Origin: Methanoregulaceae archaeon
Lineage (GTDB): Archaea > Halobacteriota > Methanomicrobia > Methanomicrobiales > Methanospirillaceae
Reading direction: 5' to 3'
DNA length: 51,084 nt
Assembly (NCBI GenBank): GCA_015660965.1
Contig: JACTVG010000011.1
Span: forward strand, 1-51,084
The translations under genes were made by a program, and so were the position numbers. Shown here one piece after another: positions 1 through 51,084 of the stretch. How positions within the stretch are numbered: position 1 is the first letter of the stretch; every line of letters begins with the position of its first letter. The notes beneath the pieces were generated by a model. The model worked only from the letters and a program-made list of their open reading frames with translations. It had not been told where the DNA came from and searched no databases.

Positions 1-122
1 AGACCTTTTTCGTCAAGGTGCGATCCCATGGTCACGATAGCAACACATGAGTTTCCGTCACCTGAGATGAAGTCTCCTTTGACGAGTGGCCAGCCGCTTA
101 TTGGTGATTTCTTGTTTGCCAT
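1..122 (-). CDS. mtrA: Tetrahydromethanopterin S-methyltransferase subunit A, N-terminal part
   Basis: Only the first ~40 codons lie in the window; the gene runs off the left edge. The translation begins [18 protein letters not shown] and continues with a [18 protein letters not shown] stretch, typical of the MtrA cobamide-binding domain. MtrA carries the corrinoid that accepts the methyl group from methyl-tetrahydromethanopterin and hands it to coenzyme M. It is the fifth gene of the mtrEDCBA order and starts one base after the mtrB stop codon, so it is translationally close-coupled. The C-terminal membrane anchor expected for MtrA lies outside the window. The family call is firm despite the truncation because of the operon context. 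Confidence 0.93.
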
Positions 123-123
123 A

Positions 124-417
124 TTATCTCACCTTGATCAAGTTGAATGCAACAATTGCTGCAATAACCAATCCAATGGCAAGTCCATACCAGAACGAGT
201 TCATGGTTCCGGCAATTTTGAGCGAATGGTCACGGTTCGGGAACGATGCCAGATAATTGCCCTCTCCGGAGAGCATATTAACCAAGTCATCAGTTACTCC
301 CTCAAGTATTGCTACTTTCTCAATAACCGGTGAGAGCGATTCACCTGCTGTTGTGATAAGTCCAATCATCGGGTCAGCAACAAGTCCGTATTCCGGAAGT
401 ATCTGAATATATGCCAT
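124..417 (-). CDS. mtrB: Tetrahydromethanopterin S-methyltransferase subunit B
   Basis: A 97-residue protein, close to the usual ~100 residues of MtrB. The N-terminal two thirds is hydrophilic (begins [20 protein letters not shown]) and one hydrophobic helix lies at about residues 73-93, followed by a short basic end, so it is a single-pass subunit of the membrane-bound Mtr complex. Mtr couples methyl transfer from methyl-H4MPT to coenzyme M with sodium export. The start immediately follows the mtrC stop codon and mtrA follows one base after its own stop, which fits a tightly packed operon. No catalytic residues are known to me for this subunit. Confidence 0.95.
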
Positions 418-1275
418 TTAATGTCCCTCCACTTCTGGAATCGGTTTTGCATCAAGCCATGATGCTGCATCGCGTTTGGATAGTCCCATATATTTGCAGT
501 ATGTGTATGCCCAACCGATCAGTCCTATGATAGTCGAAATGATTGCCGATCCAGCAGGGACGAGAGCAAAGGACATGATAGCCGCGACAAACATACTTAA
601 AAATCCACATTCTGCAGCACACATGAGCATACGATCCTGCGTCCAACCCGGTCCAAGACATGCGTTGAACGGGTGCTGAACGGCCAAGGCTCCAAGCAAG
701 AATGCAGTTGCAATCAAACTTCCGCCAATGAAGGTTACTTGGAAGCTGGGAAGTGCAACACCGAGGATCGTAATTGAACCGGTTGTAAGCGAGGTAAATG
801 TAAACCCGCCTGTCATTAGAACTGCGAATCCCATGAGTGTGAAAGCACCCACAACAGCGAGTTCTGTAAGCGATTGGATCATCGCTGGGATCTTCATATT
901 CAAGACCTCATTCGAGAGGTACCCTAGAATCACACCAACGACAACTCCAATAATTAATGCAGCAATTGGTGCTACTATACCAAACTTAGTTGCAAGTAGC
1001 ATCGCGATTACACCGGAACCGAACGAGATCATTCCTGCCGAAGGCACACCAGTACCGATACCGTAACTGCACAACACTTTGATGGTATGACTGCCCCAGA
1101 TGAGTGCACTTACGACTGCAAGTCCACCAAAGAACGAGAACATCTCTGTATTTGTCAACACATTCAGGTAGGACAGGTAGAGACAGACGAGGCTAGCTAC
1201 AATACCTGCAACCATAATCTTGGTGTGCGGGACGCCTCCTTCAACAACTTCAACTTTAACTGTCATTTTCTCCAC
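418..1275 (-). CDS. mtrC: Tetrahydromethanopterin S-methyltransferase subunit C
   Basis: A 285-residue integral membrane protein with about seven to eight hydrophobic helices. The first is near residues 20-40, after a short hydrophilic N-terminus, and the C-terminus is hydrophilic (ends PIPEVEGH). Length and composition match MtrC, which with MtrD and MtrE forms the membrane core of the sodium-translocating methyltransferase. It sits between mtrD (one-base gap upstream) and mtrB (directly abutting), in the standard mtrEDCBA order. The antisense and overlapping frames here are shadows caused by the hydrophobic codon composition. Confidence 0.96.
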   Translation of the reverse strand: MEKMTVKVEVVEGGVPHTKIMVAGIVASLVCLYLSYLNVLTNTEMFSFFGGLAVVSALIWGSHTIKVLCSYGIGTGVPSAGMISFGSGVIAMLLATKFGIVAPIAALIIGVVVGVILGYLSNEVLNMKIPAMIQSLTELAVVGAFTLMGFAVLMTGGFTFTSLTTGSITILGVALPSFQVTFIGGSLIATAFLLGALAVQHPFNACLGPGWTQDRMLMCAAECGFLSMFVAAIMSFALVPAGSAIISTIIGLIGWAYTYCKYMGLSKRDAASWLDAKPIPEVEGH

Positions 1276-1276
1276 C

Positions 1277-2113
1277 TCACATCGTAACGATCAAGATCGC
1301 AACGAACCCACAAAGTGCAGAAGCAGCAGCGGATGCGACAACTGCTCTTGGCCAGCGTTTAAACTTCGGGTCGTGGAAACCTTCGATTGTTCCTGTGATA
1401 TTATATGCAGTCAGCACCGCGTTTACAAGGAATATACCGATAGCAAAAATACCAGCTGCTGATATTGCAATCGGCAGGATTTGTGCTTCGGTTGCTTTCA
1501 TCATTGTGGGTAGCGTCGCTTTGTAGAGGTTCAGGAGCATAATATAGATGATCGTCCCTCCAGCTCCACCAAGAATACCCCCGATGACACCACCAACGAA
1601 TGAGACAAAGGGAAGTCCATGCCCTTCTGTACCCTGGGATTTATATTCAGTTTGTGTGTCACCTGTAATCGGGTCGACTTTGATTTTACCTGATGCCGCC
1701 GGAATGCCCATACCGTAGACGTAAATGAAGTTCACCATCATACAGGTGATCGCCATCATTAGTCCGCCACCGACACCTCCAGTAACGACTGAGACTACAA
1801 GACCTTCTTGCGATGCTGCCCATGCCCCTCCGAATAGTCCGGCGAGTCCTCCACCAGCGGCAAGCATAGCAACACCAGTTGCAATACCAGGGGCTTGCCC
1901 CATTGCAGCCGGCGCACCACCGACTGGGACAAAGTGGACACCGAATCCAACTAGCACACCACCAACAATAATGCCAATGAGTGCCATGAAAGCGAGCCCT
2001 GGAGCAAGTTGCCAGCACGCTCCAATGATAATGAGCAAGAGGACAACACCAACCACCATTGCGGTTGGGTTCAGTGCAGAACCAGCAGCTGGTTTTGCTG
2101 CAACTGCGGTCAT
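1277..2113 (-). CDS. mtrD: Tetrahydromethanopterin S-methyltransferase subunit D
   Basis: A 278-residue, Gly/Ala-rich membrane protein with about six predicted helices. The first follows an alanine-rich N-terminus and covers residues ~17-40; a glycine-rich hairpin stretch (GGGLAGLFGGAW) is near residue 87. MtrD is one of the three multi-spanning subunits of the sodium-pumping Mtr complex. Its start codon overlaps the mtrE stop by four bases (ATGA type), which implies translational coupling. The hydrophilic loop around residues 140-165 is the longest soluble segment. Family length and gene order agree fully with MtrD. Confidence 0.96.
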   Translation of the reverse strand: MTAVAAKPAAGSALNPTAMVVGVVLLLIIIGACWQLAPGLAFMALIGIIVGGVLVGFGVHFVPVGGAPAAMGQAPGIATGVAMLAAGGGLAGLFGGAWAASQEGLVVSVVTGGVGGGLMMAITCMMVNFIYVYGMGIPAASGKIKVDPITGDTQTEYKSQGTEGHGLPFVSFVGGVIGGILGGAGGTIIYIMLLNLYKATLPTMMKATEAQILPIAISAAGIFAIGIFLVNAVLTAYNITGTIEGFHDPKFKRWPRAVVASAAASALCGFVAILIVTM

Positions 2114-3009
2114 GATTTTGCCTCCTCTGGTTTAGCATACGGTCCGTAGGTCTTACGGCCCCAGACCTCAATGTACCGGTCGATGATTGTAAAGACAAGA
2201 ATCATCAAAACACCAATGATAATTGCTCCCCAACCGGCACTGATGTTTTCAAAGAGAATAGTACGCCAAAGTTCAAGGAATACAATCAATCCAAAACAGA
2301 CACCAGATGCGGGACCACCAAGCTTAGCAGTGAAGAACCCATTATCAAGTGAGTTTCGTTCACCCGCTTCAGCATAACGGACGATGTTCCCTGATTGCGC
2401 AATTGGGACACCTGCACCGAACTTCTGGTTCTGGTACTGGCGTTCTTTGCCGTAGTAGGGGTTACCCGTTGCTGAGCCTGCAGCGCCAAGGGCGATACCC
2501 CACACAAAACCGAGAAGTGGTAGTGGGAATGGGTGCCCGAGGGCAGCGTTCATCAGGTAACAGAGGGTGACGGTACAGAAAATGGCGATAAAGGCATGTG
2601 CCATAGTCACTGTTGTCATTGACTTCAATATGTCCACGTAAATCGGCTGCCCAAATTTCTTTAGACTTGCCGTTCTGCCAACGTAGGCAGTAGTTGCGTA
2701 GACTCCTTGGACAAAAACTGCAAGAACAGAGCCGAGTACGATCGCAAGGACCGCATTCAACTGCATTGCCATGAAGGACCATGCAAGCCCGGCGCCTAAT
2801 ACGATCCACAGCCCATATGCTGGGGGTTCACCGGCAATTGCTTTATTGAAGATACGGTGTATGTAACCCATCTGTGGGGCGAGTTGAACCTGTGAGTTCG
2901 GGTCTCCTTGAGACCCAATGTTGGACTCAGTATCTTCCGCAGCACCGGCTACGGCGGCAAGAGCTCCTATCAAAGCAGTAATTCCAATGCCAAATACAAT
3001 ATTGTTCAT
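2110..3009 (-). CDS. mtrE: Tetrahydromethanopterin S-methyltransferase subunit E
   Basis: First gene of the mtr operon, 299 residues. An N-terminal hydrophobic helix (residues ~5-24) is followed by a soluble loop containing GSQGDPNSQVQLAPQMGYIH. Several more membrane helices come next, then a second long loop with the NPYYGKERQYQNQ segment near residue 190. This arrangement is characteristic of MtrE. With MtrC and MtrD it forms the sodium-translocating membrane part of methyl-H4MPT:coenzyme M methyltransferase. A purine-rich ribosome binding site (GGGAGGAGG, read on the minus strand) lies just before the start codon. The likely promoter is about 105-120 bases upstream. Confidence 0.96.
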   Translation of the reverse strand: MNNIVFGIGITALIGALAAVAGAAEDTESNIGSQGDPNSQVQLAPQMGYIHRIFNKAIAGEPPAYGLWIVLGAGLAWSFMAMQLNAVLAIVLGSVLAVFVQGVYATTAYVGRTASLKKFGQPIYVDILKSMTTVTMAHAFIAIFCTVTLCYLMNAALGHPFPLPLLGFVWGIALGAAGSATGNPYYGKERQYQNQKFGAGVPIAQSGNIVRYAEAGERNSLDNGFFTAKLGGPASGVCFGLIVFLELWRTILFENISAGWGAIIIGVLMILVFTIIDRYIEVWGRKTYGPYAKPEEAKS

Positions 3010-3113
3010 TTAGCCTCCTCCCTGCGTGCTTAAGAGTGCACGAGAGTATTCAAAATGCAATGCCACGCACATCGAGTTAAAACTCTTTGTGGTCATTCTA
3101 AAATTGGCTTGTA

Positions 3114-3131
3114 CTTAATTAAAAGGTTTCG
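3114..3131 (-). promoter_or_regulatory. Candidate BRE/TATA promoter of the mtr operon
   Basis: Read on the minus strand the sequence is CGAAACCTTTTAATTAAG. This matches the archaeal layout of a purine/A-rich BRE (CGAAA), two bases, then a T/A-rich TATA-like box. It lies ~105 bases before the mtrE start, so transcription would begin near 3090 with an ~80-base leader. A second AT box (TTTTATAAAA within a GGCC-flanked near-palindrome, 3163-3182) lies further upstream and is an alternative. Pattern-based only. Confidence 0.4.
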
Positions 3132-3222
3132 AAACGAAATTTTGCAAATCGCAATTAAATCAGGCCGTTTTATAAAAGGGCCAAAAATTGAAGAATTTAA
3201 CACAGGTAAATTTACTTTAATT

Positions 3223-3263
3223 AAAAAAAAGTTTAGTTGATGTTATTTTACCGGATTAACTAG
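3223..3263 (-). repeat. Degenerate copy of the mcrA 3' end and terminator
   Basis: This 41-base segment aligns without gaps to 10608-10648, which is the last codons, stop codon and oligo-T terminator of mcrA. I count 35 of 41 matches by eye. In the mcrA reading frame it would read L-V-N-P-V-K-stop against L-I-I-P-A-R-stop. The similarity fades quickly further into the coding region. It may be a leftover of a duplicated mcrA/mrtA end or a recombination scar. Chance is less likely but not excluded, because eight of the matches are in an A-run. Confidence 0.45.
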
Positions 3264-3404
3264 GAAAACTTCAAAGTGGCTTTCGACAGAATTTGAGATT
3301 GATCATCCTCGTCCATTGAAAAGAATACAACTTCAGGGTCGATTTCTGCAATACAAAAAAAAATCCTATATAGAGTTACATGTCATGCAATTCAAAGTTT
3401 CAAA

Positions 3405-3656
3405 TTATTTCGATTCTATTTTTAAGTGTTCGCACCCTTCGCTTTCTTGCATATCCGCTCTGTTTGTTAATGTTCCGAGCATACAAGGTGTGATAAGTTT
3501 CCCACACATAACATGAATATCCGTATTACCATTCGATGTAGGTTCATAAGTTAATATGAAATCATCTTGATTAGACAAAGCGGATAATAACATTTTTGTC
3601 AATTTTTCAATTAATTGGTTTTGAATTTTTTTCCGGCGAGGGTTTTTTGGTTTCAT
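3405..3656 (-). CDS. Hypothetical small protein, 83 residues
   Basis: Unrecognised. Starting at the ATG at 3656 the protein is 83 residues; a TTG three codons earlier is the alternative. The N-terminus is strongly basic (KPKNPRRKKIQNQ). An amphipathic helix-like segment, a strand-rich middle (DDFILTYEPTSNGNTDIHVM) and a cysteine-bearing tail with three Cys at ~52, 59 and 75 follow. The composition looks protein-like rather than random, but no good ribosome binding site is visible. It lies 173 bases downstream of the radical SAM gene on the same strand, so co-transcription or a substrate relationship is possible but unproven. Confidence 0.4.
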   Translation of the reverse strand: MKPKNPRRKKIQNQLIEKLTKMLLSALSNQDDFILTYEPTSNGNTDIHVMCGKLITPCMLGTLTNRADMQESEGCEHLKIESK

Positions 3657-3829
3657 AATAGACAATACATCATTTGTAATGAAAATATTTTCATCTATTT
3701 TTTTTTAGAAATTGTATGTAAAATTTGAGGGTCAATTAAACGAAACTTTGCGAAAACAAATCTAAAATGATGCAGACAATATGGTGCTAACCAATTTCTT
3801 TGGGAATAGCAAGAACAGAATATGAAATT

Positions 3830-4990
3830 CTACTTTGCAACGATCTTTTGTATTATTGTCATGATTCCTGGTTTAGCAGCTTTCCTAACTTTTGTTTGAA
3901 AGGTAGTCATTTCTATCATAGGCGATTCGAACATCTCTTTATTGAGTCGTTCAGTTATTTCATTGAAGATCCTCTTATAGGCAGTGCAGTATGGGTCGAC
4001 ACCTTTTATTTCACCACCACCAGTAGGTGCAATTGCATTGTAGGGACATCCGCCTCGACAATATTTGATGTGGGGGCAGTCCTTACATTCCCGATCCACG
4101 TACTCCTTAAATTGTTGCATAAGTTTCCCAGCGTTAGATTGGGCAAGATCTTCCTTGCTTGGATGGTCCTTCACATTGCCCATAATATATTCTGGCATAC
4201 CTACAAACCGATAGCATGGGTATATACTTCCATCCGGTCCAACCGCAAAGGTGTTCCCCATACAATCCACGAATGTGCAAACTGAACCCCGACGGGTGAA
4301 CACACATCTGCACAAGTCGTTAATATTCATAACTTCAATCTCACCCAAGTGTTCCAGATATTTATCCAGAAGATACACTAACAAATCTCCATACTCTTCT
4401 GGATCAAGTGCCCATTGCTTGGGATTTTCATTACGTAAAGATGGTAATGCGGGATGCAATTTAAGTGTTAAATCATTTTCTAGGAAATAATTGAATATAT
4501 CTTCCCTAAATTTTACAGAATACGAGGTGAAGGTGCAGATGAATCTTACATTTAGACCATGAGCCTTGGCAATTTCATAACCCCGCATGGTCTTCTCATA
4601 GTATCCGTTCCCTCTCTGCAGATCATTAAGTTCTTGAGGGCCATCTATACTGGACCCGATGGGAACATTATACTCAGCGAATATTTGGGCTAGTTCCGGG
4701 GTAAGTTTCCAAAGATTGGTTTGGATAGCAAATTCTGGTTTCAGATGACTTAGCCCCTCTGAAAGTAAAGGTAATGCCTTCCGATAAAAATCAGCACCAG
4801 CGAGAAGGGGTTCCCCGCCATGGAAGGTAAAGGTGACCCGATCTTCCCGGAAATTCTTAAGCCATTCAACCACATCTTTGATAGTTTCAATGCTCATGAT
4901 TGGAGATCCCTCCTCAGAACTCCAACAGTAACTACAATGAGAAGGACAGCCTAAAGTCGGTATTAACATTATATGAAAGGCATTTTTCAT
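3830..4990 (-). CDS. Radical SAM/SPASM peptide-modifying-type enzyme
   Basis: A 386-residue radical SAM protein. Cys15, Cys19 and Cys22 form the CX3CX2C cluster-binding motif (GCPSHCSYCW), followed by the GGEP motif near residue 60. A C-terminal SPASM-type region holds further cysteines: CRCVFTRR, the VCTFVDC segment, YPCYRF, then CKDCPHIKYCRGGCPYNA and a last Cys. This is the architecture of anaerobic sulfatase maturases and of enzymes that modify ribosomal peptides. I recall a methanogen-specific peptide-modifying subfamily of this type, but cannot verify membership. No obvious Cys-rich precursor gene lies immediately upstream; the 83-residue ORF downstream is the nearest small gene. The substrate is unknown. 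Confidence 0.85.
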   Translation of the reverse strand: MKNAFHIMLIPTLGCPSHCSYCWSSEEGSPIMSIETIKDVVEWLKNFREDRVTFTFHGGEPLLAGADFYRKALPLLSEGLSHLKPEFAIQTNLWKLTPELAQIFAEYNVPIGSSIDGPQELNDLQRGNGYYEKTMRGYEIAKAHGLNVRFICTFTSYSVKFREDIFNYFLENDLTLKLHPALPSLRNENPKQWALDPEEYGDLLVYLLDKYLEHLGEIEVMNINDLCRCVFTRRGSVCTFVDCMGNTFAVGPDGSIYPCYRFVGMPEYIMGNVKDHPSKEDLAQSNAGKLMQQFKEYVDRECKDCPHIKYCRGGCPYNAIAPTGGGEIKGVDPYCTAYKRIFNEITERLNKEMFESPMIEMTTFQTKVRKAAKPGIMTIIQKIVAK

Positions 4991-5238
4991 AGCAACGTTT
5001 CTTAACCTTCTTTATCTCTTAAGTTTATCTAGTAATCCACATTTCGCGGTAAACTATGTAAAATATACTGTGTTTCATATCCTTTTATACGGCAAAATAC
5101 ACGGATTATCGCTCTATAATTAGTAATTATGGTATTCTACGTTTCTACTCTGATGAAATTAGAGCAGGTAAAAACGGTTTAATGTATCAGAACCTATTAT
5201 ACCATATTTTTCTAGAATTATTGGAGGTATTAACAATC

Positions 5239-5685
5239 ATGCAAATAGAATTGAAATCGATTGGTTTTGTTCATTCTATTTATAAAGAAAAGAAGGATGC
5301 ACCCCACCAGGGAAGATTCTCAGACACAGTATCGGAAATTGTTATTGATGAACAATATCTCCCCGGACTCAAAGATCTCGAAACCCAAAAACACATCATA
5401 GTGCTCTCATGGTTTGATCGTGCTGACAGGACGGCACTTACTGCAATTCCCCCACATAATCCTGTTGAGCATGGCGTTTTTGCAACTCGTTCACCAAACC
5501 GCCCCAATCCAATTGGGTTTTCGGTTGTTGAACTAATCGGACGTGAAGGAAGAACACTGCATGTACGTGGCTTAGATGCTCTTGATAACACCCCAGTGAT
5601 TGATATAAAACCGTATTCACCGGATATCGATTGCGTTCAAGGTGGCAAGGTTAGACGATCCAATTCTCTCCCTAATCATCAATGA
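5239..5685 (+). CDS. trmO: TrmO/TsaA-type tRNA (t6A37) N6-methyltransferase
   Basis: A 148-residue protein of the TsaA/TrmO (VirR/YaeB) family. It shows the N-terminal beta-strand GFVHSIYKEKKDAPHQG, a VLSWFDRAD segment near residue 57, and the family signature GVFATRSPNRPNPIGFSVVE at about residues 80-99. It ends with a LDALDNTPVIDIKPYSPDID motif. Members methylate the N6 of threonylcarbamoyladenosine-37 in tRNA using S-adenosylmethionine. The start was chosen at 5239 because a TTGGAGGT ribosome binding site lies at 5221-5228. An upstream in-frame ATG at 5182 would add 19 unconserved residues and swallow that site. Archaeal members may act on other substrates. Confidence 0.88.
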   Translation: MQIELKSIGFVHSIYKEKKDAPHQGRFSDTVSEIVIDEQYLPGLKDLETQKHIIVLSWFDRADRTALTAIPPHNPVEHGVFATRSPNRPNPIGFSVVELIGREGRTLHVRGLDALDNTPVIDIKPYSPDIDCVQGGKVRRSNSLPNHQ

Positions 5686-5724
5686 CCGGAAATAATTTTT
5701 ATACTTGTTGAGGAGATGGACAGT

Positions 5725-6564
5725 GTGAATGCGACAATACTATTTGAAAATACAAAGCCTGACTCAACGGGTTATATTGTTGATAACGGCCTTTCGATAT
5801 TAGTTGAGAAGAACGGTAAACAAATACTCTACGACACTGGTAAGAATGATGGACTTTTAAAGAACGCGGCAGCACTCGGTGTTGATCTTGGTATTGTTGA
5901 TGCGGTTGTGATTTCTCACGGGCATAATGATCACACCGGTGGACTTATGGGTTTTTTGCAGGTCAATAACAATGCACAGATCTATTTAAAAAGAGATGCA
6001 CTAACCCCCCTTTTCGTAAAAACACCGAAGATTGAGAAGAACATAAGCACCAATTCACGGGTACTTTTAAAATATTCAGGTAGATTCACGTTTGTTGATA
6101 CAATTACAAAAATTGGTGAGGGTATATTCATTGTACCTGATATCAAGAGACTCTATCCTATTCCTTCGGTAAACCGAATTCTTTTTTCAGGAAAGAATGG
6201 GACAATCGTTAACGACAAATTTGAACATGAACTATTCATGATTATAAAAGAGAATAACCATCTTGTTATCTTTACTGGATGTGGTCATACCGGTGTTCAA
6301 AATATTATTACTACCGCAAAGGACGTATGTTTAGGAACAAAAATTAAAGCCGTGATTGGAGGATTCCATTATGAGTCCCCGAGTATCAAAGGCTGTCAAG
6401 AACCCAAAGAAAATATTGAGGGTGCAGCAAGATGGATCCTTCAGGAGGGTATCGAGAAAATCTATACTGGCCACTGTACAGGTTCATCGGGCTATAGTAT
6501 CATGAAACCGATACTAAAAGATCGGATTAAAAGAATAACTACTGGCATGAAGATAACCATCTAA
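5725..6564 (+). CDS. Metallo-beta-lactamase-fold hydrolase (COG1237-like)
   Basis: About 279 residues. The metal-binding motif SHGHNDHTGG occurs near residue 71, with later His residues in FTGCGHTGVQN, GGFHYESP and YTGHCTGSSG, as expected for the MBL fold. The family is annotated as a 7,8-dihydropterin-6-yl-methyl-4-(beta-D-ribofuranosyl)aminobenzene-phosphate synthase-like group. That name suggests methanopterin chemistry but is weakly supported. I chose the GTG at 5725 because GAGGAG (5709-5714) is correctly spaced for it; the ATG at 5716 would touch the ribosome binding site. It follows the trmO-like gene on the same strand by 39 bases and may be co-transcribed. Confidence 0.8.
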   Translation: MNATILFENTKPDSTGYIVDNGLSILVEKNGKQILYDTGKNDGLLKNAAALGVDLGIVDAVVISHGHNDHTGGLMGFLQVNNNAQIYLKRDALTPLFVKTPKIEKNISTNSRVLLKYSGRFTFVDTITKIGEGIFIVPDIKRLYPIPSVNRILFSGKNGTIVNDKFEHELFMIIKENNHLVIFTGCGHTGVQNIITTAKDVCLGTKIKAVIGGFHYESPSIKGCQEPKENIEGAARWILQEGIEKIYTGHCTGSSGYSIMKPILKDRIKRITTGMKITI

Positions 6565-6648
6565 TGTTCAATTATTTCGAGTTCTAGCTACAGGTAGTAT
6601 AACCTGTAAAACAACTAATCGCTTGTACTAACCCATTCAACTGTTTTG

Positions 6649-8250
6649 TTATGCGAGACTCCTTCGTTCTTCCTCATTTAGAATCGCCAGCACATCCGCT
6701 GTCTTTCCTATTTGAATAATTTTACCTCCTCGCATTAACGCAACCCGGTCGCAAATGTCTCGTACAAAGTCCATGTCATGAGAAACCACGATAAATGTCT
6801 CTTCAGACTCATCACGAGCATGCAGAATCGACTGCTTCACATCCTGTTTCGTGATCGGATCCATAGTGCCAGTTGGCTCATCAAGTATGACAATAGTTGG
6901 TTCATGAATGAGTACCTGTGCGAGAGCGACTCTGTGTCGTTCCCCATTACTTAGTTCACCAGGATATCGGTTCAGAATTTCTTTTGATTTCTCATCTGTG
7001 AATCCTGCCATACCTAGTGTATTGATTGCCTTTCGCTTTGCGAGTTCTTTGGGGAATTCCAATCCAATCGCATCGGTGAGATTGTCGAGCACCGTACGGT
7101 GTGGATAAAGATCATATTCCTGGTGTAGGAGACCGATGTATTCCTTTGCTCTCCCTCTTTGATCAATGCCAGGTTTGGTCATGTCAATCCAATCATCACC
7201 AATCCGGACATTCATTTCACCAGTTGTCGGTTCGATAATTCCGGCCATCATTCGAGAAAGCGTTGTCTTTCCAGAACCGCTCTTGCCGATGATTCCGAAG
7301 ATTTCTTTCTGTACGACATCAAAAGTAACAACGTTCACTGCTTTTACAACGCCACGATCGACCGAGAAGTAGCGCTTGGAAACATCCCTCGCTACTAGTA
7401 CTTTCTCACCAAATCCCTGAACATTTGTGTATGCCTCATTAGACTGATCCCTCACAAAAGAACGGATAACGTTGACTGGGGGGCCGATCTTTGCAATCTG
7501 GCCATCAACAAGGAGAATAGCCCGGTCTGCCATGGCCTCAATTACATTGGAGAAGTGCGATGTCACAACCATGCCCATTTTATTCTTTTTTGCCGCTTCT
7601 GTGAGCATGGTATGAACCAATCGTGCTGTTTCAGGGTCGAGTGTACCTGTGGGTTCATCAGCAAAAAGCATAGCCGGATTCTTGGCAAGTTGTCGAGCGA
7701 GTACAACCCGTTGTTTCTCACCGCCAGAAAGGTCGCGAGCAATGTGCATCATCCGATGCGAGAGTTTTACCTGATCGATCAGGTCGGCAGCACGATTAAT
7801 GGCGTGTTCTGTAGGATAATCAATATCATCGAGCGCATGAAGCACATTCTCTATCACCCTATCATTACCGTAGAGAGCGAATGTTCGCTGGAACATAATT
7901 GCAGTCCGTTGCATAACCCTGGATTTCATCCCGTCGTTCTGCTCGTCCCAAAGATCAACATCAGTTGCGATAAGGTTGCTCCCGCACTTTGGACATTTCT
8001 TTCCAACACGACTCGGTACATCTGTGTAATCACACTTGTTGCAGACAGCAACATGATAGATGACTGAGCCTTGTGTCGGCGGCTGTTCGATACCCCTAAG
8101 TAGGTGCATGAGCACACTTTTTCCCGCACCGCTCCTGCCAATCACGCCGATGATTTCACCTTCCGGTATTTCGAATGACACGTTATTGAGAACTCTGGTG
8201 CTGTCAAAGTCCATGCAGAGATTGTTCACGGTGATGAATGGCAATGGCAT
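6649..8250 (-). CDS. atwA: Methyl-coenzyme M reductase system component A2 (activation ATPase)
   Basis: A protein of ~533 residues with two complete ABC ATPase domains. The first Walker A is [14 protein letters not shown] (~residue 35), with signature LSGGEKQR and Walker [11 protein letters not shown]. The second Walker A is [14 protein letters not shown] (~320), with signature LSNGERHR and Walker [10 protein letters not shown]. Inserted in the first domain are two CXXC pairs (CNKCDY...CPKCGS), a zinc-finger-like feature typical of component A2. The protein drives ATP-dependent reductive activation of the nickel cofactor F430 of MCR. ATG at 8250 has GAGTGA spaced eight bases upstream; a GTG at 8262 would add four residues. 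Only 12-24 bases separate it from the small DUF5320-like gene, so the two are likely one transcript. Confidence 0.93.
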
Positions 8251-8274
8251 GGTTTCAGTCACTCTATACTATGT

Positions 8275-8421
8275 TTATTTAGCACGAGATTCTTCGTTCA
8301 ATAGCGAATCGGCATTTTGTGTATGACGCCGGCATTCATTAGTGCCATTTTTGCAAGGTCCTAGACCTCGTCCGACAATTCTTCCTCGTTTTAATGGTCC
8401 GGTTCCGTCAAAGTTCGGCAT
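8275..8421 (-). CDS. DUF5320-type small protein
   Basis: 48 residues. It opens with MPNFDGTGPLKRGRIVGRGL followed by GPCKN, the Gly-rich FDGTGP...GRGLGPC signature of small proteins commonly found beside DUF134 regulators and nitrogenase-cofactor-like genes in archaea. Two cysteines (CKNGTNEC) could bind metal. I use the ATG at 8421 because CGGAGTGAT sits four to five bases upstream; an open frame reaching to 8499 includes the promoter repeat and is not credible. It directly precedes atwA, linking a small metal-related protein to MCR activation. Function is unknown. The promoter contains the 23-bp repeat described at 8456-8478. Confidence 0.75.
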   Translation of the reverse strand: MPNFDGTGPLKRGRIVGRGLGPCKNGTNECRRHTQNADSLLNEESRAK

Positions 8422-8455
8422 TTTTATCACTCCGTACATTGGATCAATATGATCA

Positions 8456-8478
8456 ATAATTACACATATGCGCATAAA
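8456..8478 (-). promoter_or_regulatory. Operator-like 23-bp repeat, copy 1 (upstream of DUF5320-atwA)
   Basis: ATAATTACACATATGCGCAT plus AAA, identical to 9755-9777. It contains the perfect 10-bp palindrome TATGCGCATA. It lies 35 bases before the start codon at 8421, where a promoter or operator would be expected. The second copy is 30 bases before another start codon in the same orientation, so a shared transcription factor site or promoter element is the simplest reading. Confidence 0.65.
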
Positions 8479-8664
8479 GATTTTAGGTTCTTGCATCAAA
8501 AAGAGAAATTACGCGGAGGGCATGCATTTGTGCATCTCCCGGCACATTGACTACTGCCCTTCCGCGCTACGCTACTCATTCGGTATTTGACAGGATTTAC
8601 TTTGATCCGAATGCACTGATAACGATCTTCAATGCAGTCGGAAAAATTTTTAAGACCTGGCTAA
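8479..8664. other. Gap between DUF5320 and DUF134 genes with an inverted repeat
   Basis: It includes an imperfect hairpin at 8515-8539 (GGAG..ATGCA, TTTG loop, TGCAT..CTCC) followed by GC-rich sequence. This could terminate the upstream DUF134 transcript or be a second regulatory site. No coding potential was recognised. Confidence 0.35.
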
Positions 8665-9045
8665 TCAATCCAAGTTTTCATCTACCGGTAGACACTTCGG
8701 GCACAGGCCTTGCATCGCTTTCTTGCAGCCGGTCATCTCAATCTCCTTCCCATTAACGAGTGCATCGGCAATCTTCCGGCGGGCTTCGTGTAGATCTCGC
8801 CATGCTGTCTTGCGTGAAACCCCGAGTTTTTCAGCAGCCTCTTCCTGTTCGAATCCTTCTAGATCGATGAGCCGGATCAGTTCAATCTCTTCGGGCTTGA
8901 GCGAGATGCCTTCGCTTTTGTCATCAGAACAGCAGCAGGGCTTGTAGCACCGTGATTCAGAAGTACCATTGATGATACGACGGAGGCGGGGCCTACCTCG
9001 GCGGTGGCAGATATTAGTAGTATCATCCTGCATTATTGATCCCAT
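8665..9045 (-). CDS. DUF134-family DNA-binding regulator
   Basis: About 126 residues. An RRGRPRLRRI basic start and a cysteine cluster (CYKPCCCSDD, ~residues 33-42) precede the sigma-70 region-4-like helix-turn-helix: EIELIRLIDLEGFEQEEAAE, then KLGVSRKTAWRDLHEARRKI, at about residues 53-92. More cysteines follow near the C-terminus (MTGCKK and LCPKCLP). This is the DUF134 family, presumed transcription factors with a metal- or redox-responsive cysteine set. The start may instead be the ATG at 9033, which has GGGATC upstream. It sits between the two copies of the 23-bp repeat, making it a natural candidate regulator of both units. Target binding is inferred only. Confidence 0.85.
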   Translation of the reverse strand: MGSIMQDDTTNICHRRGRPRLRRIINGTSESRCYKPCCCSDDKSEGISLKPEEIELIRLIDLEGFEQEEAAEKLGVSRKTAWRDLHEARRKIADALVNGKEIEMTGCKKAMQGLCPKCLPVDENLD

Positions 9046-9200
9046 AACATTATCTGATTATTATTCCCACAAACTGCATTAAAGTGATCCAATATTTTGG
9101 GGACCCCCTCTGACACTTTTTAATTCTCTCTAAATTACCATACTGATTTTTCCATTAAAGCACCGAATAACAGGATTAAGAAACTGATCACTAATTGTCC

Positions 9201-9470
9201 TTAAAACCGTTTCGTGACCAGGTATCGGTATACTCTTGTTTTTCCTGTACCATATGTAGTGTGGGTACGGTCGATTTTTTTTATGATATATGGACAATAG
9301 TTGAACTTTCCACGTTCCAATCGCCGAAAAAACCCTGAAATAGTTGCACACTGATATCGCGTGAGATGAAACCGATCCCGAATCTCCCGAACTGTAATCC
9401 ATCGTTCAGTCTCTTTTGATTCCTGCATCAACTGTTCCAGCAAATGAGGAATGGTGAGATGATTGATCAT
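9201..9470 (-). CDS. Small winged-helix-like protein, 89 residues
   Basis: Not a named family I can confirm. Residues ~23-55 look like a helix-turn-helix (RWITVREIRDRFHLTRYQCA...GFFRRLERG), followed by a basic beta-wing-like segment (FNYCPYIIKKIDRTH, TTYGTGKTRVYRYLV). The protein is basic, consistent with DNA binding. No ribosome binding site is evident. It lies 54 bases downstream of the cysteine-rich peptide gene on the same strand and could be its partner or autoregulator. Confidence 0.6.
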   Translation of the reverse strand: MINHLTIPHLLEQLMQESKETERWITVREIRDRFHLTRYQCATISGFFRRLERGKFNYCPYIIKKIDRTHTTYGTGKTRVYRYLVTKRF

Positions 9471-9524
9471 GGTACAAACACGTTATTCAGAAATTCGCTA
9501 TCAAATACATGTACGTAACTTCAA

Positions 9525-9725
9525 TCACCGACATAACTTTTCGTTTTCACAGCAGGAGACATCTTCATCTGACAATAGGCATATGCAGGGTTTGTGTGTG
9601 CCGGCGGATTTTTCTGTCTGGTGCTGTGAATGGTTATCACACCCACATGTTTGTGTGATATTGCAGTCACACGAATTCTGTGTTTTTGAGCTCTTGTTTG
9701 ATGCATTTATGTTAGCTTTTTGCAT
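9525..9725 (-). CDS. Cysteine-rich small peptide, 66 residues
   Basis: A short protein with ten cysteines arranged mostly as CXC or CC: SCDCNITQTCGCD, PCIC, SCCENEKLC. The N-terminus (MQKANINASNKSSKTQN) is polar, and there is no signal peptide or membrane segment. A GGTGATTCA ribosome binding site precedes the ATG. The gene has the exact 23-bp promoter repeat 30 bases upstream of its start, the same position as in the DUF5320-atwA unit, which is the strongest argument that it is real. The CXC/CC pattern suggests metal binding (metallothionein-like) or a modified peptide. The small winged-helix gene follows. Function is unknown. Confidence 0.55.
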   Translation of the reverse strand: MQKANINASNKSSKTQNSCDCNITQTCGCDNHSQHQTEKSAGTHKPCICLLSDEDVSCCENEKLCR

Positions 9726-9754
9726 TGAATCACCAATTGCATGTTTAAAGCACT

Positions 9755-9777
9755 ATAATTACACATATGCGCATAAA
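9755..9777 (-). promoter_or_regulatory. Operator-like 23-bp repeat, copy 2 (upstream of the Cys-rich peptide)
   Basis: Identical over 23 bases to 8456-8478, with the TATGCGCATA palindrome at 9766-9775. It is 30 bases upstream of the ATG at 9725. Flanking sequence differs between the copies, so the shared block is bounded and not part of a longer duplication. Confidence 0.65.
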
Positions 9778-10166
9778 TCATTTAAACTATAACACTCTGA
9801 CATCGCGGTCACTAAGCTATCTACATTAGTAAACGTGTGCAAAGAGAGAATTTCTCTAGAATTATAACTCAAATTAGCCACGAAAATAAAGATCTTGAAC
9901 CTTTATCCAATTTTCCAAAATATGGACTTCTTAAAGACAGATCTTAGTCATGTTACTATCTTGTTTGGATCAAATACCACGCAATGTTAATTACAAGACT
10001 AATGATACCAATAATCCATGAATTGAAGTTTAATTTATCTCGCGATAACCCGAAAGATAGCATACGAGACGCTAGCTTAGATTAAAATTTAATTTCTCTA
10101 TTTTCTCAAAACTAACTACTGTAGCAAACCTTATTTTTCTGGATGTATAGCTCTCTTTGATAATTT
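9778..10166. other. AT-rich intergenic region
   Basis: About 390 bases with stop codons in all frames. I see no tRNA, hairpin-plus-T-run terminator or ribosome binding site other than the elements of its neighbours. It separates the divergent Cys-rich peptide gene from the 53-residue gene. Confidence 0.5.
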
Positions 10167-10328
10167 ATGGAAAAAAAAGATCTGAGTGAGTTCATCAAAA
10201 ATATTGACACGAAAGTGCTCAAGGATGAGGCAAAGAAACTTGGGCTGAAGCTGGGTCGCTGTCCAACAAAGATGAGCATTGCAAAGATGCTTCCTGAAGA
10301 TAACCTGAAAAAGCTTGCAAAAAAGTAA
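10167..10328 (+). CDS. Small basic protein, 53 residues
   Basis: Begins [20 protein letters not shown], continues with [20 protein letters not shown] and ends with the segment [13 protein letters not shown]. It is lysine-rich and predicted all-helical. The pattern of a leucine helix, a turn at GRCPTKMS and a second helix resembles SAP/Rho-N-like nucleic-acid-binding folds, but that is only a resemblance. Base composition is higher in G+C than the flanking AT-rich DNA, and codon use is gene-like (AAG, CTG, CTT), which supports a real gene. It converges on mcrA from the other side. No strong ribosome binding site is visible. Confidence 0.7.
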
Positions 10329-10606
10329 CAGTTTACTTCTCTAATAAGTAGAGGATCATCATTACTTTAGGAACTAATATCAAATCGTGATTGAACATTA
10401 CATGCGTTTTTCATCCTAGACTTTGATACACTCAAGAACGATATATACTGCTTTTTTTCATGTGTATTTCATAAAACTGTGAACAATCGTTTGGACATTA
10501 CCCTCCGGATCAAACGCTATTTTGTTATTTCATATTTTGAGAATCAATTAAAAAAGACTGTAATATCTTCTCAAAACCTCTTAATTTGCCGAAATCTGAA
10601 TTTACT
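10329..10606. other. Gap between the 53-residue gene and mcrA
   Basis: AT-rich, with no open frame of note. It lies between two convergent genes and so probably holds their terminators. Nothing else was recognised. Confidence 0.5.
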
Positions 10607-10615
10607 AAAAAAAAA
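10607..10615 (-). terminator. Oligo-T terminator of the mcr operon
   Basis: On the minus strand nine consecutive T follow the mcrA stop codon by 12 bases. Oligo-T runs without a hairpin are the usual archaeal transcription terminators. A similar block with eight T occurs in the partial copy at 3223-3230. Confidence 0.55.
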
Positions 10616-10627
10616 GTTGAGTTGATA

Positions 10628-12316
10628 TTATCTTGCCGGAATAATTAGAGAGCGTTCTCCCGAGGGCATGAACTCGCGGATAGCACCCTTTGCGAACTCG
10701 CGGCGTATTTCTGAGAAGTCGAACGTGAGCGATGGGTCGGCGAATGTGACCTTGATCAACGGGGACAGCGCCCATGCATCGTGACGTGCAATGTGTGCAG
10801 CGCCTGCGATACCGGCATATCCTCCCTGGTGACCGACATTCATCGCGTAGTTCGGGTAGTTCGGGCCACGGAGTTCTCCGAGCAATCCCTCATCTGAACG
10901 GTAAGACAACGTGTTTGCGGAACCACACTGATCCTGCAGATCGTAGCCGTAGAATCCGAGACGTGACCAGCCTTCCTTGTGCAGGAGCATCGACATGTAC
11001 CAAGCATTCAATCCAGCGTTGGAGTTAGCAGTTGCTAGTGCAGCTGTGACACCCGATGCGGCGGCAAGAACCGTCGCACGCTGGGATCCTCCAAAGTGGT
11101 CTTCGAGGGTGGTTGGGAACTGTTCGTATTGCTCCATACCATAGAGCGTAACCTCGGTTGCGATGTCGTTGCAGACGTCTTGGGTTGCCTTTGTCTGTGC
11201 AAGTCCCTTGTATTTTTGTTTGACGTAGTCAACACCATACGAGGTGAAGTCATCAAGGATGTTGTCAGTGTAGGCGGCGGTTGCATACTGAGTGAACCCG
11301 ACACCACCGGACATGTAAGAGCCGAGCCAAATCTGGTCGAACAGCATACATCCAGCGGCAACGATTTCAAGGGATGACCTTACCGGGTCGTTCGGGTACT
11401 TGCGGTCTGATTGAACCATATCGGCGAAGTGTCCGAACTTGATACCACCGGGTTCGTTGGGTCCACGGGCACGGCGAGCTGGTAAAATAGTTGCCATCTC
11501 AACCATACCGGCGTGCTTAGCTGTGAATGCTAGATCGGCGACTGCTGCTTCACCAGCACACATGTGGTAAGCACCGATGAATGACATACCAATCTGCATC
11601 GCAGACCATCTTGAGGTAGTACCACCATCACAGGTACGACTAACGATGGTCGGGATGTGGATTGCTTGGTACATCGATTTGCCGAGTGCAGCCTTGAGCG
11701 ACTCTGCACTCTTCTTCGGGAAGAGCTTGTCGAGATTGAGTACGAATTGGGGTTCAAGATCGTCTGCCATCTCGTCGTCGCCAGTGAAGACCTTAACATA
11801 ACAGTCATCACATAGCGCCGGGTGGGTCTCGACCATGTGCTCCTGAACGACTGCCGCACCGGGCATTGCGTGGTTGAGCACGTGGAGATACTCGTTGATG
11901 GTTTCCGGGGTGACCTCCTTGCCTAGACGCTTCTGGAGAGTCTGGTGTGCGAGGTCAAGTCCGACAATAATGGTCCTGCGGATATCGTCCCACATCTGCT
12001 GCATCGCAGCATTGTTGACGAAGTGTAGATCGTCACCCTCAGCAAAGACGCCAGTTGTGCTGACCTCATAGGGAGTCAGCTTGCGCTGTCCGAGCGGGAT
12101 ACCGCCAATGTGACAGCGAACGGGGTCGTATGCCGAGATACCGCGCTCCATGGCAACTGTTTGTCCCTCTTTTACAAATTCCATCTTACGTGGGGACTGC
12201 TTAAGACCCAAACGGAGATACGTTGTTCTCTGGGACTCTGGATCCTCTTGGAACTTATCCCTCATTGCCTTAAGGAACAGTTTCTGGGTTCTTTCAATTT
12301 TTGCTTTTGCTGCCAT
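10628..12316 (-). CDS. mcrA: Methyl-coenzyme M reductase alpha subunit
   Basis: 562 residues, the full-length catalytic subunit that forms methane from methyl-CoM and CoB at nickel cofactor F430. Matching motifs to the Methanothermobacter enzyme from memory, Gln158 (AAVVQEH) would be the axial nickel ligand and Tyr344 (FTQYATAAY) an active-site tyrosine. The sites of modification are present: His268 (AKHAG), Arg282 ([13 protein letters not shown]), Gln412 (GGSQRA), Gly457 for thioglycine (GFYGYDL) and Cys464 (QDQCG). Whether each is modified cannot be seen. It is the last gene of mcrBDCGA, six bases after mcrG, and ends before an oligo-T terminator. High G+C codon use compared with flanking DNA suits a highly expressed gene. 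Confidence 0.98.
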
Positions 12317-12322
12317 GTGTCT

Positions 12323-13087
12323 TCACTCCTGTGGCAAGTAGCCATATTTGACTCTCAGCGAGTGGATGCGCTGGATGTAGTCGACTAATTCTTGGTCGTC
12401 GCGGGTTCCGACACCAACGAGCGAGTGGTAGATTGTTGAGTGGGCCTTGAGCCACTTGTCGTCCATTGGTTTGCCCATTTTGATTTGGGCGTCAAGAGGT
12501 TCGCTGATCTGGTTCTTGACGTTCATCACGATGCCAGTCTTCTTGTCAAGGACACGGCGCTGCATCATATCAAACATCATACCATCTTCGTCAAGACGGA
12601 GAGAGTGTCCGTGCACAGTTGAGCCACGGATACCGGTGCGGGCTGCATCAAAGAGCTCTGAGTTGACAAGCTCCTTTGCGTATTTTTCGAGATCTCGCTC
12701 ACGGCATTCGATAATCTGACGTCCTGACAGTGTACCTGGGTCCATACCACGGTATCGGTAGCTTTCGAGATAGCTCCTAATATAGGGGTGGCATGGGGCG
12801 TTATACATTGAATCAGTAAACTGAATGTAACGAATACGGTCCCCTGCCTTTGCACCATCTGTTGGTGTAACCAGCTTACGGATTGGGCAATTTGGTTCCT
12901 GCTGCTCTGAGAGCGGCGGGTGCGAACTCGGGTATGCTTGCCCTGGCGCACGGTGGCCCATAAGTAAGACAATATCCTTGTCACTTATGTCCCGGATCTT
13001 TTCCAGTTTATGGTTGGGGTCCAATTGCTTTCGCCTGTTGTCGGCGATATGAGTTGAGCCCGGGAAATATTGTGGTTTATATGCCAT
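12323..13087 (-). CDS. mcrG: Methyl-coenzyme M reductase gamma subunit
   Basis: 254 residues, usual length. It starts MAYKPQYFPGSTHIADNRRK, contains LLMGHRAPGQAYPSSHPPL near residue 42 and the LSGRQIIECRERDLEKYA segment around residue 120, all typical of McrG. With McrA and McrB it makes the (alpha-beta-gamma)2 enzyme and contributes to binding F430 and the CoM sulfonate. It lies between mcrC (seven-base gap) and mcrA. A GGAGTGATAAAAGA ribosome binding site precedes the ATG. Confidence 0.97.
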   Translation of the reverse strand: MAYKPQYFPGSTHIADNRRKQLDPNHKLEKIRDISDKDIVLLMGHRAPGQAYPSSHPPLSEQQEPNCPIRKLVTPTDGAKAGDRIRYIQFTDSMYNAPCHPYIRSYLESYRYRGMDPGTLSGRQIIECRERDLEKYAKELVNSELFDAARTGIRGSTVHGHSLRLDEDGMMFDMMQRRVLDKKTGIVMNVKNQISEPLDAQIKMGKPMDDKWLKAHSTIYHSLVGVGTRDDQELVDYIQRIHSLRVKYGYLPQE

Positions 13088-13094
13088 TCTTTTA

Positions 13095-13730
13095 TCACTC
13101 CATTTTTTCCTGTTTTTTCATGAGTTTCATAACGGCCGAAATGATTTCAACCATTTTTTCGCGTGTGGGTGTCTGCCCTCGTGTAACACCGCTTATGATC
13201 GCCATAACCATTCCTTTGGTTTTGATACGATCGGCGGGCGGCATGACAACCGATGTCTTGACACCTTCCTTTGCAAAATCCTCATAATCGACTGGTGCTT
13301 GAGAGACAACAACTGCCTTTACATCACATGCGGTAAGGATGAACCTCACCTTGTGCACCACGTGAGAACGAACGTTCCCATGATGGAGAATGGCGATCTT
13401 GTGTCGCTCTATTTGCACGATCTCCTTGTCGGTAAGTCCAAATGATGCACCGCTAAGAGCACCGCTAATACCTTTTGCATCTGGCGGGACGCCGTTTCCC
13501 GCATTTAGCACTAGTGTACTGATGCTATACTCGACACCCTGCTGTCGAAGACCTGATGTGATATCGCACACGGGTTTTGTGACGTGGCGACGACCTGGGG
13601 ACATTCCGACTACAATGACATCGGAATAACGGCATTCGGAGATGGTGCCTCTATTTGCGAGACCTCCACCCTTCCCCATGCCCATCGCTTCACGGCAATC
13701 GACAACTTGGGTGACACGTCCTATCGGCAT
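13095..13730 (-). CDS. mcrC: Methyl-coenzyme M reductase operon protein C
   Basis: 211 residues. It starts MPIGRVTQVVDCREAMGMGK; the GKGGGLANRGTISEC and VVGMSPGRRHVTKPVCDITSG motifs are characteristic of McrC. McrC is not part of the mature MCR but has been found in the activation complex with component A2/A3, so it functionally links to atwA in this window. It sits between mcrD (two-base gap) and mcrG. The C-terminus is basic. Confidence 0.95.
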   Translation of the reverse strand: MPIGRVTQVVDCREAMGMGKGGGLANRGTISECRYSDVIVVGMSPGRRHVTKPVCDITSGLRQQGVEYSISTLVLNAGNGVPPDAKGISGALSGASFGLTDKEIVQIERHKIAILHHGNVRSHVVHKVRFILTACDVKAVVVSQAPVDYEDFAKEGVKTSVVMPPADRIKTKGMVMAIISGVTRGQTPTREKMVEIISAVMKLMKKQEKME

Positions 13731-13732
13731 AT

Positions 13733-14203
13733 CTATTTGGTTCCTTGTATGATTATAGGGCCTGATTTACTACTAGGATCGGTGAGACCTAGTATGCGTT
13801 TATCCGCATCAGGACCGTATTTTGCATAGTCAACAATACTTGGTTCAGTTTTCATGAACCTGCCCTCTTGGAGCCGGTATGAAAAGTTAGTGAACACTTC
13901 ATCGCACGCGGCCTTCAAGGCAGGAATGGATTCGCGGTTTTCCAATTCGAGAAGGATTGTTCCGACATGAACTTCGAGCTGAATATCCTGATTTCCGGCT
14001 TTGATTATTCGCCTCATCTCATGAATATTCGGCTGACCCTTTGCCGGTCCGGATGGAACAACTGCGGGAAGGCGGGGTCCATTGAGGATCATCCGCCTGA
14101 CTCCCTTAATACTGAATATTTTATTCAGCAGTCGTTCTAACGTTTCTGGAAATAGCAACCGCTCCGTTGCAATCCTGACCTGAGGGAACGTGGTATCTGT
14201 CAT
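13733..14203 (-). CDS. mcrD: Methyl-coenzyme M reductase operon protein D
   Basis: 156 residues, usual length for McrD. Conserved features include PQVRIATERLLFPETLERLL at the N-terminus, the GPRLPAVVPSGPAKGQPN stretch near residue 42 and an EVHVGTILLELE strand near residue 77. McrD is a small protein encoded within mcr operons and proposed to assist MCR assembly or cofactor delivery; it is not in the mature enzyme. Located between mcrB (17-base gap) and mcrC. Confidence 0.95.
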   Translation of the reverse strand: MTDTTFPQVRIATERLLFPETLERLLNKIFSIKGVRRMILNGPRLPAVVPSGPAKGQPNIHEMRRIIKAGNQDIQLEVHVGTILLELENRESIPALKAACDEVFTNFSYRLQEGRFMKTEPSIVDYAKYGPDADKRILGLTDPSSKSGPIIIQGTK

Positions 14204-14220
14204 TTCGTATCCGGTGGGGT

Positions 14221-15534
14221 TTATACTCCCTTTGCAATCGCCTGAATCGGCCTCTTGAACTCGTCAAGTGCGCCGAATGTGTCCTGGTAGGCCTTTGAGG
14301 TCGCCTCGGGACCAAACATCTGTGTGCCTGCGTCAAGCGCACAGGCTGCGACGACACATGGGATACCGACACCGGCTGCGTGCCTTGTCACGATGTGGTT
14401 ACCGCTGAATCCTCCTGGTCCACCGCCACCGTAGATCGAGTGGCTGAAGAACGAGAACCCGACCGCAACACCCATCACACGACCGTAGTCACAGCCTGGG
14501 AGACCTGTCTCGTGTTCGAGCAAGTCGTTGAAGTACAGCAGCGTCGAAGAGACTGCCTGTGCACCACGAAGTGCACCACAGTTCACCATCGTCGCGGCAA
14601 GTGTACCTGCTGCGGCATAGGCGCTCCAGAGCATCGGGTCCTTGGTGTCGTAGAAGATAAAGCCGCTCTTACCCTTCTTGCCGGGCTTGATGACCTTGTC
14701 CTCAATTGCTTTCTCAACGAGGCTCTGGACAACAGTACCGATGGTACCGGTCTTTCCGTTCTCCTTTACAAGACTGTACAGGAGGTTGTTCGCGTTCAGA
14801 CCCTGGTATGCATAGAGCAGGAGCTGTGCACGCTCGAACGGACCGACTGCCATACCCATCTCAAACTCTCCTGCCTGTTCAAAGGTTGATGAGAGTGCAG
14901 ACGCCTGGATAGCGTTGCGGTGGGTCATCATGGCAACGTGGTTTGCCTGGATGTTACGCAGTGCGTAGCCCAAACCTTCACTGTTCTGCGGGATGGTCAG
15001 AACTGAGATAACGTTTCCACCCTGCATGTCCATGGTATGCGGATAGGAACCCCAAACTGCTGCCTTCGCCAAGGGAGCATCGAACATTCCAATCTTGTAT
15101 TGGTCGATGATGGCCTGAGTTGCTGCAGCTGCGGCTACTGTCGATGATACATCGTAAGTTGCTGCTGCTGCAAGACGAGACGATGGAACCTCGACAAGAA
15201 CCATCTTGCCGCCACCGACTTTGGTGAGCTTGGTGTCATCGCCATCGGAGACCGAGACCATCTCCTTGACTGCTTTGTTAAGTGCGTCACAGTCCGCCAC
15301 ACAGCTTACCTTGAGGGACCGTCCGAGAACTTGATTGCCCTTGCCGCCAACCTTTCCGGTCTTTAATGCATCATCGATGCCGGCCCAGTTAACAGCGACC
15401 GTCCTCTTGGTCAGATCAAGAATCCTCTGAACACCCTTGTTTACACATGGGCTGACCTTGTCGAGAGTAACATTGCTCTTTAAGAGCTTACCCTCATCGT
15501 CATAGAGGTCAATTGTTTCTTTGTATTTTGCCAT
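14221..15534 (-). CDS. mcrB: Methyl-coenzyme M reductase beta subunit
   Basis: 437 residues from MAKYKETIDLYDDEGKLL. The ATG at 15534 was chosen because it matches the family N-terminus and has TTTGGAGGAT nine to ten bases upstream; an ATG at 15549 lies inside that ribosome binding site. Conserved blocks include the SFFSHSIYGGGGPGGFSGNH motif near residue 360, which lines the CoB channel of MCR, and a HAAGVGIPCVVAACALDAG segment. It is the first gene of mcrBDCGA. The upstream 434-bp gap carries the promoter. G+C-rich codon use indicates high expression. Confidence 0.97.
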   Translation of the reverse strand: MAKYKETIDLYDDEGKLLKSNVTLDKVSPCVNKGVQRILDLTKRTVAVNWAGIDDALKTGKVGGKGNQVLGRSLKVSCVADCDALNKAVKEMVSVSDGDDTKLTKVGGGKMVLVEVPSSRLAAAATYDVSSTVAAAAATQAIIDQYKIGMFDAPLAKAAVWGSYPHTMDMQGGNVISVLTIPQNSEGLGYALRNIQANHVAMMTHRNAIQASALSSTFEQAGEFEMGMAVGPFERAQLLLYAYQGLNANNLLYSLVKENGKTGTIGTVVQSLVEKAIEDKVIKPGKKGKSGFIFYDTKDPMLWSAYAAAGTLAATMVNCGALRGAQAVSSTLLYFNDLLEHETGLPGCDYGRVMGVAVGFSFFSHSIYGGGGPGGFSGNHIVTRHAAGVGIPCVVAACALDAGTQMFGPEATSKAYQDTFGALDEFKRPIQAIAKGV

Positions 15535-15968
15535 TAAAAAATCCTCCAAATTAAATTTTACTTTGATACGATACAGTCACTGAACGATAGAGTGTCCTAA
15601 CGGTGTTTAGTAATGAATGAAAGTCACTATTGCACGTCCCCTAAGATGGGACAAACAGTAATTCCGTACTTCCCCATATAAGCATTGCTATTTTTATCGG
15701 ATTTTCTCTTCTATAAAAAACAAAAAATAATACGAGAATATGGCACAATGTTCAAATATTGCATATACTTTTCATTTCATTTTTTTACTCAGTGTGAATA
15801 TTTAAAAAAAACGTATCACGTGATGATATAACTGTTATAAATATTTTCGAATTTTCCCTGCGCTTTTTGATCTAATTTTGATATAATGTAAAGATATGGC
15901 GACGGGTTTTCAATAAAAAATTGTTGTGATATTGTTGCAGTGCATTTTATTTTAAAAAAATATTGATA
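15535..15968. other. Intergenic region upstream of mcrB (long leader)
   Basis: Gene-free, AT-rich. It contains two TATA-like boxes on the minus strand (15713-15722, TTTTTTATAG, and 15835-15842), the palindrome ATCACGTGAT at 15815-15824, and the end of the fwd operon on the far side. If the distal promoter is used, the mcr mRNA would have a leader of ~275 bases. No RNA gene is recognised. Confidence 0.5.
15835..15849 (-). promoter_or_regulatory. Candidate BRE/TATA promoter of mcrBDCGA
   Basis: On the minus strand the sequence reads CGAAAATATTTATAA: a BRE-like CGAAAA followed by TATTTATAA. Transcription would start about 25 bases further on, near 15810. The palindrome ATCACGTGAT (15815-15824) would lie between TATA box and start site, a good place for a repressor. 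Confidence 0.4.
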
Positions 15969-16769
15969 TTAGACTTTTTTGTACAAATTTCCGTAGACAA
16001 TCTGTCCCTTTCTCTTCTTCTTGCGTTCACCAGTGTCGCCAATAAAGTGTGCAAATTTCGATTTTGCACCATCCACTTCAAGTTCAACAGTTCCTATAGG
16101 CTTGTAACCTGGCATCATGACATCGATAGTACCATAGACAATAATGGTGCCATCCACAAGTTGTCCGCCTAGTTTGCTCTTTGCATTACCCTTGATGATG
16201 ACCTTTCCACCTTCAGCATGAGTCATAACATGGACATCTACATTCCCATTGATGGTAATTTCTCCACCAAGCATGTACATGCCAACATCGCTTCCTGCAT
16301 TACCCTTGACAAGAATCTTGCCACCTGACATTCCCCGCCAGTCGCCACGGTATGCTGCTCCAAGGTAGTTACCGGCATTGCCTTCAATGACCAATTCACC
16401 GCCCTTCATACCGGTCGCGGCAAATGCTTCAACATTGCCTTTAACAGTGAGTTTCCCTCCCGTCATCCAGGCACCAGCATATAAGTCTGTGCTGCCTTCA
16501 ACACCAATTTCACCAGCACTCATCTTCATGCCGATGTACTTTACTTTTTTCACATCACCTTTCACAACAATCTTGGTGTCAGCAGCCGATGCACCCGCAT
16601 TACCGCTCACATCAAAATATTTTCCTATCGTTGAGGTTGTATTTCCTTCAAAGACATGAAGGTCGGCAATCTGTAACGCGGTCTTTCCTGCAAATTTATC
16701 TGGGCAGATATTGTCTGCTTCAAGATACAGTGCAGGTGGATTTTTCATGGTAATAGTAACGGTTTCCAT
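15969..16769 (-). CDS. fwdC: Formylmethanofuran dehydrogenase subunit C
   Basis: 266 residues. From about residue 70 the protein consists of repeated ~20-residue beta-helix units with GGXXXXXGN patterns (GGKLTVKGN, GGELVIEGN, GGKILVKGN, GGEITINGN, GGKVIIKGN), as in the C-terminal domain of glutamate synthase. This is the FwdC/FmdC signature. In the complex, FwdC is a scaffold next to FwdA and FwdB and helps hold the formate channel and methanofuran site. It is the last gene of the operon, nine bases after fwdA. I cannot tell tungsten (Fwd) from molybdenum (Fmd) type. Confidence 0.95.
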   Translation of the reverse strand: METVTITMKNPPALYLEADNICPDKFAGKTALQIADLHVFEGNTTSTIGKYFDVSGNAGASAADTKIVVKGDVKKVKYIGMKMSAGEIGVEGSTDLYAGAWMTGGKLTVKGNVEAFAATGMKGGELVIEGNAGNYLGAAYRGDWRGMSGGKILVKGNAGSDVGMYMLGGEITINGNVDVHVMTHAEGGKVIIKGNAKSKLGGQLVDGTIIVYGTIDVMMPGYKPIGTVELEVDGAKSKFAHFIGDTGERKKKRKGQIVYGNLYKKV

Positions 16770-16778
16770 GTCTTCACC

Positions 16779-18491
16779 TCACTGAGTCGCATCGACCTCT
16801 ATGGCATACGGGTTTGGTACAATGTGGTGCCCAAGTGCCTCATAGTTCGCTTGTGTCACGCTGTAGTATTTTATGAATTTCTCTTGGACATCACGCATGA
16901 CCTGCGGGTTCTCTTTAGTCTTTGCGTTGACCCAGAGAGTACGTTTGTGGCCATTGTTCACGACTTCGCCATTGGTTACGACCTCTATACCGCTCTTGAA
17001 TACATGTGCAGCCCTTGAGAATGCTGCTTCAATCTGGTCAGGAGCACTTGGCTTGTCTGGGTTGAAGTCGTACACAACAACATCCGCATCCATACCTGGT
17101 TTGAGTCCACCAAACATACTGGGGATACCAAGCGATTTTGCCGGACCCGCACGTGTCATCTGGGCAATGTCATAAAGCGAAAGCTCCCGATCCATACCTG
17201 CAATGTTGGTCGCAGAGACAACCTTGTCACTATTTTTAAATGCCTTAATTTGATCTTGGCGTGCCTTGTTCGACATCAACCACTTAATGACCCTCGGATA
17301 TCTCGTGAATGGACCTGCATTCGGATGATCTGTAGTAATGAAGCAGCGCATCGGGTCCTTGGCCATGAGTGCAAGTTCAAGCCCTATCGCCCACTGAATA
17401 CCACAAACTGAGATACTCGGACTGTAAATATACGGTACGATGCCCGCGGCAGTTTCGAGTTCCACGTCAACGTTGGCCCATTTGAGATGGTTTAATTCGG
17501 TCAGGTGGTGCTCGAACGGACCATCTGCGGTCATAGTTGTAGTTTCATCTAGTGTGACATTGCCAGTGTCGATGGTAACATTCTTTGCCTTGTTCACGAA
17601 ATCCATGATCTCTTTAGCTTTGGATTCGAAGTTTGCCCAAGTGTCCCCACCATAAGAGTGGAATTGCGTATGGGTAAGGTGCATTACCTGCTCCCGCCCA
17701 AACTTGTTCTTCGCTTTGTAACCAGCTGAAAGTTTGAGGGTGTCGAGCGTTGTTGTATAATTGCCTGGGTTTCCGAGATTGTTCGGGTGAATGTGTATTG
17801 AGTGAGGGAGACCGAGATATTCGTTCGCCTCAATCAGACCCTTAATGATCTCAGCAGGGGTAATGTCGAAATACGGCACAGGATCATCGACAGATAGGCA
17901 GTTCAGCCCCCATCCCCAAGCTTCAGTGCCACCTGGGTTTACAAGCTTTATTGCAAAACCCTTGGTTGCACGCAACAGCCAGGCACAGTATGCAGCCGTA
18001 TTCTCGATCTCTTTGTTCTTGAGATACTCCATCACAAACCAATTGTTGCCAAACACTGGATAAGCGCCCTCATCAATGATGGGAGTGTCACGCATTTCCT
18101 CATGCACATGGCGCGAGAAGAGTGGTGGCATTGCAGCTTCCATTGCAGTGGTGTATCCCATCTTTGCGTACTCATAGCCTGTCTTAAACGTAGTCGGAAT
18201 TGAGAATCCGCCTGCCATTCGGGTATTAGCCGTGGTGCTCTGGTAGGTGAAAAGTTTGTCTTCTGGGCGGTAAATTCTTCCAAGGTTTACCTTAGGACCA
18301 GCAATATGGGCGTGGATTTCAATAGCACCTGCCATGACCGTCTTGCCCTTTGCATCGATAACTTTTGCCTTGGACGAGACCTCACTATCCTTTATTATCT
18401 TGCCATCTTTAATGGCAATATCAGCTTTATCGCCCTTGATACCCTGTGTGGGGTCAAAGACGTGTCCGTTCTTGATGATATATTCTGACAT
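16779..18491 (-). CDS. fwdA: Formylmethanofuran dehydrogenase subunit A (amidohydrolase)
   Basis: 570 residues, an amidohydrolase-superfamily metalloenzyme that condenses formate with methanofuran. Visible metal-site motifs are EIHAHIAGPKV (HXH, ~residue 58), AIKLVNPGGTEAW with the probable carboxylated Lys (~178), SIHIHPNNLGN (~232), HLTHTQFHSYGG (~268) and FITTDHPNAGPFTRYPR with the catalytic Asp (~387). FwdA works with FwdB, linked by an internal channel. It starts two bases after the fwdB stop and ends nine bases before fwdC. Length is that of the family. Confidence 0.97.
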   Translation of the reverse strand: MSEYIIKNGHVFDPTQGIKGDKADIAIKDGKIIKDSEVSSKAKVIDAKGKTVMAGAIEIHAHIAGPKVNLGRIYRPEDKLFTYQSTTANTRMAGGFSIPTTFKTGYEYAKMGYTTAMEAAMPPLFSRHVHEEMRDTPIIDEGAYPVFGNNWFVMEYLKNKEIENTAAYCAWLLRATKGFAIKLVNPGGTEAWGWGLNCLSVDDPVPYFDITPAEIIKGLIEANEYLGLPHSIHIHPNNLGNPGNYTTTLDTLKLSAGYKAKNKFGREQVMHLTHTQFHSYGGDTWANFESKAKEIMDFVNKAKNVTIDTGNVTLDETTTMTADGPFEHHLTELNHLKWANVDVELETAAGIVPYIYSPSISVCGIQWAIGLELALMAKDPMRCFITTDHPNAGPFTRYPRVIKWLMSNKARQDQIKAFKNSDKVVSATNIAGMDRELSLYDIAQMTRAGPAKSLGIPSMFGGLKPGMDADVVVYDFNPDKPSAPDQIEAAFSRAAHVFKSGIEVVTNGEVVNNGHKRTLWVNAKTKENPQVMRDVQEKFIKYYSVTQANYEALGHHIVPNPYAIEVDATQ

Positions 18492-18493
18492 GA

Positions 18494-19810
18494 TTATGCC
18501 TTCCCCTTGAGCTGTTTCAGACGGTCGCGTACCTTGGTTAGGAACTCCTCATCAGTAAGCATACCGGCAGGTGGATCAACAACTTTACGCATATCAATCG
18601 GAACATTGTCCATGCGATAGGCGTTTCCCCCAACCTCAACGCCGACAAATGCAACAGGAACATGAAGTTTACTCACGCCCGAGGTTGGAGTCTGGTGGGG
18701 GTCAATACATACCGAGGGTATTTTGGCTATATGTTTTACGCAACTAATCGGGAAATGGGCACCTGGATCACTTGCAATCGTAAACATTGCATCCACTTCA
18801 CCCCGAGCGAGTAAATCGATCGAACTCGTATCACCCGGATTATAACGTGCAAATCCGCGGGTTAAATCAACAGAATACGGGAATCCGAACTGCCAGCCAA
18901 GTACTTCGCCTGACCCAGTCACATTGTAGTGACCCCGCATCGGCATGATTGAGAATTTCGTAAATTCATTGAGGTGCTTGGTGAGAGCGATGGCCTCATC
19001 GATGTTGTGATTCTTTGATAATGTTTGTGTCACACCCATACCGAAGAAGATGATCCCAAACCTGCCATTCTTACAAAGGTCAGCTGCTTCCCGGATCTTT
19101 GCCGCTGGAATACCTGCGACAACATCGGGTAGCCATTCATTGTTGAGTGCAACACGAAATGCATTGAGAAGTTCGTAATCTCGTCCTTGCTCTACTTGTA
19201 AGTGGACATCAGCGAGCTTTGCGGTATCCGTGACCCGTGGGTCGACGACAATCATTTTACGACTTTTCTGTCCCTTACCGGTGAAGAACCCGCGGGGGTA
19301 AATCGAATAGCGGGACATATGGCGGGGATGGGCGTGGGCCGGGTTGCATCCCCAGAAGAGGATACGATCTGCACGATTCTTGATTTCTCCAAGCGTACAG
19401 CTCGGAAGACCAATATCCTGTAAAGCAATGACTGTTGGTCCATGGCAGACCGCAGCAGTGTTGTCAACACAAGCGCCGGCCATTTCTGCAATCTCATGTC
19501 CAACACTCTGTGCTTCACAGTTTGTCGAGCTCCACCCATACATAAGGGGCTTTTTCGCGTTGGCAAGCATCTGTGCAGTGTATTCGACCGCTTCATCGTA
19601 GCTTACCTCTTTCCAACTACCATCAGGTTGTTTGAGTCGCGGGCGTGTAATCCGGTCCTTTGTCTGTGAGTGAAGGAACTTCTCAGTACCGATTACGCAG
19701 GCGTTGTATACCTCCTTGAGTTGTTTTCCGTCATCAGACACAACCACTTCAAGGTCATCGCATAGCGTTCCGCAGAATGGGCATACCACATCTGTCATTG
19801 TTTTGGTCAT
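18494..19810 (-). CDS. fwdB: Formylmethanofuran dehydrogenase subunit B (molybdopterin catalytic)
   Basis: 438 residues. An N-terminal [4Fe-4S] motif, VVCPFCGTLCDDLEV, is followed by NACVIG near residue 36. The active-site residue is Cys in AAVCHGPTVIALQD (~residue 119), so this is a cysteine rather than selenocysteine enzyme. WGCNPAHAHPRHMSRYS and VDPRVTDTAKLADV are molybdopterin-binding segments. The subunit reduces CO2 to formate at a tungsten or molybdenum bis-molybdopterin centre. It is one base after fwdD and two before fwdA. Confidence 0.97.
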   Translation of the reverse strand: MTKTMTDVVCPFCGTLCDDLEVVVSDDGKQLKEVYNACVIGTEKFLHSQTKDRITRPRLKQPDGSWKEVSYDEAVEYTAQMLANAKKPLMYGWSSTNCEAQSVGHEIAEMAGACVDNTAAVCHGPTVIALQDIGLPSCTLGEIKNRADRILFWGCNPAHAHPRHMSRYSIYPRGFFTGKGQKSRKMIVVDPRVTDTAKLADVHLQVEQGRDYELLNAFRVALNNEWLPDVVAGIPAAKIREAADLCKNGRFGIIFFGMGVTQTLSKNHNIDEAIALTKHLNEFTKFSIMPMRGHYNVTGSGEVLGWQFGFPYSVDLTRGFARYNPGDTSSIDLLARGEVDAMFTIASDPGAHFPISCVKHIAKIPSVCIDPHQTPTSGVSKLHVPVAFVGVEVGGNAYRMDNVPIDMRKVVDPPAGMLTDEEFLTKVRDRLKQLKGKA

Positions 19811-19811
19811 T

Positions 19812-20219
19812 TCACTTCACCTCGCACAATTTCTGAACAAGTTCTATACCGAGAAGTATCGGTTCTTTGATGGCGACTTCCACTTTAACTGGCGTACCTT
19901 TAAAGGTCGGCATTCCGGTTGAGTAGGTATTTGGGTTGACGATGGCATTTGCCCAAGGGCCCATCGGAATAAACCCTAGGCCGGGGTGTGGACCCTGTGT
20001 GGTCTCGATTGCTTTTACTACTACACTACCGTAATCGCTTGTAACACGTACGTTAGTATTCTTCCAGGCTCCCAGTTTCTTAAGATCAGATGGGTCGAGT
20101 TCGATAATACCGCAGGCAGTGCGGTAGGAGGGTTTCTCTTTACCACTTTCGATAGCTACGCCTTGCTGTATAGTGCGTCCCGAGATTAGATTCAAGTTAA
20201 TTGTTGCCACTGAGAACAC
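19812..20219 (-). CDS. fwdD: Formylmethanofuran dehydrogenase subunit D
   Basis: 135 residues, a molybdopterin-dinucleotide-binding beta-barrel subunit. Typical features are NLISGRTIQQGVAIESGKE near the N-terminus and GIIELDPSDLKKLGAWKNTN (~residue 36), then VVVKAIETTQGPHPGLGFIP (~65) and GPWANAIVNPNTYSTGMP (~87). It binds the pterin cofactor together with FwdB. It lies six bases downstream of mvhD and one base before fwdB. The placement of hdr/mvhD genes inside the fwd operon is notable. Confidence 0.95.
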   Translation of the reverse strand: MFSVATINLNLISGRTIQQGVAIESGKEKPSYRTACGIIELDPSDLKKLGAWKNTNVRVTSDYGSVVVKAIETTQGPHPGLGFIPMGPWANAIVNPNTYSTGMPTFKGTPVKVEVAIKEPILLGIELVQKLCEVK

Positions 20220-20225
20220 ACTCCG

Positions 20226-20651
20226 TTATTTATTGAACTCCTTGATTGGACTTGGCCCTAGTTCATTGATGGTCGTGACCACATCGGTTATGACTTTTCC
20301 CCATTTTGCTCCTTCAGATGCCGAGACAAAGGTCATTCTGAAGCGGCGGTCGTCAAGTCCAATGCTTTTCATCAGACGTTTAACCATAAACATCCGCTTT
20401 GCTCCTTTGAAGTTGCCCTCGAGATAGTGGCAATCTCCAAAATGACAGCCTGATACAAGAACACCATCCGCACCATCTGCAAAACATTTCAAGACAAAAA
20501 GTGCGTCAATACGTCCAGAGCACATTACACGAACGATTCGGACATCAGGTGGATACTGTATACGGCCACCACCGGCAAGGTCAGCACCAGCATATGAGCA
20601 CCAGTTGCAGAGAATACCAAGGATTTTGGGTTTCCACGTTTCATCTGCCAT
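20226..20651 (-). CDS. mvhD: MvhD-type electron-transfer iron-sulfur subunit
   Basis: 141 residues with five conserved Cys: ILCNWCSYAGADLAG (~residue 14), VMCSGRID (~44) and SGCHFGDCHY (~67). These bind the [2Fe-2S] cluster of MvhD, the small protein that passes electrons from a hydrogenase or formate dehydrogenase to HdrA. No hydrogenase subunit genes (mvhA, mvhG) are present in the window, so the electron donor is encoded elsewhere; formate dehydrogenase is plausible in this order. It starts directly at the end of hdrA and precedes fwdD. Confidence 0.95.
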   Translation of the reverse strand: MADETWKPKILGILCNWCSYAGADLAGGGRIQYPPDVRIVRVMCSGRIDALFVLKCFADGADGVLVSGCHFGDCHYLEGNFKGAKRMFMVKRLMKSIGLDDRRFRMTFVSASEGAKWGKVITDVVTTINELGPSPIKEFNK

Positions 20652-22802
20652 TTACCGTTCCCCCCCAAGGAAAAATGCATCGATTTGAGCAACGATCTGG
20701 GGCGTGGCAAAGTGGTTCATCCAAATTGCACCACCAGGGCAGAAACCACCGCAAGTACCACAACCTTTACACTTTGCTTCAGTGACCTCCATGACCTTAC
20801 GTCCGTCTTTCTCAACAAGAGCAAGAGCACTATATGGACAGAGGTTTACGCACATGCCACATCCTGCGCATTTTTCTTCAATACACATTGCGAAGTATGG
20901 TTCAAGTTCGACCTCTCCTTTGTGAATTGGAATACTAGCTGCAGAGGCAGCTCCTTCTGCCGATGAAACAGTGTCTGGGATATCTTTCGGTCCTTGACAG
21001 ACACCGGCAATGAAGACGCCGGCAGTTGTGGTTCCGCACGGGTTCAGCTTGGGGTGGGCTTCTAGCAGCCATCCATCACTCGAACACGAAACACCGAATA
21101 ATTTGCGTGTCCTATCGGTGTCCCATCCGGGCTGCACAGCTGCTGCGAGCACGACAAGATCGACTTCCATATCGACCGGCCGGTTGAGCAGTGTATCGTC
21201 CGCATAAACGTGCAGATTCTTCGTTGCTGGATCTTCGAGGATGTTTGCTACACGTCCGCGGATGAACTTAGCGCCTTCGTCTTGGATGCGGTAGTAAAAT
21301 TCCTCATACATCTTACCGAATGAACGTATGTCCATATAGAAGAGGTACGAGGCAACACCGGGAATCTTCTCATAAATTTGGTGTGCGTGCTTTAAGGAAT
21401 ACATGCAGCAGAATCTTGAACAGTACGGTTTGCCAATACCGGCATTGTCACGGGAGCCGGCGCAGAGCACGAATGCAACTCTCTTAGGCGTCTCACCATC
21501 ACTTGGGCGGATGAGGTGACCGCTGGTCGGACCGGATGCACAGATCAGTCGCTCGAATTCAAGGCTCGTGACGACATTCTCATAAGTCTTGTATCCCCAT
21601 TCAGTCTTCTTTTCAATCGGGAAAAGATCAAATCCTGTAGCAAGAATGGCGGTTCCGACCTTGACCTTGACAAATTCATCCTTTTGTTCGAGGTCGATTG
21701 CTTTCTTCTCACCGCATGCCGTTACACACAGACCACACTTAACACAGGAGTCCCAATCAATGGTATAGAGAAGTGGAACAACCTGTGGGTGATATATGTA
21801 AATTGCCTTCCGCGGTTTCATTCCCATCTCAAACGGATTGGGCTTGATGACCGGGCAGACCGGTTCACAGTCACCACAGCCATTGCAACCGCCGCCAACA
21901 ATACCCTTTGCCTCCGCTTCTGGCATCGACAGGACACCGCGGGCTTTTTTGCGGATGGTCACATCAAAGTTGCCAATAAACCCTTCGACAGATTCGACAT
22001 CGCAGTAGGTCATTAGTTCGATATTGGGACTTCTACCAACATCCACCATCTTTGGTGTCAGGATGCATTGCGAACAGTCGAGTGTCGGGAACGTTTTGTC
22101 GAGCTGGGACATGCGTCCACCGATACTCGGGCTCTTTTCGATGAGGTATGTCTTGATTCCAGCCGCCGCGAGATCGAGCGCTGCCTGCATTCCTGCAATA
22201 CCGGCACCGACAACCATTGCCGCTTTCTCAACAGACACTGTCTTCGGGGTGAGGTCCTGTAGGAGCGAGGCCTTAGCAACAGCGATACGTACAGCATCCT
22301 TTGCCTTTTCGGTAGCTGCCTCTTTGTCATGCATGTGCACCCACGCGTTTTGCTCGCGGATGTTTGCCATCTCAAACCGGAACGGGTTTAGGCCACCCTC
22401 CTTTGTTGCGGTTCTGAATGTCGGTTCGTGGAGACGCGGGGAACATGCAGCCACAACAGTTCCGGTGAGCTTTTGCTCTTTGATGGCGTCAGTAATTTTC
22501 TTTTGGCCCGGTGTGGAACAAATATACTGGTAGTTATCAGCATGGACCACATAGGGCAGGGTCTTTGCATACGCTTCAACCGCTTTGATATCAATCGAAC
22601 CGGCTATGTTGGTACCACAGTGACAGATGAATACGCCAATGCGTGGTTTAACCTTCGGCCCGGTTGTAACCGGAACCTTCGCGGGTGCCTGCGTTTTAGC
22701 TTCCATTTTTACTGGAGCTTCCTGTTTTACGGGGGCTTCGTGTTTGACTTCCTGCTTCTTTGCTTCTGTTTTCTTAGTACTTGCTTTCTTCTTTTCTGCC
22801 AT
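20652..22802 (-). CDS. hdrA: Heterodisulfide reductase subunit A
   Basis: About 716 residues. The core begins near residue 53 (RIGVFICHCGTNIAG) and holds the FAD-binding GAGIAGMQAALDLA motif (~165). The family cysteine segments DCSQCILTPKM (~205) and GCNGCGDCEPVCP (~270) follow, then CVKCGLCVTACG, and two C-terminal ferredoxin motifs CAGCGMCVNLCP and CKGCGTCGGFCP. HdrA is the flavin electron-bifurcating subunit coupling heterodisulfide reduction to ferredoxin or Fwd reduction. I start at 22802 (MAEKKKAST) with GAGGTGAGAAAG upstream; an ATG at 22862 would overlap hdrB. Residues 1-52 form an unusual Lys/Ala/Pro/Glu-rich tail. Confidence 0.96.
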   Translation of the reverse strand: MAEKKKASTKKTEAKKQEVKHEAPVKQEAPVKMEAKTQAPAKVPVTTGPKVKPRIGVFICHCGTNIAGSIDIKAVEAYAKTLPYVVHADNYQYICSTPGQKKITDAIKEQKLTGTVVAACSPRLHEPTFRTATKEGGLNPFRFEMANIREQNAWVHMHDKEAATEKAKDAVRIAVAKASLLQDLTPKTVSVEKAAMVVGAGIAGMQAALDLAAAGIKTYLIEKSPSIGGRMSQLDKTFPTLDCSQCILTPKMVDVGRSPNIELMTYCDVESVEGFIGNFDVTIRKKARGVLSMPEAEAKGIVGGGCNGCGDCEPVCPVIKPNPFEMGMKPRKAIYIYHPQVVPLLYTIDWDSCVKCGLCVTACGEKKAIDLEQKDEFVKVKVGTAILATGFDLFPIEKKTEWGYKTYENVVTSLEFERLICASGPTSGHLIRPSDGETPKRVAFVLCAGSRDNAGIGKPYCSRFCCMYSLKHAHQIYEKIPGVASYLFYMDIRSFGKMYEEFYYRIQDEGAKFIRGRVANILEDPATKNLHVYADDTLLNRPVDMEVDLVVLAAAVQPGWDTDRTRKLFGVSCSSDGWLLEAHPKLNPCGTTTAGVFIAGVCQGPKDIPDTVSSAEGAASAASIPIHKGEVELEPYFAMCIEEKCAGCGMCVNLCPYSALALVEKDGRKVMEVTEAKCKGCGTCGGFCPGGAIWMNHFATPQIVAQIDAFFLGGER

Positions 22803-22812
22803 CTTTCTCACC

Positions 22813-23730
22813 TCACAGGACCTTTTGCAGGAATGGCTCACAGCTGATCCCATGAAGATCAAGCCCGAGGTCCTGCGGACTCATTCCCTGCGCCAGTCCT
22901 AAAAGCTCAGCATAGTGCAGGACGGGGAGATCGTACGTAACACCAAATTTTTCCTTAATTTCAATTTGGCCGCGGTCGAACTGGAGCTGACAGAACGGGC
23001 AGATATCCGTCAGTGCATCCACCTTGACCTCTTTGAGGTTGATCATCTTCTCGTTGGTGATATCCAGCGAGTGCACGATATCGTATCCTCGGACACCGCC
23101 ACCAGCACCACAACACTGCATCTTGTTCCGGTACTCCACCGGTGTTGCGCCAAGAGCGGCAACCAGCTCTTCCATCCAGGTCGGGTGTTCGGTATTCAGC
23201 ATTGACTCCTTTTCGAATTCCCGGTCCTTGTGGGGCTTCATCAGGTGACAGCCATAATGGACAGCGATGCGTGCCCCTTTGAGTGGGTTGGTGACGCTGT
23301 CGCGGACTTTCTGGACACCAATGAACCTTTCATTGTAGAGAAGTTCTGCAGTATGGTAGACATTGATAGTGCCCTTATACTCCATGTCGAGTTCTTTGAG
23401 CACCTCATTGACGCCATCTTTAAGGTCCTTGTTGTGCTTGAGCTTGTGGTTGACCTCCCAGATGGACTTATAACACCCGTTGCAGAGTAGGGCGATGTCC
23501 ATCTTCATTTGTTCAGCGAGGACTAGGTTTCGGGCTGCCATTGCATAGAATACATTGAGGTCGATTGAACCGAATGCGCCGGGTGCCGGGCAGCAGCTTG
23601 CACCCTTAAGGGGTACCAGATCAACACCGAGTTTTTTCATGGCCTTGATGGATGCGGCTTCGCAGCCAGGGTACCGGTTCGGGGCAATACAGCCAAGATA
23701 GAATGCGAACGTGTGTTTTGCTTCTGACAT
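22813..23730 (-). CDS. hdrB: Heterodisulfide reductase subunit B
   Basis: 305 residues with two CCG domains. The first has YLGCIAPNRYPGCE (~residue 12) and GASCCPAPG (~45) followed by LCNGCYKS. The second has HYGCHLMKP (~155) and MQCCGAGGG (~205), then DICPFCQLQ. These bind the two noncubane [4Fe-4S] clusters that cleave the CoM-S-S-CoB heterodisulfide. It partners with HdrC upstream (six-base gap) and HdrA downstream. The pattern of CX31-39CCX35-36CXXC is satisfied by eye. Confidence 0.97.
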   Translation of the reverse strand: MSEAKHTFAFYLGCIAPNRYPGCEAASIKAMKKLGVDLVPLKGASCCPAPGAFGSIDLNVFYAMAARNLVLAEQMKMDIALLCNGCYKSIWEVNHKLKHNKDLKDGVNEVLKELDMEYKGTINVYHTAELLYNERFIGVQKVRDSVTNPLKGARIAVHYGCHLMKPHKDREFEKESMLNTEHPTWMEELVAALGATPVEYRNKMQCCGAGGGVRGYDIVHSLDITNEKMINLKEVKVDALTDICPFCQLQFDRGQIEIKEKFGVTYDLPVLHYAELLGLAQGMSPQDLGLDLHGISCEPFLQKVL

Positions 23731-23736
23731 GGTATC

Positions 23737-24318
23737 TTACCCCTCCCTCTCCTTGACAATTCGGTCAGCATTTGCCTTCAGTTTGTAGTGGTCCAAAATC
23801 TTCTGGATTCCCTTAACATATTCAGGATACATATGGGTTGTTGGCGGATCACGGGTGAGACCGAGTCTCTCACGTGCCGCTCTATTAACATCATTATTTG
23901 GCACACCATGTCCAGAACTATAAATCGCCTGAACGGTTTTTAGGAAGTTGACCGGTATTATATCCCTCTTAAATGCGAGGTTTCTCATTGCCATAATTAC
24001 ATCTGTTGGTGCGATATCGCGTGGGCATCTATCTGTACAGCTGTAACAAGTCGTACATAACCACAGATCCGGATCTGTCAACGCTTCATTTTCTAATCCA
24101 AGCACAGCTCTCCGCATAAAATGACGGATCCTGTACGTGCTACGAGGTGCGGATGGGCATGACCCAGTGCATGTACCGCACTGAAAACACATGTGTGCGA
24201 TGGTGCGTGAAATTGCCTTTACTTTCGGGAGAAATTCAGGATTTGAATCCTCACGGTAATATCGCTGATCATGGAGCTTTTTCTCCAGTGCTTCTGGATA
24301 ACCTTTTTTCCTTACCAT
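23737..24318 (-). CDS. hdrC: Heterodisulfide reductase subunit C
   Basis: 193 residues with two [4Fe-4S] ferredoxin motifs, CFQCGTCTGSCP (~residue 43) and CTTCYSCTDRCP (~88). The soluble HdrC delivers electrons from HdrA to the catalytic HdrB. There is no membrane segment, so this is the cytoplasmic HdrABC type. It lies nine bases after the polyferredoxin gene and six before hdrB. Confidence 0.96.
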   Translation of the reverse strand: MVRKKGYPEALEKKLHDQRYYREDSNPEFLPKVKAISRTIAHMCFQCGTCTGSCPSAPRSTYRIRHFMRRAVLGLENEALTDPDLWLCTTCYSCTDRCPRDIAPTDVIMAMRNLAFKRDIIPVNFLKTVQAIYSSGHGVPNNDVNRAARERLGLTRDPPTTHMYPEYVKGIQKILDHYKLKANADRIVKEREG

Positions 24319-24327
24319 GGTGTCGCC

Positions 24328-25500
24328 TCACACCTTTCCCATTTCCTTCAGAGAAACCTGTCCAGTAATATCCTCTTTAACCTTCGAAGTTCTCTTGGTG
24401 AAGAGTTTTTCCTTAATCTTTTTGAACAGGTCAGTCTCGGTACCTTTCATGCGCACGCCAGTTCTTTGCATGATGATAATATCCTCACCTGGGCATGCAT
24501 TTACACATGCACCGCACAAAATGCAGAAATCTTTGTTAACTGCGATGGTGGATTCGATCTCGTGCTTCATCTCGGCCGCGGGTTTTGGAGTTGGGAGATA
24601 GATCGCATTTGCCGGGCAGATCTCAGCACACGTGGAGCAGCCACCAGGACATTTTTCGGCGTGGAATTCAATATCCCCTTCAAAGATTTTCTCGACAGTA
24701 ATTGCTTCGGGGGGGCAGTTCCGTGAACACCACTGACAGGTACAACAGTTATCTTGGATAATGTCGACTTTACCATCAACCTTATCTGAGATAATCTCTC
24801 GTTCAACGATGATACATTCTTCAGGACAAGCTTCGACACAAACTTTACATGCATCGCATTTTGTCTCATCCCAGATGACATCGCCTTCGACTTTACCACT
24901 TTCAGCAGTGAATTCTTTGTGCTTTACAACGATTGCCGGACAAAGGGCACCGCAAAGACCGCAATATGTGCATTTCTCTTTATCGACGGTAAAAGTCGTC
25001 TTCGTCTTGATTGCGGTTTGACGTTCTTTCGCATTTAAAACAGGTTCCTTGTATGTACTTTCATAAGCAGGGACATCGCGATTAATGGCTTCACGTGGAC
25101 AAACTTCTTCGCAGATTGTACACTTGACACACTTCTCATTATCGATCTCTGCCTTCATATCATACTGGGGGAACCCCTCCTTTTCAATGATGGGGAGCCT
25201 TTCCTGTCCGTCTACCTTCAGAGTCAATGCATTGAACGGGCACATGATAACGCAGACCCCACAATACGAGCACTTGACCTCGTCAACATCTATAGGGGCA
25301 GCGTAGTCAATGGCACCACGCTTTGCAGCTCCAACGAGACCGAGCACAATGGCTTCTTCGGGGCATGCTTCAACGCAGATGCCACATCCGGTGCAAGTCT
25401 CTGAATTTAGAACTAGGTTGTTAACGGTCTGAAGGAGACGCTGCTCCATCACAACGTTTAAACCATCTCTCTTTTTTGAAAACTTTGGAAACAATGGCAT
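24328..25500 (-). CDS. fwdF: Formylmethanofuran dehydrogenase polyferredoxin subunit F
   Basis: 390 residues containing eight cysteine motifs, among them CTGCGICVEACP, CSYCGVCVIMCP, CVKCTICEEVCP, CTYCGLCGALCP, CDACKVCVEACP and CCTCQWCSRNCP. The other two are CPGGCSTCAEICP and CILCGACVNACP. Each can bind a [4Fe-4S] cluster, matching the eight-cluster FwdF that wires the formylmethanofuran dehydrogenase to Hdr. The seventh motif has an extra Gly (CPGGC), a small deviation. It follows the small ferredoxin fwdG by 23 bases and precedes hdrC by nine, consistent with a physical Fwd-Hdr connection. Confidence 0.93.
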   Translation of the reverse strand: MPLFPKFSKKRDGLNVVMEQRLLQTVNNLVLNSETCTGCGICVEACPEEAIVLGLVGAAKRGAIDYAAPIDVDEVKCSYCGVCVIMCPFNALTLKVDGQERLPIIEKEGFPQYDMKAEIDNEKCVKCTICEEVCPREAINRDVPAYESTYKEPVLNAKERQTAIKTKTTFTVDKEKCTYCGLCGALCPAIVVKHKEFTAESGKVEGDVIWDETKCDACKVCVEACPEECIIVEREIISDKVDGKVDIIQDNCCTCQWCSRNCPPEAITVEKIFEGDIEFHAEKCPGGCSTCAEICPANAIYLPTPKPAAEMKHEIESTIAVNKDFCILCGACVNACPGEDIIIMQRTGVRMKGTETDLFKKIKEKLFTKRTSKVKEDITGQVSLKEMGKV

Positions 25501-25523
25501 ATTTTAACCCTCACGCTGTTCCT

Positions 25524-25790
25524 CTATTGTACCTTTGCCTGAACTCTGGACTCCCAGGGTCCTGTCAGCTTAATAACATCGTGCGGACATGCCTCGACAC
25601 AAACGCCACAACCGGCGCAGAGCTCACCTTTAAAGTCAAGAACAACAGATTTTCCGTCCTTAACTTTGTAGATCTTGTCTTTTGATGAAGGATCTACCGT
25701 GTGCAGCTCCAATGCGTCCACAGGACACGCAACAACACAATTGTTACAGCCGGTACAATTTTCTATGTTTATATGCACTGCAAATGTCAT
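25524..25790 (-). CDS. fwdG: Formylmethanofuran dehydrogenase ferredoxin subunit G
   Basis: 88 residues with two [4Fe-4S] motifs: CTGCNNCVVACPVDALELH (~residue 12) and CAGCGVCVEACPHDVIKL (~58). As the first gene of the operon and adjacent to the polyferredoxin it is best called FwdG/FmdG. It likely carries electrons between FwdF and FwdB. Generic 2[4Fe-4S] ferredoxin function is the alternative. Promoter elements lie 90-110 bases upstream. Confidence 0.88.
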   Translation of the reverse strand: MTFAVHINIENCTGCNNCVVACPVDALELHTVDPSSKDKIYKVKDGKSVVLDFKGELCAGCGVCVEACPHDVIKLTGPWESRVQAKVQ

Positions 25791-25878
25791 TTTTTTTCAC
25801 GCACCAGCTATAATCGATTCTAAAAATCGACTATCACAAGATGGTTAAGAAATGTAGATAAATGTTCTGAAATTACAT

Positions 25879-25902
25879 GGTATATATACAAAAAAATATA
25901 CC
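25879..25902 (-). promoter_or_regulatory. TATA region with inverted repeat upstream of the fwd-hdr operon
   Basis: GGTATAT at 25879 is repeated in inverted form as ATATACC ending at 25902, with a 10-base A-rich centre. TATATATA (25881-25888) is a candidate TATA box on the minus strand, ~91 bases before fwdG. An overlapping symmetric arm could be a regulator site. The region lies between the divergent fwdG and ftr genes. Confidence 0.4.
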
Positions 25903-26055
25903 TATTTTTTAAATTAGTAAACTTAGTCATTGGTAAATGTTAATTTCTTTTATTTTACTTTTTGCCCTATTTTTTATGCGCTAAAAATTCTTAGATTAAT
26001 TTAGAAAATTTATTCTATAGTTATCATTCAACTGTTGTGGTACCGGAGGTTATTT

Positions 26056-26943
26056 ATGGAAATCAACGGCGTTACAATTGACAACACCTATGCCGAGGCA
26101 TTTCCGACATGGATCTGTCGGATTATAATTACGGCGGTCACCCAAGAATGGGCATTCAAAGCTGCAACAGAGGCGACTGGTTTTGCAACATCTGCTATTG
26201 GCTGTCCTTGCGAAGCGGGTATTGAAAATGAATTCATTCCTGGGAATGAAACTCCCGATGGGAGACCAGGCGTTTCGATCCTGATTTGCGCAAGTAAAAA
26301 GAAGCTGAAAGAACAGGTTGTCGAACGTCTTGCTGAGTGTGTTCTTACAGCCCCAACAACGGCAGTGTTCAATGGCATTCAGAATGCAGAAGAAAAAATA
26401 CCCGTCAAACTTCACTTCTTTGGAGATGGATACGAATACCAAAAGGAAGTTGGAGGAAGAAAATGTTGGGTTATTCCCATCATGAACGGTGAATATATCG
26501 GTGAGGAAGAATTCGGCATGGTAAAGGGGGTAGCAGGGGGCAACTTCTTTGTTATGGGTGAAAATCAAATGGCAGCATTGATGGGTGCTAAAGCGGCATC
26601 AGATACAATTGCAAAAGTCAAAGGTGTCATAACCAGTTTCCCGGGAGGAATTGTTGCAAGTGGTTCCAAAGTAGGGAGTTTAAAGTATAAATTCATGGTA
26701 GCATCTACAAACGAAAAATATTGTCCAACACTTCGCGAAAAGGTCCCTGATAGCAAAGTTCCAGCTGGAATCAAAGCTATTTACGAAATCGTTATTGATG
26801 GCCTAGATGAGAAATCCGTTGCAGAAGCAATGGCAACTGGTATCAAGGCAGCATGTAAAGTTCCGGGTGTAAAATTTATTTCTGCCGGAAATTTCGGTGG
26901 CACTCTAGGGCCATTTAAGATTGAGCTTCATAAAGTTCTTTAA
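26056..26943 (+). CDS. ftr: Formylmethanofuran:tetrahydromethanopterin formyltransferase
   Basis: 295 residues from MEINGVTIDNTYAEAFPTWI, the typical Ftr N-terminus. Other signatures are GFATSAIGCPCEAGIE (~residue 43), NETPDGRPGVSILICASKK (~65) and SAGNFGGTLGPFKI near the end. It transfers the formyl group from formylmethanofuran to H4MPT, the step after Fwd. I use the ATG at 26056 because ACCGGAGGTTATTT lies just upstream; an upstream frame start at 26035 has none. The gene is divergent from the fwd operon and monocistronic. A TATA-like box may lie near 26006-26016. Confidence 0.96.
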   Translation: MEINGVTIDNTYAEAFPTWICRIIITAVTQEWAFKAATEATGFATSAIGCPCEAGIENEFIPGNETPDGRPGVSILICASKKKLKEQVVERLAECVLTAPTTAVFNGIQNAEEKIPVKLHFFGDGYEYQKEVGGRKCWVIPIMNGEYIGEEEFGMVKGVAGGNFFVMGENQMAALMGAKAASDTIAKVKGVITSFPGGIVASGSKVGSLKYKFMVASTNEKYCPTLREKVPDSKVPAGIKAIYEIVIDGLDEKSVAEAMATGIKAACKVPGVKFISAGNFGGTLGPFKIELHKVL

Positions 26944-26963
26944 ATTTTTTCATCAATCGCTTT

Positions 26964-26973
26964 TTTTATATAC
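26964..26973 (+). promoter_or_regulatory. Candidate TATA box of the marker 11-aks operon
   Basis: TTTTATATAC lies ~90 bases before the first gene of the operon, behind a T-rich stretch that could also terminate ftr. Transcription would start near 26996. Pattern only. Confidence 0.35.
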
Positions 26974-27060
26974 TTTTATCACCGATTGTTTTTGTTAACG
27001 AAAATTTCGGCAATAACATGAACACTTTGTATCCCGACGTAAAGAGAAAAAAATTTTGGG

Positions 27061-27987
27061 ATGATCCGGGGTTTGAGGCGGCAAGATCGTATGAAGACTA
27101 TTTCTGAACCCTATGTTATTAATTACCCGCGGATTTGTGCGGTTGCGGATCAAACGGGAAGTAGGCTAGAATTATTTGAGTTCTTTGATTGTGTAGGGGG
27201 AGCGATGTGGTCAAAGAAGCAATATGCACAGAGTCCGCTTGTAGAATCTGTTCGTTGTGTTGGCAATATTATGCGGTATATGCTTAGGCCGGGGCATGTT
27301 GATCTTGCACTTGAAGGTTCAAAGTTCCCTGCAGGAATATCAGATGTTGCAGTCGATGACCGAGAGATTACGATCACCTATATCGGTATGGGCGGTGGTG
27401 GTGTAGGAGCGGCTGCGTGTCGTAGTGAAGCAGAAGGAGTCTTGAGGAGCAGAAGTGACGAATCTGGCGGTGGGAAAGTTGCGGGTTCTACAATTTGGCT
27501 TCCTCGTCGACAGCGGGTAGTAATTGGTGTTGATGACACAGATACCCCAGAAGAGGGAGCAACATGGACTCTAGTCCATAACATTGCAAAGACTGTAGAA
27601 GACAAAAATTCAGTCTATCTCTCGCATACGATTGTCCAGTTGTACCCAGTACCATATAAGACAAAGAATTGCGTCAGTTTAGTGGTCGAATTTGCATCCA
27701 CAGAACCGAAACAACTTATCGAAAAATTTCAAAGGCTTCTCAAACGGTACACACTTTCTGACAAGACCGGTATGGCGACATACATTGGTTTTTCACCTTC
27801 GAAACAGTTGATCGCGTTTGGGAGGATGGTCAAACGTGGGGAGATCAAACTTAAGTTACTAAACTCACTTCATGACGATCATCTATCGATTATTATGGAA
27901 GGCCGGGGTATTATCGGCGCTGTTGCCGCACTTCCCTTCTATACAAAATACGCGGAGGCTCTAGAATTATGCAATGGAGAGATCTAA
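27061..27987 (+). CDS. Methanogenesis marker protein 11
   Basis: Up to 308 residues; an ATG at 27091 (MKTISEPYVINYPRI) may be the true start. The acidic motif GVDDTDTPEEGATWT (~residue 156) resembles the ATP-binding core of tRNA(Ile2) 2-agmatinylcytidine synthetase TiaS, to which marker 11 is distantly related. A Gly-rich GMGGGGVGAAAC segment is near residue 109. The family occurs in methanogens and has no assigned reaction. It is the first gene of the coenzyme B operon and overlaps the next gene by 19 bases, so a role in cofactor synthesis is a reasonable inference. Confidence 0.87.
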   Translation: MIRGLRRQDRMKTISEPYVINYPRICAVADQTGSRLELFEFFDCVGGAMWSKKQYAQSPLVESVRCVGNIMRYMLRPGHVDLALEGSKFPAGISDVAVDDREITITYIGMGGGGVGAAACRSEAEGVLRSRSDESGGGKVAGSTIWLPRRQRVVIGVDDTDTPEEGATWTLVHNIAKTVEDKNSVYLSHTIVQLYPVPYKTKNCVSLVVEFASTEPKQLIEKFQRLLKRYTLSDKTGMATYIGFSPSKQLIAFGRMVKRGEIKLKLLNSLHDDHLSIIMEGRGIIGAVAALPFYTKYAEALELCNGEI

Positions 27988-28937
27988 AGGCACACCTTCT
28001 AGAAATTGGCACCACTCGGCTCAGTGGAGTGTCTGCAGATGAATATATTGCCGAATCAACCGCGGGTCCCGGAGCAGGTGGTAAGGGGGCCGTCTTCTTT
28101 TCTATGGGAACTCATCGTGTCAAACTTGCTCTCAATGCCACGAGTCCAATTGAAATCATCCATCGAGGTGGTGGAATAGCAGATCTGTATTTCGATAGTT
28201 CTATGAGATCGGGACGTCTTTTGCAACCGGGTCTCCATTGTCCTGAACAGGCATTTATTACAGTAACAGAACGCTGTGTCTTCCATTGTCGTTACTGTCA
28301 GGTGCCCAATCATCCAGGGCATCGCAAAAGTATTGAAGAAATTATTTCCCTTATCGAATCTGTTCGGCATAGAGTTAAAGCGATTGCGATTACAAGCGGT
28401 GTTCTGAAAAATATCGAAGAGGAAGAGGTATATGTACTGGAAGTAGTTCGTAATATACTCCAGTTCAATCTTCCAATAGGGGTATCAATTTATCCAACAG
28501 AACAGACTCCCGATCGGCTTCATTCTCTCGGTGTTGTTGAAGTAAAATTCAATATTGAAGCAGCGACTCCGCGAATTTTTGGATCGATGTGCCCTGATCT
28601 TGATTACGATCTCATCTGGGGAGTTCTCGAACGTTCTGTGAAGCTTTTTGGTAAGGGACGGGTTTTTTCAAATGTAATTATCGGACTAGGTGAAACTGAT
28701 TTAGAGATGGAGCAATGCATAAAACGGTTAACCTCTCGTGGTATACTCCCAGTTCTACGTCCGCTCAACCCCGTTGCGGATCTCGCTGGAACACCACGCC
28801 CATCAGCGGAACGACTTAAAAAGATCTTTTCTGTGCATCAGCGTGCACTCCAAGATACTGGATTAGATACACGGCAGGCACTTACGATGTGCACGAACTG
28901 CGCTGGATGCGATCTTGTGCCATGGAGGGACGAATGA
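27969..28937 (+). CDS. Radical SAM protein in the coenzyme B operon
   Basis: 322 residues. The radical SAM motif is C103-V-F-H-C107-R-Y-C110, giving CX3CX2C. Downstream, SIYPTEQTP (~177) and EVKFNIEAATPRIFG sit where BioB/HydE/HmdB-like enzymes have barrel strands. A C-terminal CTNCAGCDLVPW motif could bind an auxiliary cluster. The general shape resembles biotin-synthase-like enzymes; I cannot name the reaction. GCGGAGG lies 11 bases before the ATG. The stop overlaps the next start by four bases. Coenzyme B needs a thiol introduced at C7, so a sulfur-inserting role is conceivable but only inferred from position. Confidence 0.85.
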   Translation: MQWRDLKAHLLEIGTTRLSGVSADEYIAESTAGPGAGGKGAVFFSMGTHRVKLALNATSPIEIIHRGGGIADLYFDSSMRSGRLLQPGLHCPEQAFITVTERCVFHCRYCQVPNHPGHRKSIEEIISLIESVRHRVKAIAITSGVLKNIEEEEVYVLEVVRNILQFNLPIGVSIYPTEQTPDRLHSLGVVEVKFNIEAATPRIFGSMCPDLDYDLIWGVLERSVKLFGKGRVFSNVIIGLGETDLEMEQCIKRLTSRGILPVLRPLNPVADLAGTPRPSAERLKKIFSVHQRALQDTGLDTRQALTMCTNCAGCDLVPWRDE

Positions 28938-30205
28938 GAGGTACAGAAGTTGTTGCCAAAGCATTGCGTACCTGTGCAGATACTTTCTATACTGTTCCGG
29001 GCTATCCCGTGACTGAAATAGCTGAGATTCTTCATGCTGAACTCGTCATCAATGAGAAGGTGGCTCTTGAATATGCACTTGGGGACTCTATCGCTGGTAG
29101 ACGATCTGTATTAATCATAAAAAATGTGGGGCTTAACGTTTGTGCTGATCCTTTAGTCAATGCTACAACTCAAGGATTGCGGTCAGGAGTAGTAATCATT
29201 GCTGGAGATGATGTTTTAGCTAAAGGTTCGCAAAACACTCAAGATTCTCGTTATTATGGTGAGGTTGCACAGGTTCCCGTCATTGAACCGAATAAAATCA
29301 ATTGTGTTTCTGCAATTGCGTCTGCTTTTGAGGCATCAGAACATTTTTCAAGAGTTGTAATTGTTCGAGTGACTCCTCAATTACTGGAAAATGAAGCGGT
29401 AATGGGTGCATGTAAACGACAGGGTGTTCAAGGAAAACTAGCAGATCCAAATCTTACAATGCGAGGGCGGTCACAAGCAGCAGAAAAATTAACTTCTGCG
29501 ATGTTTGAATGGTCTCGTTCATCTCCCCTAAATGACTTTAAAGGTGGTGTTGTGGGTGTTGGAGCAACTGAAGGCGATTCACATGTAGCGACAGTTTATC
29601 CGCCCCCAGCAAAGACGGCAACTCTTGCTCGAACAAACGAACTTGGACGATCTTTTGTACATGAGCATCGATGCATTAAGGCCCAGAATTTCAAGGACAA
29701 GCCGGAGACCTATACAAAACGGGGACATTATCGTACCTTCTGTCGTGAATGCCCGTTCAAACCTTTGATTCAGAAATTAGTAGACCGAAAAATGTCCGTT
29801 ATCTGTGATATGGGGTGTTCTGTTCTAGCAACAAATCCACCTTACCGCATAGGTGTTGCCTGTTATGCCCTTGGGTCATCGATTGCTGTTGCAGCAAGAA
29901 GCACTCAAGTAGCACTAATAGGTGATTATGCACTCCTGCATTCTGGAATCAACGCACTTATTGATGTTTACGAGAAGCACCGTCCCCTTCTTTGTATTGT
30001 TCTTAAGAATGATCGGATGGGTATGACTGGTGGTCAGGAAATCTATGATCTTTTACGATATCTGACATGGGCAAAGCCAGTAGTATGCCGAGCAGATAAT
30101 GAACGGAACTTGAACAAAGAGCTCGTGGTAACGAAAACACCACGCACATTGATTGTCGAAGGGATGTGTCCCAAAGGTTGTAATCATGAAACCGTGGAAT
30201 GTTGA
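28934..30205 (+). CDS. IorA-like thiamine pyrophosphate enzyme (candidate 2-oxosuberate decarboxylase)
   Basis: 423 residues. The N-terminal PYR domain has NEKVALEYALGDSIAG with probable catalytic Glu41, then KNVGLNVCADPLVNAT and GSQNTQDSRYYG. A linker holds TFCRECPFKPL (~269). The PP domain has the GDYALLHSGINALID motif (330) and LKNDRMGMTGGQ, with Asn359 as probable metal ligand. These match indolepyruvate:ferredoxin oxidoreductase alpha. However, the C-terminal 2[4Fe-4S] domain is absent and no iorB lies nearby, so a non-oxidative 2-oxoacid decarboxylase is more likely. Start at 28934 gives an ATGA overlap and a GGAGGGA site. Situated just before aksA, it may decarboxylate 2-oxosuberate. 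Confidence 0.85.
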   Translation: MRGTEVVAKALRTCADTFYTVPGYPVTEIAEILHAELVINEKVALEYALGDSIAGRRSVLIIKNVGLNVCADPLVNATTQGLRSGVVIIAGDDVLAKGSQNTQDSRYYGEVAQVPVIEPNKINCVSAIASAFEASEHFSRVVIVRVTPQLLENEAVMGACKRQGVQGKLADPNLTMRGRSQAAEKLTSAMFEWSRSSPLNDFKGGVVGVGATEGDSHVATVYPPPAKTATLARTNELGRSFVHEHRCIKAQNFKDKPETYTKRGHYRTFCRECPFKPLIQKLVDRKMSVICDMGCSVLATNPPYRIGVACYALGSSIAVAARSTQVALIGDYALLHSGINALIDVYEKHRPLLCIVLKNDRMGMTGGQEIYDLLRYLTWAKPVVCRADNERNLNKELVVTKTPRTLIVEGMCPKGCNHETVEC

Positions 30206-31316
30206 GATTTGCGATGTTACCTTGAGAGATGGCGAGCAAACACCAGGCGTTTCGTTTTCTTGCGAGGAAAAGGTTGAGATAGCTCAAATGATTGACGCAA
30301 TCGGTATCGAGCTCATTGAAGCTGGATTTCCTGCTGTCTCTCCTAATGAAAAGAAATGCGTTAAGACAATTGCAAATTTGGGTCTTGATGCTCGTATTTG
30401 TGGTTTTGCCCGAGCTAAGGAACCCGACATCAGTACCGCAATTGATTGCGATGTTGATATGGTGAGTATCTTTATCCCCACATCAGATCTCCACATTAGG
30501 CTCAAGTTCAAAAAACCTCGGGAACAGGTACTCGAAGAAGCATTAATGACAATTGATTATGCTCGTGATCACGGTGTTCAGGTAAGGTTTGCTGCTGAAG
30601 ATGCATCCCGCACAGACCTTTCCTTTTTAAAAGAGGTTTACCATGGAGCTGAGGAACACGGTGCCGTACTCCTTAGTTTTGCCGATACGGTTGGTTGTCT
30701 TCTTCCGATGGAAATGTATCATATAATGAGTGACCTCGTGCACACGATGAAAACCCCCCTCTGTGCCCATTGTCATAATGACATGGGCTGTGCCGTAGCA
30801 AACACCCTTACAGCAGCGGAAGCTGGGGCGTACCAATTACATACCACGGTGAACGGTATTGGTGAACGATCGGGCAATGCTGCACTCGAAGAAGTGCTTA
30901 TTGCACTCCGTATGAAAGGGGGTATTGACCGATATGATCTTTCCCACCTTACAAAGCTCTCGAAGATGGTGGAAAAGTATGCGGGTATTACACTTCCCCG
31001 GAACAAACCCGTTGTTGGGGAGCTTGCGTTTTCCCATGAGAGCGGTATTCACATTGCAGCGATTCTTGATGATCCCTCCACCTATGAATACTTCTCTCCA
31101 GACCTTGTTGGGTCAGAACGGCATTTCATTCTCGGAAAACATACTGGAAAGAAAGCACTTGAGTATGTAGTTTCATCGATAGGATGTGAGTTATCTGAAA
31201 AGCAGATCTGTCGTGTGCTTGATTTAGTAAAGGAACATTCTGAACAAAAGTGCAATATCACACCAGTGGTTCTAAAAAAACTGATTAAAAAAGCGATAGA
31301 GGAAAAGCCAGAATGA
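30186..31316 (+). CDS. aksA: Homocitrate synthase AksA
   Basis: 376 residues of the LeuA/NifV/HCS family. CDVTLRDGEQTPGVSFS (~residue 9) carries the metal-binding Asp and Arg. AHCHNDMGCAVANTLTAAEA (~195) supplies metal-ligand His, followed by TVNGIGERSGNAALEE. With acetyl-CoA it extends 2-oxoglutarate, then the C6 and C7 homologues, in making 2-oxosuberate for coenzyme B. I start at 30186 (MKPWNVEICD). It overlaps the upstream gene by 20 bases and aksD by four. Specificity (AksA, not isopropylmalate or citramalate synthase) is inferred from the neighbouring aksD/E/F. Confidence 0.9.
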   Translation: MKPWNVEICDVTLRDGEQTPGVSFSCEEKVEIAQMIDAIGIELIEAGFPAVSPNEKKCVKTIANLGLDARICGFARAKEPDISTAIDCDVDMVSIFIPTSDLHIRLKFKKPREQVLEEALMTIDYARDHGVQVRFAAEDASRTDLSFLKEVYHGAEEHGAVLLSFADTVGCLLPMEMYHIMSDLVHTMKTPLCAHCHNDMGCAVANTLTAAEAGAYQLHTTVNGIGERSGNAALEEVLIALRMKGGIDRYDLSHLTKLSKMVEKYAGITLPRNKPVVGELAFSHESGIHIAAILDDPSTYEYFSPDLVGSERHFILGKHTGKKALEYVVSSIGCELSEKQICRVLDLVKEHSEQKCNITPVVLKKLIKKAIEEKPE

Positions 31317-32524
31317 GTACTTTATCAGAGCGAATCCTCAAAGCCCCGGCGGGAGAGTATGTTGATCGAAAGGTGGATCGTGCCTATGTGCATGATGGTA
31401 CAGGAGTGCTCACACTTGAGGCATGGAAAAATATGGGGAAACGAGGGCTTCATGACCCTTCGTCTCTTTCGGTCATTTTCGATCATATAGTCCCAGCAAA
31501 CAATTCGACTACAGCAGCTCTTCAGCATGAGCTGCGAGGGTTTGCACTTTCCTCTTTCATGAACTTTTTAGATATCGGAGAGGGGATCTGCCATCAGTGC
31601 ATGAGTGAAGGTGTAGTGCTCCCCGGGGAAATCGTTGTAGGTGCTGATTCACACAGCTGTACTCTTGGGGCTTTTGGAGCATTTGCAACTGGTGTGGGTG
31701 CGAGTGACATGGCAGCGATCTGGATGAATGGCGAGACTTGGTTCCGGGTTCCAGAGACAATTGGTATCCATCTAACTGGAAGTCTTGAAGGAGCAACAGA
31801 AGCAAAAGATTTGGCACTCAAATACGTGGGTGAGCTCGGTATGGATGGGTCGACTTATCAATCACTTGAATTCATTGGCGAGAGTGCGAAAGGATTGTCG
31901 ATTGATGATCGGCTTGTTCTTTGTAATCTTGCGGTTGAGACCGGAGCAAAGACAGGAATGTTCTACGCCGATAATGTCACCAAAAAATACCTCGCTGAAT
32001 TTGGTCATACAATCGTTCCACAACTACCGGAATCATGCAATTATGTGAAAGAGCTTGAAATTGAGTTATCGGATATTGTGCCACTTATAGCCGTTCCACC
32101 GCGAGTTGATACTGTAAAACCCGTTCACGATTTAGCGGGACTTCCTATCGATCAAGTTTTTGTTGGTACCTGTACAAACGGGAGGTATTCCGATCTCGTT
32201 AGGTTTGCAAGTATTGTTAAAGGGAATAAGGTCTCTGTACGAACCATTGTCGTTCCCGCTTCACGTACAACACTCACAGAAGCGATTCGGACAGGACTAC
32301 TCGCAGATATTGTAAAAGCGGGATGTGTGATCGGTATTCCAGGCTGTGGACCTTGCCTCGGTGCCCATATGGGTGTCATTGGTGAAGGTGAAGTCTGTTT
32401 ATCAACAGCAAACCGGAATTTCAAAAATCGAATGGGGGTGGGTGGGCAGATTTACTTATCATCGGTATCAACTGCTGCAACGAGTGCGATTATAGGTGAA
32501 ATAACTGAGCCGGGGGTTTTTTAG
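31313..32524 (+). CDS. aksD: Homoaconitase large subunit AksD
   Basis: 403 residues of the aconitase/LeuC family. GADSHSCTLGAFGAFATGVG (~residue 111) is a substrate-binding block. The [4Fe-4S] cysteines are in VGTCTNGRYSDL (~284) and GIPGCGPCLGAHMG (~343). It hydrates and rehydrates homocitrate and its longer homologues to the homoisocitrate series. It forms a two-subunit enzyme with AksE, which follows immediately. The four-base overlap with aksA (ATGA) indicates coupling. The alternative, isopropylmalate isomerase, is disfavoured by the small subunit loop. Confidence 0.92.
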   Translation: MSTLSERILKAPAGEYVDRKVDRAYVHDGTGVLTLEAWKNMGKRGLHDPSSLSVIFDHIVPANNSTTAALQHELRGFALSSFMNFLDIGEGICHQCMSEGVVLPGEIVVGADSHSCTLGAFGAFATGVGASDMAAIWMNGETWFRVPETIGIHLTGSLEGATEAKDLALKYVGELGMDGSTYQSLEFIGESAKGLSIDDRLVLCNLAVETGAKTGMFYADNVTKKYLAEFGHTIVPQLPESCNYVKELEIELSDIVPLIAVPPRVDTVKPVHDLAGLPIDQVFVGTCTNGRYSDLVRFASIVKGNKVSVRTIVVPASRTTLTEAIRTGLLADIVKAGCVIGIPGCGPCLGAHMGVIGEGEVCLSTANRNFKNRMGVGGQIYLSSVSTAATSAIIGEITEPGVF

Positions 32525-32995
32525 ATGCACGGTAAAGGAAAAGCAGTATGTTTAGCTGCAGATATTGATACCGATTTGGTTATCGCAGGACGATATTTAC
32601 GCACAAAAGACCGCAGTTTATGGGGGCAACATGTGTTTGAAGATCTTGATCCCAAACTTGCCCCGCGATTGAAAGGGTCCGTAATTGTTGCAGGGAAGAA
32701 TTTTGGTTGTGGCTCATCACGAGAGCAAGCAGCGATAGCATTGCACGAGGCAGGAGTACTTGCAGTCGTTGCTCCTACCTTTGCTCGCATCTTCTTCAGA
32801 AATGCGATCAATATAGGCCTTCCTCTAATTGAATCTAACCTTAACTGTATAGATGGACAGATTGTTTCATTCGATCTCAGTTCTGGGTGGGTAGAATCTG
32901 GTGGGAAACGAAGAATGGTTCGTGCCCTTTCACCGCGAATGCTCGATATTCTCAAGGCTGGTGGATTAATCGAATATTGGAAGGGAAAACGATGA
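32525..32995 (+). CDS. aksE: Homoaconitase small subunit AksE
   Basis: 156 residues of the LeuD-type swivel domain. The GSVIVAGKNFGCGSSREQAA motif (~residue 56) is conserved. The specificity loop reads Y24-L25-R26-T27; YLRT, rather than the YLVY-type loop of isopropylmalate isomerase, is the reported determinant of homoaconitase activity in Methanocaldococcus. That supports the aks assignment of the whole operon. The gene starts right after the aksD stop and overlaps the next gene by four bases. Confidence 0.93.
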   Translation: MHGKGKAVCLAADIDTDLVIAGRYLRTKDRSLWGQHVFEDLDPKLAPRLKGSVIVAGKNFGCGSSREQAAIALHEAGVLAVVAPTFARIFFRNAINIGLPLIESNLNCIDGQIVSFDLSSGWVESGGKRRMVRALSPRMLDILKAGGLIEYWKGKR

Positions 32996-33795
32996 TCTTC
33001 CCTAAACAATGCAAAAATGTGGGTTTTGCTTCGACACAACCTTGTGGGCAAATGGTCTACTTTTTAAGTCGATATCTTGTTCACCCTATAGATGATGGAT
33101 TCGAGATCCTTGAAGTTGAATTTGATCCCGATGAAAAAGGCATGATGCGACACATTGTAAAGTCAAGGGTGATCTCTAAGAAAAGTGAAGTATATCGATA
33201 TCCAGATAAAGTGCAAATTAATGATCGAACTCGGCTCATTCAGCTAGCTCTTGATTCTAGATATCGGTGTACGATTTTCTTTGGACTCGACGAACATATG
33301 ACTTTTGTGCTTGACCCAGATCTTTCAGACCTTTTAAAGATTCATGTGTACGATTCAAGTCCCCCAAGACCGAGCCTTTCTGCATGCATCCGCGACCTAG
33401 AATCCTGTGGACTATTCGGTGATTTAAACGTAATATTCTGCCATCATATACTCGATATTTCGCAGATGAAAGCAGATGTTTATCCTTGTCGTGCAGCTGG
33501 GTTTACTCGTACTCTTGATGCAGATGCTGTAAAAGGAAATGAGAGAGTTGCTGGATGTTTGACTGGTTCACAATTAATGGGTGAATGTTATGGTACTAAT
33601 TTTGAGCTACTCAACATCTGTCCGCTTTCCGCAGTTAATGAAGAACCATTTATTGCTCGATGCTGTCGCTCTGACCGAGAAGGTAAGGGAACTTATAACG
33701 GAAAACAAGGGATAGTGGTGCATTGGGGTGCATCTCCGTGGCAGATTTCAGAATCAATCTTTTCACTCACAAAGGAGTGGAGGAAGCATGCCTAA
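32992..33795 (+). CDS. Unknown 267-residue protein within the aks operon
   Basis: Not recognised with confidence; I think it is a methanogen-specific domain of unknown function. It starts at 32992 with an ATGA overlap and ends inside aksF's start (eight-base overlap), so it is clearly an operon member. Noteworthy residues are many Cys and His: CKNVGFASTQPCGQ near the start, LESCGLFGDLN, FCHHILDISQ, YPCRAAGFTR, VAGCLTGSQLMGECYG, LNICPLS and ARCCRSD. The end reads GIVVHWGASPWQISES. No membrane segment or signal peptide is seen. The metal/thiol-like composition and location make it a candidate for a late coenzyme B step. Confidence 0.85.
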   Translation: MIFPKQCKNVGFASTQPCGQMVYFLSRYLVHPIDDGFEILEVEFDPDEKGMMRHIVKSRVISKKSEVYRYPDKVQINDRTRLIQLALDSRYRCTIFFGLDEHMTFVLDPDLSDLLKIHVYDSSPPRPSLSACIRDLESCGLFGDLNVIFCHHILDISQMKADVYPCRAAGFTRTLDADAVKGNERVAGCLTGSQLMGECYGTNFELLNICPLSAVNEEPFIARCCRSDREGKGTYNGKQGIVVHWGASPWQISESIFSLTKEWRKHA

Positions 33796-34756
33796 AATTG
33801 CTATTGTTGAAGGAGACGGCATCGGTCATGAAGTAATCCCTGTTGCAAGAAAAGTATTGGAACTAATCCATCCTGATTACGAGTATTACAATGTTGATGT
33901 CGGTTACCATCGATGGGAAGAAATAGGTTGTCCTTGTGCCGATCGCGATATTGCAGTACTCAAGGAAGCTGATGCTATTTTGTTTGGAGCAGTAACCACT
34001 CCGCCAATGAAAAATTATCAGAGCGTCATCCTTCGAATCCGAAAAGAACTTGACTTATATGCAAATTTGCGTCCAGTAAAGGCAAATGGTTTTGACATAA
34101 TGATCGTACGAGAAAATACTGAAGGTCTTTACTCAGGCATAGAAGAAATCGGTCCTGATCGTGCAACAACTTTGCGAGTGGTAACAAGAAAAGGTACAGA
34201 GCGAATTGCCCGTTTAGCTATCCAACTTGCAAAGGCTAGAAAATCTCTTACAGTGGGACATAAAGCCAATGTCCTGAAGTCTGATGTTTTCTTCCGGGAT
34301 ATTTGTCTTGCAGAGGCAAAAGCTGCAGGTATAATATGTAACGAGAAATTTATTGACGCCCTAGCACTCGATATCCTCCAACATCCTGAATCTTATGACG
34401 TCGTTGTAACAACCAACATTTTTGGAGATATTCTTTCAGATGTTGCCTCTTACCTTGTTGGTGGATTGGGCTTATTACCAAGTGAGAATATAGGTGACCG
34501 TTTTGCACTTTTCGAGCCAGTTCATGGTAGTGCTCCAGATATTGCAGGAAAAAATATTGCAAATCCGATAGCAGCCATAAGAAGTGCTGCTATGTTACTT
34601 TCATACCTTGGGGATGTTGTGGGTGCGGAACGCATTGAACATGCGATTCAACAAGTCGTTACAAAGGGTGTGAAGACGAGAGATCTTGGTGGGACTGCTG
34701 GAACGCGAGAATTTGGTGCAGCCGTAGCCAATGCGATCAACCTAACCAAGGGATAA
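33788..34756 (+). CDS. aksF: Homoisocitrate dehydrogenase AksF
   Basis: 322 residues, isocitrate/isopropylmalate dehydrogenase family. IVEGDGIGHEVIPVA is at the N-terminus, and LYANLRPVKA (~residue 90) and VRENTEGLYSG (~107) bind the substrate. GHKANVLKSDVFFRD (~158) and TTNIFGDILSD (~205) follow, the latter with metal Asp residues, and HGSAPDIAGKNIANP (~255) lies near the NAD site. It oxidatively decarboxylates homoisocitrate and longer homologues to 2-oxoadipate, 2-oxopimelate and 2-oxosuberate. Start at 33788 with a strong GGAGTGGAGG site. Last gene of the operon. Confidence 0.92.
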   Translation: MPKIAIVEGDGIGHEVIPVARKVLELIHPDYEYYNVDVGYHRWEEIGCPCADRDIAVLKEADAILFGAVTTPPMKNYQSVILRIRKELDLYANLRPVKANGFDIMIVRENTEGLYSGIEEIGPDRATTLRVVTRKGTERIARLAIQLAKARKSLTVGHKANVLKSDVFFRDICLAEAKAAGIICNEKFIDALALDILQHPESYDVVVTTNIFGDILSDVASYLVGGLGLLPSENIGDRFALFEPVHGSAPDIAGKNIANPIAAIRSAAMLLSYLGDVVGAERIEHAIQQVVTKGVKTRDLGGTAGTREFGAAVANAINLTKG

Positions 34757-34868
34757 AAGTTAAATTAAATTTAAAAAAGTTCAAAATCTACGAGTTTTTT
34801 CTGTTCTAGATGAGCGTATTTATTGACAAACACGCCACACACTTCATCAAAGAAATGGTGAAAATCAA

Positions 34869-35957
34869 ATGAGTAGTGTATTAATATCACCATTGAACTG
34901 GGGGTTAGGTCATGCAACGAGGGATATTCCGGTTATTCACGAACTGCTTCATCGAGGACACGATGTAACAATCGCTGCCAGTGGTAATTCACTATCCGCA
35001 TTGCGTCTGGAGTTTCCCAGTTGTCGATTTATTAATTTCCCGGATTATCCTGCACCCTATAGTTCTGGAAGTCATTTCCTTGCAAAATTCGCTTTATACT
35101 TTCCTATACTTCTAAATGCACTTTCTACAGAACGTCGAACGATAGCACGTATTATTGCACAGGATCATTACGATTTGATCGTTAGCGACAACCGGCTTGG
35201 TGTATATTCTGACAGTGTACCATCTCTATTCATTACACACCAGATTCATTTCCATTTTCCACTCGTTTTATGGCCCGTGGAACTTTTTGGATTGTTTTTG
35301 AACCAACTATTACAGAATAAATTTGATCGTGTTATTATTCCTGATAATCCCCCTGGACCATCCGCACTTGCTGGAAAACTTTCTCGTCCACTTCGTATTA
35401 GTTCTTTGAGAAAATTCTATTATTCTGGTATCCTTGCTACTGCTCGAAAATTAAATCTAGCAGAAGATCTCGATTACCTCATTATTATCTCTGGGCCTGA
35501 ACCTCAGCGCACGGTCTTTGAGCAGAAAGTTCTCACCCAATTAGATTCTTTGAAAGGTACTAAAGTTGTATTGTTGGGAAGTCCTGCACAAAAGGATACA
35601 AAAAAAGCGACCCCCAACACCAACATTTTTGGATATGTTGATACCAATGAGAAGATTACAATCCTCAACCGTGCACGATTTATCGTCTGTCGTTCAGGTT
35701 ACACCACCATGATGGAGCTTGCTGAAATTCAAAAACGACATGGACTCTTTATCCCGACGCCCGGCCAGACAGAACAGGAGTACCTTTCGGCATATTATCA
35801 AACCAAAGGGTGGTTCATGTCACAGAGTCAGAAGGATCTCGATCTTTCTGTTGATGTTCCCGCAGCTAATCCTTTCAAAGGATTTCCATCAATGCCAAAA
35901 ACGGAGCAAAATGTGAGACACTTATATGAAGATGTTCTTGCTGCATATGTGGAGTGA
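34869..35957 (+). CDS. MurG-like glycosyltransferase
   Basis: 362 residues. The N-terminus has SPLNWGLGHATRDIPVIHEL, a glycine-rich GXGHXXR motif like that of GT28/MurG and related UDP-sugar transferases. The C-terminal half has LIIISGPEPQRT (~205) and FIVCRSGYTTMMELAEI (~275), the usual nucleotide-sugar site. The acceptor is unknown; roles in glycolipid or cell-surface glycan synthesis are typical. An upstream 112-base gap separates it from the aks operon. ATG has AGAAATGGTGAA upstream as a modest binding site. Confidence 0.8.
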   Translation: MSSVLISPLNWGLGHATRDIPVIHELLHRGHDVTIAASGNSLSALRLEFPSCRFINFPDYPAPYSSGSHFLAKFALYFPILLNALSTERRTIARIIAQDHYDLIVSDNRLGVYSDSVPSLFITHQIHFHFPLVLWPVELFGLFLNQLLQNKFDRVIIPDNPPGPSALAGKLSRPLRISSLRKFYYSGILATARKLNLAEDLDYLIIISGPEPQRTVFEQKVLTQLDSLKGTKVVLLGSPAQKDTKKATPNTNIFGYVDTNEKITILNRARFIVCRSGYTTMMELAEIQKRHGLFIPTPGQTEQEYLSAYYQTKGWFMSQSQKDLDLSVDVPAANPFKGFPSMPKTEQNVRHLYEDVLAAYVE

Positions 35958-36014
35958 ATCTTATTGGTACAATAGAAGAGAGGAAACAATTGCGGATTTT
36001 AAGGTGCCTAAAAA

Positions 36015-36233
36015 ATGGATGATCTTATTATTTTCGGTGTGCTTGCCGTTGTCATTGCTTACTTAGTTATTGTCGGTTTTGCAATAGGTGTAATTTATGG
36101 ATTATATCTTCTTATAACAGCCATTACGATGGGAGATTTTACTTTTCTTCTCAAAATTCTTGTTTTTGGTGGACTAATTGGTTTTGCATATGGTTGTATT
36201 GGTATTATCTTATCGAAAATAGGCGTTATTTAA
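36015..36233 (+). CDS. Small membrane protein, 72 residues
   Basis: Almost entirely hydrophobic, with helices at about residues 5-34 and 44-70. It begins MDDLIIFGVLAVVIAYLVIV. No family recognised. An AAGGTGCC site lies about eight bases upstream. It sits 57 bases after the glycosyltransferase and may be co-transcribed with it. The codon pattern and consistent hydrophobicity favour a genuine gene. Confidence 0.65.
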   Translation: MDDLIIFGVLAVVIAYLVIVGFAIGVIYGLYLLITAITMGDFTFLLKILVFGGLIGFAYGCIGIILSKIGVI

Positions 36234-36288
36234 ACATTATTTCCGCCACTACATTTGATACATCATACAAACTAATGTATGGATATAA

Positions 36289-37104
36289 ATGATTGAATCT
36301 GACATCATTCCCAATACATTTGCGGAACTCCTCCGGGAAATACGGAAGAAGCGCCCTCTCATCCATCACATAACTAATACTGTGTCTATTAACGATTGTG
36401 CAAATATCACGTTATCAATTGGTGCTGCACCGGTTATGGCGGAAGCTTCTGAAGAAGTTGAGGAGATGGTGGCGATGGCAGATGCTCTTGTGCTCAACAT
36501 CGGTACATTGTCTCGACCTCAAGTTGAATCTATGCTTGATGCTGGACGAAAATCAAATGCTCTTGGTATTCCTGTTATACTCGATCCCGTAGGTGCAGGG
36601 GCAACTAGGATGAGAACGGATAGTGCCAAGCTTCTTCTTGACAGGTTGAAGATTTCGGTTTTAAAGGGAAATGCAGGTGAGATCAGCGTTCTTGCGGGTG
36701 AAAAAGGAAAAGTAAGAGGAGTAGATTCACATGGTGTCAGTGGAGATACAATTTCCATCGCAAAGGAATTTGCACGTAAAGCAGGTGTCATAGTGGCTAT
36801 GACTGGCGCGACGGATATTGTCTCTGATGGAACACATGTCCTGCTGATAGATAACGGGCATGAAATGATGGGAAGATTGTCAGGTACTGGATGTATGGCA
36901 GCATCGCTTACTGGTGCCTTTGTCGCAGTGTCTTCTGATTATCTAATCTCGACGGCTGCAGCACTCGCAGCGTTTGGTATTGCGGGAGAGCGTGGAGCTG
37001 CTATAACACACGGACCATATTCATTTAGAACTGCATTAATGGACGAAATCTCAGCCCTTTGCCCCGATGATCTCATTCAGAGATCAAGAGTGAGATCCGT
37101 CTAA
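36289..37104 (+). CDS. thiM: Hydroxyethylthiazole kinase
   Basis: 271 residues of the ThiM family. [20 protein letters not shown] (~residue 25) and [17 protein letters not shown] (~44) form the thiazole site. [14 protein letters not shown] (~97), [13 protein letters not shown] and [15 protein letters not shown] (~201) carry the phosphate and catalytic residues. It phosphorylates 4-methyl-5-hydroxyethylthiazole for thiamine synthesis or salvage. thiE follows four bases later. I see no thiamine riboswitch in the short leader and no Shine-Dalgarno site, so it may be leaderless. Confidence 0.95.
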
Positions 37105-37108
37105 AATT

Positions 37109-37756
37109 ATGAACTACGACCTATATGTGATAACAGATAGTCCTCTCGCAGGTGGGCGATCACATGATGAGATTGTAAAGTTGACAATCGAAGGTGGCGC
37201 CGATGTAATACAATTACGAGACAAAGCGTGCAGCTCAACTGAATTAGTGGAGATTGGTAACCGGATAAGAAAGATCGCCCGTAAAACCGGAACGACATTT
37301 ATTGTAAACGATCATCTCAATGTTGCTCTTGCATGCGATGCTGATGGGGTTCATCTGGGCCAAGGAGATTTATCGGTCCGTAGGGCGAGAAAGATAGTTC
37401 CTAAGGATTTTATAATCGGAGTTTCAGTCGGTTCTGTTTCTGAAGCGTTGAAAGCATTTAATGATGGTGCAGATTATATCGCAGCAAGCCCTGTTTTTCC
37501 TACAGAACAAAAGAAAGAGGCAATAACTTTTTGTGGACTTGAAGGAGTTCGGCAAATTAGGGTTGCAGTTGATATTCCATTGGTCGCCATCGGAGGTATC
37601 GGTTTGCATAATATCCGTGATGTATTAATGACCGGAGTTGACGGAGTTGCGGTAATTTCTGCCGTTATGGCACAACCCGATATTTCAAGTGCGACAAGAG
37701 AGCTAAAGCAACGTATAAGAGAAATTAAAATTGAACGTTTAGCGCAACTCCGGTAA
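37109..37756 (+). CDS. thiE: Thiamine-phosphate synthase
   Basis: 215 residues of the ThiE TIM-barrel family. Motifs are LYVITDSPLAGG at the start and GADVIQLRDKACSS (~residue 30), then FIVNDHLNVALACDADGVHL (~70) with GQGDLSVRRAR. GVSVGSVSEA, ADYIAASPVFPTEQKKEA (~123) and VAIGGIGLHNIRDVL (~155) follow. It couples hydroxymethylpyrimidine pyrophosphate with thiazole phosphate. It forms an operon with thiM, and the MFS gene starts five bases after it. Confidence 0.95.
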   Translation: MNYDLYVITDSPLAGGRSHDEIVKLTIEGGADVIQLRDKACSSTELVEIGNRIRKIARKTGTTFIVNDHLNVALACDADGVHLGQGDLSVRRARKIVPKDFIIGVSVGSVSEALKAFNDGADYIAASPVFPTEQKKEAITFCGLEGVRQIRVAVDIPLVAIGGIGLHNIRDVLMTGVDGVAVISAVMAQPDISSATRELKQRIREIKIERLAQLR

Positions 37757-37761
37757 TAAGA

Positions 37762-38955
37762 ATGCAGTTCACGTCAGATCGCAAGATGATTTATTATATC
37801 TCTCTAATGGGATTCTTTGCGATCTTTTCAACGACAATTTCAAAGAATCCTGTGCTTCCTCTTTTCTCACAAGCTATTGGGGCAAACGATACAGTAATCG
37901 GGTTGATTGCTGCTTTCTCGCCACTTGCGGGCATCTTGTTCTCGTTTCCGATTGGAACTCTTTCAGATTATCTAGGACGAAAATGGCTTCTCATTGTATC
38001 CGGTGTGGTGTTTCTTCTAGCTCCAATTCTTTATTTATTTATCACAGTACCATTCTGGTTGATCCCGCTTCGCTTCTTCCATGGTACGGCTACTGCAATC
38101 CTTGGTCCAGTTATCTCTGCAGTTATTGTTGAACGGTTTCCTACAACCAAGGGTGAGATGTTGGGTCTATATTCATCAGCAACCCTCATTGGTCGTACGA
38201 TTGCACCTCTTGTCGGTGGGATTATTATATCATATTTTACTTTTTACCCAGGACTCATCCCATACAAGCTAGTCTATATAGTGGCTGCAATCGCTGCAGT
38301 TCCCGTGTTTATTATGACACTAATGTATCACGAAGAACAATCAAAAGATCTCGATATACTCGGTTTTTCGGTGTTCAAGAACAATTTTATAACCTTTTTT
38401 TCTAATGTGCAACTCAGGGCGACTGCACTTGTCGATATGGCGACTTATTTTTCTTTCGGAACGTTGGAGACATTTCTCCCAATCTTTCTTATATTAAAGG
38501 ATATCAGTGCGTACCAAATTGGTTTGATCTTTGCAATCCAAATTCTAATTATTGCCGGAACAAAACCATTTTTCGGAAAAATTGCTGACCGTATTGATAA
38601 ACGCATCCAGATTGTCATAGGATTGCTCATTCTCGGTTTTTCGATTGCTGTCATGCCCTTCTTTTCTTCATTTGTTTGGTTCCTTATATTGAGTGCTGTA
38701 TTTGGGCTAGGTATGTCATTATCCACAGTTGCTACGAGTGCATATGTAGGCGATATCGCAAAAAAGGAGCAAATTGGAGCATCCATGGGAGCCCTTTCAT
38801 CCACTATGGATATCGGGCAATCTTTTGGGCCTTTAGTGACCGGAATTATAATCACTGTAATCGGTTACGCATCAGGATTTTTTATGAGTTTTTTTGTTGC
38901 TATTACAGTTGCAGGAGTTTTTGCTTTTTCAGTGCGAGATCGGAATTCACAATAA
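37762..38955 (+). CDS. MFS family transporter
   Basis: 397 residues with about 12 hydrophobic helices. The MFS signature loop GTLSDYLGRKWLL (~residue 65) lies between helices 2 and 3, and a second related loop FFGKIADRIDKRIQ is near 270. Substrate is not determinable. The gene is five bases after thiE, so transport of thiamine precursors or a related compound is suggested only by position; drug-efflux-type MFS members look similar. Confidence 0.85.
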   Translation: MQFTSDRKMIYYISLMGFFAIFSTTISKNPVLPLFSQAIGANDTVIGLIAAFSPLAGILFSFPIGTLSDYLGRKWLLIVSGVVFLLAPILYLFITVPFWLIPLRFFHGTATAILGPVISAVIVERFPTTKGEMLGLYSSATLIGRTIAPLVGGIIISYFTFYPGLIPYKLVYIVAAIAAVPVFIMTLMYHEEQSKDLDILGFSVFKNNFITFFSNVQLRATALVDMATYFSFGTLETFLPIFLILKDISAYQIGLIFAIQILIIAGTKPFFGKIADRIDKRIQIVIGLLILGFSIAVMPFFSSFVWFLILSAVFGLGMSLSTVATSAYVGDIAKKEQIGASMGALSSTMDIGQSFGPLVTGIIITVIGYASGFFMSFFVAITVAGVFAFSVRDRNSQ

Positions 38956-39001
38956 AATCAAATAATTAATAATAATATGTCGCGCGATAACTCACATCTG
39001 T

Positions 39002-39484
39002 ATGAAACAAATTACATCGCTCACATCCATCTTTCTGGTATTACTTGCTATTGCAGCACTCTTTATTATACCAGTATCAGGAGTTATTGCGCCGAACTCC
39101 ATACCTACTGTAACAACTCAAGTAAAACCCACAATTACTACCTTATCTAACGCCCCCAACTCATCAGGTGTTGATAATACCCAGACAAAAACGCAAATTA
39201 CTATTTCTCCTTCTAATGTGACTGCAAATACCACTATTATGCCCGGTTCAGATCGCGATAGCCATGGCTGTATACCCTCCGCAGGTTACACTTGGTGTGA
39301 AGCTAAGCAAAAGTGTATCCGCACTTGGGAGGAGGCATGTACAGCAGCATCCGTCACACAATCCACGACCAGTGCTCAGACCACTAGTGCTCAGACTACT
39401 ACAAAGTCCCCACTTCAACTAATTACAGTACTGACTGGCATTGCCCTTGCCCTCTGTGCTCTAGTATTAAGTAAGAAACGGTAA
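39002..39484 (+). CDS. Secreted/surface protein with a CX-rich SAGYTWC domain and C-terminal anchor
   Basis: 160 residues. An N-terminal signal peptide-like helix (residues 8-27) is followed by a Thr/Ser-rich region, then GSDRDSHGCIPSAGYTWCEA and KQKCIRTWEEAC (~residues 79-110). This GC...SAGYXWC...C...WEE-C module recurs in bacterial and archaeal small secreted proteins. After a Thr/Ser/Gln repeat (TTSAQTTSAQ) comes a C-terminal membrane helix and KKR tail, like an archaeal surface-anchoring or sortase-type signal, but without the classical PGF motif. It is probably displayed on the cell surface. No partner gene is recognised. Confidence 0.75.
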   Translation: MKQITSLTSIFLVLLAIAALFIIPVSGVIAPNSIPTVTTQVKPTITTLSNAPNSSGVDNTQTKTQITISPSNVTANTTIMPGSDRDSHGCIPSAGYTWCEAKQKCIRTWEEACTAASVTQSTTSAQTTSAQTTTKSPLQLITVLTGIALALCALVLSKKR

Positions 39485-39558
39485 AAATAATTATTTCTTT
39501 TTTTATAAGATTCAAAAAAATTATTTAAGTCTATGCCAATTGCCATATGTGAGAACAT

Positions 39559-40119
39559 ATGGATTGTGTTTCCTGTATTTTGGATAGAAAATCTCTTGCT
39601 TTGAGAGGTTTGGTTGCCGTCATCTTTGGTATACTAGCAATTGTAGCAACAAGGTTTGTACTTGATTTCCTCGTCTATGTTTTTGGCTTTTTTGTGATCA
39701 TTTCAGGAATTCTCAATACTGGTGTTGGGATATCCTCCGAACGGACTGAACTTCCCAAATGGTTGTTAGTGACAACAGGTGTTTTGAGTATTCTTGTGGG
39801 TATCTTTGCGCTGATTACACCATTGATCATCGCCATGACGATTACGATTTTCATTGCTGCTTGGGCATTGGTCACTGGCGTATCTGATCTTGGGCTTGCT
39901 ATTTCCCACAAAATACCCCCACACCGGGTCCTCCTTGCAGTGTCAGGAATAATCGGAATTCTGTTTGCAATTGTCTTAGTATTAACCCCAATTTTGGGTG
40001 CGTATGCGCTTGTGATTTTGCTCGGTATTTATGCCTTGATCTTCGGTTTCATAAGTATTTTCCTCGGTTTATCAATGGGCAAAGAAAAGGTTGTCGTAGA
40101 AACACAGATTTCTCCGTGA
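39559..40119 (+). CDS. HdeD/DUF308-family membrane protein
   Basis: 186 residues with six hydrophobic helices in three similar pairs, the HdeD-like DUF308 arrangement. Loops are short: SSERTELPKWLL (~residue 57) and SHKIPPHRVLLA (~115). The N-terminus is MDCVSCILDRKSLALRGL. Function is unclear; HdeD of E. coli is acid-stress related. A TATA-like TTATTTAAG lies at 39519-39527. Confidence 0.75.
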   Translation: MDCVSCILDRKSLALRGLVAVIFGILAIVATRFVLDFLVYVFGFFVIISGILNTGVGISSERTELPKWLLVTTGVLSILVGIFALITPLIIAMTITIFIAAWALVTGVSDLGLAISHKIPPHRVLLAVSGIIGILFAIVLVLTPILGAYALVILLGIYALIFGFISIFLGLSMGKEKVVVETQISP

Positions 40120-40212
40120 TTATACTCCCATTCACCCACTTTTTCTTGTATTTAAGCAAAATTCGAAAGATTTTTTTAGGATCGTCTCCGAAAGGAGTCT
40201 GAAGGAGTTTTT

Positions 40213-40497
40213 ATGCAAGAAATTAAAAGCGTTGATATTATTTCATGGGCAAAAATTCATGCTCTGTTTGGGATTGTGTCAGGTCTAATTTATGGTGTTA
40301 TTGCAGCACTATTTTCATCTGCAATTGGAATGGCACGAGGTATGCCAGGACTCGGAGCTTTGGGGTTATTATCAATTGTTGTTTTCCCAATTATGTTCGC
40401 GATTATTGCTTTTTTAATGGGAGCGATTATGGCGTTACTCTATAATTTCTTCGCTGATAAAGTTGGTGGGATACAGATCAACCTTGTTCAGAAATAA
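40213..40497 (+). CDS. Small membrane protein, 94 residues
   Basis: Two to three hydrophobic segments (~residues 15-35 and 48-80) with a Gly/Met-rich loop GMARGMPGLGAL and a hydrophilic tail ending NLVQK. GAAGGAG-type ribosome binding site (CTGAAGGAGTTTTT) and an upstream TATTTAAG box support the call. Resembles archaeal DUF3566-like transmembrane proteins, but I am not certain of the family. Confidence 0.75.
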   Translation: MQEIKSVDIISWAKIHALFGIVSGLIYGVIAALFSSAIGMARGMPGLGALGLLSIVVFPIMFAIIAFLMGAIMALLYNFFADKVGGIQINLVQK

Positions 40498-40641
40498 CTC
40501 CCTTTTTTCGTGAAGTATTAATCATTTAATAATTGTCTCGTCTTGCTAAAAATTCCGGTAATAACCGCTCTTTATAATGGATGATCTGATTTGGAGGGGA
40601 TTCAAGCAATGAATTTTTACCGTATCTAACGATGTTAATTT

Positions 40642-41052
40642 ATGGGACCGTCCCCGCATGAGACAATATCCACAAATTCTGACTTGCGTTTTGTACTTCA
40701 TGAACACTTTACAAAACGTCATCACTTTGATTTTCGTCTTGAAAAGGATGGCGTACTCAAGAGCTGGGCGATACCCAAAGGACTTCCTGATCGACCAAAG
40801 GATCGCCGGCTTGCCATCGAGACAGAAGATCATGAACTCTCCTATATTAGTTTTGAGGGACTGATTCCTGAAGGGGATTACGGTGCCGGTGAAGTAAAAA
40901 TCGCAGATTCTGGTACCTATAATATCATTGATTGGTTACCGGACAAGATCGAGATCATTCTTTCTGGGAAGCGGTTCTTTGGAACCTACATTTTCGTTCG
41001 CTTCCAACGGGCGGGAAAAGGGCAGTGGATCATATTGAAAAAAGAAAAATAA
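40642..41052 (+). CDS. Stand-alone LigD-type 3'-phosphoesterase
   Basis: 136 residues, matching the phosphoesterase (PE) domain of bacterial LigD. FVLHEHFTKRHHFDFRLEKD (~residue 17) holds the catalytic HH and DXRLE residues. SWAIPKGLP (~41), IETEDHELSYISFEG (~59) and IPEGDYGAGEVKI (~75) are also conserved. The enzyme trims 3'-phosphate or ribonucleotide ends for break repair. Here it is a free domain without polymerase or ligase, as known in some archaea. No Ku or ligase gene is in the window. Confidence 0.88.
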   Translation: MGPSPHETISTNSDLRFVLHEHFTKRHHFDFRLEKDGVLKSWAIPKGLPDRPKDRRLAIETEDHELSYISFEGLIPEGDYGAGEVKIADSGTYNIIDWLPDKIEIILSGKRFFGTYIFVRFQRAGKGQWIILKKEK

Positions 41053-41085
41053 CTACCTTTTGGTTATATCGACATTTCACGGGCT

Positions 41086-41715
41086 ATGCAATCATTTACA
41101 GGTAAAAAACAAGGAAATGAATGTTCGCAGATCCCATTCTTCGTAACAAAGGATGGTATAAAATTTCAGATAAAATCCACTTCATTTAGACAAATCACCG
41201 AAGTTTCTGAATACTGGTTTGATGATATATCCCCGGAAGATAAGGTACTCGATATCGGTGCAAACGTCGGAGCATTCTGTATTCGTGCAGCTAAACGATC
41301 ACAGTATGTGGTTGCTATAGAACCCGTGACCACAGATCTACTACTGCAGAATATACAGATGAATAACGTAAAGGTGCGAGTTATTAAGGCCGCACTTGGT
41401 AAGGGGGGAGTCTTAGAAATAGATTGGGATGGCAATCGTGTCTCTATACAAACATACTCATTACGGGAGATTATCCGAAGTGCTGGTGGCTGTGATTTTC
41501 TTAAGTGTGACGTTGAAGGTGGGGAATGGCAGATTGATCCAGAGGATCTCTCTGGCATCAAGCGAATCGAAATAGAACTCCACCAACCACCTATAGGGGG
41601 GCCACCACAACCAGCGCTCTTAGATTATATTAGCCGCAATTTTGAGTTTACCATTGACCGTATGCCATCTTACGAGCCATTAGGACAGATGGGGATTCTC
41701 CATGGGTGGCGTTGA
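41086..41715 (+). CDS. FkbM-family SAM methyltransferase
   Basis: 209 residues. VLDIGANVGAFCIRAAK (~residue 47) is the SAM-binding motif I, VVAIEPVT (~71) motif II, and FLKCDVEGGEW (~140) the FkbM acidic motif. This fold covers small-molecule, sugar and peptide methyltransferases. The substrate is unknown. It lies 33 bases after the LigD-PE gene. The next gene overlaps it slightly only if an upstream start is assumed, which I do not. Confidence 0.8.
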   Translation: MQSFTGKKQGNECSQIPFFVTKDGIKFQIKSTSFRQITEVSEYWFDDISPEDKVLDIGANVGAFCIRAAKRSQYVVAIEPVTTDLLLQNIQMNNVKVRVIKAALGKGGVLEIDWDGNRVSIQTYSLREIIRSAGGCDFLKCDVEGGEWQIDPEDLSGIKRIEIELHQPPIGGPPQPALLDYISRNFEFTIDRMPSYEPLGQMGILHGWR

Positions 41716-41798
41716 ACTTCCTGAGTAAAACTGTAGTGTTATTCGGTCATGACCAACATCTTAATGCTGTTAGCGTTTATCTCCCTGTGATAGCACAT

Positions 41799-42656
41799 AT
41801 GTCAGCGATTCGAAAAGTTGTGAAGATTTTAAAAGCAAAAGAAACTATTGAGGGCGCTGGTGTAAGATTACACCGGGCTTTTGGTTACTATGAGGTGCCA
41901 AATTTCGATCCGTTCTTGATGCTCGATGATTTCCGTGCAGATCGGCCAGAAGATTATTTACCTGGTTTTCCTTGGCATCCACATCGGGGAATCGAAACAG
42001 TGACCTATATGTTTGAAGGTAAAGTGGAGCACTGCGATAGCATGGGAAATGCTGGTATTGTTGGTGCTGGAGACGTTCAATGGATGACTGCAGGATCTGG
42101 GATCATTCACCAAGAAATGCCGAAACCGGTAAAAGGACGGATGGGAGGATTCCAACTTTGGGTGAACTTACCTAGAGTGAATAAGATGATGGATCCAAGA
42201 TATCAGGAAATCAAACATGAACAAATTCCCACAATTGAAATATCTGAAGGTGTTACTGGGAAGATTATCTGTGGGTCAATCAATAGTATTGTAGGTCCTG
42301 TCCACGACATTATTGCAGATCCTGAATATTTTGATATTACAATTGAAGAGGGTGTGACATTTTCTCATCCCGTTAAGAATGGCTATACCGTATTTACATA
42401 TGTTATCAATGGCGAAGGGGAGTTTGAACCAAATTCCAATCAATATCTGCACAATCACGAATTGGCACTGTTCGGTGATGGAACAAACGTCCAAATTCGT
42501 CCCAATAAATATCCACTACGGTTTCTTTTCTTTTCAGGAAAACCTATCGGTGAACCTGTTGCATGGGGTGGTCCGATAGTTATGAACACCCAAGCTGAGC
42601 TAACTCAAGCGTTCCGTGAGTACCAGGATGGAACATTTATCAAAATACAGGACTGA
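41799..42656 (+). CDS. Pirin-family cupin protein
   Basis: 285 residues from MSAIRKVVKILKAKETIEG. Pirin signatures are FDPFLMLDDFRADRPEDY (~residue 35), PHRGIETVTYMFEGKVEHCD (~63) and WMTAGSGIIHQEMPKP (~95), with the metal-binding His/Glu cluster. Pirins are iron-containing cupins, some with quercetinase activity, and of unclear role in archaea. An in-frame ATG at 41706 would add 31 residues unlike pirin and overlap the neighbouring gene. GTGATA lies upstream of the chosen start. Single-gene unit. Confidence 0.88.
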   Translation: MSAIRKVVKILKAKETIEGAGVRLHRAFGYYEVPNFDPFLMLDDFRADRPEDYLPGFPWHPHRGIETVTYMFEGKVEHCDSMGNAGIVGAGDVQWMTAGSGIIHQEMPKPVKGRMGGFQLWVNLPRVNKMMDPRYQEIKHEQIPTIEISEGVTGKIICGSINSIVGPVHDIIADPEYFDITIEEGVTFSHPVKNGYTVFTYVINGEGEFEPNSNQYLHNHELALFGDGTNVQIRPNKYPLRFLFFSGKPIGEPVAWGGPIVMNTQAELTQAFREYQDGTFIKIQD

Positions 42657-42670
42657 CCTAAATAAAAATT

Positions 42671-43513
42671 TTAATCACTAATTTCTCTATTTTGCGAGTT
42701 TTCAGGTTTTCCTCTTTTTATTAAATCAAATACCCAACGGCTTACATTTGGGGCAACGTTACCGCAAGATCGATAAAATTTTACTTCAAAACCCTTACTT
42801 TCATACTCTTTAATTAGTTCCGGGATTTGGTATCGTTTTTTAAAAGTATAGAAATGGATAATTCCATCTTCAATCATAACGGGTTTAATTACGTCAAGAA
42901 TCGTGTCCATCCCATACGGTGTAGGAATGATTGCACGGACAAATTCATGGTGGGGCAGAATAGATGTATCAAATGCATCACCATTGATGATGGTAATCAG
43001 CTTATCCACTCTGTTAAGAGATACGTTCTTTGAAAGCCACCCGAATGCCTCTGGGTTTTGTTCAATTGCAACAACCTTCGCACCTTTTGCTGCAGGAGGA
43101 ATAGCAAAAGGTCCGACGCCGCAGAAGGGGACGAGTACGCACTCTCCTACCCGCACCTGATCAAATATACGTTTTCTTTCATAAGCGAGGTGAGTGGAGA
43201 AAAAAGTTGTATTGATATCAAGCCTGTACACAAAGCCAAATTCTCGGTGGCACGTTACCGTTGTTGTTCCAGCAAGGATCTCATAAAGCGGAGTTCTTTT
43301 CTGGCCTGAAACTTTGGTTATTTTGTTGAGAACGGTAGAAATATTTTTTCGTTGAGTAATAATGGTCTCGGCAATCCTTGTTTTGTAGTTATCGAGCTGA
43401 GGGGGAATGGAAATAATTGCTAGATCACCAATAACTTCGAAGTGATTGGAGAGGTGTGATAGTAATCCTTCAGGAATGAATTCTTTTAAAACATCTTTTA
43501 AAACATATCCCAT
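42671..43513 (-). CDS. Trm5/Taw2-like tRNA methyltransferase
   Basis: 280 residues. An N-terminal domain with VSGQKRTPLYEILAGTTTV (~residue 88) precedes the Rossmann fold. VLVPFCGVGPFAIPPAAKGA (~142) is motif I, VVAIEQNPEAF (~163) motif II, and VRAIIPTPYGMDTIL (~210) replaces the N-L-P motif of Trm5. Such proteins make m1G37 or wybutosine intermediates in archaeal tRNA-Phe. The PTPY variant makes the exact product uncertain. It is 39 bases downstream of the zinc-ribbon gene on the same strand. Confidence 0.8.
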   Translation of the reverse strand: MGYVLKDVLKEFIPEGLLSHLSNHFEVIGDLAIISIPPQLDNYKTRIAETIITQRKNISTVLNKITKVSGQKRTPLYEILAGTTTVTCHREFGFVYRLDINTTFFSTHLAYERKRIFDQVRVGECVLVPFCGVGPFAIPPAAKGAKVVAIEQNPEAFGWLSKNVSLNRVDKLITIINGDAFDTSILPHHEFVRAIIPTPYGMDTILDVIKPVMIEDGIIHFYTFKKRYQIPELIKEYESKGFEVKFYRSCGNVAPNVSRWVFDLIKRGKPENSQNREISD

Positions 43514-43552
43514 TTTATGAAATTATTATGGCCGTAAATGACTTGAAATATT

Positions 43553-43702
43553 CTATACCCGCAATACTTTTTCAGATTTACAGTCTGGGCAAATCGAATT
43601 TTTACTGGTGCTTTTATACACTTTCCCACAATTATTGCATCGATACTTTATCCATTGGAGTTCTCCTATCTCTAAATTCATCGGTCCGCCCCCAGAGCAC
43701 AT
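43553..43702 (-). CDS. Zinc-ribbon protein, 49 residues
   Basis: Begins MCSGGGPMNLEIGELQWIKY. The CXXC pairs RCNNCGKVYK (~residue 22-25) and ICPDCKSEKVLRV (~38-41) form a rubredoxin/zinc-ribbon fold. A clear GAGGAGGATAATAAC site precedes the ATG, and no long open frame competes. It is the first gene before the Trm5-like methyltransferase and is probably co-transcribed. It is likely a nucleic-acid or protein-interaction zinc ribbon; precise function is unknown. Confidence 0.75.
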   Translation of the reverse strand: MCSGGGPMNLEIGELQWIKYRCNNCGKVYKSTSKNSICPDCKSEKVLRV

Positions 43703-43957
43703 GTTATTATCCTCCTCATTACATCATATCCATCGCAACTATTTGAAAATTATTCTGTTATAACTAATTAAGATGGAACAAAAAATTAAAATTAGAAAGG
43801 AAAAGGAAGACCTTATTGAATCAGGAGGACGGTAGACATTGATGGAGATTTAATAATCTCATCAAAATATTTGATTACCAATTTACTTCGACAACAATTT
43901 AATCATGGAATATTGATTTCTATTATGAGATAAGTCCTAAAGGAGAGTGAAAACACA

Positions 43958-44452
43958 ATGAAGAGAGGAAGATCGCATAGAGACCTGGACTCTATACCAT
44001 GGCTCGCTATCGTTGCAGGAATTGTCATAATCATCATCATAGCAGTTTTAGTCATGTCATGGATGGGTGGCGGGGGATCTCAATCATCAACATCGAATCA
44101 ACCTTTGAAGCCTGGAACCTCTACAACGTTTAGTGCACAGAATACTCCACAACTCAATCCAGAACCCACGCCAATTTCCGTTCCTCTAAAAGGAGTTTAC
44201 GTAACAGTGGAATATCTCGGTGGATTCTCAGGAACGTATGGAGTTAATTCGAATCTCTATAAAGTGCAAAGTTCCCAGAACCATATGTATGAACTTGTGA
44301 ATGCTACTGGAACGGTGTATGCTTCATTCAAGAAAGATGACAGTACCTCAAAGCATGCTTTAACTGTTAAAATCTACAAAAACGGGGCCGTGCTGAACGG
44401 TTCAACAACATACACGCCCTTTGGCAAGGTTGATATCAGCGCAAAGGTTTAG
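43958..44452 (+). CDS. Membrane-anchored extracytoplasmic protein
   Basis: 164 residues. A basic N-terminus (KRGRSHRDLDSIPW), one membrane helix (~residues 15-34), a Gly/Ser/Thr/Pro-rich linker and a C-terminal beta-rich domain (GVYVTVEYLGGFSGTYGVNS ~82, then YASFKKDDSTSKHALTVKIY) are seen. The layout is common in Methanomicrobiales. A strong AAAGGAGAGTGAAAA site supports the start. No enzymatic motif is seen; it is anchored with the domain outside the cytoplasm by the positive-inside rule. Confidence 0.75.
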   Translation: MKRGRSHRDLDSIPWLAIVAGIVIIIIIAVLVMSWMGGGGSQSSTSNQPLKPGTSTTFSAQNTPQLNPEPTPISVPLKGVYVTVEYLGGFSGTYGVNSNLYKVQSSQNHMYELVNATGTVYASFKKDDSTSKHALTVKIYKNGAVLNGSTTYTPFGKVDISAKV

Positions 44453-44532
44453 ACAAAAAATGACGGGGTCATTCCGTTATATCTTTTTTTAGCGTAAATA
44501 GAGAAAAAACAATTATTTTGATCTTTCTTTTC

Positions 44533-45834
44533 CTATGACGTGTCCATCTCAAGATTTATCTTTAATAGAGCTGCTGCGATTTCCAATGAAGTATAATCAT
44601 CTATCATCATTCGTTCGATCGTTTCTATCTGTTTTTCAAGGTTTCCGGAATCTACCTTCTGTTTGATTTTATCGGTGAGAATTTTTATCTTTGAATCCGC
44701 GACATCACGCGTTTTGGGGAGCGAAGTACGAGCTATCGTAATGTTTGCAATGTGCTGGATTTCTCTCATTTTATAAATGTCCTCTGGACCCACAAAAGTG
44801 ATTGCACGACCACTTTTACCAGCCCGCGCTGTCCTCCCAATGCGGTGGACGTAATACTCGGCAACTTGGGGGACGTCTAGATTGACGACTAAATCAATGT
44901 CCTCCACATCAATTCCTCGTGCTGCAACATCGGTAGCGACAAGGAGGTCAATATGACCCTTCCGAAACTGTGCCATAATGCGATCGCGTTGCGTCTGTTT
45001 AAGATCTCCATGAATACCCGCAACATTATATCCCAGCGTTTTAAGGCGACGAGTCAGTTGATCCACACGTCGTTTCGTGTTACAAAAAACCAACACGAGT
45101 CGAGGGTCATACTGGTCAAGGATCTGACAAAGAACATCGAATTTGTCTCTGCTGTGCACTTCGAGATACCGCTGTTCCACCTCAGGAACTGTCAGTTCTT
45201 TATGGGGGATATCAACGAACTGAGGATCCTTTTGAAATCGTTTTGAGATCGCTAATATCGGTTTAGGAAGTGTTGCGGAAAAAAGAATGGTTTGCCGATC
45301 CTTCGGAGTTTTTTCGAGTATTTTTTCAATGTCGTCAATAAAGCCCATGTCTAGCATTTGATCGGCTTCATCGAGAACGACCATTTTCACATGCGACAAC
45401 AAGAGTGATCCGCGTCGTAAATGGTCGAGTACCCGCCCCGGTGTCCCGACAACAATTTGTATGCCGGATTTCAGTGCTCGTAATTGTCGTTCTATAGGTT
45501 GCCCCCCGTAGATGGGAAGAACCTTGATATATTCAAAATATTTGGCAAGGTGTGCAATTTCTTCAGCAGTCTGGATTGCGAGTTCACGTGTTGGGGAGAG
45601 GATAATAACCTGAGTCTTTCGGTCGTGATGTTCGATCCGTTCAAGTGCTGGGATACCAAACGCTGCAGTTTTTCCGGTACCAGTTTTTGCCTGACCGGTT
45701 ACATCATTACCTTTAAGGATAAGAGGTATTGCGAGAGTCTGTATGGGTGTGGGCTCTTCGAAACCCAAATCTTCGATTGCTCGAAGAATTTTTTGGGAAA
45801 TATTGAACTGCTTAAATAAAAAAGAGGATTCCAT
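44533..45834 (-). CDS. DEAD-box RNA helicase
   Basis: 433 residues with all helicase motifs. Q motif EEPTPIQTLAIP (~residue 28), Walker A AKTGTGKTAAFG (~54), PTRELAIQT, TPGRVLDH, DEADQMLD (~155), SATLP (~188), and HRIGRTARAGKSGRAITF (~330) are all visible. It unwinds RNA duplexes in ribosome assembly or decay. The C-terminus (~380-433) is a short extension. It is monocistronic on the minus strand between unrelated genes. No cold-shock element is recognised in its leader. Confidence 0.95.
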   Translation of the reverse strand: MESSFLFKQFNISQKILRAIEDLGFEEPTPIQTLAIPLILKGNDVTGQAKTGTGKTAAFGIPALERIEHHDRKTQVIILSPTRELAIQTAEEIAHLAKYFEYIKVLPIYGGQPIERQLRALKSGIQIVVGTPGRVLDHLRRGSLLLSHVKMVVLDEADQMLDMGFIDDIEKILEKTPKDRQTILFSATLPKPILAISKRFQKDPQFVDIPHKELTVPEVEQRYLEVHSRDKFDVLCQILDQYDPRLVLVFCNTKRRVDQLTRRLKTLGYNVAGIHGDLKQTQRDRIMAQFRKGHIDLLVATDVAARGIDVEDIDLVVNLDVPQVAEYYVHRIGRTARAGKSGRAITFVGPEDIYKMREIQHIANITIARTSLPKTRDVADSKIKILTDKIKQKVDSGNLEKQIETIERMMIDDYTSLEIAAALLKINLEMDTS

Positions 45835-45991
45835 TGTATCATTATCAGTGCTCCGATGTCATTATACGATGTATTGAGAAAGGAGTGGTTATTATGATTA
45901 AGGGACCCTGGAGATCCCATCAGGGAAACCGCATTATTCGTATGTTTTCATTCAATAAGGATTTACGATTGTTCAATCCTATGATAATTTT

Positions 45992-47083
45992 TCATTCAAG
46001 TGTCCTCCGGTACGTAGTGATACCGAGGATGATCATTGCACTGGAAAATATCAATAATGCAATAAGATCGATTCCAATGACATCAAGCCCCTGTCCTCGG
46101 AGGATAATAGCTCTAAGTGCATGCACCCCATAATACTCGGGATTAATTACGGTTATCCAGCGCAACCAATCGGGCATACCAATCACCGGGTAGAAAGCCC
46201 CCGAGGTCATGAACAGGATGAGGTTGAGGAATGCTACTGTTGAAGCGTATTCCTGTTGGGCAGAAAACCGTGATGCAAAGGATACCACAAGACTGGTAAC
46301 CCCAATACATGCGATAAAGATCACAAGAAGGACCAACAGCAGGTCTTCCACACTCCTCAGGATAATACCGGTAATGAGAATATCAATCAGGAAGATAGTG
46401 CCCCCCGCAAAAAATGCCCTAACCGTACCGCTTGAAATGATTCCGGCGATGATGCTCGTGCGCTTTACTGGGGTGACCAGGTACCCCTCATGGATTCCTG
46501 CCTCCCGGTCCTTTATGAGAGCGATCCCACCTCCAAACATAGTGGACGTAAAAATTGCCATCATAATGACCCCGACACCGAAGAACTGGATGTATTTGAT
46601 ATTACCGTAAATTTCATTGACTTGCACCGGATTATGTGCCCCGATTTTGGCAAGGATACCGTTTACCGCTGATTCGACAAGAGGGGGAATAATAGAATCT
46701 GCACTGTCGACATAAAGGCGAACTGCATTGTCATTGGATACCTCAGATGGAAAGATTACGACTGCTGATATTTGACCTTTTGATAGAGCACCTTTGGCAA
46801 TTGTTTCGTCTGTGTATACCGTGACGTCTAACAGTTTGGGATAAGGATCTTTCTGGGTAATATGGTTCAGTTCAACCACTGCATTGGTAAAAAGAGGGGT
46901 TTCATTATATGGTGGTCCTTCTTGAACAACACCGATAGGGATATGACTGATGGTTCCACCCATTGCATTGCCAAAAATTACGAGATACATAACAGGCATC
47001 AAGAGGGTCATTACAACAACAAACGGGTTGCTTAAAAATTTTTTAAAATCCCGCTTGAAGATGGCTATCGCACCCCGGATCAT
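45992..47083 (-). CDS. ABC-2 type transporter permease
   Basis: 363 residues. An N-terminal helix (~residues 20-40) is followed by a large extracytoplasmic loop (~41-175) and about five C-terminal helices, the usual ABC-2 layout. A LVTPVKRTSIIAGII segment (~222) and GAFYPVIGMPDWLRWI (~310) are typical. It is translated from an ATGA-overlapping start at the end of the ATPase gene. Likely exports a drug, lipid or polymer; the substrate is not determinable. Confidence 0.88.
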   Translation of the reverse strand: MIRGAIAIFKRDFKKFLSNPFVVVMTLLMPVMYLVIFGNAMGGTISHIPIGVVQEGPPYNETPLFTNAVVELNHITQKDPYPKLLDVTVYTDETIAKGALSKGQISAVVIFPSEVSNDNAVRLYVDSADSIIPPLVESAVNGILAKIGAHNPVQVNEIYGNIKYIQFFGVGVIMMAIFTSTMFGGGIALIKDREAGIHEGYLVTPVKRTSIIAGIISSGTVRAFFAGGTIFLIDILITGIILRSVEDLLLVLLVIFIACIGVTSLVVSFASRFSAQQEYASTVAFLNLILFMTSGAFYPVIGMPDWLRWITVINPEYYGVHALRAIILRGQGLDVIGIDLIALLIFSSAMIILGITTYRRTLE

Positions 47084-48201
47084 AACGATTGCCTCTTGAG
47101 CGCAGACTGTTTCTCTCCGTTGTTAGACTCATCAAGTTTTTTGCCGGTGAGATAAATGAAAACATCTTCCAATGACGGCGAGTGTATTGAGATCGATAAT
47201 ATGGGGAGGGAGAAATTTTCAAAGATCGCAACAATTGCGGGCAATACTTTGCTCCCATTCTTTGCCGAAATAATGAGTTTCTGTTCCTTTATTTGAACTG
47301 AATTGATTAAGTCGTTCTCTCTGATTGCTGTCACGATCTTGTCATCAATCATGTCAAAACCGATCTCGATAAGGTCACCCGCAGGTATTAATCGTTTGAG
47401 ATTCTCCAAAATATCCAGGGCGATGAGCCGTCCTTTATCCACAAATGCGATTCGATTACAGAGTTTTTCAGCCTCATCCATATAGTGTGTAGTCAGAATG
47501 ATAGTCGTCTTTTCCTCATTCAACTTTAAAATCTGTTGCCAAACTTCGCGCCTTGACTCAGGGTCGAGTCCAATTGTCGGTTCATCGAGAAATAGGATGA
47601 GTGGATGATGAATGAAAGCACGTACAATCTCAAGTTTCCGTCTCATTCCCCCGGAGAATGTCTGGACTTTCATGTTGGCACGATCTGCCAGTTCGGTCAT
47701 TTCAAGAAGCTGCCAGATCCGGTCATCAAGAGCACTATCAGGAATATTTACCAATTTTCCATAAAATTCGAGGTTATCGTATGCAGTGAGTTCAACATCG
47801 AGAGTACTATTCTGTGGACATACACCGATAATACTGCGGATTTTTTCCGGATCGTTAGATATGTCATATGTATCAACACATGCGGTACCTGATGTTGGTC
47901 TAAGCAGTGTGGTAAGTATCCGTATAAGTGTGCTTTTCCCAGCTCCGTTGGGACCCAATAGGCCGAAAATTTCTCCTCTATTTACATCAAGTGAAATGTC
48001 ATCAACGGCAGTTACAGTGCGGTTCTTTTCTTTAAAAATTTTTGTTATATGATCAATTCTGATAATGCTTTCACCAGAAGGTGTGATACAGACTGGAGTT
48101 CCAGATTTGGCGGTATCGCGTTCGATAGACTTTTGTCCTGATTTTTCTAGGAATTTATCAGTAGAAATATTCTGCACCGGTATGTCCATTCTATATCTCA
48201 C
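47080..48201 (-). CDS. ABC transporter ATP-binding protein
   Basis: 373 residues. Walker A GLLGPNGAGKSTLIR (~residue 80), Q-loop GVCPQNSTLD, signature FSGGMRRKLEIVRA (~180), Walker B LILFLDEPTIGLDPESR (~198) and H-loop TTHYMDEAE. The C-terminal ~70 residues form the extra domain often seen in drug-type exporters. The GTG at 48201 overlaps the MarR stop (GTGA); the ATG at 48189 is an alternative. N-terminal ~45 residues are not conserved. Confidence 0.93.
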   Translation of the reverse strand: MRYRMDIPVQNISTDKFLEKSGQKSIERDTAKSGTPVCITPSGESIIRIDHITKIFKEKNRTVTAVDDISLDVNRGEIFGLLGPNGAGKSTLIRILTTLLRPTSGTACVDTYDISNDPEKIRSIIGVCPQNSTLDVELTAYDNLEFYGKLVNIPDSALDDRIWQLLEMTELADRANMKVQTFSGGMRRKLEIVRAFIHHPLILFLDEPTIGLDPESRREVWQQILKLNEEKTTIILTTHYMDEAEKLCNRIAFVDKGRLIALDILENLKRLIPAGDLIEIGFDMIDDKIVTAIRENDLINSVQIKEQKLIISAKNGSKVLPAIVAIFENFSLPILSISIHSPSLEDVFIYLTGKKLDESNNGEKQSALKRQSL

Positions 48202-48635
48202 GATATTTTTTTAAGGATGCGTTTCAGTTTTTCGAGCGATATGTTGAGTTCTATCAAATCTTTTTCATCGAGTTTGGAAAGGAGGTCGTTCAAATTATTT
48301 TTAAAAATTGCACTACTTTCCTTTAAGTGTTTTTTCCCTAGTGACGTAATTGCAATCTTAATTACACGACGGTCTTCTGAATCAGGAAGTCGTTCAACAT
48401 ACCTAGCCGAAATCAACGTATCTACGAGTGTTGTCATATACGGTTTTGAGATGTACAATCGCTTCCCGATTTCTGACATTGGGAGGGTGCCATCTCTTGT
48501 AAGAACACCGAGAACACGATACTGAGCTGCTTGTAATCCAGAAATACCGTGTCCCATTTTGATTATATTTTTGTGGTAAAAAGGTAACAACGCCAGCAGA
48601 TCTTCGGCTACTCTGTCACGGATATTGTCAACCAC
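48198..48635 (-). CDS. MarR-family transcriptional regulator
   Basis: 145 residues. The winged helix is MSEIGKRLYISKPYMTTLVD, then TLISARYVERLPDSEDRRVIKI (~residues 54-97). The DRR motif in the wing is a MarR signature. It is the first gene of the MarR-ATPase-permease operon, so it probably represses its own exporter in response to the exported compound. The divergent upstream region of ~300 bases contains TATA-like boxes. Confidence 0.9.
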   Translation of the reverse strand: MVDNIRDRVAEDLLALLPFYHKNIIKMGHGISGLQAAQYRVLGVLTRDGTLPMSEIGKRLYISKPYMTTLVDTLISARYVERLPDSEDRRVIKIAITSLGKKHLKESSAIFKNNLNDLLSKLDEKDLIELNISLEKLKRILKKIS

Positions 48636-48943
48636 AATAGTTCACTATTTCTAGATTGGTTTTGTTCATTAATAGTTTTATGTGTGAACTGTTCTATAAG
48701 GAAACCTTTTTCGATTCTCAATTCATTGACGAGTCCTATATTCTATTCTCATAGAATAGTAAAATGGTTCCAAATAATTTTCATGGGATACTTGAAAGAT
48801 AACAATGTAAAATACTTTAAATAAAGCGTTGTGAATTACTATCATTGGTGATTCCAGTCTGAATGGTTGTTCACATACTAATAATTGTCTAAAAAAATGT
48901 TGATCTGGAGTGTATCATTTAACATTTCATGAAATGAGGGAAT
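48636..48943. other. 308-bp divergent promoter region
   Basis: AT-rich gap between the MarR operon and the histidine kinase. A TTTAAATAAAG box at 48815-48825 could serve the kinase, and T/A-rich sequence near 48670-48690 the MarR operon. An inverted-looking ATTCTATTCTCATAGAATAG lies at 48738-48757, a possible MarR site. No gene seen. Confidence 0.35.
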
Positions 48944-51084
48944 ATGGACATTCGAGAAAAAACATTATTCAGTCTGATCGGTGCGTTCATTATCATTCTA
49001 ATTGTCTTAATTCTATTCTCATCAACAATTCTTTTTAGAAGTTATGAAAAAATCGAATCTGACCATGTTTCCGAAGATACGGTACTCATCGTCAATAACG
49101 TTAACAATGAAATTTCTAATTTGAATTCTATTGTTACTGATTGGGGATCATGGGATGATACCTATTCGTTTGTCAAAGGACAGAAAAGTGATTTTATAAA
49201 ACTGAATCTTGGGACTGCGACTTATTCTAGCTTACGTCTCAATTTTGTGATTATCACCAATACAGAAGGTAAAATTTTGTATGGCGCAGGTTATAATTCT
49301 ACAAAAAATGAAATGACCCCTGTTCCTACTGGCCTAGTTAAAGAACTGGCTGATGTAAACTCCCCCCTTCGTAATACTAATATTAATAATAAAATATCCG
49401 GATTTCTCAATATTCCTGAAGGTCCTGTTATCATTACTATGTATCCAATCCTACATACCGATTTCACAGGTCCTCCTGTGGGAATGTTGATCATGGGCCG
49501 GTATCTGGACGAAATAGAGATTAAGCGTTTAGCACTGCTCACACTGCCTTCTCTTTCTATCACACCACTTGAATCATCATCACTATCACTCAAAGACCGC
49601 GACTCACTAATTAAAAATAAAGATGTATCTGTTGATGTACATCCGATAAATGACAATATAATCGAGGGTCAAAGGGTCTTAAAAGATATTTATGGAAATG
49701 ATGCCTTACTGCTTCAGGTGATGGTTCCTCGAGATATCTATCAGAATGGAAAGAACACTGTTCTTACTTTCATCTGGATCCAATTAGCTGTAGGTGCCTT
49801 TTTTGGGCTAATTATTATTTTTTTAATGGATAAAGAGGTACTTTCACGTATAAAAAAAATCAGTACCGATTTCGAAAATATTACAAAAAAGGGAGATTTT
49901 TCAGCCCACATTACGATTTCAGGAAATGATGAACTCACGCGTTTTGCAGAAACATCAAATCAGATGTTGGAATCTCTCGATACCGCACATAAAGAATTAC
50001 AAAAAAGTGAGGCTCAGTTAAATTCTATCATTGATGGTTCCCCTATTTTGCAGTTTGTTATTGATCAAAATCATAGAATCATTTTCTGGAATAAAGCATT
50101 GGAAAAATACAGTGGTATCATGTCTAAGGATGCTATCGGAACAAATCAACAATGGCGTGCTTTTTATGATACCGAAAGACCTTGTCTCGCTGATCTCCTT
50201 ATTGGTGGGTTGATTGATAAGATACCTCAATGGTACGGTGAAAAATTTAATAAATCGAAGTTTGTGGAGGGTGGATACGAAGCTACCGATTTTTTCCCGG
50301 CAAAAGGTATTAAAGGAAAATGGCTAAAATTCACCGCAGCATTAATCAAAGCTTCAAATGGGGAGATCATTGGCGCAGTTGAAACTCTAGAGGATATTAC
50401 TGATAAAAAACAAGCTGAAGATGCCCTCCAAGAAAGTGAAAAGCGGTATCGGAATGTTGTGGAAGATCAAACTGAATTTATTTCTCGGTTCCTGCCTGAC
50501 GGTACACATGTCTTCGTCAACGAAGCTTACTGTCGCTATTTCAATAAAAAACGAGAGGATATTATTGGGAAAAAATTTAACCCGCAAATCCCCGAACAAG
50601 ATAAGAGTATCGTTCGACAGCATTTTGTTTCATTAACGCAAGATCACCCAGTTGCTGAAGTCACACACCGCATAATCATGCCAAATGGTCAGGTACGTTG
50701 GCAACGATGGAGTGATCGTGCAATTTTTGATGAGAAAGGAAACGTCGTTGAATACCAATCAGTAGGTCGTGATGTAACCGATGTCAAACAAGCAGAAGAG
50801 GCATTACAACTGGCATACAAAAAACTCCATCTCCTTTCGAGTATCACCCGTCACGATATTCTCAATCAAGTAACTGCTCTTAAAGTTCAATTAGAACTGT
50901 CTAAAATGGAAACAACCGATCAAGATCGGCTTGAATACATTAAAAATGAAGAAACTGTGGTCGACATAATTTCTCAACAGATAGAATTCACAAGGGATTA
51001 CCAAGATATTGGTATCAATGCACCTCAGTGGTTTGATGTGAAAAAGATCATCGAGAATGCAATAAAAACTATTAAATTGGGTCC
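48944..51084 (+). CDS. Sensor histidine kinase with CHASE4-HAMP-PAS-PAS (3' end cut off)
   Basis: At least 713 residues, open to the window edge. Helix 1 (~residues 8-28), an extracytoplasmic CHASE4-type domain with DWGSWDDTY at 66-74, helix 2 (~272-295), HAMP (~296-350), PAS 1 (~355-480, starting LNSIIDGSP) and PAS 2 (~498-620, VEDQTEFISRF and QPEG-like GNVVEYQSVGRD). The HisKA box is SSITRHDILNQVTALK with phospho-acceptor His637. The ATPase domain begins after LGX at the edge. GAGGGAAT lies three bases before the ATG. It senses an unknown external signal. Confidence 0.9.
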   Translation, partial: MDIREKTLFSLIGAFIIILIVLILFSSTILFRSYEKIESDHVSEDTVLIVNNVNNEISNLNSIVTDWGSWDDTYSFVKGQKSDFIKLNLGTATYSSLRLNFVIITNTEGKILYGAGYNSTKNEMTPVPTGLVKELADVNSPLRNTNINNKISGFLNIPEGPVIITMYPILHTDFTGPPVGMLIMGRYLDEIEIKRLALLTLPSLSITPLESSSLSLKDRDSLIKNKDVSVDVHPINDNIIEGQRVLKDIYGNDALLLQVMVPRDIYQNGKNTVLTFIWIQLAVGAFFGLIIIFLMDKEVLSRIKKISTDFENITKKGDFSAHITISGNDELTRFAETSNQMLESLDTAHKELQKSEAQLNSIIDGSPILQFVIDQNHRIIFWNKALEKYSGIMSKDAIGTNQQWRAFYDTERPCLADLLIGGLIDKIPQWYGEKFNKSKFVEGGYEATDFFPAKGIKGKWLKFTAALIKASNGEIIGAVETLEDITDKKQAEDALQESEKRYRNVVEDQTEFISRFLPDGTHVFVNEAYCRYFNKKREDIIGKKFNPQIPEQDKSIVRQHFVSLTQDHPVAEVTHRIIMPNGQVRWQRWSDRAIFDEKGNVVEYQSVGRDVTDVKQAEEALQLAYKKLHLLSSITRHDILNQVTALKVQLELSKMETTDQDRLEYIKNEETVVDIISQQIEFTRDYQDIGINAPQWFDVKKIIENAIKTIKLG

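Follow-up and report, generated by a model that had tools for sequence, protein, structure and literature searches.

MsvR is a methanogen-specific, autoregulatory protein that binds DNA near the TATA box or the transcription start in a cysteine-dependent manner and blocks TBP/TFB or the polymerase (PMC3729527). Tfx, the regulator of fmdECB in Methanothermobacter, is encoded beside its target and binds downstream of the promoter, and it is suggested to be an activator (PMC3087415). In Desulfovibrio, the Mrp/NBP35-type protein MrpORP delivers Fe-S clusters to the orange-protein (ORP) complex, and the ORP operons use sigma54 together with a cognate regulator (PMC6345978). A structural description of the MCR activation complex, including its component A2 and its nitrogenase-type L-clusters, appeared in 2025 (PMC12176620), and no study on the control of its synthesis was found in the literature searched. 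Within the same search, the DUF134/UPF0251/COG1342 family (PF02001) had no described function, target or regulatory study. Nothing informative was found on DUF5320 or on the regulation of atwA, most subscription journals being outside the search.

The DNA analyzed here (the window) is a stretch of 51,084 nucleotides from a Methanoregulaceae archaeon; genome records of its genus bear the name Methanoregula sp. On the minus strand, the mcr operon (mcrA at 10628-12316, with mcrG, mcrC and mcrD upstream of mcrA, as read from translations; mcrA is single in this genome) is followed by site B, a Cys-rich ORF of 66 aa (9525..9725), a gene for an 89-aa winged-helix-like protein without a Pfam match (9201..9470), the gene for a DUF134 (PF02001/UPF0251) HTH protein of 126 aa (8665..9045), site A, a gene for a DUF5320-like protein of 48 aa starting with MPNFDGTGPLKRG (8275..8421; PF17253, 6.5e-8) and a second atwA paralogue encoding MCR component A2 (6649..8262; TIGR03269, 3.6e-256). 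The gene names DUF5320 and DUF134 given in a first reading of the sequence (the original prediction) agree with Pfam, and atwA agrees with NCBIfam. Close to atwA, at 3830-4990, the translation of a radical-SAM gene displays extra C-terminal cysteine clusters, and its product resembles an anaerobic sulfatase-maturase-type enzyme. Sites A (8456..8478) and B (9755..9777) are identical copies of the 23-mer ATAATTACACATATGCGCATAAA, which reads TTTATGCGCATATGTGTAATTAT on the minus strand; as the original prediction had noted, they precede two minus-strand start codons, the 3′ end of copy A lying 34 bp from the ATG of the DUF5320-like gene and that of copy B lying 29 bp from the ATG of the Cys-rich ORF. 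We propose, with a probability of about three in four, that both 23-mers are operators of the DUF134 regulator encoded between them, which would be an autorepressor that also governs the second atwA.

In the archaeon's own genome (2,428,622 bases, 99.9% complete), a search allowing up to three mismatches found the 23-mer at these two places only; the repeat is not scattered, and no third copy exists at this stringency in the 2.43 Mb. The TATGCGCATA core (8467-8476 and 9766-9775) is likewise restricted to the two places in a whole-genome search. First-order Markov expectations are about 2e-7 copies for the 23-mer and about 1.9 copies for the 10-mer, so the count of the latter alone is unremarkable. 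The nine bases TTTATGCGC near ftr, which had been taken as a further hint of the regulon, sit at 25973-25981 (formerly given as 25974-25982) and do not extend to a longer motif match; this is a chance occurrence, and an ftr-linked site was rejected.

For comparison with relatives, a search motif, TATGCNCATATGNGTAATWAT, was derived and applied with at most two mismatches, the same pattern reversed serving as a control. The motif was detected in 87/108 genomes of the family and 148/232 genomes of the order Methanomicrobiales, and the control was nearly empty in the same genomes. When 84,980 prokaryote species were scanned for exact matches, 60 stretches were obtained, of which 57 belong to Methanomicrobiales (their records bear the names Methanoregula, Methanolinea, Methanogenium or Methanoculleus, or assign them in some other way to Methanomicrobiales, Methanoregulaceae or Methanomicrobiaceae); the remaining three correspond to chance level, which we estimate at roughly four from the pattern length. 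Beyond the order, matches in 30 of 309 genomes of the phylum, all but one with two mismatches, were taken as background. TATGCACATATGAGCTATAAT-type sequences, which are possibly the sites of another regulator, occur in three genomes of one genus outside the order (G270, G298 and G245, family f16), twice in G270.

The genes behind the site belong to few classes. Behind 183 unique sites, the first genes encode DUF5320 proteins (81), NifX-type proteins (45), Cys-rich peptides (29), AtwA directly (9) and DUF169 proteins (4), the remainder falling into a few other classes with only 7/183 unclassified, and a recognised regulon gene lies within 650 bp of the site in 176 of the 183 cases. By Pfam name, the targets include Nitro_FeMo-Co (PF02579), NUBPL/Mrp-type ParA (PF10609), DUF169 and DUF5320; a further type is a MinD-type ATPase with an inserted 4Fe-4S ferredoxin. 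In relatives, the site recurs before DUF5320-atwA, before Cys-rich genes and before NifX/MinD genes, and its presence follows DUF134, which supports the small regulon of the original prediction. Their DUF5320-atwA sites mostly read TTTATGCTCATATG(T/C)GTAATAAT, and their Cys-rich-peptide sites mostly read TTTATGCGCATATGAGTAATTAT. In the window, the first gene after site B, the Cys-rich ORF, occupies the position that the HTCACGE...CCCG peptide has in relatives, but a comparison with shuffled sequences, in which it ranked 5 of 2001, gave weak support for homology and did not establish it. Beyond Methanoregulaceae, the genes are typically ordered NifX-MinD-MinD-DUF134-[site]-DUF5320, without atwA and without the winged helix, as exemplified by Methanogenium marinum DSM 15558 (locus L210), where DUF5320 is tandem-duplicated together with its operator (L210:7163-8170), both sites being identical. 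Elsewhere, an operator-like site with two mismatches (L072:1176) stands some 400 bp upstream of a gene whose product looks, by eye, like form III RuBisCO. A genome-wide search found no PF02579 gene in the window genome, and the regulon is therefore reduced there to the DUF134 operon and DUF5320-atwA, both of which adjoin the only mcr operon of the genome.

With regard to the protein that binds the site, DUF134 is the likely candidate. The window protein scores 77.1 bits against a Pfam cut-off of 27 (1.6e-21) and is the only one in its genome; DUF134 genes are present in 176/232 genomes of the order. Among near-complete genomes (at least 90%), sites occur in 97/121 with DUF134 versus 1/14 without, counts that come from related genomes, for which Fisher p-values overstate the evidence. 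The 24 near-complete DUF134-bearing genomes without a site at this stringency imply that certain members of the family bind a diverged sequence or have no such site at all, and one genome (G033) has no DUF134, yet carries one weak site before DUF169. A matrix trained on the Methanomicrobiales sites was applied outside the order to 15 DUF134 loci of a family (f8) that we take to be Methanosarcinaceae. The best matrix window among about 6,500 fell within 130 bp before DUF134 in nine of the 15 loci; column-shuffled matrices reached a mean of 1.5 loci, and 1 of 500 was as high as nine. Counted by genus, the result is 4/9, with 23 of 500 shuffles as high. In one genus, the match CTCATATGAGTA / CTCATATGAGTAAGAAT lies directly 3′ of the TATA box. 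The co-occurrence with sites and the matrix result together point to DUF134 as the likely binder of the predicted operator. Many genomes hold two or three DUF134 paralogues; in L065, L070, L075 and L076, an RCYKPCCC type encoded next to atwA coexists with an RCYAPQC type encoded next to NifX/MinD, and the former may prefer GCTC sites and the latter GCGC sites.

The HTH core of DUF134 was modelled by AlphaFold with pLDDT above 90, and its best fold match in Foldseek is SigR region 4; a sequence search of solved structures returned designed TIM barrels and generic HTHs only, with no informative DUF134 relative. R10 R11 G12 R13 P14 R15 are invariant in 27 DUF134 sequences, and this RRGRPR start resembles an AT-hook. 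As for the DNA, putative TATA-like elements lie just 5′ of operators A (CCTAAAAT, 8480..8487, minus strand) and B (TTTAAATG, 9779..9786, minus strand). In 173 unique sites, an A/T-rich TTTAA is conserved at −10 to −6 before the 21-mer (T at −9, 83%; A at −7, 87%; A at −6, 71%), a signal that is unbiased because the flanks stood outside the search pattern, and we infer that it represents the TATA box. CATATG is at least 98% conserved at every base of these sites. Some sites form perfect 16-bp palindromes about CATATG (TTACTCATATGAGTAA), and most atwA-linked sites of relatives show TATGCTCATA in place of TATGCGCATA, which breaks the TATGCGCATA palindrome. TATGCKCATA, the centre previously assumed, keeps four of five pairs, the middle pair being broken in about half of the sites. 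The TATGCGCATA core has therefore proved to be part of a conserved site, but the palindrome is longer than first described and its dyad is probably centred on CATATG.

Based on these features, a protein bound to the operator just downstream of the TATA-like element would cover the stretch between the TATA box and the transcription start. DUF134, probably as a dimer, would read the GC-N-CATATG-N-G core by its sigma-region-4-like HTH, and its AT-hook-like arm would contact the A/T-rich ends. RNA polymerase would thereby be blocked both at the operon that encodes DUF134 itself, along with the Cys-rich ORF and the winged helix, and at DUF5320-atwA. Repression is the most likely action by analogy, since the site lies between the TATA box and the start in an autoregulated operon, as in the case of MsvR.

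Activation from the same site, as thought for Tfx, is the less probable action of DUF134, perhaps a one-in-several prospect. Its HTH resembles sigma region 4, which contacts the polymerase in bacteria, and this likeness would suit an activator; archaeal regulators bound between the TATA box and the start, however, usually block the polymerase, and the site is placed between the TATA box and the likely start, which is suggestive of repression, short of proof. Tfx too binds downstream of its target promoter (PMC3087415), but the DUF134 operon itself carries the site, an arrangement typical of autorepressors that is again suggestive rather than conclusive.

It is rather improbable that the 89-aa winged-helix protein of the same operon, instead of DUF134, binds the site. 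Its gene comes directly after the first gene of operator B, and all 43 genomes with the winged helix have sites. These are, however, only 43 of the 232 genomes of the order and 6 of 40 genera, and 105 genomes have sites without any winged helix. Among genomes of at least 90% completeness that lack the winged helix, DUF134 still predicts the site (70/94 with DUF134 versus 1/14 without), and related sites precede DUF134 in Methanosarcinaceae. The winged-helix family is often multi-copy near the atwA cluster, some copies having internal stops (G036:C60:1300, G047:C56:39332, G065:C1:463024).

The site would be a general promoter or mRNA-leader element of the lineage, not an operator, with a likelihood that we consider slight. 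It usually adjoins a TATA-like element at a short distance before start codons, as such an element would, but it occurs at two promoters only in the genome and before the same few gene families elsewhere. Besides, the promoter of the canonical atwA shows an ordinary TATA box but lacks the site, and the site is missing from almost all near-complete genomes without DUF134. Two exactly identical copies 1.3 kb apart could also stem from chance, from a mobile repeat or from recent duplication, but such an origin is very improbable given the expectation of about 2e-7 exact 23-mer copies, the different flanks, on which the original prediction had also relied, and the conservation of both positions over many genera with the variants GCTC and GCGC.

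Regarding the target relevant to methanogenesis, the computational analysis separates two AtwA paralogues. The site-linked AtwA scores 850.8 bits for TIGR03269 against an equivalog cut-off of 517.1 and contains the Walker A motifs GRSGAGKS and GKSGSGKT. The canonical atwA (G000:C70:190738-192336, locus L215) is 76% identical, is preceded by its own TATA box without an operator, and has GKT in Walker A where the site-linked copy has GKS. Only two differences between the paralogues are fixed, T49S in Walker A and L294V. Upstream of the site-bearing atwA group, the best motif match has 0-4 mismatches and is mostly located at 88-247 bp, whereas the canonical group mostly shows 7-9 mismatches, which is background. 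In the tree, the Methanoregula-type site-bearing AtwA group together in a single supported clade (18 rows, 100/96), and a few other site-bearing copies branch outside it. In 47 Methanoregula-type genomes (the genus of the window plus the largest related genus, g11), at least two atwA genes are present in 35/38 with DUF134 versus 2/9 without, indicating that the second atwA tends to be present or absent along with DUF134; the two DUF134-negative genomes with at least two atwA are incomplete and do carry sites. Both paralogues retain the Walker motifs and a CxxC...CxxC zinc ribbon (one canonical row excepted), and the regulated AtwA therefore looks functional from its sequence. A Zur-type zinc-sparing paralogue swap was rejected because the regulated AtwA still has the zinc ribbon. 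The small regulon of the original prediction is supported in its sites, targets and co-occurrence with DUF134, and it has to be amended in that the controlled MCR-activating ATPase is the second paralogue. In other Methanomicrobiales, the same site would control NifX-type (Nitro_FeMo-Co), MinD-ferredoxin, Mrp/NBP35, DUF5320 and DUF169 genes; in Methanoregula-type genomes, the second atwA would have joined this regulon, so that the capacity for MCR activation would be inducible in part, with the canonical atwA remaining outside.

The cysteines of DUF134 are near-invariant at Cys33, Cys38, Cys107 and Cys115, with Cys118 mostly kept, and they could hold a metal or an Fe-S cluster. AlphaFold confidence is low at the cysteine-bearing ends, and a search for a metal site in the model was given up because these ends are too uncertain. 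Release of DUF134 from the operator would follow a change at its cysteines, be it the loss or gain of a metal, of an Fe-S cluster or of a redox state; a signal of Fe-S, metal or redox status would fit both the cysteines and the Fe-S target genes. That a second MCR-activation ATPase is placed under a cysteine-based, sigma-region-4-like sensor of this kind and raised on demand together with Fe-S carriers is a tentative reading, to which we give somewhat less than even odds. If it is true, there would be a direct transcriptional link from Fe-S supply to the activation of methanogenesis, and a first function would be assigned to the DUF134 family. In any case, the analysis points to a specific operator, a regulator family so far without function and a specific second atwA paralogue. 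It would offer a reason for the two atwA genes of some methanogens and would join an unexplained set of anaerobe genes (DUF134, DUF5320, NifX-type and MinD-ferredoxin) in one regulon. Cultured species carry the system; Methanogenium marinum, for instance, has the DUF134/NifX/MinD part.

Compared with the described systems, the window protein is a member of the DUF134/UPF0251/COG1342 family by Pfam score, with the RGRP motif and a sigma70-r4-like HTH, and differs from the family as described in having a proposed target site, which is new as far as the literature searched extends. The MsvR operator, TTCGN7-9CGAA (PMC3729527), is absent from TTTATGCGCATATGTGTAATTAT, which contains neither TTCG nor CGAA, and MsvR belongs to another protein family; an MsvR site was therefore rejected. 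The likeness to Tfx lies in the location of the gene next to its target and of the site downstream of the promoter. Among solved structures, Foldseek also matched the DUF134 HTH to 8hno, an "archaeal transcription factor" that may be Tfx, with 36% identity in an alignment of 47 columns. On the other hand, the window protein gave no Tfx-specific Pfam match, matching DUF134 and generic HTH/sigma-r4 profiles only, and DUF134 is distinguished from Tfx by its own profile, AT-hook-like arm and cysteines. Its predicted targets are Fe-S and MCR-activation genes, in contrast to the formylmethanofuran dehydrogenase genes targeted by Tfx. ORP-like protein types (NifX-type, MinD with a ferredoxin domain and Mrp/NBP35) are found among the DUF134-site targets elsewhere in the order, but the operator here is a proposed archaeal DUF134 operator, unlike the ORP operons, and NifX-type genes are absent from the window genome. 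HTH regulators that act on operators in the promoters they control are a known kind of system, whereas the regulator family, its operator and the connection to MCR activation appear to be new in the literature searched.

Follow-up and report, generated by a model that had tools for sequence, protein, structure and literature searches.

The window, which is the whole stretch of DNA analysed here (51,084 nucleotides of contig JACTVG010000011.1, assembly GCA_015660965.1, from a Methanoregulaceae archaeon), contains an operon of eight genes in the order MMP11, rSAM, TPP, aksA, aksD, aksE, DUF7714, and aksF (Table 1), where MMP11 is methanogenesis marker protein 11 and rSAM is a radical SAM protein. 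The operon occupies positions 27091–34756 and, with gene starts assigned from the sequence, all neighbouring genes in it overlap or abut; the ORFs of MMP11 and rSAM overlap by 19 nt. A preliminary description of this DNA had reported two overlapping genes coupled to a TPP enzyme and to aks genes. Both ORFs were confirmed on the plus strand, and the coupling continues through aksF.

Table 1. Genes of the operon and selected upstream genes in the window.
Feature	Coordinates	Strand	Remarks
mcrA	10628..12316	-	
ftr (formylmethanofuran:H4MPT formyltransferase)	26035..26943	+	Conserved neighbour upstream
MMP11 (methanogenesis marker 11)	27091..27987	+	Tool-listed ORF 27061-27987; likely start ATG 27091, from alignment with homologues; TIGR03280 match
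Radical SAM protein (rSAM)	27969..28937	+	CX3CX2C and C-terminal CX2CX2C
TPP enzyme	28934..30205	+	Related to indolepyruvate oxidoreductase alpha subunit; predicted 2-oxosuberate decarboxylase
aksA-like, homocitrate synthase family	30186..31316	+	
aksD-like, homoaconitase large subunit	31313..32524	+	
aksE-like, homoaconitase small subunit	32525..32995	+	
DUF7714 protein (PF24830)	32992..33795	+	XcbA-family similarity weak
aksF-like, homoisocitrate dehydrogenase	33788..34756	+	

Core methanogenesis genes are clustered just upstream of the operon (10628–26943), where mcrA is joined by further mcr genes, hdr-type genes, and ftr; ftr itself is not part of the coenzyme B (CoB) pathway. The TPP enzyme of the window scored 157.7 bits with the indolepyruvate oxidoreductase alpha profile TIGR03336, below the cut-off of 650.9, and a sequence search of the PDB up to E 0.1 found no match for it.

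The MMP11 sequence matched the TIGR03280 (methan_mark_11) profile with 341 bits (cut-off 255.8), and positions 1–291 of the 292 profile positions were covered. The GVDDTDT motif named in the preliminary description is present, and Pfam detected the TiaS domains TiaS_TCKD (PF22641, 53.6 bits, cut-off 27) and TiaS_FLD (34.7 bits, cut-off 21) in the second half of the protein; the full TiaS profile NF040849 gave 18.6 bits, below its cut-off of 600. A profile search with MMP11 retrieved four TiaS chains (E 1e-7 to 2e-12), and below E 1e-6 it yielded TiaS chains only. In the structural model of MMP11, built from 35 sequences (pLDDT 85.3, pTM 0.87), residues 140–294 resemble TiaS entries (Z 14.3–17.0), whereas no unrelated entry exceeded 7.3. 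The best structural match was 3amu (Z 17.0, rmsd 2.2 over 143 residues), and Foldseek likewise matched the model with TiaS (E 1.6e-6 to 4.1e-5). Residues 1–140 made no contribution to the TiaS match. When this N-terminal domain (~140 aa) was modelled alone (pLDDT 84.9), neither Foldseek (threshold E 0.001) nor VIA-align (all Z at or below 4.3) gave a clear match.

The synthetase TiaS makes a C–N bond through O-phosphorylation followed by amine attack. Thr18 of the TiaS chain 4rvz, the autophosphorylated residue, corresponds in the alignment to the GATW threonine of MMP11, which is invariant in 20 MMP11 sequences. In addition, DDTD and GAT[W/F] are kept in all 14 MMP11-family sequences aligned by eye. 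Judging from the model, the C-terminal half of MMP11 is a TiaS-type ATP-using kinase domain with an ATP phosphotransfer fold, and the protein looks like a small kinase. With such a fold MMP11 is not plausible as a thiol enzyme, and the earlier suggestion that it takes part in the C7 thiol step is not supported. In a phylogenetic tree of 108 sequences with TiaS as the root, three clades were resolved, namely, MMP11 (58 sequences, support 0.997), MMP11b (24 sequences, support 0.998), and MMP11c (25 sequences, support 0.927). No functional assignment of MMP11 was found in the available portions of the open-access literature.

As for the second gene, its product matched PF04055 (Radical_SAM) with 50.4 bits (cut-off 29.5). 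Both cysteine motifs given in the preliminary description are present: the CX3CX2C motif reads CVFHCRYC, and the C-terminal one is CTNCAGCD. All six cysteines are invariant in 19 homologues, distant Archaeoglobi-type ones included, and the C-terminal CX2CX2C is a likely ligand set of an auxiliary Fe-S cluster. The rSAM protein reaches no NCBIfam cut-off. The best profile was LipS2 (NF053743) with 63.3 bits (below the cut-off of 270), and this match covers the barrel only; the BioB profile TIGR00433 gave 23 bits (below the cut-off of 225). The previous label "biotin-synthase-like" is loose. An Archaeoglobi-type homologue of rSAM scored 231 bits with TIGR04043 (cut-off 303.7).

Among 19 further loci from the taxonomic order of the window (L033–L051), 18 carry the eight genes in identical succession, the exception being L045, which contains only MMP11b, MMP11, rSAM, and DUF7714. 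The link between MMP11 and the aks genes is thus more than chance. In three Methanocella-like loci (L064–L066), MMP11, TPP, and aks genes lie within 19 kb, and two of these loci also include rSAM. The link is weaker in other lineages: among 80 named loci of Methanosarcinales, Methanoperedens, or ANME-2 type, collected in one scan, aksA was found in five and aksD in one. Taken together, these counts show that the MMP11-aks link is largely order-specific. The MMP11-TPP link is wider: 73 of the 80 Methanosarcinales-type loci have the TPP gene directly downstream of MMP11 in the same orientation, and the pair is also found in 6/6 and 3/3 loci of two smaller families. No MMP11-TPP pair within 400 nt was found in seven other families with 15 MMP11-family genes. 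Two of the 44 loci (L037 and L067), in which the MMP11 ORF was lost to the overlap filter, were left out of the neighbour and pair counts. The co-localisation survey proposed in the preliminary description therefore gave a divided answer. Outside the order, MMP11 and the aks genes are usually unlinked, which is one half of what that description had named as evidence against its view, but the same TPP gene stands beside MMP11 in most of the Methanosarcinales-type loci. The rSAM gene of Methanosarcinales is located alone, apart from MMP11 and the CoB genes, and has no constant partner beside it.

The distribution of the two proteins was compared with that of McrA. Among 119 genomes of the phylum, MMP11 was over the cut-off in 59 and McrA gave a match (E 0.001 or better) in 74; comparison of the two lists by eye showed McrA in 54 of the 59 MMP11 genomes. 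MMP11 without a McrA match was found in G022, G029, G036, G115, and G043. In the four of these genomes whose neighbourhoods were examined (G022, G029, G115, and G043), the MMP11 and rSAM genes are adjacent; the pair was found in genomes without a McrA match at L059, L060, L063, and L069. The 20 McrA-matching genomes without MMP11 over the cut-off comprised 15 members of family f10, two of f12, two of f18, and G104, whose McrA match is at chance level. This absence, mainly in three families, counts against the assignment of MMP11 to CoB synthesis, as does its presence in the five genomes without a McrA match; where it is absent, another enzyme must perform the step or the genomes contain gaps. 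Of the 25 genomes searched with the rSAM profile, 24 reached at least 231 bits; these are the 21 McrA genomes, without exception, and G022, G029, and G043, which have no McrA match. The only genome without rSAM, G102, has neither MMP11 nor McrA, and the survey accordingly includes just one clear negative genome. Presence in all MCR-bearing genomes, as expected of a CoB enzyme, was thus observed for rSAM (21 of 21 searched) and not for MMP11.

Another expected property of a CoB enzyme is loss together with the aks genes in genomes that keep methyl-CoM reductase (MCR). MMP11 was over the cut-off in 150 of 159 genomes of the order. Five of the nine others were not counted as losses: G183 has an MMP11 fragment at a contig start and G190 a TPP match from contig base 1, both being cuts at contig ends; G124 (86% complete) has an aksA fragment on the DUF7714 contig; G125 keeps aksA and DUF7714; and G206 (94% complete) is without all of these genes, DUF7714 included. 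In the remaining four, namely, G186 and G188 of one genus and G133 and G134 of another family, MMP11, rSAM, the operonic TPP gene, and AksA are all missing. Their loss sites retain FTR-MMP11b-DUF7714 (G186 and G188), MMP11b-DUF7714 (G134), or DUF7714 (G133). The operon genes are intact in G185, G187, and G106, the other examined members of the G186/G188 genus. G186 and G188 contained no AksA/LeuA-type match, and G134 gave one weak match of 75 bits to the AksA query, true AksA scoring at least 460 bits. In the examined stretches of the four genomes, aksD, aksE, and aksF were absent as well. G186 and G134, the one genome examined in each lineage, carry mcrA, mcrB, and mcrG, 65–75% identical to those of the window, and therefore need CoB. 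The loss pattern expected of a CoB enzyme was thus found in four genomes from two lineages. It represents only two independent events and might include hitch-hiking in a block deletion.

Methanomicrobium mobile requires CoB, isobutyrate, isovalerate, and 2-methylbutyrate for growth, according to the available part of PMC10658910; section 3.1.3 of this source calls the "mobile" factor unknown, whereas an article that it cites, Kuhner 1991, has 7-mercaptoheptanoylthreonine phosphate in the title. G186 and G188 would correspond to M. mobile or its sisters, and the absence of AksA/LeuA-type proteins from them fits these needs. A weaker sign comes from G138 (97% complete), where MMP11, rSAM, and DUF7714 remain and AksA and the operonic TPP gene were not found; this pattern may indicate that the three remaining proteins act on a later intermediate. 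G118 shows a similar pattern, although it keeps an AksA at another site, and the completeness of G135 is just 85%.

XcbA is an enzyme of bacterial coenzyme M synthesis. The DUF7714 protein of the window scored 41.5 bits against the XcbA family (cut-off 150), and the G186 copy scored 63.8 bits; the role of DUF7714 may lie with coenzyme M or a different thiol. As a candidate for the C7 thiol enzyme it is weakened, because it is still present in each of the four genomes from which the others have disappeared. A protein of ~77 aa is encoded beside DUF7714 in three loci (L087, 8917–9150; L092, 4320–4550; L095, 5394–5624). It resembles part of rSAM, corresponding to 23–26% of the rSAM length with 25–29% identity.

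The neighbours of MMP11-family genes share a theme, which is threonine or threonine phosphate. In Methanocella-like genomes, cobD, cbiB, cobS, and a cobY-like gene are located directly upstream of MMP11, with a 4-nt overlap in L065; the cobD product (threonine-phosphate decarboxylase) scored 308 bits (cut-off 290.55). This cobD link, however, is confined to one family. At L075 and L076, genes for an ACT protein and homoserine dehydrogenase precede an MMP11 homologue, and at L069 the same two genes are followed by rSAM and then MMP11. The genome of the window has its own operon of ACT, homoserine dehydrogenase, and MMP11c genes (L077, 7319–9916, contig C4). MMP11c has an N-terminal winged helix, which is TrmB-like with 24.8 bits, just under the cut-off. 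The trio was present in 19 of 21 examined loci of the order; the other two (L185 and L187) each have one member not listed, probably hidden by the filter for overlapping matches. The ACT-homoserine dehydrogenase pair is absent at two Methanocella-like loci. In four Methanocella-like loci (L078, L080, L081, and L084), a cluster-159 (marker protein 4) gene comes after MMP11b, another instance of two marker proteins encoded side by side. The L080 copy, when scanned, proved to be MMP4 (MtxX, PTA_PTB-like), a phosphotransacylase-like protein.

Two wider roles of the family were considered and rejected. MMP11 is not a general threonine kinase of B12 synthesis, as CobD-like genes occur without MMP11 (294 bits in G025, 229 bits in G102). 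MMP11c as the missing homoserine kinase was tempting, as just 4 of 28 genomes have GHMP ThrB over the cut-off, but TIGR02535, the proposed homoserine kinase, is over the cut-off in 27 of the 28, and MMP11c is thus not required for this role. In G009, G018, and G043, TIGR02535 lies directly beside GHMP ThrB; perhaps one of them is misannotated, or the two divide the roles between them.

It is well supported that MMP11 and rSAM belong to CoB biosynthesis. The opinion of the preliminary description that both act in the same pathway as their operon partners gains good support from the gene order in 18 of 19 loci and from the joint loss with TPP and aksA in four genomes. The operon product would be CoB (7-mercaptoheptanoyl-O-phospho-L-threonine). 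AksA, AksD, AksE, and AksF would lengthen a 2-oxo acid to 2-oxosuberate, as established for these families, and the TPP enzyme would convert 2-oxosuberate to the semialdehyde by decarboxylation. The rSAM protein would most likely take part in placing the thiol on C7. MMP11, with its TiaS kinase fold, would be a late ATP-dependent phosphotransferase. Since the neighbours of the family point to threonine or its phosphate, a component of CoB, a kinase of threonine type is proposed; its target would most likely be the threonine hydroxyl, either on free threonine or on 7-mercaptoheptanoylthreonine. No genes are assigned to the CoB steps after 2-oxosuberate in section 14.5 of PMC3087415 or in the available part of PMC12068725, and the order of the last steps was not found in the open-access literature. 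The reading in which MMP11 is the late phosphotransferase, rSAM acts at the C7 thiol, and the TPP enzyme is the decarboxylase is given a probability of about 0.5.

Two alternative roles are proposed for MMP11, namely, provision of the phosphothreonine part of CoB or formation of the amide bond. In the second case, which appears rather unlikely, MMP11 would be a 7-mercaptoheptanoate-threonine ligase: an acyl phosphate would be formed and the threonine amine would then displace the phosphate, by analogy with the cytidine carbonyl and agmatine in TiaS. The TiaS fold with its kinase motif suits a ligase as naturally as a kinase, because the overall reaction of TiaS forms a C–N bond; MMP11b adjoins the phosphotransacylase-like MMP4; and the amide-forming step of CoB synthesis also has no assigned gene in the available parts of PMC3087415 and PMC12068725. 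A ligase, however, leaves unexplained the cobD operon link of Methanocella-like genomes, which needs threonine phosphate and not an amide. As for the thiol, it may be rSAM and not MMP11 that makes it, with sulfur from the C-terminal auxiliary cluster as in lipoyl synthase, and MMP11 would then only finish the molecule. This more specific scheme is tentative; it is compatible with the phosphotransferase reading, of which it is the least certain part. It agrees with LipS2 being the best NCBIfam profile, though far below the cut-off and on the barrel only, and with the invariant CX2CX2C in 19 homologues. Since rSAM has a strong match in every McrA genome searched and was lost with the operon, it is a possible and fair candidate for the C7 thiol step, better than MMP11; the earlier suggestion to this effect is somewhat strengthened. 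An aldehyde precursor would nevertheless call for reductive thiolation, which COG1900 proteins perform for other thiols, and rSAM also occurs in the three genomes without McrA. COG1900 proteins (MMP16, L-ASST) are suspected of the thiolation in CoB synthesis too, according to the available part of PMC12068725.

MMP11 and rSAM might instead serve MCR maturation or another process of methanogens and be merely co-transcribed with the aks genes. The location of MMP11 beside the McrA thioglycine genes ycaO and tfuA at L052, L061, and L062 would suit such a role, but it is improbable: G186 and G134 lost MMP11 and rSAM together with the CoB genes while keeping mcrA, mcrB, and mcrG, which argues for CoB and against maturation, and the TPP link, mostly without aks genes, points to a metabolic step. 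A broader scheme seems doubtful as a whole. In it, the TiaS fold would have founded archaeal hydroxy amino acid kinases (MMP11, MMP11b, and MMP11c); MMP11 would make phosphothreonine for CoB, and certain lineages would use it for B12 as well; MMP11c, with its winged-helix fusion and homoserine dehydrogenase operon, would act on threonine or homoserine; and rSAM would install the C7 thiol in nearly all MCR-bearing archaea.

If marker protein 11, rSAM, and the TPP enzyme have a place in CoB synthesis, they become candidates for most of the missing steps at once, and the dependence of some methanogens on outside CoB receives an explanation at the gene level. Each step could be tested in genetically tractable methanogens by CoB feeding. 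A small-molecule kinase of TiaS type would also extend a fold that structure searches matched only to an RNA-modifying enzyme.

Compared with TiaS (tRNA-Ile2 agmatidine synthetase), the C-terminal half of MMP11 has the common fold, DDTD, the Thr18 position, KT, and GxxIGA. MMP11 is shorter, however, the rest of TiaS is unmatched, and the ~140 aa N-terminal domain is its own; a separate TiaS-like gene exists in the genome of the window. With the GHMP kinases PduX and ThrB, MMP11 would share a hydroxy amino acid substrate, as proposed above, but it gave no match to the GHMP profiles of either NCBIfam or Pfam. The rSAM protein has the radical SAM barrel in common with the LipS2, variant rSAM, and MSMEG_0568 families; it differs in staying below the curated cut-offs and in the C-terminal CX2CX2C, which is conserved in its own group. 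As for the CoB aks pathway of methanogens (AksA/D/E/F), its aks-type genes share the operon with MMP11 and rSAM.

Follow-up and report, generated by a model that had tools for sequence, protein, structure and literature searches.

A shortened IorA-type thiamine-diphosphate enzyme as a candidate 2-oxosuberate decarboxylase of coenzyme B synthesis in class II methanogens

A gene encoding a shortened member of the IorA superfamily (called IORL for simplicity) lies at 28934-30205 on the forward strand of a 51,084-nucleotide stretch of DNA from a Methanoregulaceae archaeon (JACTVG010000011.1; this whole stretch is referred to as the window). From its sequence and gene neighbourhood we predict, with somewhat better than even probability, that IORL is the thiamine-diphosphate-dependent, non-oxidative 2-oxosuberate decarboxylase in the coenzyme B pathway. 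That it acts somewhere in this pathway is likely on the basis of the operon, the linkage to aks genes, the co-occurrence with AksA and the loss of the genes as a block. The proposed role would apply to class II methanogens and their close relatives (Methanomicrobiales and several further Halobacteriota families). Every methanogen needs coenzyme B because methyl-coenzyme M reductase requires it, and in older tracer work by R. H. White 2-oxosuberate was reportedly decarboxylated to 7-oxoheptanoate. A 2011 review listed two unknown proteins for coenzyme B and named the semialdehyde that follows 2-oxosuberate "suberate semialdehyde" (PMC3087415), and a 2025 paper still called coenzyme B biosynthesis unknown (PMC12068725). 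In the literature searched, largely open-access, the genes acting after 2-oxosuberate are unassigned and no report of a 2-oxosuberate decarboxylase was found.

Results

IORL is embedded in an operon with aks genes

The IORL reading frame is intact (ATG at 28934 to TGA at 30205, 423 aa) and lies in a run of genes on the forward strand, opened by mmp11 (27091-27987; methanogenesis marker protein 11, TIGR03280) and a radical SAM protein gene (27969-28937). Downstream, NCBIfam and Pfam profiles identified aksA (30186-31316, chain-elongating homocitrate synthase type), aksD (31313-32524, homoaconitase large subunit), aksE (32525-32995, homoaconitase small subunit) and aksF (33788-34756, homoisocitrate dehydrogenase type), with a DUF7714 gene (PF24830, 32992-33795) placed between aksE and aksF. 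All junctions from mmp11 (27091) to aksF (34756) are overlapping or gapless, IORL sharing 4 nt with the upstream radical SAM gene and 20 nt with aksA; fhcD is found 147 bp upstream of the run. The first-pass annotation had assigned IORL to one operon with aksA, aksD, aksE and aksF, in agreement with both the overlapping genes and the profile matches. AksD and AksE passed the cut-offs of the archaeal subfamily models; AksA (449.7 bits, cut-off 484.75) and AksF (385.7 bits, cut-off 409.8) fell somewhat short, so their names are based on homology and context. In relatives, AksA is distinct from the LeuA/CimA-type copies (57-67% versus 37-45% identity).

IORL is related to IorA and lacks its ferredoxin domain

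Profile matches and the AlphaFold2 model assign PYR and PP domains to IORL, which thus appears as an IorA-type thiamine-diphosphate enzyme devoid of the ferredoxin domain. The best NCBIfam model was IOR_alpha (TIGR03336) with 157.5 bits, far under the cut-off of 650.9, and the Pfam match was TPP_enzyme_C. IORL is not an IorA equivalog as defined by TIGR03336, by score and for want of both the C-terminal 2[4Fe-4S] domain and an IorB (PF01558) partner gene. It does carry what marks the superfamily, namely the PYR/PP motifs for thiamine diphosphate and the four cysteines of the proximal cluster, in a single chain as in IorA.

An alignment of 46 IORL and 27 canonical IorA proteins was inspected, in which the core IORL family comprised 43 members (20 from the own order, 23 from other families). 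Glu41 (29054-29056), the PYR-domain residue presumed to activate the thiamine cofactor, is common to all 46 IORL and 27 IorA rows, as are Lys63, Asn68, Asp93 and Asp331. The thiamine-diphosphate/Mg motif starts with GDY at residues 330-332 (29921-29929) and ends with Asn359 (30008-30010); these residues and Glu41 were found where they had been annotated and align with IorA. The third motif position serves as a family signature, being Tyr or Phe in 42 of the 43 core IORL proteins (GD[YF]) versus GDS in 27/27 IorA proteins. In a quick tree, one fully supported branch separates IORL from IorA.

Cys270 and Cys273 (Cys-x-x-Cys, 29741-29752), Cys295 (in a DxGC motif, 29816-29818) and Cys412 near the C-terminus (30167-30169), the presumed ligands 1-2, 3 and 4, are retained in 43/43 core IORL and 27/27 IorA proteins. 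PFOR-type enzymes bind a [4Fe-4S] cluster next to thiamine diphosphate through CxxC, GxGC and a C-terminal Cys, and we take the four IORL cysteines, aligned via IorA, to correspond to these proximal-cluster positions. Because the cysteines are kept throughout the core family, IORL is probably not cluster-free, and the sequences point to a bound [4Fe-4S] cluster as the probable state. The chain extends 0-23 aa beyond Cys412 in IORL, compared with 52-80 aa in the 27 canonical IorA proteins, whose tails carry 8-9 Cys (4 in one of the 27 rows); the absence of the ferredoxin tail noted in the first pass is thereby borne out, as is that of an IorB-like partner in the operon. IORL proteins of the own order are about 375-425 aa long and shortened mid-protein, against about 500 aa elsewhere. 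Open frames of 731 and 762 aa in G286, at first sight IORL fusions, were dismissed as upstream read-through, and the IORL homologue at L251 7533-8918 (G300, Methanosarcinales-like) showed one in-frame TGA in the search.

The predicted PYR-PP fold is shared with acetolactate synthase and thiamine-dependent decarboxylases

The AlphaFold2 model of IORL (pLDDT 94.5) has a PYR-PP fold. In a fold comparison the best match was acetolactate synthase (Z = 27.5), with benzoylformate and pyruvate-type decarboxylases near-equal; these enzymes share the fold at Z 25-27 and 12-17% identity. They possess a middle domain and, to our knowledge, no cluster cysteines. PFOR-type structures were absent among the best 50 fold matches listed, and a PDB search gave no match with the IORL sequence alone and weak matches only with the family profile. 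The modelled PYR-PP arrangement, catalytic Glu and GD...N motif are as expected for a thiamine-dependent non-oxidative decarboxylase, although in such a model oxidative and non-oxidative chemistry are not distinguishable from the fold alone. The Thermococcus pyruvate decarboxylase/ferredoxin oxidoreductase, a bifunctional heterotetramer, requires CoA and releases aldehyde, and an aldehyde-forming side activity is described for ferredoxin-linked POR-type relatives (PMC4058850). IORL differs from the bifunctional Thermococcus enzyme in being a single chain without electron exit.

The same genome encodes canonical IorAB, and its gamma-subunit genes lie near other thiamine-diphosphate subunits

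A different contig of the own genome (G000:C5) encodes a canonical IorA (595 aa) and IorB. Five POR-gamma (PF01558) genes were found in this genome, none of them near IORL and each 0.3-1.7 kb from a different thiamine-diphosphate subunit match. With all five so placed, no gamma subunit appears free for IORL and, the ferredoxin tail being absent as well, it is hard to see where electrons would leave or CoA would bind.

IORL is linked to coenzyme B genes by neighbourhood and by co-loss

The order mmp11-radical SAM-IORL-aksA-aksD-aksE-DUF7714-aksF recurs, with minor variations, in each of the six families examined from the own order, which we read as Methanomicrobiales. Outside the order, IORL adjoins aks genes in families f7, f14 and f30, as does a divergent homologue in f25, the genes there being ordered and oriented differently; in f8 and f22 the neighbour of IORL is mmp11, not aks. 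A conserved operon in six families together with aks neighbours in four more is beyond what chance would produce.

IORL and AksA were jointly present or absent in 23/23 Methanomicrobiales genomes, 12 having both and 11 neither, although several of the IORL-lacking genomes are incomplete (79-92%) and an assembly gap could remove the whole operon. This within-clade comparison bears out the co-occurrence that the first-pass annotation had suggested checking. The Fisher value of 7e-7 ignores relatedness; because the genomes are related, 23/23 overstates the independent events, and the losses probably amount to about three genera. The nearest 40 relatives of the own genome all have an IorA-type match. 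Clean loss of the block was seen only in G160 and G236, on whose contigs mmp11, the radical SAM gene and DUF7714 stand in a row and IORL, aksA, aksD and aksE are missing from a locus that is otherwise intact; the block is present in sister genomes within that genus. An apparent case of AksA without IORL in G160 was set aside as NifV, the AksA-like gene standing beside nif genes, and G185 carries the same extra NifV copy. In G389 and G391 even the LeuA/CimA-type genes are missing. This pattern recalls the nutritional requirements of Methanomicrobium mobile, which is described as requiring coenzyme B (Kuhner 1991, as cited in PMC10658910).

IORL is confined to one large clade

Among 247 genomes of the phylum, IORL was found in 101 and DUF7714 in 102, with both in 99. 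McrA was present in 148 of the 247, and 51 of these 148 had no IORL; conversely, IORL without McrA was found in four genomes, the incomplete G082 and G088 and the outlier-bearing G158 and G172. In genomes reached via named McrA loci, IORL was detected in Methanococcoides and other Halobacteriota and was not found in Methanobacteriaceae, Methanothermococcus, Methanocaldococcus, Methanopyri, Methanomassiliicoccales, Methanomethylicota, Methanoliparum or MCR-bearing Archaeoglobi; these showed either canonical IorA or no match at all. No sampled member of the Methanobacteriota had IORL, and likewise for Methanobacteriales and Methanococcales. IORL is therefore not common to all coenzyme B makers: with 51 MCR-positive Halobacteriota genomes and the sampled Methanobacteriota lacking it, the initial proposal that it is the missing decarboxylase in general does not hold. 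Its absence from most other methanogen lineages points to a clade-specific solution.

The first-pass annotation would have counted presence in non-methanogens against the assignment. None was found in the core family; the finding is qualified by the divergent outliers in G158 and G172. The G172 homologue was rejected as a core IORL (GDS motif, neither AksA nor McrA, placed next to IorA in the tree). In the halophile-like G158, where McrA was not found, aksA/D/E/F adjoin an IORL homologue without the four cluster cysteines (L063 4994-6418). We did not accept L063 as proof that the cluster is dispensable, given its GDT motif, Asp in place of Asn359, very long branch and missing McrA.

Discussion

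In the proposed pathway AksA, AksD, AksE and AksF would build 2-oxosuberate, which would be bound by thiamine diphosphate held between the PYR and PP domains of IORL; the enzyme would then release CO2, protonate the carbanion and free 7-oxoheptanoate for thiol formation. IORL may have descended from an IorA-like ferredoxin oxidoreductase after loss of the ferredoxin domain and the gamma subunit. With electron exit and gamma subunit lost, oxidation and CoA transfer are unlikely, and the proximal [4Fe-4S] site may have been retained for structure or cofactor tuning. A parallel is offered by ComDE, likewise a thiamine-dependent 2-oxoacid decarboxylase, whose aldehyde product goes into a thiol coenzyme of methanogens.

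The plain decarboxylase suggested by the first-pass annotation is still the best fit, with the reservation that the four cluster ligands are retained, so that IORL cannot be called such an enzyme on the strength of the missing ferredoxin domain alone. Ligands so strictly conserved are unusual for a plain decarboxylase and are more in keeping with a redox enzyme. A redox enzyme in the same pathway would decarboxylate 2-oxosuberate oxidatively and pass electrons via the proximal cluster to a carrier, yielding pimeloyl-CoA or a thioacid to be reduced later to the thiol. The cysteines conserved in 43/43 core members and the redox character of the superfamily speak for this, yet we regard it as unlikely, as there is neither a ferredoxin domain nor a partner subunit in the operon nor a free gamma subunit in the genome, and 7-oxoheptanoate reportedly lies on the path according to the older tracer work. 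It is less plausible again that IORL serves another step of coenzyme B synthesis, either the removal of 2-oxoacids of the wrong length (C6, C7) or thiol formation. Linkage to the pathway does not fix the substrate, and the retained cluster could serve a reductive step; early decarboxylation of the C6 and C7 compounds would, however, drain the pathway, and a thiamine enzyme would naturally fit the decarboxylation gap.

Two further proposals would take IORL out of coenzyme B synthesis. Homology to indolepyruvate oxidoreductase could mean that the substrates it decarboxylates are aryl or branched 2-oxoacids of amino-acid metabolism and that its place in the operon is fortuitous, a reading that is improbable in view of the canonical IorAB in the same genome, the co-loss with AksA while IorA stays and the aks linkage in several families. 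A sulfopyruvate decarboxylase replacing ComDE in coenzyme M synthesis would suit the own genome and G378, which have IORL and no ComE above the cut-off; the other genomes with IORL and no ComE, G158 and G237, carry outlier homologues. Against this stand eight genomes with both IORL and ComE (G034, G030, G185, G231, G179, G109, G048 and G211), two with ComE and no IORL (G160 and G236) and the fact that IORL follows AksA, and we give this proposal very little credence. The ComE profile TIGR03846 did not match the IORL protein at E <= 0.01. As for a separate established decarboxylase in the same genomes, which had been named as a possible objection, the ComE cross-table shows that IORL occurs independently of ComDE.

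Non-oxidative decarboxylation of 2-oxosuberate by IORL would provide a named candidate gene for this step in one large methanogen clade, with the prediction that other methanogens carry out the decarboxylation by different means. DUF7714 is a second candidate gene from the same operon. It has five invariant Cys and a confident AlphaFold2 model that found no PDB fold match. In a profile search it weakly matched XcbA of bacterial coenzyme M synthesis, a protein that one paper regards as functionally analogous to sulfoacetaldehyde dehydrogenase (PMC11507031). Because of this weak match and the analogue role of XcbA, DUF7714 is a possible thiol-forming enzyme; its survival in the Aks-lacking G160 and G236 counts against a purely de novo synthesis role. 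More tentatively, a converted oxidoreductase scaffold with a [4Fe-4S] cluster, acting as a stand-alone 2-oxosuberate decarboxylase, and DUF7714 might together complete 7-mercaptoheptanoate synthesis in class II methanogens, others using unrelated enzymes. Coenzyme B auxotrophy within Methanomicrobiales may have its genetic basis in the loss of IORL and the aks genes.

DUF7714, mmp11 and the radical SAM gene outlast the loss of IORL and aksA/D/E at L234 4838-5629 and L235 1715-2506, so these three proteins may have a function besides the de novo pathway to coenzyme B. The radical SAM protein (27969-28937) is distantly similar to LipS2, a lipoyl synthase that carries out sulfur insertion. No second mmp11-like copy was found in the window; in many relatives such a gene, about 30% identical, lies between fhcD and mmp11 (L072 12846-13586, L074 6453-7334). 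The own genome, 99.88% complete, has no ComE above the cut-off, which may point to uptake of coenzyme M or to another route of synthesis. Elsewhere in the window, thiM and thiE of thiamine phosphate synthesis are found at 36289-37756, 1.5 kb downstream of the thiamine-enzyme operon, and a TIGR04083 peptide-modifying radical SAM enzyme (724.6 bits) is encoded at 3830-4990, near mtr and mcr genes.
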